From NCBI GenBank assembly GCA_003153435.1, contig PLYR01000048.1:31307-74751 (forward strand): a stretch of DNA of 43,445 nucleotides, read 5' to 3'. Both the position numbers and the translations under genes were made by a program. Of the stretch, positions 1 to 43,445 are shown in pieces. The DNA is from Bacteroidota bacterium. GTDB taxonomy: Bacteria; Bacteroidota; Bacteroidia; Palsa-965. Each line of letters begins with the position of its first letter. The first letter of the stretch is position 1. The notes under the pieces are model-generated. The model did not search any database. It was not told where the DNA came from and saw only the letters and a program-made list of their open reading frames with translations.

Positions 1-2
1 CC

Positions 3-365
3 ACTCATTTTGAAACGGAAGGAAAATCCACCGGCAAGCTGGAGTTTGGAAAAGTGACTACCCTCATCGTTGAAGTAAATGCCAGGAAAAAAGGAGATTA
101 CATTATGCTGGAAATACCTATCCCTGCAGGTTGCAGCTACCAGGACAAGCGTCAGTCATCCGCCGGCAACGAAGTGCACCGGGAATATTTTAAGGACAAA
201 GTGGTGATCTTCTGCGAAGCAATGCCTGTAGGTACGTGGAGATATGAAATTTCCTTACAACCCCGGTACATCGGAAGCTACTCCATGAATCCCTGCAAAG
301 CTAAGCTGATGTATTTTCCGTTTATGTATGGAAGGACGGAAGTGAAAAGGATTAAGATTGAGTAG
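3..365 (+). CDS. Alpha-2-macroglobulin family protein, C-terminal end (5' truncated by window)
   Basis: The reading frame is open from base 3 with no stop before 365, so this is the 3' end of a gene that starts outside the window. The visible 120 residues resemble the C-terminal receptor-binding-like domain of bacterial alpha-2-macroglobulins: a run on IPIPAGCSY, then HREYFKDKVVIFCE, then a Gly-Ser-Tyr segment followed by MYFPFMYGR. Such proteins are large periplasmic or surface lipoproteins thought to trap proteases, often partnered with PBP1c. The thioester region and bait domain lie outside the window and cannot be checked. A GTG at 54 could be misread as a start, but the frame upstream of it encodes the same kind of sequence. 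The assignment rests on remembered family sequence. Confidence 0.8.
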   Translation, partial: THFETEGKSTGKLEFGKVTTLIVEVNARKKGDYIMLEIPIPAGCSYQDKRQSSAGNEVHREYFKDKVVIFCEAMPVGTWRYEISLQPRYIGSYSMNPCKAKLMYFPFMYGRTEVKRIKIE

Positions 366-594
366 GCGCCAAACATTCTCCAATACTTATTTCAGATCAA
401 ATATTACTCTATTGAGACTTCCTCCGGTTAATATTGCAACGTTTTTCAATGCGTAGTTGAATTAACCGATTCTAAACTAAATAGGTAAGTTGAGAAGGTA
501 TTCGAAAATTAAAATCCCAGGAGAGAGCAAAGATTATTTATCTTTGATATGAACTGGAATAATTCCGGTTTCATCTTTTCCTAAAATCTATCAC

Positions 595-1125
595 GTGAAA
601 TCAGCCGTTAAACTTTATTCTCTGACTCTCATTCTTATCTCACTTTTTTTTAATCCTGTTTCGCTTTTCGCACAAAAGAAAGGGAAAGCACCCAGGGTTG
701 TAAAAACTGGCGAAAATTTAAAATGCGGATTTGTTGCAAAAACGGATAGCAGCTTTGACAATTTTATACGGATAAAGGTTAGTAGCAGGACAGAAGTTCT
801 GATTAAACTGGTAGATATCAAAACAGATTCGTCAGTCAGGATGGCATTTATCAATTCAAGTGATACGTATGATATTAAACACATCCCTGAAGGCAAATAT
901 TATATTAAAGTGGCCATGGGGAAAGAGTGGGCCTTTAAAGACAGCAGTCGTTGTGCCGGGGAATTCAAACAAATTCCACTTTATAAAAAGATCAACCAGA
1001 AATTTTCCTTTAAAAAGAAATCCAGTGGTGTAGATAATTACATCCTTGAACTGGATGAAATATCCACAGGGAATAAAAACGCAATGAAGGATTCCTTCAT
1101 TACAGAGAAAGAATTTAATAAATAA
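595..1125 (+). CDS. Small secreted protein of unknown function
   Basis: This 176-residue protein has a clear signal peptide (about residues 1-26, hydrophobic stretch ending FAQ), so it should be exported to the periplasm or beyond. The start is a GTG; it is chosen because it gives exactly a complete signal peptide and no ATG lies before the hydrophobic core. The mature part is Lys-rich with alternating hydrophobic residues and looks like an all-beta domain; a segment near residues 95-110 (HIPEGKYYIKVAMG) resembles the closing strands of carboxypeptidase-regulatory or Ig-like folds. A possible -7 box TATCTTTG lies at 539-546, about 49 bases upstream of the start. I do not recognise a named family. 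Confidence 0.7.
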   Translation: MKSAVKLYSLTLILISLFFNPVSLFAQKKGKAPRVVKTGENLKCGFVAKTDSSFDNFIRIKVSSRTEVLIKLVDIKTDSSVRMAFINSSDTYDIKHIPEGKYYIKVAMGKEWAFKDSSRCAGEFKQIPLYKKINQKFSFKKKSSGVDNYILELDEISTGNKNAMKDSFITEKEFNK

Positions 1126-1245
1126 ATCTGTACAATTATCCCGAAATCTGATTGAATTTTTATCTGAATGCAAAAGGTGTTATTATATGACCAACCATAT
1201 TCTCACCCGGGAAAAATTTACGGAAGCTGACCCGCATAAACCACA

Positions 1246-2904
1246 ATGTTTCAACCGAAGTTATTTACTACTTTAAAAAATTATACCCGGAAACAATTTT
1301 TCTCCGACCTTATCGCTGGCGTTATTGTAGGTATAGTGGCACTCCCTCTGGCCATTGCCTTTGCCATTGCCTCCGGAGTGTCTCCTGAAAAGGGATTGTT
1401 CACTGCCATCGTAGCTGGATTTCTGATCTCGGCCCTGGGTGGAAGCCGGGTTCAGATAGGGGGCCCTACAGGCGCTTTCGTGGTCATTGTGTATGGCATT
1501 GTTACTCAATATGGAATTGGGGGACTGACCATAGCAACCCTCATGGCAGGAGTCATGCTCATCATCATGGGTCTGGTAAAACTGGGCAATGTCATTAAAT
1601 ACATCCCGCATCCTTTGATCGTTGGATTCACCGCTGGCATTGCATTGATCATATTCTCTTCTCAGATCAAGGATTTCCTGGGACTGAAAATGGGAGCTGT
1701 ACCGGCCGATTTTCTTCAAAAATGGAAAGCTTATGCTACACATTTTGATTCCACCAATTATGCATCCCTACTGCTGGCAGCCGGCACCACTCTTCTCGTT
1801 TTTGTATTTCCGAGAATAACCGCACGGATTCCTGGCTCACTGGTGGCTATTGTCCTTTGCACATTTGCTGTACAGTACTTTCACCTGGATGTTGACACCA
1901 TTGGAAAAAGATTTGGTTCTATCCCGTCTATGATTCCTATGCCAGTTTTACCGCCAATCTCTTTTTCTACACTCCAGCAACTGATTCAGCCGGCTTTTAC
2001 CATTGCCCTTCTGGGAGGGATTGAGTCCTTACTCTCGGCAGTGGTGTCTGATGGAATGATAGGAGCTAGCCATCGCTCCAATACGGAACTCATCGCCCAA
2101 GGCATCGCTAATATCGCCTCTTCTCTGTTCGGAGGGATTCCGGCCACAGGTGCCATCGCCCGTACAGCTACCAACGTGAAAAATGGTGGGCGTACACCGG
2201 TTGCAGGCATCGTTCATGCCATTACACTTCTGCTGATCATGCTCTTCGTAGGAAAATGGGCTGTGCTCATCCCCATGCCTTGTCTTGCCGGAATACTTGT
2301 GGTGGTGGCGTATAATATGAGTGAATGGAAATCCTTTCTAGCTCTTTTAAAGGGCCCAAGAGGAGATGCCATTGTCCTTGTAGCCACTTTTCTTCTGACT
2401 GTACTCGTGGACCTAACGGCAGCTATTGAAATAGGCATGGTCCTAGCCGCCTTTCTCTTCATGCGCAACATGATGCAGATAAGTAAAGTGGATATGGTTT
2501 CGAGTCACGAAGACCTGGAAGAAGACAAAGACGAAAAAGCTATTTCCAGATATCACGTTCCGAAAGGAATTGAAGTATTTGAAATCACGGGTCCCCTCTT
2601 TTTCGGTGCAGCTTATAAATTCAAGGAAAGGATTTATTCCTTGAAGGACAGTCCCCGGGTCCTGATCATACGCATGAGGGCTGTTCCGGTAATTGATGCA
2701 ACCGGTCTGCACACGATAAGGGAGGTGGCCAAATATGTAAAACGCTTTGGAACAATTCTTATTATTTCGGGAGTGCAACCCGGAGTGTATGAGGAGCTTG
2801 AAAAATCGGGACTGCTTATAAAAATAGGAAAAATGAATGTGCTGTCCGACATTGACGAGGCTTTGAAAAGGGCAAACATCCTGCTTACAGAGGAAAGCAC
2901 CTGA
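1246..2904 (+). CDS. SulP-family inorganic anion transporter with STAS domain
   Basis: This 552-residue inner-membrane protein has the usual SulP length and layout. Residues about 20-410 form the membrane transport domain with many hydrophobic helices, starting with an FFSDLIAGVIVGIVALPLAIAFAIA-type first helix pair (shown only in part: DLIAGVIVGIVALPLA). Residues about 440-545 form a cytoplasmic STAS domain; the site equivalent to the phosphorylatable DSSG loop of SpoIIAA-type anti-anti-sigma factors reads D484-A-T-G487, so it carries no serine at the usual position. SulP carriers move sulfate, bicarbonate or other anions; the substrate cannot be told from the sequence. No carbonic-anhydrase gene is adjacent. 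It is followed by a convergent receptor gene 46 bases away. Confidence 0.95.
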   Translation: MFQPKLFTTLKNYTRKQFFSDLIAGVIVGIVALPLAIAFAIASGVSPEKGLFTAIVAGFLISALGGSRVQIGGPTGAFVVIVYGIVTQYGIGGLTIATLMAGVMLIIMGLVKLGNVIKYIPHPLIVGFTAGIALIIFSSQIKDFLGLKMGAVPADFLQKWKAYATHFDSTNYASLLLAAGTTLLVFVFPRITARIPGSLVAIVLCTFAVQYFHLDVDTIGKRFGSIPSMIPMPVLPPISFSTLQQLIQPAFTIALLGGIESLLSAVVSDGMIGASHRSNTELIAQGIANIASSLFGGIPATGAIARTATNVKNGGRTPVAGIVHAITLLLIMLFVGKWAVLIPMPCLAGILVVVAYNMSEWKSFLALLKGPRGDAIVLVATFLLTVLVDLTAAIEIGMVLAAFLFMRNMMQISKVDMVSSHEDLEEDKDEKAISRYHVPKGIEVFEITGPLFFGAAYKFKERIYSLKDSPRVLIIRMRAVPVIDATGLHTIREVAKYVKRFGTILIISGVQPGVYEELEKSGLLIKIGKMNVLSDIDEALKRANILLTEEST

Positions 2905-2950
2905 GACCTCTTAATTTTGTACGGTTTCTTACCCCGGGAACAGTATAATC

Positions 2951-5374
2951 TTATCCCACCCTCTTTTGTAAGTCGTCCCCCACATTCTTAAACTGACCAT
3001 GTTTGTTGGTGCCTGGCCCTCCGAACGTGTAACGCATCCTCAGGTACACATATCTGGAATCGAAGTTGTAGAAAGAAATTAAGTGCTGGTCCTGGAAATC
3101 AACCACTACATGCTGGGCTTGGGTGTAAAGCACATCGCTGGCACTGAGGGTACACTTCAACCGGTCTTTCAAAAAGCTCCTGGAAAGACCCAGGCTTAAA
3201 TCTCCCGAAGGCTGAATGAGGAAGATGGAATAAACCATAGGGCTCTGATACCACCCCGACACTTCTAGTTTAAAGCCCTGTTTCAATAAAAAACTTTCTG
3301 TAACATTCAGGTTATATACCACATTGCTTCGGTCCAGATCTGCACCCGACAAGGTAGCCAGGTAATGGTTGTAATTGACGACCACACTCACGGAGTTTGT
3401 CCACCATTTAAAGGGTGTAGCTGCCCAGGTAAGACTGAGATAACCATTATCTATTGTATTCATGTTTGCGGTGGTCTGACTCATTACTCCTGTGGAATCA
3501 GTTAGATGGGTAACATGCGCAATCCCAAAGAAGGTCCGGCTGGCACCGATACTTGCAAACAGATTACTCTTATACGAATAGGTCAGATCTCCTCCATCAA
3601 CAACTTCAGGCTGCAAGAATGGATTTCCTATGCGATAGAGGTAATGATCAATATAGAAGTAAAATGGATTCAGATCATTGTAACCCGGCCTGTTGAGTCT
3701 TCTGAACAAGCTTCCCTGCAGGGAGTGTTTTTCTGAAACGGTTTTAGAAACAAACAGGGTAGGAAAAAGTTGTATATAATTATTTTGATGATCCTGATGA
3801 GTGGTTGGAGAGTTTCCATCAGAAATGGTTTGCTCTGCTCTTAGTCCTGCCTGGACCTGCCACTTCCCTAAGTCAGCGGTGCCATCCAGGTATGCAGCGT
3901 TTATTAGTTCTGAATAATTGAAAGAATTGGTTCGTGTATAATCTTTCTGCCAAGCACCGGAAGGGTCTTGCACTTCAAACAACAAATCGTTTCCGGAATT
4001 CACGAAACTACTTTTTATTCCTGCTTCCATCCGGTATTTTTTGCGAATGGCACGGGTATAGTCCACTTGCCCGACATAGATTGCTATGTCTGAGTTGGGA
4101 TAGCTCCTTTGAAACTCTGGGGGAGCCATTTCTGTTCCGGTGCTATTCAGGAAATGCAGATTGTAGTTTTCGGTGGCACGGTTCTGATAATTCATGTAGT
4201 CGAGGCTGATATTAATCTCACTCCCGGAAGTGTCAAGTTTATGATTCAAAAAGCAACTGATGCTCCCGTGTTTGAATGTAGATTCGGTCTGGTTGATTTG
4301 ATGCAGGATGCTTCCCAAACCCGAATCCACTTTCACAATATTGGTTCTGGAATCCAGGATAATATTCCGGTCTAATGAAGAACCATCTATATGGATTCCC
4401 AGAGTGGTTGTCTGGTTCGGAAACCATTCAAAGCCTGTTTTAACATTTTGAGACCTCAGCTGAAATCTCAGGTCTACCAGCTGGCCGAAAGTGGTGGTAT
4501 GTGTTCCATTCATTACGGTGCGATTCACTCCTTTTGTTTCATCACGAGAAGGCGTGGAGTAGTCATATTTTCCGAAGACAGAGAACTTCGAATTGCTGTA
4601 GCCGAGATTTAGTCCTCCTTCTTCACGAGTGGTATTTCCCTGACCCAAACCACCCGAAAGCGAACCAGTTAATCCTTCTTTTTGTTTCTTTTTGGTGACA
4701 ATATTGATGATTCCAGAACTGCCTTCGGCATTATATTTAGCAGGGGGAGTGGTCATCATTTCAATTTTCAGGATATCGCTACCAGACATGCTCATGAGGT
4801 AATCCCGCAGCTGGTCGGATGAAAGATAGGTAGGTTTCCCATCCAGGTATATCTGCACTCCGGATTTTCCTTTCATCGAAACTAAACCATCTTGATCGAT
4901 ACTAACGCCTGGCGCTTTCTCGAGTACCTCGTATACGGATCCACTTAGTTTCACGGTACTGTTTTCAAGGTTCATCACCAGCATGCCTGGCTTCTGGGCA
5001 AAAAGAGGTTGGGTGGTAACGATATTTACTTGCTGGAGCTCGGAAGCGGGCAGAAGGATCATATCATTAAGTAGGGTAGGTTCTGCTCCTCCCAGGGTGA
5101 AAGGACCCATATACTGCTTGCGGAAGCCCAACAAAGAAAATGAGACCAGATATTCACCAGGGATCACATCCTCAATGTCATACTTACCATCTGCTTGACT
5201 AAGCACTCCTTTTTTCAGGGAGGAGTCCGTTGCACTGAGCAGTAGTACGTTGACGAATTCCAGTTCTTTGTGGTCTACATCCAATACTTTTCCGGAAAGA
5301 GACCCGTTCCTGGTTTTAGCCGAAAGCAGGAATGGTATGAAGAGAAGGACGGTAAAGAAGGTAGCAGCTCTCAT
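2951..5374 (-). CDS. Outer-membrane beta-barrel receptor (TonB-dependent-receptor-like, OMP_b-brl_3 type)
   Basis: This protein of about 807 residues has a signal peptide (MRAATFFTVLLFIPFLLSA), then a carboxypeptidase-regulatory-like domain of about 80 residues (SGKVLDVDHKELEFVNVLLL), then a plug-like domain (LEKAPGVSIDQDGLVSMKGK, followed by YLDGKPTYL and a SSGIINIVTKK strand). A long C-terminal beta-barrel follows with alternating aromatic residues, ending in a YTFGG strand and a short tail. This order is typical of the Bacteroidota outer-membrane protein beta-barrel family related to TonB-dependent receptors. I start it at the ATG at 5374, which begins the signal peptide; an in-frame ATG at 5404 would add ten polar residues before it. 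No SusD-like partner is adjacent, so a glycan-uptake role is not supported. Confidence 0.88.
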   Translation of the reverse strand: MRAATFFTVLLFIPFLLSAKTRNGSLSGKVLDVDHKELEFVNVLLLSATDSSLKKGVLSQADGKYDIEDVIPGEYLVSFSLLGFRKQYMGPFTLGGAEPTLLNDMILLPASELQQVNIVTTQPLFAQKPGMLVMNLENSTVKLSGSVYEVLEKAPGVSIDQDGLVSMKGKSGVQIYLDGKPTYLSSDQLRDYLMSMSGSDILKIEMMTTPPAKYNAEGSSGIINIVTKKKQKEGLTGSLSGGLGQGNTTREEGGLNLGYSNSKFSVFGKYDYSTPSRDETKGVNRTVMNGTHTTTFGQLVDLRFQLRSQNVKTGFEWFPNQTTTLGIHIDGSSLDRNIILDSRTNIVKVDSGLGSILHQINQTESTFKHGSISCFLNHKLDTSGSEINISLDYMNYQNRATENYNLHFLNSTGTEMAPPEFQRSYPNSDIAIYVGQVDYTRAIRKKYRMEAGIKSSFVNSGNDLLFEVQDPSGAWQKDYTRTNSFNYSELINAAYLDGTADLGKWQVQAGLRAEQTISDGNSPTTHQDHQNNYIQLFPTLFVSKTVSEKHSLQGSLFRRLNRPGYNDLNPFYFYIDHYLYRIGNPFLQPEVVDGGDLTYSYKSNLFASIGASRTFFGIAHVTHLTDSTGVMSQTTANMNTIDNGYLSLTWAATPFKWWTNSVSVVVNYNHYLATLSGADLDRSNVVYNLNVTESFLLKQGFKLEVSGWYQSPMVYSIFLIQPSGDLSLGLSRSFLKDRLKCTLSASDVLYTQAQHVVVDFQDQHLISFYNFDSRYVYLRMRYTFGGPGTNKHGQFKNVGDDLQKRVG

Positions 5375-5579
5375 GGTGTTTGAGTTTTGATAAAAGTAGA
5401 ACATCGTGGCCGCCTCTTTTTGAATTATATGGTAAATGGTTTATTTATGCCGACGAAAGGAAATGGAAGAATTCTAATTTGTTAATAAACCTTAAAATGC
5501 CCGGATTAGATCTTTCTGCTTTGAATTTTAACACCCGTTGTGGAATCTTTGGGTTGGATTTAAAATTATTCTAAAAATG

Positions 5580-5632
5580 TTGCGTAACTCAAAAGTTACG
5601 TATATATTTGCGTAACTTTAAAATTACATATA
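5580..5632 (+). promoter_or_regulatory. Promoter with two operator palindromes for the SRPBCC-ArsR operon
   Basis: A Bacteroidota promoter is readable: TTG at 5580-5582, a 20-base spacer, and TATATTTG at 5603-5610. The spacer holds an inverted repeat CGTAACT-N4-AGTTACG at 5583-5600. A second, less perfect copy (CGTAACT-N4-AATTACA) lies at 5611-5628, directly after the -7 box and just before the ATG at 5633. The centres are 28 bases apart. ArsR-type repressors bind such palindromes, so the ArsR protein encoded in the operon probably represses its own promoter. The palindromes are seen directly; who binds them is inferred. Confidence 0.75.
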
Positions 5633-6058
5633 ATGGAAAAAGAAATTAAGCACACCTGGCACTTTGATAAGTCGCCTGAGGTAGTTTGGGACTATCTCAC
5701 CAAACCGGAGCTATTAGAACAATGGCTTATGAAATCGGATTTTAAACCTGTACTTGGCCATAAATTCAGGTTCACAAGCCCATCGGGATGTGTACATGAC
5801 TGCAAGGTCCTGGAAATAAAACCATTTACCAGGCTTTCCTACTCCTGGCAAAAAAAATCAGATAAAGATGGAAAGCCTTTTGATTCTTTGGTAGTATGGA
5901 CTCTGGTTCCTAAAGGGAAGGGAACAGAACTGGAGATCGTACATAACGGCTTTACTGCCCTGGAAGACTATGTAGCCCATGACAAAGGTTGGGCATACCT
6001 TGGGAACCAGTTCATGGAACTCTTAAACAAAATGGAATATGGCAATTCAAAGGTTTGA
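5633..6058 (+). CDS. SRPBCC (AHSA1/START-like) domain protein
   Basis: This 141-residue soluble protein has the hallmarks of the AHSA1 (activator of Hsp90 ATPase homologue 1) branch of the SRPBCC fold: an opening strand, then SPEVVWDYLTKPELLEQWLM, a G-x-x-F-R-F strand, a VLEIKPFTRLSYSW segment and a C-terminal helix with GWAYLGNQFMELL. These proteins form a helix-grip hydrophobic pocket; most have no known ligand. It is the first gene of an operon, with its last 20 bases overlapping the ArsR gene start. Pairing with ArsR is very common in this family, and the SRPBCC protein may be a target of, or effector-binding partner for, the repressor. Confidence 0.9.
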   Translation: MEKEIKHTWHFDKSPEVVWDYLTKPELLEQWLMKSDFKPVLGHKFRFTSPSGCVHDCKVLEIKPFTRLSYSWQKKSDKDGKPFDSLVVWTLVPKGKGTELEIVHNGFTALEDYVAHDKGWAYLGNQFMELLNKMEYGNSKV

Positions 6059-6371
6059 TGCATTTCAGGTAATTGCGGATCCGAACCGGAGGCATATGAT
6101 GCAATTGCTTTCCAGGAAGAGCATGACCATAAATTCTTTAGCAGAGAATTTTGATATGAGCCGTCCTGCCGTTTCAAAGCATATAAAAATTATGTGCGGC
6201 GCCGGCTTTATTTCTATTAAAGACATCGGCAGAGAACGACACTGCATCTTAAAACAAGATGGCTTTAATGAATTGCAGCACTTTATTGACTTCTTTGATA
6301 AATTCTGGTTGAGCAAGCTCGAAAAACTTGAAGCATTATTAAACAATAAAACGAAAGAAAATGAACACTAA
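6039..6371 (+). CDS. ArsR-family winged-helix transcriptional regulator
   Basis: This 110-residue regulator has the ArsR winged-helix: FQVIADPNRRHMMQLLSRKS, then a helix-turn-helix around SLAENFDMSRPAVSKHIKIM, then a wing (GAGFISIKDIGRERHC) and a C-terminal helix. It lacks the ELCVCDL-type cysteine metal site of ArsR/SmtB metal sensors, so it probably does not sense metals through that site. Its start lies inside the preceding SRPBCC gene (20-base overlap) and its end overlaps the next SRPBCC gene by 11 bases, so the three are translationally coupled. It probably binds the paired palindromes at 5583-5628. Confidence 0.92.
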   Translation: MAIQRFDAFQVIADPNRRHMMQLLSRKSMTINSLAENFDMSRPAVSKHIKIMCGAGFISIKDIGRERHCILKQDGFNELQHFIDFFDKFWLSKLEKLEALLNNKTKENEH

Positions 6372-6795
6372 AAATTTTCAAAAAACAATTACTGTAAACG
6401 CTTCAGCAACAGAAGCGATGAAAAAAATAGCTCAGGTTAATCTGTGGTGGGCTAAAAACCTTAAAGGCAAAGCTGAAAAATTGAATGATGACTTTGCCGT
6501 TCACTTTGGCGATACCTTTGTTAAGTTCCAAATCAGCGAATTAGTGCCAAACAAAAAAGTAGTTTGGAAAGTAACGGATTGTAATCTGCATTGGATAAAT
6601 AACAAGAAAGAGTGGAACAACACCGAGGTAGCTTTTGAACTCTCCGGAAACGGAAGCGCCACACAAATTGTATTCACTCATATTGGTCTCGTGCCTGGTG
6701 TTGAGTGTTACAATGATTGCGAAGCAGGGTGGAACGGTCATATTACAAATAGCCTGGTAAAGTTCATCAATGAGGGCAAGGGAATGCCAGAATAA
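6361..6795 (+). CDS. SRPBCC domain protein
   Basis: This 144-residue protein is the third gene of the SRPBCC-ArsR-SRPBCC operon. It shows the helix-grip pattern: opening ITVNASATEAMKKIAQVNLWW, a central ISELVPNKKVVWKVTDC strand pair, a VAFELSGNGSATQIVFTH strand pair and a C-terminal helix after GWNGHI. It is less like the AHSA1 consensus than its neighbour at 5633, with only distant similarity, so the two probably handle different ligands. It starts within the last codons of the ArsR gene and is followed 36 bases later by a strong terminator hairpin. Confidence 0.85.
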   Translation: MNTKNFQKTITVNASATEAMKKIAQVNLWWAKNLKGKAEKLNDDFAVHFGDTFVKFQISELVPNKKVVWKVTDCNLHWINNKKEWNNTEVAFELSGNGSATQIVFTHIGLVPGVECYNDCEAGWNGHITNSLVKFINEGKGMPE

Positions 6796-6831
6796 TTTAA
6801 GGAAGCAGTGAGTTCAGAACAATTTGGAAAA

Positions 6832-6861
6832 AAAAGAGCAGGGCAATAGCCCTGCTCTTTT
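6832..6861. terminator. Bidirectional intrinsic terminator hairpin
   Basis: A perfect 13-bp stem (AAAAGAGCAGGGC, loop AATA, GCCCTGCTCTTTT) is flanked by A-runs on the left and T-runs on the right. It lies between the convergent genes ending at 6795 (plus) and 6887 (minus) and can terminate both. Confidence 0.9.
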
Positions 6862-6886
6862 AAATGCAATGCATTGTTGCAGGTAC

Positions 6887-7324
6887 TCAGAGCTTTTCGG
6901 CTATGGTCTTTATTTCATGAAGAACCGTTTCCCAGTTTTTAGCACTGTGCTCCTGGGCTTCTTTCGAATCGTTGTGATCCTGGGTAAGAGTGAGTTCCGT
7001 TTTACCATCATTAGACTTTAATTCGCAGGTAATTACTGCATAATTTTCAGGAAGATCTGCTTTACCAGACATAGAACTCAGATAGGTGTACTTCAGCAAT
7101 TCACCTGATTTGCTCTTCAGGATTACACCTTTGTCAGTATAAGATTTCCCTTCATAAGAGCCTTTCCAGGTAATAGTGCTTCCTTCTTTCCAATCGGAAA
7201 CAGCATCGGTATTAAATAAATATTGCTTGATAAGCTTAGGATCGGTCAGTGCCTGCCAGACCTTGTTTGGCGAAGCATGGACTGTTACTGTTGCTGAAGC
7301 CAGATGATCGTCTTTAGTTTTCAT
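6887..7324 (-). CDS. SRPBCC (AHSA1-like) domain protein
   Basis: This 145-residue protein has an AHSA1-type SRPBCC fold: SATVTVHASPNKVWQALTDP, LIKQYLF, a W-K-E-G-S segment before ITWKGSY, then an L-K-Y-T-Y strand, and a C-terminal NWETVLHEIKTIAEKL helix. It faces the SRPBCC-ArsR operon across the shared terminator but is transcribed on its own. A plausible -7 box reads CAAAGATA on the plus strand at 7364-7371 (TATCTTTG on the coding strand). Upstream of that lies a 13-base direct repeat (7395-7425) that could be an activator site. Confidence 0.9.
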   Translation of the reverse strand: MKTKDDHLASATVTVHASPNKVWQALTDPKLIKQYLFNTDAVSDWKEGSTITWKGSYEGKSYTDKGVILKSKSGELLKYTYLSSMSGKADLPENYAVITCELKSNDGKTELTLTQDHNDSKEAQEHSAKNWETVLHEIKTIAEKL

Positions 7325-7394
7325 GTAATTTATATTTATGAATGGATTGCTTCATTCAAAAAACAAAGATAGGGGCCTTCAGGTCAGGAAAAGA

Positions 7395-7425
7395 AATATT
7401 CGTCAGTAAATGAATATTTGTCGGT
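7395..7425. repeat. 13-base direct repeat upstream of a minus-strand SRPBCC gene
   Basis: AATATTCGTCAGT at 7395-7407 recurs as AATATTTGTCGGT at 7413-7425, matching at 11 of 13 positions with an 18-base period. It lies 24 bases or more upstream (in the minus sense) of the likely -7 box of the gene starting at 7324, where an activator would bind. The stretch also contains an AAATATTC/GAATATTT inverted repeat (7394-7401, 7412-7419). Function is inferred. Confidence 0.45.
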
Positions 7426-7449
7426 AGGTACCTGTTTTTGGTAGCCCTG

Positions 7450-9336
7450 CTATTTTATGATTACTTTAAAAACCCGTTGATATTCTGCATTTCCCACTCG
7501 CACAAAGTAAGGAGCCGGGGCTATGCCATTCACATTTACCCTGGTTTGAATAGCATTCACGACAGGCTTCCCAGTCTGACTACTCAACTGCTTGCCGACA
7601 AGGTCAAAAAAATCAACCTGGACTGGAGCATCAGATGGAAGTTTAGTAGCAATCACATTTAAATAATCGTCAGTCTGATAGATCTTGAATTCAGAAAGAT
7701 CAATTGGGTTTGTGATACCTGTGGGGCTGGTAATCGCAAATGAAAAGATTCGGGTAGCTTCCGATCCTGCGCCATCATATTCATTTGTATTCCAAAAAGT
7801 GGTATTATCTGAAGGGTCCAGAGTCATTTCGGAATAGTCGCCCCACCGATTGCCACAGCTCACAGCAGGGCTGGTGCCGGAGACAGCTGAAGTTTCAGTA
7901 CCTGTCATCATTCCTGGTGTGTCAGAAGATAATCTCCCGGTGTATCGTATTCCCGGATAAACGGAGCTGCCCGATACACTGTAAGAGAGCCCGATGCTTC
8001 CATTTTGATCCATACATATACTTCCATTCCATCTGCTCAGTCCATCGGCAGGAGCATAGGTTCCTTGCTGATAAATACTCCAGGACTGACCAGCTGCTGA
8101 TTGTCGTAGTTCATACCACCTGATTCCCGAAACCAGTCCTCCGGTGTTTACAGAATTACAAAGCACCACCGAATTATAACCAGTAAACACCATGAAGGGA
8201 GTTCTGAAATTGAAGGTTCCATCGAGTGCATCGAGACTATTTGCGGCACCTGGCTGAGAGATTTCCTGCTCCGTTCCTCCCGTGAAATAAGCATTAAATG
8301 TAGCAGGGGAGAGAGAATCGGAAGCCGTAACGACGAGTGTTTTGGCGGTAGTGTCATGAACAAGTTTGTAAAGAATAATTTTATCAGAATACCCTCCTGA
8401 ACTCAGGTTCTGAAAAAACACAAGATACTCCGGCGAACCATAAGGTGGCAATGCAGAAGCATCACAGTCGAGTGTCTTGGCAGATGAATATAAAGAGTTA
8501 TTTCCAGCAAAATAATAAGGAGAGGAAGGAGTATGGGTAAGGATCATTCCTGCCGATTGCTTTCCCGCAATCATTCTGGTTCTGTCCAGGACTACCACTC
8601 CTTCAGGATCAAACTGTCCGGTCATATAATAACCATCACTCCAGATAGAGAATTTAGGATAATCGGGATAGTTTTGAGTGGTCCAGGCGGCCTGAGAGAA
8701 GTTATATACGTAATAAGCTCCGGTAGCGTCCCCGGTTTTTGAAATAGCCACTGAAAATCCACATGGAGCCGTGGTAGTCTGAAACTCCGTAATCACCCAT
8801 CTGTCAGCGAACTTATCATACAATACAATAGGATCACCATCATCATTCGGGATATGCGGAAAAAGCGAAACCAGGTCAATAATTCCTGTGAGTGTGGTTC
8901 CTGTTTTACTAAAAATCTGGTAGGACGAATTAATCGCTTGAACATATTGAGTGAGGCCCACGGCTCCATCCGGATCCGGAGGGCAACCATTGCTGGTTGG
9001 TGTATTCTGTCCGTCAAAATTAATTAGAGGAGCAGATAATCCGAGCGTACCTTGCACCGTTTGCCGAATAGGATCAACAGTTTCTGGTTTCTTTTTAAAG
9101 TCCTTAGGTTTTGGGCGTCTTGCTTCGCGCGCTAATTCAAGCTGCTCATGATGTGCAGCTGCAAGGGCTCGTTGAGCATCGGTTTGTAACGGCATATCTC
9201 TTACCGGAATGGATTCATAAAATCCAGTATTTAACGTATAGATTCCTCCATCTGTTTTATTACCAGAGGTCCCTTGAGCAAATGAAGAAGCAGAAAGCAG
9301 TATTCCTGCAAACCAAAGCATGCATTTATTTTTCAT
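7450..9336 (-). CDS. T9SS type A cargo protein, large secreted beta-rich protein of unknown function
   Basis: This 628-residue protein starts with a signal peptide (MKNKCMLWFAGILLSASSFAQ) and ends with a Por-type T9SS sorting domain of about 80 residues: FKIYQTDDYLNVI, a VDFFDLVGKQL strand, and closing PYFVRVGNAEYQRVFKVIIK. It should therefore cross the outer membrane by type IX secretion. The main body (residues about 90-540) is Gly/Ser/Tyr/Trp-rich, with conserved-looking segments such as NGCPPDPDGAVGLTQYVQ, DRWVITEFQ, and CGNRWGDYSEMTLDPSD, which recur in a widespread family of secreted proteins without assigned function, probably beta-propeller-like. It stands alone; the nearest co-directional gene is 125 bases downstream. 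Confidence 0.85.
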   Translation of the reverse strand: MKNKCMLWFAGILLSASSFAQGTSGNKTDGGIYTLNTGFYESIPVRDMPLQTDAQRALAAAHHEQLELAREARRPKPKDFKKKPETVDPIRQTVQGTLGLSAPLINFDGQNTPTSNGCPPDPDGAVGLTQYVQAINSSYQIFSKTGTTLTGIIDLVSLFPHIPNDDGDPIVLYDKFADRWVITEFQTTTAPCGFSVAISKTGDATGAYYVYNFSQAAWTTQNYPDYPKFSIWSDGYYMTGQFDPEGVVVLDRTRMIAGKQSAGMILTHTPSSPYYFAGNNSLYSSAKTLDCDASALPPYGSPEYLVFFQNLSSGGYSDKIILYKLVHDTTAKTLVVTASDSLSPATFNAYFTGGTEQEISQPGAANSLDALDGTFNFRTPFMVFTGYNSVVLCNSVNTGGLVSGIRWYELRQSAAGQSWSIYQQGTYAPADGLSRWNGSICMDQNGSIGLSYSVSGSSVYPGIRYTGRLSSDTPGMMTGTETSAVSGTSPAVSCGNRWGDYSEMTLDPSDNTTFWNTNEYDGAGSEATRIFSFAITSPTGITNPIDLSEFKIYQTDDYLNVIATKLPSDAPVQVDFFDLVGKQLSSQTGKPVVNAIQTRVNVNGIAPAPYFVRVGNAEYQRVFKVIIK

Positions 9337-9671
9337 AAGTGATGTTTATTAATAGAAGGGAAAAAAGTTTGTGCAAATAAATATGCTGAAAAGTAAATTT
9401 AGGTTATTAGGATCTAATAGCCCAGACTTTGTTTGCTGACAAGCTCTTTCGAATTGTTAATGTATTGAAAGTCAGTTGATTTGTACATATGCTGGTTAAA
9501 CATGATTATTAAGATGAGAATTATAAAATTCAACAGAATATCCCTGGATTAATAAAATGGTCTTTCCATTAAGCCTCAATCAGACTTAGAGTCAATTTAA
9601 AAAGATTATCCTATATTTACCGCGTTTCAGGTCAGGTTAGCTCTGGCTGGACTGATAAATCTCCACATCTC
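9337..9671. other. Intergenic region between divergent genes
   Basis: This 335-base AT-rich stretch separates two divergent genes and must hold both promoters. On the plus strand TATATTTA at 9612-9619 is a near match to the -7 box and lies 52 bases before the porin-like gene. I see no coding signal, hairpin terminator or repeat here. Confidence 0.6.
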
Positions 9672-10391
9672 ATGAAAAAACACAAAAATCTGTTTCTGAT
9701 TGCTGCTTCAATCCTTCTAACGGTATTAACGGCTGAAGCTCAGTCGGCTGATCCCGCAGCAGCGCCTAAAAAAGGCGCACTGGAAATCGGAATTACGGTG
9801 ATTCCCCAAATGTCGGCATTGAGGAATATGAGCGATGAGAGCAGCCACTTTTTCAGTTATGAAAACACTTTTTCTTATGCCGGTGGCATCAGTGCTCAAT
9901 ATCTATTTACGGAGAAGGCGGGTATTGGATTGGATCTGCTTTATTCTATGCAAGGTCAGAAGTACAGCTATCAATGGGTGGAGTATTACAAGCAGCTGGA
10001 CTATATAAAGATTCCTTTGATGTTTGTTTACAAGGAGCCTATTGGTTCCAAGCATTATTTCGTAGCCAAAGTCGGCCCTCAAATCGGTCTGCTCAGCAGT
10101 GCCGTACTTGCAGATCAGAGTGGGCATACAATCGGCACAAACACAAAATCAGAATACCAGGGAATGGATTATAGTATGCTAGTTTCATTCGGATTGAGCT
10201 TTAAGGCATCTGAAAAACTAGCATTTGATTTGGGTATAAAATATGATTACAGCTTTTCGAATGCCGAAAACACAGGTAACAATGCAGAAATTAATACCAA
10301 TGCAGCGTCTACCGGCACCGCAATAAACCGTCCGGGTACCTATAACAGTACTTTCGGCCTCTATTTAGGAGTTAAATACTGTTTAAAATAA
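9672..10391 (+). CDS. Outer-membrane beta-barrel (porin/PorT-like) protein
   Basis: This 239-residue protein has a signal peptide (MKKHKNLFLIAASILLTVLTAEAQ) followed by about 200 residues of alternating polar/hydrophobic strands typical of the eight-stranded OMP_b-brl family: GISAQYLFTEKAGIGLDLLYS, YIKIPLMFVYK, KVGPQIGLLS, LAFDLGIKYDYSFS, and a final STFGLYLGVKYCLK strand with aromatic residues at the end. The pattern YIKIPL.. is common in PorT-like proteins. The ligand and role are unknown. It is monocistronic and ends in a strong terminator. Confidence 0.88.
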   Translation: MKKHKNLFLIAASILLTVLTAEAQSADPAAAPKKGALEIGITVIPQMSALRNMSDESSHFFSYENTFSYAGGISAQYLFTEKAGIGLDLLYSMQGQKYSYQWVEYYKQLDYIKIPLMFVYKEPIGSKHYFVAKVGPQIGLLSSAVLADQSGHTIGTNTKSEYQGMDYSMLVSFGLSFKASEKLAFDLGIKYDYSFSNAENTGNNAEINTNAASTGTAINRPGTYNSTFGLYLGVKYCLK

Positions 10392-10408
10392 ATCCCTCCG
10401 CATTACAG

Positions 10409-10441
10409 AAAAGGCATAAACCAAGTCGGTTTATGCCTTTT
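10409..10441 (+). terminator. Intrinsic terminator
   Basis: A perfect 14-bp stem, AAAAGGCATAAACC, with a 5-base loop, pairs with GGTTTATGCCTTTT and runs into more T residues. It lies 18 bases after the porin-like gene; being A/T-flanked on both sides it could also end transcription from the opposite lipoprotein gene at 10464. Confidence 0.9.
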
Positions 10442-10463
10442 TATTTATGCACTGCCTTGCTCT

Positions 10464-10826
10464 CTAAGGGCAAACAGTAATTTCTTTTATGGTCACACCT
10501 GGGCAACAGGAGACGGAATGTCCGTCACAAATCATGATGCAATCACAAAGCACTCCCGGTGCCGGTTCGTAGAGGATAGTCAGACGTTGTCCGCTGTGGA
10601 TCGAAACACCAAAATGTGTTTTCACAGATGCGGAGTCGGCAATCAGACAAGGTTCTGTTCCGTCGGGTATGAAAAGATATCCGCAATGGCTTTTCAGGAC
10701 CGTAGCGTTGCCACACTTTATGTTTCTAGGTGGATTGATGTTCTTACTCAGATTTTCCCGGTTACAGGACCCGAGCAGAAGTAAGAGCTGCATAGATGCA
10801 GTCAGGAGCAGAAATTTGGTTTTCAT
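10464..10826 (-). CDS. Cysteine-rich small lipoprotein
   Basis: This 120-residue protein begins with a lipoprotein signal (MKTKFLLLTASMQLLLLLGSC, lipobox LGSC), so Cys21 is probably lipidated. The mature part carries nine further cysteines, clustered near the end (LCDCIMICDGHSVSCCPG), suggesting a disulfide-knotted periplasmic or surface domain or a metal site. I do not recognise a family. It lies 99 bases downstream of another small lipoprotein on the same strand and may belong to the same transcript as the sigma-factor module further upstream. Confidence 0.75.
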   Translation of the reverse strand: MKTKFLLLTASMQLLLLLGSCNRENLSKNINPPRNIKCGNATVLKSHCGYLFIPDGTEPCLIADSASVKTHFGVSIHSGQRLTILYEPAPGVLCDCIMICDGHSVSCCPGVTIKEITVCP

Positions 10827-10925
10827 AAATGTTTAGATTAAGTGTTCTTTTAATAAGACATGCATATACTGAATAAGCTGCATCCCAATGAAAATTATTT
10901 TTGTTTCTTCAAATCACTTATATCA

Positions 10926-11375
10926 TTACTGCCTTTGCATCCTTCGGTACTTCTTTCCACTGTAATTAGCAGAAGGGTATGTAAGCAGAAATAAACCGGG
11001 TGCTTTGTATTGAGCATGTGAAACGTCTTTGAAAGGATTTAGGGGGCCAATCGTCGGTTTAAAGGTCGAGTCTGTATAAATCCCATTGATGTAAAGGCTG
11101 TCGGGAGTAAGACTGAACTTGGCTGCCATATAGTACTGATAAATCAATACATCCACTCCCCGGGTCTCGTGAATGAAAACGGAATCGGTTCTGAAGACCA
11201 GGTTCCAGATGCTATATGTGTCTATTGCCATAAGACTGGTATCTTTTTCAATCCAATGACCACTCAACTCAGCAGCAGTGATTGGTTGTGCTGGGGCAGG
11301 GCCTGGAACTGCGTTTCGCTTGCAAGAGGAAAAAGGGAGAGCAGATAAGAAGAAAAGGAACAGGAGTCGTTTCAT
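10926..11375 (-). CDS. Small lipoprotein of unknown function
   Basis: This 149-residue protein has a short lipoprotein signal (MKRLLFLFFLSALPFSSC, lipobox FSSC) and a Pro/Ala linker, then a domain beginning with LSGHWIEKD. That opening and the later strand pattern (IWNLVFRTDSVFIHE, FSLTPDSLYI) resemble lipocalin-like small Bacteroidota lipoproteins, which usually read 'L.G.W....' at this place. It sits 97 bases downstream of the sigma-factor-linked membrane protein, in the same direction, so it may be a target or accessory of that system. Function unknown. Confidence 0.72.
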   Translation of the reverse strand: MKRLLFLFFLSALPFSSCKRNAVPGPAPAQPITAAELSGHWIEKDTSLMAIDTYSIWNLVFRTDSVFIHETRGVDVLIYQYYMAAKFSLTPDSLYINGIYTDSTFKPTIGPLNPFKDVSHAQYKAPGLFLLTYPSANYSGKKYRRMQRQ

Positions 11376-11472
11376 GGGATCAGGTTTTGGAAAGTATTAA
11401 GTCTCTTTTATAATAAGACTTACTCCTTTCTCAAACGCTGCATCCTTTCGAAAACTATATTATTTCTACTAA

Positions 11473-12891
11473 TCAGAATTTATAAAGAAGGCTACCTTCC
11501 AGTCCAATACCATAGCTGTGCTGTCCCAGGAAATAGGAATGATCAAAAATGGAACTGATTCCATAAAAAGTTTTGGAACAGAGTTGTACCTGGAAATGCG
11601 TACCGAAGTCTTTCGCAACCCCGAGGTTCAGTTCAGGAACAAAAACCCATCTATTCAAAGGAGTGCCGCGGTAATTTTGTGCATATCCGTACTCGTAAGG
11701 GTTCCTGACAAATACGGTGGTAGCATCGACCAAATAGTTCGACTGCAAGGCCAATCCCATCTTGAGTTGTACATACCGGGTGGGAATTAACCTATTTCCT
11801 TCCAGAGAAAGGTTCAGGTATTTAAATTTATTCTGGTAGAGTGGTGAGGAAGCTGTATTTGATATCACTTGCACAACGGTGAAGTTAGGATTGACACCCC
11901 CTCCACCTGTGTTTACATAAGTGACCGAGGTGGTATTACCAGGTGCCTCCACCGGACGTTCCTGATAGTTGTATTGAAGATACCCTGCTCCGAGCAGGAA
12001 TTCCCATTGGTAATTGTATAGCAATCCTGCTTTTATTCCGGTTCCGTAATTGATAACACTAGCTTTGGAATTATTTCGGGCAGAGATATAGTTATCGGAG
12101 AAAGCATTCTGGTTTGGATCGGATGAAGGCTTACTTTTTAAAGCAAAGGAAGTAAGCTGTGGGGTAAAACAGATGCCTGCCACATACTGAATAATTTTCC
12201 TCGGTTTTTCTTTCTCCGGAGATACAGGAACTGAGGCTGAAGCAGTCGCTGTGCTGCTTACTGTTTTCGCTGTATCGTGAATGAGGTTAATCACCGGAGC
12301 TGCTTCCTGTTTTACAAGAGATGTTGATTCTGTTTTAAGATCGGAAGTCAGAGAAGTAAGTTGTTGCTCTTTCACCGGGGATGGATGTGTCTCGGAAGAC
12401 ACCATAGGAGTGGTTGTTTCAATCGTCTGGGATGAGCCTACTGGAGAAGAGGAAGGCGCTACCGGAGGTTTCTGGTTGGTTGCCTTGTCGGAAACGACCG
12501 GTAATGAATGGTGTGAAACAACTGAATAAGAAGCGGGGGGTGCATCATGTTTGGTTTCGGGCAGAGATGCTGACGAAGTGGTTGTGGATGAGGGAATGAC
12601 CTGACCTGAAATTTTGGGTGTGTTAGTTTTTACCTCCGGGAGGTTTTTGAAATCGGAAAGAATTTGAACAGAATTGTTTTCTTCTTTGGAAGAATGAGAA
12701 TGGAGAAGAACGAGTATCCCGGATACGACAAACAGACCCGCGAACAGGTAAAAGAAAACCAAACGGCGTTTCTTCTTCTTTTCCTGTTCCAACTTTTGCA
12801 TGGTTCGATCGAAGGATGAAATCCCAGGTTGGATCTCCACTCCTTCTTGCGATTGCCGGATAAGGCTATCAATGATTTCGTCGCTTTTCAT
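11473..12891 (-). CDS. Putative dual-membrane-spanning anti-sigma factor (inner-membrane helix plus outer-membrane barrel)
   Basis: This 472-residue protein has an unusual layout. Residues 1-42 are polar and Lys-rich with no signal peptide (a cytoplasmic domain), residues about 43-63 form one hydrophobic helix (LVFFYLFAGLFVVSGILVLL), residues about 70-230 are a Ser/Thr/Pro/Lys-rich linker, and residues about 235-472 look like an outer-membrane beta-barrel with alternating strands (YQWEFLLGAGYLQYNY, YVQLKMGLALQSNYL, YGIGLEGSLLYKF at the end). Such single polypeptides reaching both membranes, encoded next to ECF sigma factors, have been described in Bacteroides as dual-membrane-spanning anti-sigma factors. 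It begins 2 bases after the stop of the sigma-factor gene, so the two are co-translated. Binding of its N-terminus to the sigma factor is inferred from this arrangement. Confidence 0.75.
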   Translation of the reverse strand: MKSDEIIDSLIRQSQEGVEIQPGISSFDRTMQKLEQEKKKKRRLVFFYLFAGLFVVSGILVLLHSHSSKEENNSVQILSDFKNLPEVKTNTPKISGQVIPSSTTTSSASLPETKHDAPPASYSVVSHHSLPVVSDKATNQKPPVAPSSSPVGSSQTIETTTPMVSSETHPSPVKEQQLTSLTSDLKTESTSLVKQEAAPVINLIHDTAKTVSSTATASASVPVSPEKEKPRKIIQYVAGICFTPQLTSFALKSKPSSDPNQNAFSDNYISARNNSKASVINYGTGIKAGLLYNYQWEFLLGAGYLQYNYQERPVEAPGNTTSVTYVNTGGGGVNPNFTVVQVISNTASSPLYQNKFKYLNLSLEGNRLIPTRYVQLKMGLALQSNYLVDATTVFVRNPYEYGYAQNYRGTPLNRWVFVPELNLGVAKDFGTHFQVQLCSKTFYGISSIFDHSYFLGQHSYGIGLEGSLLYKF

Positions 12892-12893
12892 GT

Positions 12894-13460
12894 TTATCCG
12901 ATGATGTAATTAGGTGCTTGTTCTGAATTTGCCTGAATGCGTGTCTTCAGTAACTTCATCAGCACCTGCCTGGCCCGGGCGTATTGAGAGCGGCTGGTGC
13001 TTTCACTGATATTCAGCTTCTGGGCAATTTCCGCATGAGAGAAATTTTCCAACAAAAAAAGATTGATGACAATGCGGTAGCCCGGAGAAAGTTCGTTCAG
13101 GCAATCGGTAATTTCCTGAATGCTGATTTGCCGGTGCTCCGATTCCGTAAAATCAATGTTCTCCACAATACTCAGGTCGCGCTCGAAATAAATCTTATTT
13201 TTTTCCTTCAATGCAGTGAGTGCTTCATTAACGGTAATCCGTTTGGCCCAGCCTTCAAAGCTACCTTCCCCCCTAAAGCTTTTCAGGTTCATGAAGATTT
13301 TCACAAAAGCATCCTGCATGACATCTTCCGCGAGATCCCGGTCCTGCATATAGCGCATACAGAGTCCCAATAGTTTAGGTGCCAATATGTTGTATAGATT
13401 AGCCTGGGCATTTTTGTCCTGCCGTTTACACAAATCCAGAAGCTTTATAAAATCTTCCAA
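12894..13460 (-). CDS. ECF RNA polymerase sigma factor
   Basis: This 188-residue protein is a sigma-70-family ECF factor. Sigma region 2 is at about residues 20-85 (LCMRYMQDRDLAEDVMQDAFVKIF is the -10-binding helix region; I quote only DLAEDVMQDAFVKIF). Region 4 is at about 118-170 (LSPGYRIVINLFLLENFSH, then the helix-turn-helix EIAQKLNISESTSRSQYARA). The only possible start is a TTG at 13460: the in-frame stop upstream is six codons away and no ATG lies before region 2. A plus-strand CAAATGTA at 13498-13505 is a plausible -7 box. The membrane-spanning protein follows at 2 bases and is the likely anti-sigma factor. Confidence 0.93.
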   Translation of the reverse strand: MEDFIKLLDLCKRQDKNAQANLYNILAPKLLGLCMRYMQDRDLAEDVMQDAFVKIFMNLKSFRGEGSFEGWAKRITVNEALTALKEKNKIYFERDLSIVENIDFTESEHRQISIQEITDCLNELSPGYRIVINLFLLENFSHAEIAQKLNISESTSRSQYARARQVLMKLLKTRIQANSEQAPNYIIG

Positions 13461-13643
13461 GTCAAGCCTTTCTATTCATAAATACATGATCTTCATGCAA
13501 ATGTACTCATAACCAAGCTTTCCACTTCGTTTTTAGGCCATCCTATTTAAAAGACTCCCTATTAGTTAAAACGCTGCATAGCTTTGAAAATTATTTTTTG
13601 AAAAGCAGTCAATATGGAATCATGAAAAAAAAATCTTAAATAT

Positions 13644-13692
13644 TTGCGTAGCCAAACAACTACGCATATATTTGTAGTCAAATGACTACGTA
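13644..13692 (+). promoter_or_regulatory. Promoter with two operator palindromes for the second ArsR operon
   Basis: TTG at 13644-13646, a 20-base spacer and TATATTTG at 13667-13674 form a Bacteroidota promoter. An inverted repeat TGCGTAG-N8-CTACGCA at 13645-13666 fills the spacer. A second, perfect palindrome GTAGTCA-AA-TGACTAC lies at 13674-13689, starting at the last base of the -7 box and ending three bases before the ATG. The layout copies that of the 5580-5632 promoter. Self-repression by the ArsR protein starting at 13693 is inferred. Confidence 0.78.
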
Positions 13693-14013
13693 ATGAACTT
13701 AAGACGTGATGTTTTTCAGGCCATAGCTGATCCAACCAGAAGAGCCATTCTGCTCCTGGTGACTTCCCAGGCGATGACAGCAGGAGCCATAGCCGCAAAC
13801 TTTGACACGGCACGACCAACCGTTTCAAAACATCTGCAAATACTTACAGAATGTGAAATTCTGAAACAGGAACAAAATGGACGGGAAATCTACTATCATA
13901 TCAATGCAAAAAAAATGAAAGAGGTAGCGATTTTTATTGAGCCATTCCGCAAGATGTGGGACGATCGGTTTAACAAATTGGAAAGTATCATGAAAAAGCA
14001 TCTAAACAAATAA
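13693..14013 (+). CDS. ArsR-family winged-helix transcriptional regulator
   Basis: This 106-residue ArsR regulator opens [20 protein letters not shown], has its helix-turn-helix at [20 protein letters not shown] and a wing at [15 protein letters not shown], then a C-terminal helix with [17 protein letters not shown]. It has no cysteine metal site, as for its paralogue at 6039, which shares the A-D-P-x-R-R, RP-x-VSKH and GRE motifs. It leads a run ArsR-SRPBCC-DoxX-YdeI with tight spacing, and two palindromes lie just before its start. Confidence 0.93.
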
Positions 14014-14014
14014 C

Positions 14015-14482
14015 ATGGAACACAGAACAAAAATTACGGCTGAGCCAGGAAAGTAAGATTTTGTAATCAACAGAGAATTTGAATTGCCTTTGGAACTGCT
14101 CTTTAAGGCCTACACCGAGGCTGACCTTCTGGAGCAATGGATGGGAACAAAGGTTCTTAAACTGGAAAATAAGAAACATGGAAGCTGGCAGTTTGAAACA
14201 TCAGATGCCAAAGGAAATGTTGTATTAAGGATGAATGGAGCCATTCACGATTTTATTCCGAACCATAAAATTACACGTACATTTGAAATGGAGAACACTC
14301 CGTTCGGGGCCCAGCTGGAGTTTCTGGAATTTGAAAAGCTATCTGACGAGACCAGCAAACTAACCATTCATACCTTATTTAAATCGGCAGAACTCAGAGA
14401 CCAAATGCTCAAGCTAGGAATGGCTCCGGGAATCAATATGGCACATAACCGCCTGCAGGAAATTTTAATCAAACAAATCTAA
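14015..14482 (+). pseudogene. SRPBCC (AHSA1-like) gene interrupted by an in-frame TAA at codon 14
   Basis: From the ATG at 14015, one base after the ArsR stop, the frame reads MEHRTKITAEPGK, then TAA at 14054-14056, then DFVINREFELPLELLFKAYT and onward as a normal AHSA1-type SRPBCC domain (LEQWMGTKVLKLENKKHGSW, then AIHDFIPNHKITRTFEM) to a stop at 14480-14482. The residues before the stop fit the family's usual N-terminus, and the site is normally a polar residue (CAA or GAA would be one base away). So this is a single nonsense change, or a sequencing error, in an otherwise intact gene of 155 codons. Reinitiation at a TTG at 14084 would give a 132-residue product lacking the first strand. Confidence 0.8.
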
Positions 14483-14487
14483 TCAAT

Positions 14488-14865
14488 ATGGAAAAAAAGA
14501 AAAGAATAGCTTACTGGGTCACGACTACACTACTTTGTTTTTTCATGCTGGGCGGGATCGGACAATTATTTCAAGTGAAGCAAATTGTTGAAGGATTTGC
14601 TCCGCTCGGTTATCCAACCTATTTTATCTCCATTATCGGATTCTGGAAAACGATGGCCATCATTGCGATACTGATTCCCAAATTCCCGATGCTTAAAGAA
14701 TGGGCTTATGCAGGTGTGTTTTTTGCAATGACCGGGGCCTCGGTTTCCCATATAGTTATTCATGATAGCGCTTTTCATATCATCGCACCTTTGGTTATTG
14801 CCAGTTTAGCAATCACTTCAAGGTATTTAAGACCGGATTCCCGAAAAGTAATTGAAGCCAAATAA
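14488..14865 (+). CDS. DoxX-like family integral membrane protein
   Basis: This 125-residue protein has four hydrophobic segments, matching the size and shape of the DoxX/DoxX-like family: first helix AYWVTTTLLCFFMLGGIGQL, a GYPTYFISIIGFWKTMAIIA helix, WAYAGVFFAMTGASVSH, and IIAPLVIASLAITSRYL. The G-Y-P-x-Y and the K-x-x-A motif near residue 55 are typical of the short DoxX_2-type proteins often found with SRPBCC and ArsR genes. It lies 5 bases after the SRPBCC gene, in the same operon. The biochemical role of these small proteins is mostly unknown. Confidence 0.88.
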   Translation: MEKKKRIAYWVTTTLLCFFMLGGIGQLFQVKQIVEGFAPLGYPTYFISIIGFWKTMAIIAILIPKFPMLKEWAYAGVFFAMTGASVSHIVIHDSAFHIIAPLVIASLAITSRYLRPDSRKVIEAK

Positions 14866-14871
14866 TAGATA

Positions 14872-15456
14872 ATGGATATGAACCCTAAAGTTGATTTTTA
14901 TTTTTTAAAATCCAAGAAGTGGCAGGAAGAATTGAAAAAATTAAGGACAATTGCCCTGACTTGTCAACTCAATGAGGAATTAAAATGGGGTTGCCCTTGT
15001 TACTCCTATAAGGATAGCAACATCATTTTAATCCATGAATTTAAAGATTACTGCGCTTTCTTGTTCTTTAAAGGGGTCTTGCTGAAAGATTCTAAAAGAA
15101 TTCTGATTCAGCAAACGGCTAATGTGCAGGTGGCCCGTCAGATCCGATTTGCCAGCGTTACTGAAATTGCGAAACTGGAAAAAACATTAAAAGCCTATAT
15201 TTTTGAAGCCATTGAAGTGGAAAAACTGGGCTTGAAAGTGGAACTGAAAAAAACGAAGGAATACCCAATGCCTGAAGAATTTAGGACTGTCCTGGATAAA
15301 AAGCCAGCTCTGAAAAAAGCATTTGAAGCATTAACTCCGGGAAGACAAAGAGGGTATCTGCTTTATTTTGCCTCAGCCAAACAAGCAAAAACCAGGGAGG
15401 AAAGAGTTGAAAAATACACCAAGCAGATTCTCAGTGGCAAGGGTTTGGAGGATTAG
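14872..15456 (+). CDS. YdeI/OmpD-associated (DUF1801-like) family protein
   Basis: This 194-residue soluble protein combines a DUF1801/YdhG-like N-terminal part (WQEELKKLRTIALTCQLNEE, then LKWGCPCYSYKDSNIILI, then KDYCAFLFFKGVLLKD) with a C-terminal YdeI-type helical part (MPEEFRTVLDKKPALKKAFE, then LTPGRQRGYLLYFASAKQAKTREERVEKY). This domain pair is typical of proteins called YdeI/OmpD-associated. Their molecular function is not established. It is the last gene of the ArsR operon, 6 bases after the DoxX gene; a second ATG at 14878 could also be the start. Confidence 0.88.
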   Translation: MDMNPKVDFYFLKSKKWQEELKKLRTIALTCQLNEELKWGCPCYSYKDSNIILIHEFKDYCAFLFFKGVLLKDSKRILIQQTANVQVARQIRFASVTEIAKLEKTLKAYIFEAIEVEKLGLKVELKKTKEYPMPEEFRTVLDKKPALKKAFEALTPGRQRGYLLYFASAKQAKTREERVEKYTKQILSGKGLED

Positions 15457-15498
15457 TATTTCGAATAGTTTCCGTAAATTTCAGAAAAGCTTCAACGC

Positions 15499-16362
15499 AT
15501 GAATAGATTCTGTCTGCTCCAATTCGTTTTGTTTTTTTTAATTACTAGCATCAAAGCACAGAACACAGAGAAAGTTGGAGAGAGGATCAAGCCTTTCATC
15601 CTGGGTGAAATTGATAGTCTTTATTCCGCTGAATTATCGGAAGGCCGAACACTCAATATTTATCTTCCGGATGGGTATAATAGGAATGATACTCTGAGAT
15701 ATCCTGTTATTTATCTTTTGGACGGATCTGCAGATGAAGATTTTATTCATATTGTAGGGTTGGTCCAATATTTCAATTTTCCTTGGATCAATACCGTCCC
15801 CAAATCCATTGTGGTTGGAATTGCTAATGTTGATCGGAGAAGAGATTTTACGTATCCCACCACAAATGTGGAAGACAAAAAGCAATTTCCAACAACCGGA
15901 GGGTCCGCAAAATTCATCGCTTTCCTGGAGAAAGAATTACAGCCATACATAGATAACAGATTTAAAACAAAAGGGTCGAACACAATCATTGGGCAAAGCT
16001 TAGGAGGATTGTTGGTAACGCAGATCCTTTTTGAAAAACCAGAACTTTTTAGCAAGTATATAATTATCAGCCCAAGCCTTTGGTGGGATGACGGGTCTCT
16101 TTTAAAACAGCAAGCGAAGGTGTTAATTCCTTCCTTCTCCAGACAAACGACCATTTATATAGGAACTGGCAAGGAGGGTTTTTGGCCCGGAAAACCTAAT
16201 CATATAATGGAGGTGGAGGCAAAAGAACTCGCAGACAGGTTTATCAAATCCGGAAAGAAAAATTTGGTAGTCTATTATGATTTCCTGCCGAAGGAAACGC
16301 ATGCTACAGTGACCCACCCAGCGGTTTTTAATGCATTTCGAATGATGTATCCGGCTAAATAG
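15499..16362 (+). CDS. Exported esterase (alpha/beta hydrolase, esterase D/Fes-like)
   Basis: This 287-residue protein has a signal peptide (MNRFCLLQFVLFFLITSIKAQ) and an esterase fold of the PF00756 type. Early strands read LNIYLPDGYN and YPVIYLLDGSADEDF; the nucleophile elbow is GQSLGG with Ser167; the general-base histidine is probably His268 in KETHATV. This is the family of Fes-like, esterase D and antigen 85-type enzymes that hydrolyse ester bonds of siderophores, sugars or xenobiotics. No siderophore genes adjoin, so the substrate is unknown. It follows the YdeI-like gene by 42 bases but has its own context and may be separately transcribed. Confidence 0.9.
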   Translation: MNRFCLLQFVLFFLITSIKAQNTEKVGERIKPFILGEIDSLYSAELSEGRTLNIYLPDGYNRNDTLRYPVIYLLDGSADEDFIHIVGLVQYFNFPWINTVPKSIVVGIANVDRRRDFTYPTTNVEDKKQFPTTGGSAKFIAFLEKELQPYIDNRFKTKGSNTIIGQSLGGLLVTQILFEKPELFSKYIIISPSLWWDDGSLLKQQAKVLIPSFSRQTTIYIGTGKEGFWPGKPNHIMEVEAKELADRFIKSGKKNLVVYYDFLPKETHATVTHPAVFNAFRMMYPAK

Positions 16363-16370
16363 GGCAAATT

Positions 16371-16862
16371 TTAATTATCTAAAGACATTTCCATAACCTT
16401 GGTGCTGGGCTCTTTGAATCCAAACTTCCGGTATATTGGCTCACCCATTACGGAGGCTCGAAGTTCAATTCTCTTTACGGATAATTTCTTAGCTTTTACC
16501 ATCATTCTTTCGAGTATCCCGGTAGCAATGCCCAGGCCCCTGTATGGAGGCTCGGTATACATGTTCAGGATATATGCGGTTTTCCCTGTAATTGTGTTGA
16601 AGTTTCCGGGTTGATGACGCAAGACAAAAGTTCCGAACCCTGCAAAATTATTTTTATGTTCGGCGATATAAGAGAAGCACGTCTTGTTCCCAATGTGTTT
16701 GGTATAATATCTCTTTAAGCTTTTCCGTAGCTCTGCTTCCCGGTACAAAGGAATCTTTTTTCCGACCTCTTTGAGGAGAATGATCCGGTAATTAATTAAT
16801 GTGGCCATATCTTGTGTTGTGGCCAGCCGGAAGATGATTTTCTTTTGCAAGGCGTTATTCAT
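16371..16862 (-). CDS. GNAT-family N-acetyltransferase
   Basis: This protein of about 163 residues is a GNAT acetyltransferase. The acetyl-CoA-binding motif A is visible as YTEPPYRGLGIATGILERMM, and the next helix-strand is KRIELRASVMGEPIYRKFGF, where the Tyr of IYRKFGF is the usual general-acid position. I start it at the ATG at 16862; a TTG six bases earlier is less likely. It begins 2 bases after the stop of the deacetylase-like gene, so it is translationally linked to it. The substrate is unknown; the neighbours suggest a sugar or a surface-glycan component. Confidence 0.9.
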   Translation of the reverse strand: MNNALQKKIIFRLATTQDMATLINYRIILLKEVGKKIPLYREAELRKSLKRYYTKHIGNKTCFSYIAEHKNNFAGFGTFVLRHQPGNFNTITGKTAYILNMYTEPPYRGLGIATGILERMMVKAKKLSVKRIELRASVMGEPIYRKFGFKEPSTKVMEMSLDN

Positions 16863-16864
16863 TT

Positions 16865-17575
16865 TCAAAATACTCTCCAGGGAATAGCTTTTTCTTTTGA
16901 AAGTCTCACAAGTTCTTTGAAATCTGCTGCTACTGTTTTATTCGCATGGTAATTGCATGGATGAATGAGTATGGCTATGTCAGTTTGGCTTGCGGCTTCC
17001 AATACCTGCTCGGGCTCTGAAAATGCAGGGTCCCTGTAATCTCTTTCAACCCAGAATACAGAATCAAAATATTGATCTGTACTTTCCAATGCCTTGGCTG
17101 AGACACCGATCGTATTCCCGAAATAATAAGCGGTATTGGTCTTGACGCTCCATTCTCTGTATTTCTCCGGCTCATAGGGTGGGTAGTGATGTTTACCTAG
17201 TTTCAATTTACCTGAGCCATGTTTGGAAAAGGAGCCTACCGGTTCAGGGGCTACCGTCTTTTTGAAGAGGTCCAATTCGGCAGTGAATGTTTCAAGGTTA
17301 CGTGTGTTTTCAGCATGGAAGCAGAGTTTATGGCCACCCTCCAGGGTAAGCCTGGTCACTTCTGCATTCGGTGCCGTGCACTGACGATGGTACATGAATC
17401 CAGGAATATTTTCGGCATTGCAGTATTTCAGAAATGCAATGTGGTGATAGAGATAGTTCCATGACCCTATGATCGGAATGTCAAAATAATCTTCCACAAT
17501 CTTACTGGCTACCTTCGTGAAAATCGTTGAATTTCCATAAGGCTTGTCAATATCCACTCGTAAAATCAATGCCAT
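16865..17575 (-). CDS. Polysaccharide-deacetylase-like (NodB-fold) protein
   Basis: This protein of about 236 residues looks like a carbohydrate esterase 4/NodB-type barrel: ALILRVDIDKPYGN carries an Asp-x-Asp at the end of the first strand, a central GHKLCFHAENTRN gives a histidine at the second metal-binding position, and ILIHPCNYH at residues about 212-220 gives the C-terminal His of the family. The similarity is distant and the deacetylase activity is unproven. The start is the ATG at 17575; an in-frame ATG at 17602 would overlap the previous gene by 26 bases. It lies between an acyltransferase and a GNAT gene, with gaps of 1 and 2 bases. Confidence 0.65.
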   Translation of the reverse strand: MALILRVDIDKPYGNSTIFTKVASKIVEDYFDIPIIGSWNYLYHHIAFLKYCNAENIPGFMYHRQCTAPNAEVTRLTLEGGHKLCFHAENTRNLETFTAELDLFKKTVAPEPVGSFSKHGSGKLKLGKHHYPPYEPEKYREWSVKTNTAYYFGNTIGVSAKALESTDQYFDSVFWVERDYRDPAFSEPEQVLEAASQTDIAILIHPCNYHANKTVAADFKELVRLSKEKAIPWRVF

Positions 17576-17576
17576 A

Positions 17577-18569
17577 TTAATCGATATAAAGACGGATTCC
17601 ATAACGCCTTACAAATGGAATCAGCTTAGATGTTATTTTATTTTTATGCCCTATTGTTATCCGCGTTATGGGGTAATCCAGAACAGAAACCCCTTTGAAG
17701 ATCAACGCTGCAATCTCAGCTTTGTCTATGAGCTTGTTGACAAGAACGAGAATGTCGCCTCCGTTCAGGTTTTCAGCATCATCTACGGCCACTTTTATAT
17801 TTCCAAAAATTAATTTCCCTTCCTGCACCTCAGATTTCATCTTACAATGGAACGCCATGTAGCCTGCAAAGGCTTTTAAAATTTCATTCATTCGCTTCCG
17901 CTTTTCTTCTGCACTTAATTCATGGTTTACTTCCTTGATAACTTTTGCAGGGCTCCCGGCAATGAGAAGGTTTGGTCCGAATGATTTATTGACGAAAGAG
18001 CCGGCTCCAATGATCGAATAGTTCCCGATTTCCACATTTGGCAGTATAATTACTCTTGTAGGAATCTGCACATGATCACCAATGCTAACAGAACCAAGAA
18101 GAACTGGCCCCCCATGCAGGTAGTCTGACCAGCTCCCGTGGGTATATATATATGTACCTGTACCCACGGCTGTTTGTTTACCTACACTGATCCCTTCGCC
18201 GGTATCGAGAAGGCAGAAAGGAAAAATACGGCTGTGGTCACCAACCTCCAAAGATGAATGTTCATTGAACTCTCCGCTTATAATTACAAATGGAGAGCTG
18301 TGTACATATTGCCCGAAGGTGATGATACGGGTTGACACATAGGAGAGAGACTTGATTCTGGAATGATCACCCAAGGTGAGTTTTTCAGCTTTTATAAAAC
18401 AAAGAGGGCCAAGGCTAACGTCCTTACCTATATTAACGGAATCAGCCAGAAGCAAGGTCCCAAATCGAATTTTTGAACCTCTGCCTATCCGCTGGCCCAT
18501 AATTCTTCTCAGGGGAACATTTATAAATGAGGGGAGCAGGGCAAGAAGAAGGCCCGCAAATCTGTTCAT
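17577..18569 (-). CDS. Hexapeptide-repeat (left-handed beta-helix) acyltransferase
   Basis: This 330-residue protein has a short hydrophobic N-terminus, then a left-handed beta-helix at about residues 30-215 with recurring I-G-x-x-x-x-I/V steps (for example SVNIGKDVSLGPLCF, VSIGDHVQIPTRVIILPNVE and IGNYSIIGAGSFV). It ends this domain in the typical AGSPAKVIKEV. The histidine in YIYTHGSWSDY is a plausible catalytic residue. About 110 more residues follow, of unknown fold, which is longer than most WcaF-like transferases. The family O-acetylates or acylates sugars in capsule, LPS or exopolysaccharide. It is the first gene of a tight three-gene set with the deacetylase-like and GNAT genes. Confidence 0.88.
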   Translation of the reverse strand: MNRFAGLLLALLPSFINVPLRRIMGQRIGRGSKIRFGTLLLADSVNIGKDVSLGPLCFIKAEKLTLGDHSRIKSLSYVSTRIITFGQYVHSSPFVIISGEFNEHSSLEVGDHSRIFPFCLLDTGEGISVGKQTAVGTGTYIYTHGSWSDYLHGGPVLLGSVSIGDHVQIPTRVIILPNVEIGNYSIIGAGSFVNKSFGPNLLIAGSPAKVIKEVNHELSAEEKRKRMNEILKAFAGYMAFHCKMKSEVQEGKLIFGNIKVAVDDAENLNGGDILVLVNKLIDKAEIAALIFKGVSVLDYPITRITIGHKNKITSKLIPFVRRYGIRLYID

Positions 18570-18651
18570 ATTAACGATTTAGCTGGCAAGATAGGGAATA
18601 TCTTTATTCATTAGTCGAAACCAATTTAAATGACTCATGCAGGAAAAGCAG

Positions 18652-18675
18652 TATATTTGTAAGGTAAACTTACAA
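18652..18675 (+). promoter_or_regulatory. Likely promoter and MarR operator
   Basis: A -7 box TATATTTG at 18652-18659 overlaps a perfect inverted repeat TTGTAAG-N5-CTTACAA at 18657-18675, 25 bases before the MarR gene. A repressor bound there would cover the -7 box and the transcription start. No good TTG is found at the right distance upstream, so the -33 box is weak. Confidence 0.7.
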
Positions 18676-18700
18676 GTTAAAGAACAAAATAGAAATCTAC

Positions 18701-19129
18701 ATGAACAACACCGATTTGAGTTCAGCGTTGCGAACGGCAGTCTCTGCATTACATAAAGGTCTCCGTAAACAAATGTACTCCGTCCAGGCCTGGTCTATGA
18801 CCGAGATGGAAACCATCGGACATCTCATGCGATCCCCTTCTTTGCTCCCCACTGAGCTTGCGACTCTCACCAGGGTTAAAACCCAGTCGATGTCTCAAAT
18901 TCTGAATAAAATGGAAGAACATGGCATTGTCAAAAGGACACCTTCCAAAGACGATGGACGTAAAGTAGCCATTTCACTTTCTGCTTCCGGGAAAAAATTG
19001 GTTGAAAAAATAATCTATGAGCGGGATGAATGGCTTAAAGAGAGGATTGAACTAAAGCTGACAGTGAAAGAGAAAGAGGTTCTCATTAAAGCTTTGCCGA
19101 TACTGAATAAGCTCGTTGAGATTAAATAA
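18701..19129 (+). CDS. MarR-family transcriptional regulator
   Basis: This 142-residue regulator has the MarR winged helix-turn-helix: WSMTEMETIGHLMRSPSLLP, then TELATLTRVKTQSMSQILNKMEEHGI as the recognition region, then the wing VKRTPSKDDGRKVAISLSASG with the D-x-R motif. It is followed by an isochorismatase-fold enzyme and an efflux carrier, the common layout of a MarR-controlled detoxification operon. A palindrome at 18657-18675 over its own promoter suggests autorepression. The inducing ligand is unknown. Confidence 0.93.
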   Translation: MNNTDLSSALRTAVSALHKGLRKQMYSVQAWSMTEMETIGHLMRSPSLLPTELATLTRVKTQSMSQILNKMEEHGIVKRTPSKDDGRKVAISLSASGKKLVEKIIYERDEWLKERIELKLTVKEKEVLIKALPILNKLVEIK

Positions 19130-19166
19130 AATTCGCGCCTTATATAAACTAATAAAACCTATAACA

Positions 19167-19754
19167 ATGATTACAGAAATCGACAAGAACACAGCTCTGA
19201 TACTGATTGACTTTCAAAAAGGTGTTTTGCAAAGAGAAACAGCGCATCCTATGAAGGAAGTTCTTACGAAGGCCGCTGCTTTGATAGAGGCTTTCCGGAA
19301 GGCAAAACTTCCGATAGTGATCGTAAATGTGATCCCTAATGGTTCAAATTTCAAAACACGGAAGGAAGGAATGACTGCCCAGATGAATGCAGCTATGTCT
19401 GCTCTTCTTTCCACACCGGGCTTCGCCGATATCGTTGAGGATATTAAAACCCACCCTGATGATATCTTTATCACCAAAGGTACCTGGAATGCTTTTTACA
19501 ATACCCGTTTGCATGAGGAATTACAAAAACGAAAGGTAACCGGAATTGTATTGGGCGGCGTAGCCACCAGCATTGGGGTAGAAGGGACTGCGCGTGCCGC
19601 GAGTGAATTGAGTTATAACATCAGCTTTGCGACAGATGCCGTTACTGATATGAAAATGGAAGCGCACCAAAATAGTTTGGCGAATATCTATCCCCGGCTG
19701 GGAGAGTTGGGTACAACAACCGAACTGATTGATAAACTGGCAACCAGAAAATAA
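19167..19754 (+). CDS. Isochorismatase-family hydrolase lacking the catalytic cysteine
   Basis: This 195-residue protein has the isochorismatase-like fold: ALILIDFQKGVL gives the catalytic Asp, ITKGTWNAFYNTRLHEELQ gives the Lys, and LGGVATSIGVEGTARAASE is the strand-helix where most members have a cysteine. Here that position is a Gly (TSIGVE), as in YecD, EntB and PhzD. The start is placed at the ATG at 19167, which gives the usual short N-terminus before the first strand; the longer frame from 19116 overlaps the MarR gene and adds unrelated residues. It lies 37 bases after MarR and 15 before the MFS gene. Substrate unknown. Confidence 0.88.
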   Translation: MITEIDKNTALILIDFQKGVLQRETAHPMKEVLTKAAALIEAFRKAKLPIVIVNVIPNGSNFKTRKEGMTAQMNAAMSALLSTPGFADIVEDIKTHPDDIFITKGTWNAFYNTRLHEELQKRKVTGIVLGGVATSIGVEGTARAASELSYNISFATDAVTDMKMEAHQNSLANIYPRLGELGTTTELIDKLATRK

Positions 19755-19769
19755 AGAGGGTTCAGTGAG

Positions 19770-21047
19770 ATGAGCAAAGAGGGGAGATTAAGTATGTTTC
19801 GGGCATTTCAGAGCAGGAACTATGCATTGTATTTTACCGGACAATCTATTTCCCTCATCGGTACATGGATGCAACGCACCGGTGTCAGCTGGGTGGTTTA
19901 TACAATGACCCACTCTGCGTTTATGCTCGGGCTAACGATTTTTGCCTCACAATTTCCTTCCTTTTTGTTTTCACTCTTTGGAGGCATCCTGGCCGACCGA
20001 TATAACCGTCATAAAATCATTCTCATCACACAAACAGCCTCTCTTGTTCAGGCTGTTTTGCTGGCCATTCTCGCCCTCTCCAATCATTATGTGGTTTGGG
20101 AGATCCTTGCACTTAGTGCAATACTGGGAATAATCAATGCCTTTGATGTACCGGCCAGGCAACCGCTGATTCATGAACTGGTGACGGATAAAAGAGACCT
20201 TCCGAATGCACTAGCACTGAATTCTTCTATGGCAAATGTTGCCAGACTCGTGGGACCCGCTCTTTCAGGCATCATCCTTGAAGCATTTGGAGCAGGATTC
20301 TGCTTCCTTTTAAATGCTTTTAGTTTTCTCGCGGTCATCTTTTCTTTACTGACAATGAAACTTTCAACCTATGAACCCAGGTCAGGAAAAAGGAAAGCTA
20401 CCCAGGAACTTGCAGAGGGATTTATGTACATCAGAAAAACACCTGCCATTGGGATGGTGCTGTTGTTACTCTCCGTAGTGAGTTTGCTTGTACTCCCGTA
20501 TGATACGCTATTGCCAGTTTTTGCCAAAGTTATATTCAGTGGTAATGCCACCACTTTCGGATACATCACGAGCTGCATTGGATTGGGAGCTGTGGTGGGG
20601 ACATTTTTTCTTGCTTCCCTTAAACCAGGTACTGACTTAAAATTTGTTTTGCTCATTAACACCCTCATTTTGGGTGTAGGAATGATGCTCTTTTCGCACA
20701 TGAATAATTTCCCGTTGGCAATGCTGTTTGGTGCTATTTTTGGTTTCGGAGCCATGTCTCAGACAACTATTTGTCTGACGTTGATTCAAATTCATTCTGC
20801 TCCGGAAATGCGAGGAAGGGTAATGAGTTATGTGGCGATGGGTTTTTTCGGAATGTTACCTCTGGGAAGTTTGATTGTGGGTGGGGTTTCACAAAGTATC
20901 GGTGCTCCAAACACACTCCTGGTTCAAGGTGTGATGGCCCTTATTATTGCGGGTGTTTTCAGCACATTTTTGAGAAAAGACAGATTGAGTAAGAAGGATG
21001 AAATCCAAGTGGAAGTCGCTCAAGATCAGGTTATGAACGAACTATAA
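19770..21047 (+). CDS. MFS transporter (EntS/MFS_3-like efflux carrier)
   Basis: This 425-residue inner-membrane protein has about 12 hydrophobic helices and is of the MFS_3 type. It opens with FRAFQSRNYALYFTGQSISL, followed by GTWMQRTGVSWVVY, and has the conserved loop-2 motif GGILADRYNRHKI. Later motifs include ALNSSMANVARLVGPALSG and the central VLLLLSVVSLLVLPYDTLLP. Members such as EntS export siderophores or drugs by proton antiport. It is the last gene of the MarR operon and is probably an efflux pump for the compound the MarR protein senses. An ATG at 19794 (the MFRAF methionine) is an equally good start. Confidence 0.9.
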   Translation: MSKEGRLSMFRAFQSRNYALYFTGQSISLIGTWMQRTGVSWVVYTMTHSAFMLGLTIFASQFPSFLFSLFGGILADRYNRHKIILITQTASLVQAVLLAILALSNHYVVWEILALSAILGIINAFDVPARQPLIHELVTDKRDLPNALALNSSMANVARLVGPALSGIILEAFGAGFCFLLNAFSFLAVIFSLLTMKLSTYEPRSGKRKATQELAEGFMYIRKTPAIGMVLLLLSVVSLLVLPYDTLLPVFAKVIFSGNATTFGYITSCIGLGAVVGTFFLASLKPGTDLKFVLLINTLILGVGMMLFSHMNNFPLAMLFGAIFGFGAMSQTTICLTLIQIHSAPEMRGRVMSYVAMGFFGMLPLGSLIVGGVSQSIGAPNTLLVQGVMALIIAGVFSTFLRKDRLSKKDEIQVEVAQDQVMNEL

Positions 21048-21200
21048 TGTTTGATAATCGTTCACTTGCTGCAACTACCAAATTGAGAACGAGAAGAAGA
21101 TGAGGCTTGAGACTAATCGGGGCACGCTCTTTGTAATAATTCTGAATTATAATATAAGGGAAAATACTATCTTTACCTTATTCATATAATCCTGCTGCTT

Positions 21201-21752
21201 ATGAGGTTAGATCAGATCCTGGGGATGCGGAAAAAGCATATTGTATGGTTAATGTTTTTCTTTGGAACTGTTGTGGTTGGAAATGCCCAGCAACAGCAAC
21301 CTGCACCAACACCTGCACCTGAACAACAGGAGTGCCTCGAACCCGGGGTAGAAGAGAAATGTATTGGACTTACCAAGGCAATCCTCGATGATTATGTATT
21401 CTTACACTCCAGGGCTTTTAACTCAGCCGTCTCTTCAGATGTGGAATTTTATGTCCCATTAAAGAAAGGGATCAATTATGTATTTTATATCTATGAAAAG
21501 GGAGCAGGTGCGGCCAAAGATGATGGAATGATTATCTCTCTGACAGATTCAGAGGATAAAGTGGTTGCTTCCAGTGTGGATCTCAAAACGAAGAAGAATA
21601 CTAAGGTTATCAGTTATACCCCAAACCAGCAGGGCAAATATTATCTAAAGACCAAATTCGTCACAAAAGACGAAAAATGCTGCCTCATTACCTTTGGCAT
21701 GATCAAGAAGAAACAGGAAACAGCACCTGTGGGGAAGAAGAAGACGCAATAG
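21201..21752 (+). CDS. Secreted protein of unknown function
   Basis: This 183-residue protein has a signal peptide; the start may be the ATG at 21201 or, perhaps better, at 21225 (MRKKHIVWLMFFFGTVVVGNAQ). After a Gln/Pro-rich stretch it has a beta-rich domain (VEFYVPLKKGINYVFYIYEK, then GMIISLTDSEDKVVASS, then GKYYLKTKFVT) which resembles the jelly-roll domains that follow a 'fluid pull' strand pattern in exported Bacteroidota proteins. Two cysteine pairs (C-L-E-P-G-V-E-E-K-C and C-C) may form disulfides. TATCTTTA at about 21168-21175 could be a weak -7 box. No family recognised. Confidence 0.7.
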   Translation: MRLDQILGMRKKHIVWLMFFFGTVVVGNAQQQQPAPTPAPEQQECLEPGVEEKCIGLTKAILDDYVFLHSRAFNSAVSSDVEFYVPLKKGINYVFYIYEKGAGAAKDDGMIISLTDSEDKVVASSVDLKTKKNTKVISYTPNQQGKYYLKTKFVTKDEKCCLITFGMIKKKQETAPVGKKKTQ

Positions 21753-21785
21753 ATATCTAGAACCTCTTTTGATTGTGTACAGCCT

Positions 21786-22232
21786 TTACTGAATTGCTGT
21801 TGGCCCTTTAATTCCCAGGCTATCGAGTTCCTTTAAGCTTAATGCTGGCAGACTCCCTGATTTCTCCATCTTTTTAGCCGCGAAAAGCCCGACCTTTTTT
21901 GCAAGCTCTTCTGAAGCAAAGTAATGATTTCCTTGCATGGCTGGAATCACTGGCTGTGAGATGATTCTTTTGCCATTCTGGAACAGTTCATACCCCCAAC
22001 CTTTGGGTTTGCCATTGCTGTCTAAAATTGCAATCGCATGTACCTCCACCGGTGTTTTGGAGAGGTCCGGTTTATCGGTTTCTGTAGCAACGGTTGTTGC
22101 AATTCCGGTTACAGTTCCATTACTGGTAACGACATCAGCATCAGCGGAGGGTTCAGTTTTAGAATTGCATGCGAGGAACAGAAATCCAAGAGGAATGAAA
22201 ATTTGTTTTATGGAAAATTTTAGATGTACCAT
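21786..22232 (-). CDS. DUF4907 lipoprotein
   Basis: This protein of about 148 residues has a lipoprotein signal (MVHLKFSIKQIFIPLGFLFLAC), a Ser/Thr/Asp-rich spacer and a C-terminal domain of about 75 residues with the DUF4907 pattern: GKPKGWGYELFQNGKRIISQP, then VIPAMQGNHYFASEELAKKVG, then LSLKELDSLGI. The family is restricted to Bacteroidota and has no known function. The start is put at the ATG at 22232; the GTG at 22238 adds only two residues. It is convergent with the secreted protein at 21201. Confidence 0.85.
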   Translation of the reverse strand: MVHLKFSIKQIFIPLGFLFLACNSKTEPSADADVVTSNGTVTGIATTVATETDKPDLSKTPVEVHAIAILDSNGKPKGWGYELFQNGKRIISQPVIPAMQGNHYFASEELAKKVGLFAAKKMEKSGSLPALSLKELDSLGIKGPTAIQ

Positions 22233-22293
22233 AAGCACGAAGGTAAAGCTAAATTCTTCTCAGAAAAAAAAATAACACGGTACCCTGTTCGTG

Positions 22294-22488
22294 TTAAGGG
22301 ACAATGATAATTTCTCCGCCTTTCCGGTCATGATGATAACCTCCGTTGTATTCATCATGGTGAGTAGGGTGGTGATGGTGCTCATAACCCCTGAAGTGGT
22401 GAATACGATTTTCTCCCATGTATTCTACTTCACAAGAGGAGAGGAGAAGAACAATTGCACTGATAAATATTAGAGCTTTCTTTTTCAT
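22294..22488 (-). CDS. Tiny His-rich lipoprotein
   Basis: This 64-residue protein starts with a clear lipoprotein signal (MKKKALIFISAIVLLLSSC), so Cys19 is probably lipidated. The mature 45 residues contain ten histidines, in runs such as HHFRGYEHHHHPTHHDEY and GGYHHDRKGG, and end in EIIIVP. The composition suggests metal binding (Zn, Cu or Ni) at the membrane surface. A clean signal peptide and the short gap to its neighbours support it as a real gene despite its size. No family recognised. Confidence 0.7.
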   Translation of the reverse strand: MKKKALIFISAIVLLLSSCEVEYMGENRIHHFRGYEHHHHPTHHDEYNGGYHHDRKGGEIIIVP

Positions 22489-22585
22489 GGTTGTAATTTC
22501 TATTACAAAGATGAAGCGTCCTGCTCAGTGGAGTGTTACAACAAGAATCAAAAGAGTTGTAAGATTTACAGGAGGGATGAAGAAA

Positions 22586-22681
22586 TCAGAAAGGGTTTGA
22601 ATACCGGGGATCAGCCAGGAAGGATACATCCGTAAGGGTATTCAGAAATGCTTCCAGTGCTTTTTTCTCCTGATCGGTGAC
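22586..22681 (-). pseudogene. 3' relic of a di-haem cytochrome-c peroxidase
   Basis: Translated on the minus strand, 22681 to 22586 reads VTDQEKKALEAFLNTLTDVS followed by FLADPRYSNPF and a TGA stop. This matches the last ~30 residues of MauG-like di-haem cytochrome-c peroxidases, whose C-terminus typically reads '..EK.DL.AFL.TLTD..F...P.FSNP'. Upstream of this the sequence (IICQ preceded by LIKR) does not continue the family, and no haem-binding CxxCH is present nearby. So only the tail of the gene survives; it was probably lost by deletion that joined it to the DinB upstream region. Confidence 0.75.
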
Positions 22682-22782
22682 CTGGCATATTATTAACCTT
22701 TTTATATGAAAATAAAAAAGAATCTTTCCTACCTTCGCAGGCAAACCAACTTTAAAGAATTAAACGTTTATAACCCCATATA

Positions 22783-23283
22783 ATGGAACTCAGAAATGGT
22801 CTAATGGCCGAAATAAAGCACGAAGCAGCTAGCACCCGTAAAATCCTCGAGCGTGTACCTCTGGATAAGCTAACCTGGAAACCCCATGAAAAGTCTATGG
22901 AACTCGGTAAAATTGCTAAACATGTGGCTTCCATTTATTCCTGGATAAGCCGTGCCATTACTACCGACGAGCTGGATTTTGCAAAAGGAAGACCACCACA
23001 ACCTCCCGATTTTAAGACAACAGCAGAACTTCTGGCTATATTAGATCATAACGTAAATCAGGCTCTCAAAGATGTCGAAACCACATCCAATGAAACGTTT
23101 ATGAAGCCTTGGAGCCTTAGAGAGGGGGAGAAAGTTTATATGACTATGCCTAAGGCAGCTGTCGTTCGGAACTTGGCACTGAATCATTCCGTGCACCATC
23201 GCGGACAGCTAAGTGTTTACCTCCGCCTTTTAAATGTTCCGGTTCCGGGTATGTATGGTCCGACAGCGGATGAGCCGATGTAG
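22783..23283 (+). CDS. DinB-family (DfsB-like) protein
   Basis: This 166-residue protein has the four-helix-bundle pattern of the DinB family: an opening helix with ILERVPLDKLTWKPHEKSME, a histidine in LGKIAKHVASIYSWI, and NHSVHHRGQLSVYLRLL with the two further metal-ligand histidines. The three His probably bind a divalent metal. Members include thiol-dependent transferases and hydrolases (for example bacillithiol S-transferases), but most are uncharacterised. It is monocistronic, convergent with the OB-fold gene 9 bases away, and replaced or was inserted beside the peroxidase relic. Confidence 0.9.
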   Translation: MELRNGLMAEIKHEAASTRKILERVPLDKLTWKPHEKSMELGKIAKHVASIYSWISRAITTDELDFAKGRPPQPPDFKTTAELLAILDHNVNQALKDVETTSNETFMKPWSLREGEKVYMTMPKAAVVRNLALNHSVHHRGQLSVYLRLLNVPVPGMYGPTADEPM

Positions 23284-23292
23284 AATTCTGAA

Positions 23293-23652
23293 TTACTGGA
23301 CTTTAATCTGATCTTCTTTTTTTACGATGATCTCCGGTTTTCCTTTGAACATTTCTACTTTACCGGTAATACAAACGTTTTTGTCTTTCAGAAATTCGGA
23401 AGGAGCATATTTGAAATTAGCCAGGTCACTTTCAAAAATCACCACTGTAAATGTGGAATTGGGAAATGGCTGACCGAAGTTAAGATAGGTGGTCTTTTTA
23501 TCACCGGTGGTCAGATGAGTCCCCAATACTTTAGCGCAAACGGTAACGGTCTTACCATCATATTTGGCAATGCTGTCGAGAGGAACTGTTTTTTGAGCGA
23601 ATGTGAAGGTAGTCAGCAACGCCATAAAGGCGAGAATCGTTAGTTTTTTCAT
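23293..23652 (-). CDS. Exported OB-fold protein
   Basis: This protein of about 119 residues has a signal peptide (MKKLTILAFMALLTTFTFAQ), followed by a small beta-barrel: AKYDGKTVTVCAKVLGTHLT, TYLNFGQPFPNSTFTVVIFE, then KNVCITGKVEMFKGKPEIIV. The strand order and the 'G-K-V-x-x-F-K-G-K-P-E-I-I-V' ending match OB-fold modules like those found in exported nucleases' and DUF-type DNA-binding proteins. The start is the ATG at 23652, beginning the signal peptide. CAAAGGTA at 23670-23677 on the plus strand is a plausible -7 box. Ligand unknown. Confidence 0.82.
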   Translation of the reverse strand: MKKLTILAFMALLTTFTFAQKTVPLDSIAKYDGKTVTVCAKVLGTHLTTGDKKTTYLNFGQPFPNSTFTVVIFESDLANFKYAPSEFLKDKNVCITGKVEMFKGKPEIIVKKEDQIKVQ

Positions 23653-23754
23653 GTTTTTTGATTGAGGATCAAAGGTAATAGAAATATTCGGGACAACCAT
23701 CCAGCAGAAAAAGAATCCTAAAATCAGTGATTATTAAAGAGCGGTCAGGGAAAT

Positions 23755-24447
23755 CTATAGAATAAGGGATTCCCCATTCGAATCTGTCGTGAGTATTTCA
23801 CTCATGTAATCAAAATATTTACGAATGCTTTTAAAGGTGTTGTTTGCCTGGTTCACAAAATCGGGGTTGAGCACCTCTTTATCTGTAAAATTATGCCGGA
23901 AGATAAATTGCTTGTGCCTGATCAGTTCAATAGCTGGATGATCCTTGGTGAACCCACGGGGTGTACTCTCTACTTTCTTGCCGAGTATCTGTCCGAAATT
24001 TTCTTTTATCGCCTTTGACTGGAGCATCTTGTTCCAGGCTTTGTAATTATATTCTATGTCGGTCCGGATTCGTTTCAGATCTTCCGGGTTAGGGAAGAAG
24101 AAGCCACAGCTTACATAACTGTTTCCTGGTTTAATCTGGAAATGATACCCTCCTCTCAAATGGGGTTTGACCCTTGCAAAGCTTCCTGCAAATCGGGGAT
24201 TATACGGTGTTTTATCTTTGTGAAAACGGAGGTCGTTGTAAATTCGGTACAATGAACTCTTTCCGGAAGAAGTTTTGATTTTATCATGTCTTCCCATCAT
24301 CATGAGGAGAGCGTCTGCAAAGGCAATCATATTTTCCTGGGCCTTTAGATAGTTGCCTTTATGACTGGTCATCCAGTCGCGGTTATTGTTTTTTTCAAGG
24401 TCCTTCAGGAAATCAAAAGTGGTTTTGGATATAACTTTTTTCTCCAT
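23755..24447 (-). CDS. DUF2461 (TIGR02453) protein
   Basis: This 230-residue soluble protein has the DUF2461 pattern: FLKDLEKNNNRDWMTSHKGN near the start, RIYNDLRFHKDKTPYNPRFA, and GGYHFQIKPGNSYVSCGFFF, then TPRGFTKDHPAIELIRHKQF in the second half. The family is common in bacteria and fungi and has no established biochemical function. It is monocistronic and diverges from the large secreted protein beginning at 24561. Confidence 0.93.
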   Translation of the reverse strand: MEKKVISKTTFDFLKDLEKNNNRDWMTSHKGNYLKAQENMIAFADALLMMMGRHDKIKTSSGKSSLYRIYNDLRFHKDKTPYNPRFAGSFARVKPHLRGGYHFQIKPGNSYVSCGFFFPNPEDLKRIRTDIEYNYKAWNKMLQSKAIKENFGQILGKKVESTPRGFTKDHPAIELIRHKQFIFRHNFTDKEVLNPDFVNQANNTFKSIRKYFDYMSEILTTDSNGESLIL

Positions 24448-24560
24448 AATATTCTTTCATTATTCGGGTAGGGTATAAAAGTACTATTAAGTCTTTTGGA
24501 ACGAAAATTGTATGATTATTATCATTCAGCCATATTGAAAAATTACTTGATCTTTGTATT

Positions 24561-26219
24561 ATGAAAAACATCAGCGTTTCAACAGCATTCATAATTTTCA
24601 TATTGTTTAACATTCCCGTCTCCAAGGCTCAGGATGATGACAAAGCCCTCCTTCAACAAGTGGAACAGGATGACCAGAAAGCGGTCAATGCCATTGCCAT
24701 GTACCCTCCCGGAATTCGTCAGGACATTTATATCGCATCGGAAAACCCGGAGGTCCTGGTTCGCCTGAACGCTGTTCAGCAAAAAACAAAGAATCGCTTC
24801 AGCGACCTCGTTTCTTCATTTAGCAAGGAGGAACAGGAAAGAATATATAATCTGACCCGCTACCCGGAGTTGATTCATGATCTGGCTATTGCCCATCCCG
24901 GATCGGAAGGTGAACTGCAGACGATACTTGTCAAGTTCCCTGAAGAAATCCATAAAGATGCAAGGGCGGAAGCATTCAGCAATTATGATGTGCTCGTACA
25001 GGTAGACAAACAGAATCAGGCAGCCAAAAGAAACTTTGAAAATATCCTGAAGGGTTATCCCTCGGATGCGGCAAATGCATACCGGGATCTGATTCTTTAT
25101 CCGGAAGTGATCAATACCCTTTATGATAATATGCAGCTTACTGTTGTAATAGGAGATGTCTATAAGAGGGATCCCGCTTATGTCACGCGGAAAACAGATT
25201 CCCTCAATCAGGTACTGACAGCTGAAAATGCGCAGGCAACAGCCGACTGGAAACAGAGCATGCAGGAAAACCCTCAGGCCCAGGAAGAGTATGTTCAGGC
25301 TTCCCAGGAATATGCCCAGGAAAATGGGTATACACAGGATGAGTACACGACCCCGATGAATACCGATATCAATACATACCCTTCATATTCGTATAACTGG
25401 TGGTTTGGTTATCCTTCCTGGTACCCTTATGCTTACTGGGATCCGAATCCTTTCTGGTTTGATGATGGATTCTATTACGGACCCCACCATGAAATCATTT
25501 GGTTCGGAATGCCGTCTCCTTATTTTATGAGTTGGTATTTCTATTATCCTGAACATTGTTCCAGGTATCCGGAACTGTCGAACCATTATTACAGTTATTA
25601 CTATGGGCATCGGGGTGAAAACCATTGGAACCCTGTCAGCCGAGAAGTCGGTGAATGGAGAAACCGGAACAGGGATATTGTGAACGATGAATGGGACAAG
25701 GACCCCAAAGGCCGTGCACAACGATTTAAGGACTATGGGAAAATGGAGTCTGAAAGGAACGCTTACAACAAAGCCAATCCAAGAGCTCAGATGGACCATG
25801 AAGCATTTGTAAAACAAAATCAGGGTAAATATCCAAGTCTGAAAGTGACCCCTGTCAAAGAAAGCAATAATCGTTCTGAGCCATCACATTCCTTTACTCC
25901 GGAAAAAAAGCCTCATGTGTCGATTCCTGATTCTTACCGTTCTGACAGAAATACAAAGACTGGTGGGTCAGGAGCAACGCCAACACCAACACCAACGAAG
26001 GAAACCCGTCCAACAAACACTACGGAACCAACTAATACAAATAACAGGGGAGGATCGAGTGGACATACTACGGAGTTGCATAATGCCCAACAGTATCACC
26101 AGCAGACCTGGGAAAATACCAGGCCTGCTCCTGTACAGCACTCGGCACCTGCTCCGCATTTTCAATCCGCTCCCATGCGGAGTTCACCTGCACCTTCCGG
26201 CGGTGGAAGAAGAAGATAA
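24561..26219 (+). CDS. Large exported aromatic-rich protein of unknown function
   Basis: This 552-residue protein has a signal peptide (MKNISVSTAFIIFILFNIPVSKAQ). Residues about 25-250 are helical and charged, with recurring short units of the form 'YP..I..D....' (for example AIAMYPPGIRQDIYI, NLTRYPELIHDLAI, VKFPEEIHKDA, LILYPEVINTLYD), which look like degenerate helical repeats. Residues about 275-350 are extremely rich in Trp, Tyr and Pro (SYNWWFGYPSWYPYAYWDPN and more). A charged helical part follows (about 370-430), and the tail is Pro/Thr/Ser/His-rich and low-complexity. No T9SS sorting domain is evident. GATCTTTG at 24549-24556 is the only -7-like element. No family recognised. Confidence 0.8.
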   Translation: MKNISVSTAFIIFILFNIPVSKAQDDDKALLQQVEQDDQKAVNAIAMYPPGIRQDIYIASENPEVLVRLNAVQQKTKNRFSDLVSSFSKEEQERIYNLTRYPELIHDLAIAHPGSEGELQTILVKFPEEIHKDARAEAFSNYDVLVQVDKQNQAAKRNFENILKGYPSDAANAYRDLILYPEVINTLYDNMQLTVVIGDVYKRDPAYVTRKTDSLNQVLTAENAQATADWKQSMQENPQAQEEYVQASQEYAQENGYTQDEYTTPMNTDINTYPSYSYNWWFGYPSWYPYAYWDPNPFWFDDGFYYGPHHEIIWFGMPSPYFMSWYFYYPEHCSRYPELSNHYYSYYYGHRGENHWNPVSREVGEWRNRNRDIVNDEWDKDPKGRAQRFKDYGKMESERNAYNKANPRAQMDHEAFVKQNQGKYPSLKVTPVKESNNRSEPSHSFTPEKKPHVSIPDSYRSDRNTKTGGSGATPTPTPTKETRPTNTTEPTNTNNRGGSSGHTTELHNAQQYHQQTWENTRPAPVQHSAPAPHFQSAPMRSSPAPSGGGRRR

Positions 26220-26278
26220 AAGCAAGGATCCGAGAGGGAATTTTATAAGCAGAACGGAAGACCGTTGAGGAAGAGTCT

Positions 26279-26803
26279 CTACCCCCATGGAAGATTGAAA
26301 AAGGTGGAAAGGGTCCAGGGAGTTTTAACTTTTATTTCCAGAGGCTTTTTAGGGAGCATCTCTATATGAAGTTTATTGTCCCATCCAAAGGTGGCAACGA
26401 TCGGTATCTCGTATAATACAGATTGCTGGTCCCGCACCGTAAACACTCTCCTGTATTTTGTCTTGAACCGGAATCGGGTAAAATAAACTCTTGGAGGCCA
26501 ATAAACGGGCTTGGTTCCTCGCCTGGCGAGGAGTTCATAACCTTCCCAGAAATAGAGTCCCCGCTGAGAAATGATCTCAAATCCACTGGCTTCAATAGTC
26601 AAGCGGAGTTCGTCAGGCAATGGCCTGTATCTTCTGTAAATACTCCAGCTTAGTGGCACTGCCAGAATAGAAGGCATAAAGGGGAGGAGAAAAGAATAAT
26701 CGGTCTCGGGTTCTGCAATTCCTGAATCCAGAATGTAGACTGTTAATGCCGGCCAGCCGGCTAGCAACAAGAAAAATATCCATGGGTCCCTCGAAGAAAT
26801 CAC
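26279..26803 (-). CDS. Two-helix membrane protein of unknown function
   Basis: This 174-residue protein has two N-terminal hydrophobic helices (WIFFLLLAGWPALTVYIL and FLLPFMPSILAVPLSWSIY), then a soluble beta-rich part (LRLTIEASGFEIISQRGLYF, then VFTVRDQQSVLYEIPIVATF) that resembles a pleckstrin-like bacterial PH domain. The only start is a GTG at 26803: an in-frame stop follows one codon upstream. It is convergent with the large secreted protein at 24561. No family is recognised with confidence. Confidence 0.6.
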   Translation of the reverse strand: MISSRDPWIFFLLLAGWPALTVYILDSGIAEPETDYSFLLPFMPSILAVPLSWSIYRRYRPLPDELRLTIEASGFEIISQRGLYFWEGYELLARRGTKPVYWPPRVYFTRFRFKTKYRRVFTVRDQQSVLYEIPIVATFGWDNKLHIEMLPKKPLEIKVKTPWTLSTFFNLPWG

Positions 26804-26953
26804 GGATCAAATGTAAAAAATATTTAACCCGCTGATCAAGGGAGCTTCAGATAGATATCACCCAGTTTTCATCATTCCTCTAATACCTTATCTTCTCCTG
26901 TTTTTCATCCTCCTTTTATAAAAAGTTAATGCCTGTAATCTACTGAATTTGAC

Positions 26954-26961
26954 TATATTTG
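26954..26961 (+). promoter_or_regulatory. -7 box very close to the start of the SBBP-repeat protein
   Basis: TATATTTG at 26954-26961 is a perfect -7 box and lies only 5 bases before the ATG at 26967. No TTG lies at the right distance upstream. If it is used, the transcript would begin at or next to the start codon. Confidence 0.4.
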
Positions 26962-26966
26962 GTAGT

Positions 26967-29900
26967 ATGTCCAGGGGCGTAAATCAGTTAATCACAGTCC
27001 TTTTCCTGCTCCCTTTTTTTCCCGGGGCAACAGATCTCATTTCTGCACAAGAGAAGATACCTGGTCAACTTCGTTTTGAGGAAAACAAAAATCAATACGA
27101 TCCTGTTGTTCTCTATAAAACGGATCTGCTCAAAAGCGGCAAACTATTCTTCGAAAAAAATACGTTCACTTATTTGTTTGTCAATGCCGATGAGATTAAT
27201 CAGCTGCACCATCCCTGGAGTGCTGGGGTAGGAGTACCTCCATCCGGCATCATTCATTATCATTGTTTCAAAACGAAGTTCCTGAACAGTAACCCTAACG
27301 TACAAGTTCAGCCATCCAATGCATTTCCGGAATACAGAAACTACTACCTCGGAAATGATTCGACCAGGTGGGCTCCGGGTGTGAGGCTCTTTGCGGCCAT
27401 CACCTATGCTGATCTTTATCCTTCCGTCGACATGCAGGTATATAGCACTGGTTTTAACCTTACTTATGATTTTACAGTGAACGCGGGAGGAGACCCCTCT
27501 GCCATCCAAATGAGTTATTCGGGAACGGATAAGATCTTTCTCCATGGAGGAATTCTTCATGTGGAAACATCCCAGGGAACCGTATTGGAGCAAAAACCAG
27601 TCGCCTATCAGATCGTTGATGGGAAAAAAATAGGAATCGAATGTAATTATGTACTCAAAGGATTAATCTTAAGTTTTGAATTCCCCAGGGGATATGATTC
27701 GAATGAGCCCCTGATCATTGATCCAACACTGATCTGTTCCACCTACACAGGATCAACAGCTGATAATTGGGGGTATACGGCTACGTATGATGCAGCAGGA
27801 AATATTTATTCCGCGGGGATTGCAGCAGCTAATGGTTACCCGGTTACGGTCGGAGCGTTTCAGACGAACTTCGGAGGAGGAGGGTCTGGAGGAAATTATT
27901 ATCCTTTTGATATTTCGATAACCAAATACAATTCCACAGGATCAGCCTTACTTTATTCAACCTACCTCGGAGGAAGCGATAATGAACAACCCCAAAGTCT
28001 GGTAGTGGATAATGCTGGTAACCTCTGTGTCATGGGAAGGAGTTATTCCTCCAACTATCCGGTCACAGCCACAGCTTTTCGGACGGTCAAAAGCGGACAG
28101 GCTGATATCGTGGTCACGAAATTCAATCCGGCTGGCACTGCCCTTATTGGGTCTACTTATATCGGCGGAAAAGATGAAGACGGGGTAAATATTGCGGCTA
28201 ACTGGAATATCTGGAATTCTCTCAAATACAATTACGGGGACGATGGAAGGAGCGACATCATTACGGATAATGCCGGCAACTGTTATATAGCCTCTTCCAC
28301 ACAGAGTAGTAATTTTCCGGTGACCAATGGTGCATTCCAACAGGTATTCGGAGGAGGTACTCAGGATGGATGCGTTTTTAAACTGGACAATACGCTCTCG
28401 AACCTGCTTTGGTCTACCTATCTTGGAGGTAATGGAGATGATGCCTGTTATGGTCTTGCCCTCGGCTCGGGGAACACCGTCTATGTTACCGGAGGAACCG
28501 GAAGCAACAATTTCCCAACCACTCCGGGGGTCTTACAACCAGCTTATTTGGGAGGGATCAGTGATGGATTTGTGACGCATCTTGATAATTCCGGAGCTGT
28601 AGTTCTTCAATCAACTTATTTAGGTACATCCGGATACGACCAGAGTTATTTTGTGCAGGTTGATCCAAACAATAATGTTTATCTCTACGGACAAACTTCG
28701 GGAGCTTACCCCGTTACTGCCGGAGTATACTCCAACCCAAACAGTGGGCAGTTCATTCATAAGCTGAATCCCTTATTAAGTACGACCGTTTACTCTACGG
28801 TGTTCGGGGCAGGGGTAGGAATCCCTGATATTTCACCAAGTGCATTTATGGTTGATACCTGCGAAAATGTCTACACTTCCGGGTGGGGTGGAACCTGTAT
28901 CCCTTATGGTAGTAATGGAAGTACAAACGGCTTACCGGTCACCTCTAATGCATACCAATCTACCACCGACGGTTGTGACTTTTATTTCTTTGTACTGAAG
29001 AAAAATGCTGCTTCACTCTGGTACGCCACCTATTTCGGGGGACCTGGAGGCTCTGATGAGCACGTAGATGGAGGTACCAGCCGTTTTGATAAAGACGGGG
29101 CCATCTATCAGTCGGTCTGTGCAGGATGTGGTGGTCACTCTTCTTTCCCAACCACTGCTGGTGCCTGGTCTACAACCAACAAAAGCACGAATTGCAATAA
29201 TGCTGTTGTTAAACTGGCTTTCGAACTGGTTAACCTTCGCGCACAAGCAAAAGCAGCTCCGTCTGATACTATTTGTGTAGGAGGATCGGTTCAGTTTGTG
29301 AACAGCAGTCTGGGGGCTAAAAATTATATCTGGAACTTCGGCGACGGCACTCCGGTAGATACAAACCGGGCACCATCACATATGTATAGTCATCTCGGCA
29401 CCTATACGGTTTCCTTGATTGCCACTGATTCTTCCAGTTGTAAGATTTCCGATTCCACCCATCTCATCGTCTATGTCATTCCGCCTCCGGTAGTGAATCT
29501 GGGGAATGACACCACCTTGTGCGGAGCCGTAAGTATGGTGCTGAATGCAGGCAATCCCGGAGCCCAATATCTCTGGAGTACCGGGAATACATCATCTACA
29601 TTGCATATTACCGCTATAGGATCATATTGGGTAAGAGTAATGAGGGGCCAGTGCTTTAATTCTGATACCATCCATATCAGTGCATTAGCAAAACCTAAAC
29701 TCGGAAATGACACTTCCCTTTGTCAAGGCACCTCACTTATACTGAATGCGGGGAATACCGGAAGCACCTATAGCTGGAGTACAGGAGCCTCCACCCCCAC
29801 CATTTCAGTAAATACCATGGGATCCTATTGGGTAAAGGTTACTTCCGGATGTTCCATCCTGAGTGATACCATTCATGTTACTTTTCTTCCGGCTCCTTCT

Positions 29901-30593
29901 GTAGATCTGGGAAGAGATACCCTGCTTTGTCCGAATGCTGCAATTACGCTTTCTGCTGGTAATGCCGGATCCACTTATTTGTGGAGTAACGGATCCACCT
30001 CTCAGACACTTCCGGTTTCGACTTCGGGCACCTATTGGGTGAAAGTTTCAAACGCCGGTTGTTCCAGGGCTGATACGATAACTGTTTCGAAGCTTCAGAA
30101 TCCGAACCTGGGTCCTGACCAGTTTCTATGCGATATTCAGACTCCCGTCTTGCTGGATGCAGGTAAGATTAAAGGAGCAAGCTATCATTGGTCTAATGGA
30201 GATTCTTCTCAAACCATTCACGCCTCTCAGCCCGGGCTGTATTGGGTAGTAGTAAAGGCAGCGAACTGTCAACTCTCCGACTCCATTGTTATTGATGGAG
30301 GGATTGGAGGCCCCCCTGGTGTGTATATCCCGGATGCTTTTTCACCGAATGGTGACGGACTGAATGATATGTTCTTTGCCAAAGGGATTGATGTGACTTC
30401 CTTTGATATGAAAATTTTTAACCGTTGGGGGGAACTGTTTTTTGAATCAACGGATATCAATAAAGGATGGGATGGAACTGTGAATGGAAAGCCGGTTCCC
30501 AATGATGTGTATGTCTGGGTAGTGGATTATACGAATATTTGTACAGGTAAAAGAAAAGTACATAATGTGGGTCATGTAATGGTATATAAATAG
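26967..30593 (+). CDS. T9SS type B cargo protein with SBBP, PKD and Ig-like repeats
   Basis: This protein of about 1208 residues has a signal peptide, an N-terminal beta domain of about 230 residues (DUF7948-like, with GQLRFEENKNQYDPVVLYKT near its start), then SBBP beta-propeller-like repeats (YLGGSDNEQPQSLVVDNAGN, then YIGGKDEDG, YLGGNGDDACYGLALGSGN). A PKD domain follows (IWNFGDGTPVDTNRAPSHMY), then four Ig-like repeats at 29485-30299, and a gliding-motility-associated C-terminal domain (DAFSPNGDGLNDMFF, then FNRWGELFFES, GWDGTVNGKPVPNDVYVWVV). It should be exported by T9SS and anchored or released at the surface. The TTG at 26949 is rejected as start because it lies across the -7 box. An adhesive or matrix role is inferred. 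Confidence 0.92.
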   Translation: MSRGVNQLITVLFLLPFFPGATDLISAQEKIPGQLRFEENKNQYDPVVLYKTDLLKSGKLFFEKNTFTYLFVNADEINQLHHPWSAGVGVPPSGIIHYHCFKTKFLNSNPNVQVQPSNAFPEYRNYYLGNDSTRWAPGVRLFAAITYADLYPSVDMQVYSTGFNLTYDFTVNAGGDPSAIQMSYSGTDKIFLHGGILHVETSQGTVLEQKPVAYQIVDGKKIGIECNYVLKGLILSFEFPRGYDSNEPLIIDPTLICSTYTGSTADNWGYTATYDAAGNIYSAGIAAANGYPVTVGAFQTNFGGGGSGGNYYPFDISITKYNSTGSALLYSTYLGGSDNEQPQSLVVDNAGNLCVMGRSYSSNYPVTATAFRTVKSGQADIVVTKFNPAGTALIGSTYIGGKDEDGVNIAANWNIWNSLKYNYGDDGRSDIITDNAGNCYIASSTQSSNFPVTNGAFQQVFGGGTQDGCVFKLDNTLSNLLWSTYLGGNGDDACYGLALGSGNTVYVTGGTGSNNFPTTPGVLQPAYLGGISDGFVTHLDNSGAVVLQSTYLGTSGYDQSYFVQVDPNNNVYLYGQTSGAYPVTAGVYSNPNSGQFIHKLNPLLSTTVYSTVFGAGVGIPDISPSAFMVDTCENVYTSGWGGTCIPYGSNGSTNGLPVTSNAYQSTTDGCDFYFFVLKKNAASLWYATYFGGPGGSDEHVDGGTSRFDKDGAIYQSVCAGCGGHSSFPTTAGAWSTTNKSTNCNNAVVKLAFELVNLRAQAKAAPSDTICVGGSVQFVNSSLGAKNYIWNFGDGTPVDTNRAPSHMYSHLGTYTVSLIATDSSSCKISDSTHLIVYVIPPPVVNLGNDTTLCGAVSMVLNAGNPGAQYLWSTGNTSSTLHITAIGSYWVRVMRGQCFNSDTIHISALAKPKLGNDTSLCQGTSLILNAGNTGSTYSWSTGASTPTISVNTMGSYWVKVTSGCSILSDTIHVTFLPAPSVDLGRDTLLCPNAAITLSAGNAGSTYLWSNGSTSQTLPVSTSGTYWVKVSNAGCSRADTITVSKLQNPNLGPDQFLCDIQTPVLLDAGKIKGASYHWSNGDSSQTIHASQPGLYWVVVKAANCQLSDSIVIDGGIGGPPGVYIPDAFSPNGDGLNDMFFAKGIDVTSFDMKIFNRWGELFFESTDINKGWDGTVNGKPVPNDVYVWVVDYTNICTGKRKVHNVGHVMVYK
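29485..30299 (+). repeat. Four tandem Ig-like repeats within the T9SS type B protein
   Basis: Four units of about 67 residues each share the pattern L-G-x-D-T-x-L-C near the start, L-x-A-G-N-x-G-S-x-Y-x-W-S-x-G in the middle and G-S/T-Y-W-V-x-V near the end, with a serine-aspartate-T/S-I closing strand. They are clear at the protein level, diverged at the DNA level. Confidence 0.85.
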
Positions 30594-30637
30594 TTTTCAT
30601 CAGAAAGTGTATCTTGGCCAATAAATTAGATCCGATA

Positions 30638-32221
30638 ATGATAAAGTTTAAAGCAATAGCCATCGTTCTCCTGGTCTCCTTCGTTTCGGTTACACTGTCG
30701 GGGCAACCTCAGAACATTCAGGTATCCGGAGCAAGCGCATTCAACCCGAATGAAGTATCAGTTTCATTCAATCCCAAAAACTCGAATGAACTGGTGATCG
30801 GGTCGAACCTGCGGTATGTTTATTTTACAACCGATGGTGGTACTACCTGGCAGGAAAATAATCTCACTTCAGGGCTCGGAGAACGAGGAGACCCGATAAT
30901 CGTGACAGACACGCTCGGAAATTTTTATTATGTGCATATTGGTTTGAGCGGATTAGTATGCCAGCGTGCGCCTGGAGCCACAGGCACCTGGAATAACGGA
31001 TCTACCATTGTTCCAAACGGGAATAAGTTCCAGGATAAACCCTGGTCGGCCTTGGACCCAGGAAATAATATTATTTACACAACCTGGACTCAGTACGACG
31101 CCACCTCCAATACTACGCTTCCTACCGACTGCACCAATGTTTTCATTTCACATTCCAAAGACCTGGGGGTGACCTGGTCTTCACCCAGGAAAATAAACAA
31201 AATGTCGGGCGACTGCCAATACAAGGATGTGATTGATCCTACCCCTTGTCTTGGGCAAACAGGTACCCTTTATGTGGCCTGGGAAGATTCCACAGGCATA
31301 TTATTCAATAGCTCCTTAGACACTGGTAACACCTGGAAGCCCAGTCCCGTATTTGTTTCAACGATTCCGGGAGGTTGCTACTATCATGTACCCGGTATAC
31401 CGAGTGGAAGAATCAGGCCGGCTCCTGTGACAGCCTGCGACCTGAGCAACAGTCCATATCGGGGCACTGTTTATATCGTATGGTCCGATCAACGCAATGG
31501 AACCAATAATACGGATGTATTTCTTGTAAAATCCACCGACGGAGGCAATACCTGGAGCACTCCTGCTAAAGTCAATGATGACAATACAAATACGCATCAG
31601 TTTTTTGGTGCGCTAACGGTTGATCAGTCGAACGGCAACTTGTATGTTCTTTTCTACGACCGCAGAAATTTTACGGATACACTGGAAGTTCAAGCCGACG
31701 TTTATATGGCTACGTCCAAAGACGGAGGTGCCACTTTTTCGAATTTCAAAATCAGTCAGAGCTCGTTTATCTGTGATTCAACAGTTTTTATAGGAGATTA
31801 TATTGGTATTGCTGCTCAAAAAAACCAGGTCAGACCCGTCTGGACCCGGAATGATAATTCACAGACCAGTATATGGACTGCGCTTGTTGATGCTACCACA
31901 CTTGGAATACAGGAATTGAATTCTTCCCAGGGTATAGAAGCTGAAACCAACTACCCTAACCCATTCACAGAACAAACAACGCTGGCCTATACCGTTCACG
32001 CCACAACCACGGTTAGTATTCTGATAACGGATATTTATGGGAAACAGGTAGCGGTGATTGACCGGCCAGGGCAGGATGCCGGCAGGCATACGGAAATATT
32101 TGATAACCGCAATTATCAATTGGCTCCCGGAATTTATTTTTATACAATTTCAGGTGATGGTTTAAATAATAAACCATCCTCCTATAAAACGATTTCCGGG
32201 AAAATGGTATTGTTGAAATAA
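30638..32221 (+). CDS. T9SS type A cargo protein with sialidase-like Asp-box repeats
   Basis: This protein of about 527 residues has a signal peptide (MIKFKAIAIVLLVSFVSVTL) and a beta-propeller body with at least five Asp-box motifs (S/T-x-D-x-G-x-T-W/F): TTDGGTTWQ, SKDLGVTWS, SLDTGNTWK, STDGGNTWS and SKDGGATFS. The C-terminal ~80 residues are a Por-type T9SS sorting domain (YPNPFTEQTTLAYTV, then LITDIYGKQVAVI, LAPGIYFYTISG). Sialidases use this propeller, but the catalytic Arg triad and nucleophile Tyr are not identifiable by eye, so I call only the fold. The start is the ATG at 30638; the upstream TTG adds eight polar residues. It may be co-transcribed with the preceding gene 44 bases away. 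Confidence 0.88.
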   Translation: MIKFKAIAIVLLVSFVSVTLSGQPQNIQVSGASAFNPNEVSVSFNPKNSNELVIGSNLRYVYFTTDGGTTWQENNLTSGLGERGDPIIVTDTLGNFYYVHIGLSGLVCQRAPGATGTWNNGSTIVPNGNKFQDKPWSALDPGNNIIYTTWTQYDATSNTTLPTDCTNVFISHSKDLGVTWSSPRKINKMSGDCQYKDVIDPTPCLGQTGTLYVAWEDSTGILFNSSLDTGNTWKPSPVFVSTIPGGCYYHVPGIPSGRIRPAPVTACDLSNSPYRGTVYIVWSDQRNGTNNTDVFLVKSTDGGNTWSTPAKVNDDNTNTHQFFGALTVDQSNGNLYVLFYDRRNFTDTLEVQADVYMATSKDGGATFSNFKISQSSFICDSTVFIGDYIGIAAQKNQVRPVWTRNDNSQTSIWTALVDATTLGIQELNSSQGIEAETNYPNPFTEQTTLAYTVHATTTVSILITDIYGKQVAVIDRPGQDAGRHTEIFDNRNYQLAPGIYFYTISGDGLNNKPSSYKTISGKMVLLK

Positions 32222-32255
32222 CCAAAGCTTTATTCGGGTCAACGACTTATATCTT

Positions 32256-33902
32256 ATGAGAGTTTTTTTTCTTTTTTTTCTTAGTCTGACCATCGGAAAC
32301 TTTAGTGCACAGGTGACTCCGGCCCAGGAAAAAAGCATAGACAGTCTTTTTTCCGGCATCAGCAAGGACAATATGCCTGGCTGCGTTATCGGAATCATGA
32401 AAGAAGGGAAATTGATTTTCTCCAAAGGCTATGGTTCCGCAAACCTGGACTATAACATCCCACTCACCCCTGAATCAGCATTTTCTATCGGCGGTCTTTC
32501 CCGGCAAGTGACGGCATCCTGCATCGGTCTGCTTATTGCTCAGGGGAAAATTCAGCTCACTGATGACATCCGGAAATATATCCCCGAACTTCCTGATTTT
32601 GGAACAGAGGTTAATATCAAAAGTCTTGTTCTCCATACCAGTGGGATCAGAGACTATTTCAGGTTGATGGATATCACCGGAGCAGATGTGAATGGATATT
32701 ATGATAACGATTTTGTTCTGAAACTTATCGAGCAGGCTAAAGGACTAAATAATAAACCCGGAACTGAATTTATCCTTTCCAATTCAAACGATCTGATCCT
32801 TGCGGAACTTATACACCGGGTTAGCGGAAAGACCTTGCCCGATTTTGCCAAAGAAAATATTTTTGTTCCTTTAGGCATGGAGCATACTTTTTTTAATGAA
32901 GATTGCCATCAGGTGCTTCCATCCAGGGCTACTCCTTATAAACGGATCAATACCGGTGCTTTCGAGCAGTGTCTTGTCAACAATGATGCTTATGGTGACC
33001 ATGGATTGGTAACTACCGTTTCCGACTTCAGCAAATGGGACCAGAATTATTATTCTCAACAGGTAGGAGGAGAGAGCCTTCATAAACTGCTTTATTCCGC
33101 GCCTGCTTTGGGCAACGGGGAAATAGAAAGCTATTCGTTTGGAAATTTTTTCGAAAAGGTAAACGGAATGAAAAGTCTTTACCTGGATGGATTTGGTTCC
33201 GGATTTAAGGGAGACTATTACCGCTTTCCGGATTCAAAATTTTCTCTAGTTATTTTCTGCAACCGGGAAGATTTTATACCAGGGAGAACCGCTCAGTTGA
33301 TCTCCGAGCTGTTCCTGGCTCCTGTTCTTTTCAAACAGTCAGCTTTACCTCCGAAAGAAAAGATCCAGACTAAAACATTGGAAAGCTACGCTGGTACCTA
33401 CCAGATGAACCGAGCAGGGATTACGGTTGAAATCCTTTTTCTTAACGACACGCTCCGGATGAAGGGTAGCCAAAGCGGGCAGGAGCATGTGTTGCTACCC
33501 ATAGGAAAACATTCCTTCCGAAGGGCTGATGCTGGACAGATCCAGCTGTCATTCCTGACCGATGCGCACGCCAAGCGGAAGCTGGAAATTCAAAATGATG
33601 GAAACAAAGCACTGTTTACAAGAATTGAAACAGCTCCACTGAATGACTCCCTCCTTTCTTCATTTGCAGGAAACTATTTTAGCAAAGAATTGAAAGTGAA
33701 GTACCGCATCGTGCTTCAGGGAACAGAGCTCATCGCTTATCTTCCGAATGGAGAATCCGGCAAGTTAAGAGCCGGCGCAAAAGACGAACTGAATGTACAG
33801 TCCGATAATCTGAAGTTTATCAGGGATGCTTCCGGAATAGTAACGGGTTTTATGTTGGATTCCGGAGGGAACCTGGATGAAGTTAAATTCGAAAAAAATT
33901 AG
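32256..33902 (+). CDS. Exported serine-hydrolase (beta-lactamase class C fold) homologue, probably catalytically inactive
   Basis: This 548-residue protein has a signal peptide, a class C beta-lactamase/DD-peptidase-type domain at about residues 25-365 and a C-terminal beta-barrel-like extension. The fold markers are present (GCVIGIMKEGKLIFSKGYGS, LVLHTSGIRDYF, AELIHRVSGKTLPDFAKENI). But the catalytic SxxK reads G80-L-S-R83 and the YxN site reads L174-S-N176; the DNA is unambiguous at both. The third motif region reads DGFGSGFKGD rather than a HxG-type sequence. It is therefore probably a pseudoenzyme used for binding. It follows the Asp-box gene by 34 bases. Confidence 0.9.
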   Translation: MRVFFLFFLSLTIGNFSAQVTPAQEKSIDSLFSGISKDNMPGCVIGIMKEGKLIFSKGYGSANLDYNIPLTPESAFSIGGLSRQVTASCIGLLIAQGKIQLTDDIRKYIPELPDFGTEVNIKSLVLHTSGIRDYFRLMDITGADVNGYYDNDFVLKLIEQAKGLNNKPGTEFILSNSNDLILAELIHRVSGKTLPDFAKENIFVPLGMEHTFFNEDCHQVLPSRATPYKRINTGAFEQCLVNNDAYGDHGLVTTVSDFSKWDQNYYSQQVGGESLHKLLYSAPALGNGEIESYSFGNFFEKVNGMKSLYLDGFGSGFKGDYYRFPDSKFSLVIFCNREDFIPGRTAQLISELFLAPVLFKQSALPPKEKIQTKTLESYAGTYQMNRAGITVEILFLNDTLRMKGSQSGQEHVLLPIGKHSFRRADAGQIQLSFLTDAHAKRKLEIQNDGNKALFTRIETAPLNDSLLSSFAGNYFSKELKVKYRIVLQGTELIAYLPNGESGKLRAGAKDELNVQSDNLKFIRDASGIVTGFMLDSGGNLDEVKFEKN

Positions 33903-33923
33903 TTTTGCGTGGAGTCTAAGACC

Positions 33924-34241
33924 ATGAAGCGAGGGCATCTTTGGGTGTTGAAAATCTCACTGATTCTTATTGCAACCTTGCTAGCTGTCATAGATGCAAG
34001 ACTATCCTATTCCCATCTTTTAAAGTCTTATATCATTCTTTTCAGAAAGCCCTCATCGGCTTATTCGGTTTTTACATTTGGTATTACTTTCTGGGGCTTT
34101 GTGTTGGGTCTGTTTTTTGCCTGGATCCCTTTCCGCAAACTTTCCTGGGTGCACCGATACGTCCTTGCATCCCTGGGCATCATGATTGTCTTACTGTTGA
34201 TTTATCTGGGAGGCTTCCTGATTAAGATGGTCAGGTCTTGA
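33924..34241 (+). CDS. Small three-helix membrane protein of unknown function
   Basis: This protein of about 105 residues has three hydrophobic helices (HLWVLKISLILIATLLAVI, FTFGITFWGFVLGLFFAWI, YVLASLGIMIVLLLIYLGGF) and Arg/Lys-rich loops. The start is the ATG at 33924; a GTG at 33909 is possible. It follows the pseudo-hydrolase by 21 bases and overlaps the convergent nuclease gene by 11 bases at its 3' end. No family recognised. Confidence 0.65.
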   Translation: MKRGHLWVLKISLILIATLLAVIDARLSYSHLLKSYIILFRKPSSAYSVFTFGITFWGFVLGLFFAWIPFRKLSWVHRYVLASLGIMIVLLLIYLGGFLIKMVRS

Positions 34242-35607
34242 ACCGAAGATATTTGTAGGATTTTGGACCCTTCATCCAGCCTCTTATAAGGTCATCGGCA
34301 TCGGGATAATAAAGGGCACGTTTCACAATGCTCCGGAGTTCTTCCGGAGAATGAATGGGTTCGGACCGATCGTAATACCCGAAACCAGTATAATGACCAC
34401 CTTCCACGAGCACCACAGAATTTTCTTCCCTATTTCTTCCCTTGTCGATGATCGCGAAATCGGAGTCTTTGAAAATATATTTTTGCAGAATGGCATCGGC
34501 TCTCTTGTTATAATCTTCAACTTTCTCTTCACCAGAACAGATTCCATTACATTTTTTAAGCTGATGATTAAAACAGATTGAATCATCCGAAGTAAGTCCG
34601 CAATAGCGAAGACACAGGCAATATTCATCCTGCCAGGATTCAAGCCTTTCTCGGGCTGTGCTATAGGTAACAAAAGAGAGCAGGGCATTTTCAGAGTCCT
34701 CTTTTTCCACGATTTTAAAGTTGATGATGCCCTGTTCATCCTTGAACCAGTCGATACAATGCGTAAAAGAGTTTGATTTACGCATCCTGTTGTATTTCGG
34801 TTTATGCCTTTTAATTTCTTCTGATTCTTTGAGCAGAGCAATCAATTCGCTTCCGCAAAGAATGAAATCGACATCACTCAATTCCTGGAGCATCTTCAAC
34901 CCTTTTTTTTCTCTGGTATTGAAATGGCTCATGGCTCGGTTATGCATATTTGTGCTTTTCCCGACATAAATGATATGTCCTTCTTTATCCAGAAAATAAT
35001 AGATTCCACAATCTTCCGGGAGCTTATCCAACACATATTGTTTGATTTTATCCACACGAGTGGTCATCAGCTCAGCAGCTCCAAGGTTCTTGTATTGAGG
35101 AGTCATACTTTTCAACTGCAGCAGTATATCGAACAGCTTAGCGGTGGCAACAGCATCGCCTTCTGCTCTGTGCCAGGTTTCATTTTCAATACCCAGAGAA
35201 GAGCATAGCTTACTCAGGCTATAGGAAAGTTTGCCAGGGAGCAATTTCCGGCTCAGACGAACCGTACACAATGTTTCACGTTTGAACTTAAAACCTAAGG
35301 CGGCGAATTCTTCCCTTATAAAACCATAGTCAAAGCCAACGTTATGAGCAACAAAAATATGCCCTTCCGTATACCTGATTATTTCTTTGGCTACTTCATG
35401 AAACTTAGGTGCTTGTTCAACCATTTCATTCGTGATCCCGCTCAGTTTGGCAAAAAAGGATCCGATATGACATTCGGGATTGATGAGGGTTGAAAATTTG
35501 TCCACCACTTGTAATCCATCGTGAACCAAAATACAGATCTCTGTAATTCTCCCTTTACGGAACTCGTATTTTCCGGCACAGGTTTCTATGTCAACTATTG
35601 CAAACAT
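34231..35607 (-). CDS. DEDDh 3'-5' exonuclease fused to a GIY-YIG nuclease (DnaQ-UvrC-like)
   Basis: This 458-residue protein has an N-terminal DnaQ-type exonuclease domain (residues about 1-165): D6-I-E8 in FAIVDIETCAG, then the HNVGFDYGFIREEF motif and the HRAEGDAVATAKL motif that supply the remaining acidic residues and the DEDDh histidine. A GIY-YIG domain follows at about 190-270 (GIYYFLDKEGHIIYVGKSTN, then MHNRAMSHF), with UvrC-like cysteine-containing C-terminal sequence (LCLRYCGLTSDDSICFNHQL and KKCNGICSGEE). Bacterial fusions of this type combine 3'-5' trimming with a structure- or damage-specific nick, and are thought to act in DNA repair. It is monocistronic and faces the histidine kinase gene divergently. 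Confidence 0.93.
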   Translation of the reverse strand: MFAIVDIETCAGKYEFRKGRITEICILVHDGLQVVDKFSTLINPECHIGSFFAKLSGITNEMVEQAPKFHEVAKEIIRYTEGHIFVAHNVGFDYGFIREEFAALGFKFKRETLCTVRLSRKLLPGKLSYSLSKLCSSLGIENETWHRAEGDAVATAKLFDILLQLKSMTPQYKNLGAAELMTTRVDKIKQYVLDKLPEDCGIYYFLDKEGHIIYVGKSTNMHNRAMSHFNTREKKGLKMLQELSDVDFILCGSELIALLKESEEIKRHKPKYNRMRKSNSFTHCIDWFKDEQGIINFKIVEKEDSENALLSFVTYSTARERLESWQDEYCLCLRYCGLTSDDSICFNHQLKKCNGICSGEEKVEDYNKRADAILQKYIFKDSDFAIIDKGRNREENSVVLVEGGHYTGFGYYDRSEPIHSPEELRSIVKRALYYPDADDLIRGWMKGPKSYKYLRFKT

Positions 35608-35820
35608 TTAAGGATGGTAAAGTCAGATTACTCGTCCGAAGTTAATGATTTTATTCCGCCTTTAATTCACTTCAAAGAGCCGGCTAATCAACTCCCACGA
35701 GAAAAGATCAGCACAGGAACTGATATAGATCAGCTTTCAGGTGCTAAAGCTTCTCTAAATTTGGTCTTAGATCAATGAGAATTGAGTAAGTTAGAGAAGA
35801 ATAATTCTGAAAAAATAAGA

Positions 35821-37101
35821 ATGGATAGCCAGGAAGGTTTTGAAGAGCTCTTCGAGTTCGCAAATGAAGGAATTCTATACGCCAATAAGAAAGGGGAAAT
35901 TGTGCGGGCTAATCCATCCATTGAAAGAATGTTTGGATATGACAGCGGTGAACTGATTGGAAAAAAAATAGAAGTACTGGTTCCCCAAAGTCTGGCTCCG
36001 AAACATGTTCAGGACAGAACGAAGTTTCACCAACATCCTTCCCCCAGATCCATGGGAATAGGGATGGATCTGAAAGGAAAAAGAAAGGATGACTCTGAAT
36101 TCCCTCTGGAAATAAGTTTGAGCCCATTTACTTCCAAAGAAGGAAATTCTTTCGTGATAGCCTTCGTGATAGATATTACAATCCGGAAAAGACAGGATGA
36201 AGTTCTAAAGAACACAAATCACGAGCTTCACTATTTTGCTGAAGAACTCAAGGCGACAAATACCGAACTTGAAAAGAGAGTAAGAGACCGGACTCTTATT
36301 CTGGAAGAAGCCTTACAAGAGCTTGGGAAATCACGTGAAGATTTGAAAACAGCGTTATATCAAGAGCGGGAACTGAACGAACTAAAAACCAGGTTCGTTT
36401 CCATGGCTTCCCATGAGTTCAGGACTCCGCTTGCAACCATTCTGTCTTCCCTCTCTCTGGTCTCCAAATATGGAGAGCTGAATGATAAGGAAAAGCAGAC
36501 CAAACATATTGATCGTATTAAAACAGCCATCGTGCACCTCACCGATCTCCTCAATGATATGCTCTCTCTGAGCAAACTCGAAGAAGGCATGGTGCCCGTC
36601 AAGATGGAAGAAATTAATTTGAAGGAACTTGCTGGCGGACTGATTCTGGAAATGCAGTCTATCTCCAAACCTGGTCAGGAAATACGGTACAAGCATTCCG
36701 GTGACACTGAAACCGTACAGGATAAAAAGGTTTTGAAACATATTCTCTTCAATCTGATTTCGAATGCGATTAAATTTTCTCCGGAAGGAAAACCGATCGA
36801 TATCAGTGTAGAGGCTGATCCGCAAAGATTAATGATCACAGTTAAAGATTCGGGAATAGGGATTTCAGAACATGATCAAAAGCATCTGTTTGAACGTTTT
36901 TTTCGTGCAAACAATGCCACTCATATTCAGGGAACCGGACTCGGACTTAATATCGTAGCCAAATACGTTGAACTGTTGGATGGAAAGATAAAAGTGGAGA
37001 GTAAGCTGGATGCCGGAACCATTTTTATCGTAGAACTTCCAATTGTTAAAATGGGTTCTGAACAAAATAATCACCCTCCGAAACACTCGGCTCACCGATA
37101 A
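35821..37101 (+). CDS. Cytosolic PAS-domain sensor histidine kinase
   Basis: This protein of about 426 residues has an N-terminal PAS domain (FEELFEFANEGILYANKKGE, IERMFGYDSGELIGKKIEVL, then DITIRKRQDEVL), a coiled-coil linker (ATNTELEKRVRDRTLILEEA), a HisKA domain with the H box MASHEFRTPLATI (His198 from this start) and a HATPase_c domain with N box (LISNAIKFSPEGKP), G1 (DSGIGIS), F (ERFFRA) and G2 (GTGLGLNI). It has no membrane helix, so it senses a cytosolic signal. No response-regulator gene is next to it. The ATG at 35821 is chosen; a TTG at 35782 would add 13 polar residues. Confidence 0.93.
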   Translation: MDSQEGFEELFEFANEGILYANKKGEIVRANPSIERMFGYDSGELIGKKIEVLVPQSLAPKHVQDRTKFHQHPSPRSMGIGMDLKGKRKDDSEFPLEISLSPFTSKEGNSFVIAFVIDITIRKRQDEVLKNTNHELHYFAEELKATNTELEKRVRDRTLILEEALQELGKSREDLKTALYQERELNELKTRFVSMASHEFRTPLATILSSLSLVSKYGELNDKEKQTKHIDRIKTAIVHLTDLLNDMLSLSKLEEGMVPVKMEEINLKELAGGLILEMQSISKPGQEIRYKHSGDTETVQDKKVLKHILFNLISNAIKFSPEGKPIDISVEADPQRLMITVKDSGIGISEHDQKHLFERFFRANNATHIQGTGLGLNIVAKYVELLDGKIKVESKLDAGTIFIVELPIVKMGSEQNNHPPKHSAHR

Positions 37102-37543
37102 ATAACCCCTTCTTTAGGAAGTTTATTCAAAATCATCTTATTATACGGCATATTCCTTCCCGGGTTTCGGGCATTTTGCTCTATTCGAAACCTAAAAATT
37201 ACCACCCTAAATTGGTAGAATCTAGCCTTTGTAATATCATAATTAGTTAATTATCAGTATAATATCAAGTTGTCATTGCAATAATGATGCGATAAACCGG
37301 GTAACCGAAGGCTTAATATAAGATGGGTTCGTTTATTGTAAATTGGTTAAAGTCAAATCTTTAAGTTATATTTGGTTTAAGCAAAATTCAACGAATACTC
37401 CGTTTTTATTATTTGAGTTTTTTTAAAAGATACAGCAAGGTCAGCCTTGAAAGAGATTGTTGTAGTTGTCAGAGTAAATTGAGTTCTCAGTGCACACACA
37501 CTGCTTCGCTCTACCGGTTTACACACACCGTAAAAAAGTAACA
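37102..37543. other. Long intergenic region before the adhesin gene
   Basis: This 442-base AT-rich stretch has no credible coding signal. It contains the promoter at 37343-37374 and, if that promoter is used, a leader of about 165 bases before the ATG at 37544. A short inverted repeat TCATT-N5-AATGA is at 37273-37287. No T-run hairpin terminator for the kinase gene was found. Confidence 0.6.
37343..37374 (+). promoter_or_regulatory. Consensus promoter for the SprB-repeat adhesin
   Basis: TTG at 37343-37345, a 21-base spacer, and TATATTTG at 37367-37374 match the Bacteroidota primary sigma consensus. The first gene downstream is the adhesin at 37544, giving a leader of about 165 bases. Confidence 0.7.
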
Positions 37544-40500
37544 ATGCACACAAAAAAATTACTCTTTGTACTTCTTCTTTTTCTTTCCACTAATTTCATT
37601 TTCAGTCAAGTGCCGGGAATCTACCAGTTTTTCGGTGGGGACACTCTGAATGGTTTCGACTTGAGAGGTGCAGTTACTGCCGCGCATCAAAAAAATGTTG
37701 CTGAATGTGATATGAAGGGGCATCTCAAACGGGAAGAGATAAATTTTGTCAGGCAGAAGTATCATATACACGCACCGACACAGTCGGTAGAAAGACTTTT
37801 TCCAGGAAATAATACCCTGGCAACTCCATGCAATAATGTAGGATTTGAAGCCGGTTCCTTCGCAAACTGGACCGGACTAACTGGTGAAAATGACAATTCA
37901 ATAGCCCCCCTTGCCTTCACCACACCGGGTTTCATTAATCTGGGGAATAATTCAGCTTTAACTAACTGTTCGTACATGACACTTGTGAACACCGGTGTTG
38001 ATCCATTCGGAGGCTTCCCTATGCTTTTTCCGGGCGGAGGTTCCTGGTCCTGTCGCCTGGGAGGACAAAATTCAAATTATACGAACCTCTGTAATATCCC
38101 TCCCGGGCCTGGCTCTCCGGGAGAATCTATTTCTCAGATTTTCACGGTGACCGCTGCCAATGCTATGTTAAGTTATAGCTATGCTGTAGTCATGGAACAG
38201 TCGCCCCACACGAACACCGAATGTCCCTATTTCTCTGCCTCTGTAACAGACTCAGCTGGTAATCCATTAACCTGCCTTCAGTATTATGTCGAATCAACTT
38301 CTACCGGAGTGCCAGTGGGATTACATGGTTCTACTCACTTTATACATGGAGACTCTGTTTACTATTCGAACTGGACCACGAATAGCATGAATTTGAAAGC
38401 CTATATCGGTCACAAACTAATTATCACATTTACAGCAGCCGGATGTTATGCCGGAGGACATGTTGGATATGCCTACGTGGATGCAGTTTGCAGTCCGATT
38501 ATGATGCTGACCCACACCCCTGAAGTTTGCCTTGGAGGAACCATTACCATCACAGCCCCAAACAATACTCCCACCGGAACTTATTCCTGGCAGACAATGC
38601 CGGGAGGAGGTACTGCCGGTATTTCAGGTTCTTCTACAGGACAGTCCTGCAATTTTACTGCACCGGGAACCTATGAAGTAACCGTTACACAAGCACCCGG
38701 TTGTTTTTATACGCTGGATACCACCATTGCCTTTTATCCTCTTCCTTCTTTAACCATGGCACATACCAATGCTACCTGTGTGCCTGGAAATAATGGGACG
38801 ATCACTGCTACAGAAACCGGAGGAAATGCACCTTATACCTATTCCTGGTCGCCTGGAGCACCAACGGGACAAGGAACAACGGCCGTTACCGGCCTAGGTG
38901 CAGGTACGTATACGTGTCTGGTAACAACCACCAATGGTTGTACTTTTTCAGCAACCGCTACCATAACGCAGCCCGCTGGGACACCGGTGGCTACCTTCAC
39001 CAATACTCCTGCCTCCTGTAGCCCAGGCTCCGATGGAACAGCAAATGCAACGGCTTCTGGCGGCACCGGCCCATATATCTACACCTGGTCACCTGCTCCT
39101 GGTACAGGACAAGGTACAAGCGCTGTTACAGGGCTGAGTGCAGGGACCTATACGCTAACCATGGCGGACGCGAATGGATGTCCGGGTTCTTCAACGGTAA
39201 CGATTACTCAACCAGGCGGACCCACCACCACCAGTGCAAATACTCCTGTAACCTGTAATGCAGGAACCGATGGAACAGCTACGGTCACCGGCTCTGGAGG
39301 AACAGCACCACTCACTTATTCATGGACCGGTAATCCGTCCACCACAAGCACCATTACCGGCATTCCTGCTGGCACCTATACCTGCACTGTTCAGGATTCA
39401 AAGGGTTGTTCAATCGTTACCACCGTTGTGGTTGCTCAACCCACACCGGTAACAGCAACCAATGTACCTGTCAATGAAGTTTGTTTCGGTGGAACTACGG
39501 GATCCGTTACAGTCACCCCGGGAGGAGGAACCGGGCCTTATACTTATGCGTGGACAGCCCCTGCAACTGGTACTTTGGCTACTGCCAGTAACCTGGCTAT
39601 AGGAACCTATACCTGTACGGTGACCGATTCTAAAGGATGTCCCATTACAACCACCGGAACGATTACGCAGCCTGTGGCCATGGCTTTTACCACTTCTAAT
39701 ACCGGTGCGGTATGCGGACAATCGAATGGGTCAGCAACAGTTACTCCGACAGGAGGAACTGCTCCCTATACCTATCTCTGGAATCCTGCACCGGGTGGGG
39801 GACAAGGAACAGCAACCGCTACCGGTATACCTGCCGGAAATTATACTTGTACGATTACAGATAATGCCGGTTGCATCATTGCTCCGGTAGTGGCAGTGCC
39901 CAATACAGGCGGCCCTGCACTTACAATGGGAGCTCCGGTAAATATTACTTGTTTCGGTTTGTGTAACGGATCTCTTGCTGCAACCTCTGTGGGTGGTGTT
40001 CTCCCGATTACTTATGTCTGGTCTCCTGCTCCGGGTGCAGGACAAGGAACTCTTACGGCTTCTGCGCTTTGTCCAGGAACATATATTATTTCGGCTACCG
40101 ATGCGAATGGTTGTGTCAGCTCTGCAACTGGAACCATCACACAACCTCCCGCTATTACGGTGAGTGCTACCTCTACCAATGATCTTTGTTTCGGAAGTGC
40201 CGATGGAACGGCCACAGGAACAGCAGGCGGAGGTTCACCGGCTCTGACTTATGCATGGACTCCTGCTCCCGGCGCAGGCCAGGGAACCCTCAATGCAACT
40301 GCACTTACAGCCAATACTTATACGCTCACCGTAACCGATGCCAATGGCTGTACGAATAGCACCACAACGGTCGTTAACCAGCCAGCATTACTGACTGTTC
40401 TTGCTTCCGGAATCAATGCAACGTGTAATGGTCTGTGTAATGGACAAATCATCTGCATTCCTACCGGAGGTACACCTGCTTACACCTATGCATGGAACAC

Positions 40501-42373
40501 AGGATGCGCCGCTGCCAGCTGTTCCGGTATATGTGCCGGAAATTATAATGTGAATATTACGGATGCTCACGGATGCACAACCACCGGAACTGCCACCGTA
40601 ACAGAACCTCCACCCACTGTTCTGACCATGTTCCCGAAAGCGGCCCACTGCGGACTGCCCGATGGAAAAGATTCTGTTTTTGCAACAGGAGGTAATGGAG
40701 GATTTACGTATCTATGGAACCCCAGCGGGCCTCCCGCTGTTACTACTCCTGGACTTCATAATATTGTTCCGGGATCTTATACGGTCATTGTTAAAGATGC
40801 TCAGGGCTGTCTGGATTCAAGCACGAATATTGTGCCCAATCTACCGGGTGTAACAGTCACTATAGTCTCTACCAAAAATGTTACCTGCTTTGGTGGTGTA
40901 GATGGAAATGCAACAGTTGTGGGTGCTGGAGGTACGGTCCCTTATACCTTTGCTTGGTCACCTGCTCCGGCTACTGCTGCCGGGAACGCTGTAACGGCGA
41001 ACAATCTTTCCGCAGGAAACTATACCTGTTCAATAACCGATTCAGCAGGCTGTCAGAATAAGGTTACCTGCACCATCACTCAGCCGCCGCTGCTCACTCT
41101 TGCGGCTGCTCCTGGTGGGACGATCTGTATCGGACAATGCTTTACACTCTCTGCAACAGGTGCAGGTGGAACTCCCGCCTACACCTATTCCTGGACTCAG
41201 AATGGAACACCGATAACCACCAATGTTTGTCCTCTGGTAACCACCACCTACACGGCATCCTGTACCGATTCCAATGGTTGTGTTTCTCCTCCGGTAAATG
41301 TGACGGTTGTTGTGAACCCTCCGCTTGAAGTTGTTGCGGCTCTGGGGCAATCGATCTGCCCGGGAACGAATGACACGCTGCATGCAATTGGTACTGGAGG
41401 AAACGGAACTTACATTTATACATGGATGCCTCTGGCCGGTATCGTTTCCGGTTCAAATACGGCTAACCCTATTGTTTCCCCGGCAGTGACAACCACTTAT
41501 ACCGTGATTGTTTCTGATAACTGTGGAACTCCCACCGACTCTGCAACGACCACGGTTACTTTATATATTCCCCCGATTGTAAACTTTACAACAGCGGATA
41601 CTCAGAAATGTGCACCCATGTGTGCCTATTTCATAGGAGTATCAACTCCAGCCTGTGCAAGTGCTATCTGGACCTTTGGGGATGGCACCAGTGGAACCGG
41701 TTGTGGAAGTGCAACCCATTGTTATAATATTGCAGGTACCTATAATATTTCTTACAGCGTAATAGATATTAACGGTTGTCCGGGTTCACTGAATATTCCG
41801 AACTATATTAATGTATGGCCAAAACCAAAGGCTGCGTTCGTAGATGCACCACAACCCACGACGATTGTAAACCCCGATATTTATTTTACGGATACCAGTC
41901 CGAGTTCTCATTCCGATTCTATTGTGGGCTGGCAATGGGTCTTTGGTGATTTTGCCGGAGCTACTTCAATTTTACAAAATCCAAAGTACACTTATCCGGA
42001 TACCGGTTGTTTCACTGCTCAACTGATTGTTACCAATCAGTTTGGTTGTAAAGACACCACCACCCGTCCAATCTGTATTGCACCTGAATTTACATTCTAT
42101 GCACCCAACACTTTCACACCTAACGGGGATGGAAAAAATGATGTATGGATGCCATACGGAATAGGTATTGATCCCAAGAATTATCACCTGATGATTTTTG
42201 ACCGTTGGGGAAATCTTCTTTTTGAAACACATACCTGGGATGAAGGCTGGGATGGAAGAGCCAATGGAGGCGCAAACATTGCACAAATTGATACCTATGT
42301 ATGGAAGGTGGTCCTGATGGATGTCTTCCATGAAAAACACCAATACCTCGGACATTGTAATATTATAAAATAA
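37544..42373 (+). CDS. SprB-repeat, PKD-containing T9SS type B adhesin
   Basis: This protein of about 1609 residues has a signal peptide (MHTKKLLFVLLLFLSTNFIF), then an N-terminal module of about 320 residues with a jelly-roll look (CNNVGFEAGSFANWTG, then VTAANAMLSYSYAVVMEQSP, then AGGHVGYAYVDAVCSPI). An Ig-like domain follows, then about ten SprB repeats (each about 75 residues, pattern C-x-G-x-x-x-G-T/S, GG-x-x-P-Y-x-Y-x-W, L-x-A-G-T-Y-T, D-x-x-G-C), two Ig-like/PKD-like units (one with IWTFGDGTSG), and a gliding-motility-type C-terminal domain (NTFTPNGDGKNDVWMPYG, IFDRWGNLLFE). It should be secreted by T9SS. SprB of Flavobacterium is a gliding adhesin; here a surface adhesin role is inferred. 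The ATG at 37544 starts the signal peptide; 37490 does not. Confidence 0.93.
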   Translation: MHTKKLLFVLLLFLSTNFIFSQVPGIYQFFGGDTLNGFDLRGAVTAAHQKNVAECDMKGHLKREEINFVRQKYHIHAPTQSVERLFPGNNTLATPCNNVGFEAGSFANWTGLTGENDNSIAPLAFTTPGFINLGNNSALTNCSYMTLVNTGVDPFGGFPMLFPGGGSWSCRLGGQNSNYTNLCNIPPGPGSPGESISQIFTVTAANAMLSYSYAVVMEQSPHTNTECPYFSASVTDSAGNPLTCLQYYVESTSTGVPVGLHGSTHFIHGDSVYYSNWTTNSMNLKAYIGHKLIITFTAAGCYAGGHVGYAYVDAVCSPIMMLTHTPEVCLGGTITITAPNNTPTGTYSWQTMPGGGTAGISGSSTGQSCNFTAPGTYEVTVTQAPGCFYTLDTTIAFYPLPSLTMAHTNATCVPGNNGTITATETGGNAPYTYSWSPGAPTGQGTTAVTGLGAGTYTCLVTTTNGCTFSATATITQPAGTPVATFTNTPASCSPGSDGTANATASGGTGPYIYTWSPAPGTGQGTSAVTGLSAGTYTLTMADANGCPGSSTVTITQPGGPTTTSANTPVTCNAGTDGTATVTGSGGTAPLTYSWTGNPSTTSTITGIPAGTYTCTVQDSKGCSIVTTVVVAQPTPVTATNVPVNEVCFGGTTGSVTVTPGGGTGPYTYAWTAPATGTLATASNLAIGTYTCTVTDSKGCPITTTGTITQPVAMAFTTSNTGAVCGQSNGSATVTPTGGTAPYTYLWNPAPGGGQGTATATGIPAGNYTCTITDNAGCIIAPVVAVPNTGGPALTMGAPVNITCFGLCNGSLAATSVGGVLPITYVWSPAPGAGQGTLTASALCPGTYIISATDANGCVSSATGTITQPPAITVSATSTNDLCFGSADGTATGTAGGGSPALTYAWTPAPGAGQGTLNATALTANTYTLTVTDANGCTNSTTTVVNQPALLTVLASGINATCNGLCNGQIICIPTGGTPAYTYAWNTGCAAASCSGICAGNYNVNITDAHGCTTTGTATVTEPPPTVLTMFPKAAHCGLPDGKDSVFATGGNGGFTYLWNPSGPPAVTTPGLHNIVPGSYTVIVKDAQGCLDSSTNIVPNLPGVTVTIVSTKNVTCFGGVDGNATVVGAGGTVPYTFAWSPAPATAAGNAVTANNLSAGNYTCSITDSAGCQNKVTCTITQPPLLTLAAAPGGTICIGQCFTLSATGAGGTPAYTYSWTQNGTPITTNVCPLVTTTYTASCTDSNGCVSPPVNVTVVVNPPLEVVAALGQSICPGTNDTLHAIGTGGNGTYIYTWMPLAGIVSGSNTANPIVSPAVTTTYTVIVSDNCGTPTDSATTTVTLYIPPIVNFTTADTQKCAPMCAYFIGVSTPACASAIWTFGDGTSGTGCGSATHCYNIAGTYNISYSVIDINGCPGSLNIPNYINVWPKPKAAFVDAPQPTTIVNPDIYFTDTSPSSHSDSIVGWQWVFGDFAGATSILQNPKYTYPDTGCFTAQLIVTNQFGCKDTTTRPICIAPEFTFYAPNTFTPNGDGKNDVWMPYGIGIDPKNYHLMIFDRWGNLLFETHTWDEGWDGRANGGANIAQIDTYVWKVVLMDVFHEKHQYLGHCNIIK
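38750..41575 (+). repeat. SprB-type and Ig-like repeat array inside the adhesin gene
   Basis: Ten SprB units occupy about 38750-41092 and two related Ig-like units continue to about 41575. Units are 70-80 residues. Several share long DNA-level similarities (for example TGGTCNCCTGCTCCNGGT-like segments around the W-S-P-A-P-G motif), pointing to repeated duplication and drift rather than recent expansion. Confidence 0.88.
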
Positions 42374-42378
42374 ACCCC

Positions 42379-43445
42379 ATGAAGAAAGCGCTACATCTTT
42401 TAACTGTTCTTTTCTTTTTTGCAGCTGTTGCCCAGGCTCAGCTCGTGGAAAAATTCTCCTTCTTCAAAGGGGATACTCTGAAAGGTTTTGATATAAATGG
42501 TGCCTATACGGAGGCGCTGAATCATAATGTTCATAAAGAAGAAATAAAACCTTATATAGCCGGGAAGGAGGAAGAATTCATAATAAAGAAGTATCATCTT
42601 CCATCCACTTATTTTACTCGTCTGAGTGTTCCTATTAACCCTGTTATAACCAGTGCATGCAATAACCTTGATTTTGAAGCAGGATCTTTTGCGGGATGGA
42701 CCGGAGGGGTTGGTTACAACGCAAATTCAACTTTGGCTCTGACACAAAGTGCCCCAGGTATCAGTGGTACTCCAAACACCCCTGAAACCGGTTGCTCCTA
42801 TCATACACTTGTTAATGGCGGTAACGACCCTTATTCAGCACTTACCATGGTTGATCCGGGTGGAGGAACCTGGGCCGTACGACTCGGAGGGGAATATGAA
42901 AACGTGAACAGCAATGGTTTTTTTATACCCGTCTGCTCACCAACTGGAATTCAGAACGGGATTGATGGATATAGCGGAGGAGAATTTATCCAGCAGACTT
43001 TTTTAGTCAGTGCCGCCAATGCGATGCTTTCCTATAACTATCAGGTGGTTCTTGAACAGCCCTCCGCGGGCCATTCGAGTACTCAGTGTCCCTACTTCCG
43101 TGCCGAAGTACTGGACCATGCTGGAAATCCCATTCCCTGTTTGCAGTATTATGTTTCCGACACTACGGCTTCGGGAGTTCCGACTGGAATGCAGCTATCT
43201 TCACAGACTTCCGCCTCCCAAGGTTCCCCTGTTTATTATACTCCATGGACTTCCAATAGCATGAATCTGAAAAACTATATCGGTCAGAATGTAACGGTTC
43301 GCTTTACTGCTGCAGGTTGTACTCTTGGCGGACACTTTGGTTATGCTTACGTAGACTGTGCCTGTTCTCCAATTCAGATTCTTGCATCCTCTCCTGAAGT
43401 ATGTCAGGGTGGAACGATTAACCTTACGGCTCCTGGTGCAGGCGC
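42379..43445 (+). CDS. Second adhesin paralogue, N-terminal part (3' truncated by window)
   Basis: An open frame runs from the ATG at 42379 to the window end (355 codons) without a stop. It has a signal peptide (MKKALHLLTVLFFFAAVAQA) and repeats the N-terminal module of the preceding gene: FFKGDTLKGFDINGA against FFGGDTLNGFDLRGA, CNNLDFEAGSFAGWTG against CNNVGFEAGSFANWTG, VSAANAMLSYNYQVVLEQ, SNSMNLKNYIGQNVTVRFTA, GGHFGYAYVDCACSPI, and then SPEVCQGGTI, where the Ig-like domain of the paralogue begins. It starts 5 bases after the first adhesin's stop, so the two form one operon. The remainder (probably repeats and a sorting domain) lies beyond the window. Confidence 0.92.
   Translation, partial: MKKALHLLTVLFFFAAVAQAQLVEKFSFFKGDTLKGFDINGAYTEALNHNVHKEEIKPYIAGKEEEFIIKKYHLPSTYFTRLSVPINPVITSACNNLDFEAGSFAGWTGGVGYNANSTLALTQSAPGISGTPNTPETGCSYHTLVNGGNDPYSALTMVDPGGGTWAVRLGGEYENVNSNGFFIPVCSPTGIQNGIDGYSGGEFIQQTFLVSAANAMLSYNYQVVLEQPSAGHSSTQCPYFRAEVLDHAGNPIPCLQYYVSDTTASGVPTGMQLSSQTSASQGSPVYYTPWTSNSMNLKNYIGQNVTVRFTAAGCTLGGHFGYAYVDCACSPIQILASSPEVCQGGTINLTAPGAG

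Follow-up and report, generated by a model that had tools for sequence, protein, structure and literature searches.

A predicted ECF sigma factor and dual-membrane-spanning anti-sigma factor module with a clade-specific promoter in a Bacteroidota genome

The locus raises the question of whether one protein can carry information from the outer membrane to an ECF sigma factor. Within the window, by which we mean the whole 43,445-nucleotide stretch of Bacteroidota DNA that was analysed, the minus strand encodes in order a sigma factor (12894 to 13460; 188 amino acids, TTG start), a 472-residue anti-sigma factor (11473 to 12891) and two lipoproteins (10926 to 11375 and 10464 to 10826). The sigma factor is a clear member of the ECF group (Sigma70_r2, 4.8e-15 and Sigma70_r4_2, 4.5e-16 in Pfam; TIGR02937, 4.9e-26 in NCBIfam), and the open reading frame list agrees with a first-pass annotation, made from the DNA alone, that the barrel gene begins 2 bases past the sigma stop. 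A comparable arrangement has been described as the Dma family, whose members begin with a sigma-binding domain and continue through a helix and a long disordered tether to a C-terminal barrel, with an ECF21 sigma gene adjacent (PMC13088901). Reo has been reported to span five compartments and probably to sense outer-membrane stress (PMC13114119). The 472-residue protein had been likened to Dma in the first-pass annotation, and by architecture the comparison is apt: all structural features of the described family (PMC13088901) are present, and according to reading frames and domain matches the ECF sigma gene adjoins that of the Dma-like protein.

The first 43 residues of the protein are charged and lack a signal peptide, and the only hydrophobic segment in the hydropathy profile, an inner-membrane helix at residues 44 to 62 (12706 to 12762, minus strand), directly follows the basic stretch KKKKRR, as expected from the signal-less, charged N-terminus and single transmembrane helix proposed earlier. 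We modelled the protein with AlphaFold2 using an alignment of 28 proteins of the same architecture with the window protein placed first, and obtained helices at residues 5 to 14 and 24 to 67. These are followed by about 158 disordered residues (approximately 70 to 227; 12211 to 12684, minus strand), which have pLDDT values mostly below 50 and consist to 41% of Ser, Thr and Pro, thereby bearing out the linker of roughly 160 residues rich in these amino acids. The remainder of the protein (residues 234 to 472, ending in Phe; 11476 to 12192, minus strand) is an eight-stranded outer-membrane beta-barrel with strands at residues 234-253, 279-292, 296-311, 351-370, 375-397, 415-429, 433-443 and 455-471 and pLDDT reaching 97 in blocks. 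Comparison with PDB folds returned OmpA (Z 15.3), NspA (Z 14.9) and OmpW (Z 13.9), and a profile of the barrel, derived from 27 relatives with the window protein left out, matched residues 190 to 472 at 2e-14; besides the anti-sigma factor, only the ordinary OMP gene at 9672 exceeded the threshold of this profile among the window frames. The barrel nature of the C-terminal 240 residues had been named beforehand as one of the points on which the dual-membrane reading could fall, and it held. Pfam gave no family for the 472-residue protein up to an E value of 1, including no FecR domain, and NCBIfam and PDB sequence searches gave nothing useful; a match to an Ig-blocking protein (0.018) was discarded because it covers the low-complexity tether. 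The protein thus laid out very probably reaches from the cell interior to an outer-membrane barrel.

The opposite end of the protein belongs to a recognizable family of predicted anti-sigma domains. Partners of related sigmas have in common an N-terminal pattern of approximately D-x-L-F-R ... E-x-x-P-S-x-x-W/F-x-x-I/V-E-x-x-L, followed by a basic stretch and a helix. A profile of this domain from 83 relatives, again with the window protein left out, matched residues 1 to 42 (DSLIRQSQEGVEIQPGISSFDRTMQKLEQEKKKKRR; 12766 to 12891, minus strand) at 7e-5, which was its only significant match among 484 window frames. The window sigma and anti-sigma genes lie in different frames and are not joinable, and contact with the sigma was therefore modelled on a paralogous pair of the same genome (L040), in which both genes are in frame, as a fusion via stop read-through. 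The fusion model has a pLDDT of 89 and a pTM of 0.85, and its two anti-sigma helices reach pLDDT 91-97, as against only 66-83 for the counterpart of these helices in the window protein when no sigma was included in the model. With both sigma domains superposed together, the model lies 4.6 Å from SigW-RsiW over 152 residues, 5.4 Å from CnrH-CnrY over 149 residues and 4.8 Å from RpoE-NepR over 143 residues, compared to approximately 20-27 Å for RNA-polymerase-bound ECF sigmas with both domains aligned. The modelled sigma therefore appears to be arranged as in the closed complexes with RsiW and CnrY, and not as when bound to the polymerase. Because the fusion resembles sigma/anti-sigma complexes and differs from polymerase-bound sigmas, the confidence and domain arrangement of the paralogue lend indirect support to sequestration of the sigma by the short cytosolic domain. 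At family level, the suggestion that the N-terminus folds onto the sigma was likewise supported, as the paralogue's domain folds confidently beside its own sigma.

A search with the full-length anti-sigma factor recovered no relatives in 59 genomes (58 relatives, at an E value of 1e-3, and its own) or in a contig collection, and orthologues could be reached only via searches with the sigma, the anti-sigma itself being too divergent. The closest orthologous pairs, from two Bacteroidetes MAGs (L231 and L232), have the same architecture, with 65% and 60% identity in the sigma and 31% and 27% in the barrel, respectively; the N-terminal 73 residues of the L231 anti-sigma are 37% identical to those of the window protein. 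L231 carries two tandem barrel-type anti-sigma genes (5552-6931 and 7155-8402, plus strand) behind one sigma gene. In a tree built from 90 sigmas, that of the window forms a group with L187 and L188 (support 99/84), and a group that also takes in L189 and L194 (98/90); all five members of this clade have a barrel-type partner. Across the 90 related pairs, 88 partners have the anti-sigma domain and 42 are of the barrel type. Barrel-type partners cluster on the sigma tree (14 changes versus 30.3 with shuffled labels), and partner types in general are clustered yet switch often (20 changes overall versus a shuffled mean of 36.7). Many relatives of the family retain the cytosolic domain and helix and have no barrel; among 64 partners scanned against Pfam, 24 carried OMP_b-brl_2 and 15 the CHU_C type IX secretion signal. 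That one type of anti-sigma head is found attached to a barrel, to a type IX secretion signal or to neither suggests a modular wiring of the envelope to transcription. The window genome itself encodes three barrel-type pairs (the window pair, L039 and L040) and a fourth pair, L044, that lacks a barrel, and barrel partners were present in 41 of the best 80 loci of the contig collection, including one from Alistipes sp. dk3624.

Several partners depart from the common layout. The CHU_C-ended anti-sigmas, with the same cytosolic domain and helix, often carry the signal behind PKD domains (L016, L017, L018, L022, L025, L041, L051, L052 and others). They may report on type IX secretion, and a literature search returned no description of such proteins. 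In L084, a sigma of 371 residues that has a helix and a tether-like tail of its own (2219-3334, minus strand) is followed by a separate OMP-like gene (1316-2209, minus strand), a layout that we read as Dma3-like with the barrel split off. The anti-sigma partner of L031 (371-1477, minus strand) has a C-terminus that by eye resembles a plug-type domain of TonB receptors. A 421-residue sigma reading frame of the window genome (C140) was considered as a Dma3-type fusion and rejected, since its C-terminal extension showed no helix-tether-barrel layout by eye.

Upstream of the sigma gene and of both lipoprotein genes we identified the element TTTTC-N6-ATGCAGC-N17-GTCTT with identical spacing (13550 to 13590 for the sigma/anti-sigma operon, 11414 to 11454 for the gene at 10926-11375 and 10854 to 10894 for that at 10464-10826; all minus strand, the latter two being exact matches), and we predict these to be ECF promoters. 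A scan of 4.02 Mb for exact copies of the core TGCAGC-N17-GTCTT gave four, three of which fall within 2.7 kb of the window; the fourth sits inside a coding sequence and was rejected as a promoter. Having been derived from the window, the element was then sought in looser form in freshly fetched loci and was found upstream of the sigma genes of L187, L188, L189 and L194, the four other members of the clade. Of the 88 regions upstream of sigma genes, five contain ATGCAGC-N17-GTCT, and these are exactly the window's clade of five; the shuffles contain none. The spacing between TGCAGC and GTC is 17 in five regions, 18 in two and never any other value from 8 to 26. For L231 and L232, the element precedes lipoprotein/OMP genes leading into the sigma and anti-sigma genes. 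Since a clade-specific promoter is common to the sigma and both lipoprotein genes, the nucleotide patterns support autoregulation of the sigma together with a local lipoprotein regulon, of which both lipoproteins are likely members, as had been suspected from their position. When one mismatch is allowed, the genome holds more sites than a reversed control gives, and a wider regulon is therefore possible. A related form, GGCAAC-N17-GTC, was found 5' of sigma genes of other clades in 10 regions (L004, L005, L008, L013, L015, L029, L044, L045, L052 and L062; shuffle mean 0.06), nearly all of which have an anti-sigma without a barrel. Adjacent to the sigma promoter, a palindromic array at 13638-13693 (TTGCGTAG...CTACGCA, TGTAGTC...GACTACG) lies just 5' of an ArsR-type regulator gene at 13693, between that gene and the promoter, and is a probable operator for the ArsR-type regulator.

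Both predicted regulon members (149 amino acids at 10926-11375 and a cysteine-rich 120 amino acids at 10464-10826, both minus strand) have a signal peptide and a lipobox-like Cys, and neither matched a known family in Pfam. Lipoproteins of this kind recall NigD, which belongs to the EcfO-Reo regulon in Phocaeicola (PMC13114119) and through which, as NigD1, Dma1 of Bacteroides affects vesicles (PMC13088901). The lipoprotein at 10464 has one good homologue (E 6.7e-9), located directly upstream of a sigma/barrel anti-sigma pair in L184, a locus from a different family. An initial match of this lipoprotein to the NigD profile (92% probability) was set aside as it leaned on the common signal peptide; with mature sequences the probability was 13.5% (P 0.002, shuffles reaching no better than 0.2), and 78% against a short NigD_N-type lipoprotein of L211. 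Hence there is a hint, at the level of sequence profiles, of a weak resemblance to the OB-like N-domain of NigD, to which this lipoprotein may possibly be kin, and functional equivalence to NigD would be a guess. Three small lipoproteins of similar general pattern stand behind the barrel anti-sigma gene of L192, and the OMP gene at 9672 of the window showed no similarity to OMP genes adjoining the orthologous pairs.

We propose that the window encodes an autoregulated ECF sigma/dual-membrane-spanning anti-sigma module, to which we assign a probability of roughly 0.8. Residues 1 to 42 would hold the sigma closed and inactive at the inner membrane, where the helix at 44-62 would anchor the anti-sigma, the approximately 158 disordered residues would bridge the periplasm, and sensing would fall to the barrel in the outer membrane. 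A change in the outer membrane leaving the barrel uninserted, damaged or bound would relieve the hold, and the freed sigma would then transcribe its own operon and the two neighbouring lipoprotein genes from ATGCAGC-N17-GTCT, with transcription of the operon also restoring the anti-sigma. Transfer of a signal from the outer membrane to the sigma through one protein is supported as a structural and regulatory hypothesis. In B. thetaiotaomicron, the most strongly raised genes of a dma2 mutant include the sigma gene and genes next to it (PMC13088901).

That the barrel is an unrelated OMP fused by chance or through a sequence error, with the anti-sigma function elsewhere or absent, could be argued from the lack of a Pfam match and of a full-length relative at E 1e-3 in the 58 related genomes, but this is scarcely credible given that genes of the same architecture stand directly behind the sigma in L187, L188, L189, L194, L231 and L232, and that the architecture recurs in 42 of 90 related pairs; the orthologues contradict it. 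The pair might instead be the orthologue of the EcfO-Reo-NigD stress system, with which it shares its architecture; a Reo-like pair adjoining NigD (L213, L214) is matched by both our barrel and N-terminal profiles, the small lipoproteins recall NigD, and the NigD-linked EcfO-like sigmas lie inside the same wider tree of 90 sigmas. However, the window sigma groups with L187, L188, L189 and L194 and away from the NigD-linked L213 and L214, which serve as stand-ins for EcfO, the Reo-like loci lack the ATGCAGC-N17-GTCT promoter, and no NigD_N (PF12667) domain of the window genome passes the family cut-off. Because of the separate sigma clade and a genome without NigD, the window pair does not look, from its sequence relationships, like a Reo orthologue, and we regard this origin as very unlikely.

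Two further alternatives concern the sensing step. The anti-sigma could be cut in its tether, the barrel and an inner-membrane stub then acting apart and sensing being due to the periplasmic stub or its proteolysis. A long disordered Ser/Thr/Pro-rich tether would be an easy protease target, and many barrel-less relatives still have the cytosolic domain and helix; yet the clustering of barrel partners on the sigma tree (14 versus 30.3 shuffled) and a five-member clade that is entirely barrel-type suggest that the fusion matters, and the Reo and Dma relatives are presented as continuous (PMC13114119, PMC13088901), making cleavage rather improbable. The other alternative is a special case of the autoregulated dual-membrane module, in which failure of the barrel to insert leads to degradation of the anti-sigma and the pair reports on OMP assembly with no specific ligand. 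The protein ends in GLEGSLLYKF, a last strand of alternating pattern closed by an aromatic residue, as is typical of an OMP assembly signal, and the barrel is strongly divergent in sequence with its fold kept. In addition, the Phocaeicola Reo pair reacts to envelope-damaging toxins (PMC9308784). Long variable loops such as residues 312-350 could equally bind a ligand, however, and we consider the assembly version possible but tentative. With similar reserve, we speculate that the clade constitutes a separate outer-membrane-integrity circuit, in which the anti-sigma would restrain the sigma only as long as the anti-sigma's barrel is inserted and undamaged. This circuit would drive a promoter type of its own and a small, locally encoded group of envelope lipoproteins; it would have an evolutionary history separate from that of Reo/NigD and would operate alongside at least two further barrel-type pairs of the cell.

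Barrel anti-sigmas of this kind have already been described and the window pair is not a first; it can be placed with the Dma/Reo proteins of Bacteroides and Phocaeicola, in a clade of its own and with its own promoter. Compared by description, Dma1/Dma2 with Das1/Das2 of Bacteroides thetaiotaomicron are alike in their sigma-binding domain, helix, tether, barrel and adjacent ECF sigma, whereas effects on vesiculation and PULs are reported for them and need not hold for the window pair, whose promoter type and lipoproteins are its own. EcfO-Reo of Bacteroides fragilis and Phocaeicola vulgatus (PMC9308784, PMC13114119) similarly has an anti-sigma extending from the cytosol to a surface barrel and lipoproteins in its regulon, but the window sigma falls in another clade than the sampled NigD-linked EcfO-like pairs, with another promoter and no NigD. 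The CnrY-CnrH and RsiW-SigW complexes (PDB 4cxf, 5wuq) resemble the L040 paralogue fusion model in having a short anti-sigma domain and a closed sigma; unlike the window anti-sigma, CnrY and RsiW extend no further than the inner membrane or the periplasm and have no outer-membrane barrel. Signalling by FecI, FecR and a TonB receptor also links an outer-membrane protein to an ECF sigma, but uses three separate proteins where the window has one, without a FecR domain. Work on barrel-bearing anti-sigmas has so far dealt with gut Bacteroidales, and here they are common and diverse across the class. Added here are a clade-specific promoter, a local regulon and modular C-termini, and with the precise promoter and small regulon of one clade, what barrel anti-sigmas sense becomes testable with reporters.

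Elsewhere in the window, the genes at 37490-42373 and 26949-30593 (plus strand) encode large surface proteins that carry PKD domains and CHU_C type IX secretion signals, one of them with SprB repeats, and a type IX secretion system is therefore expected in this organism.
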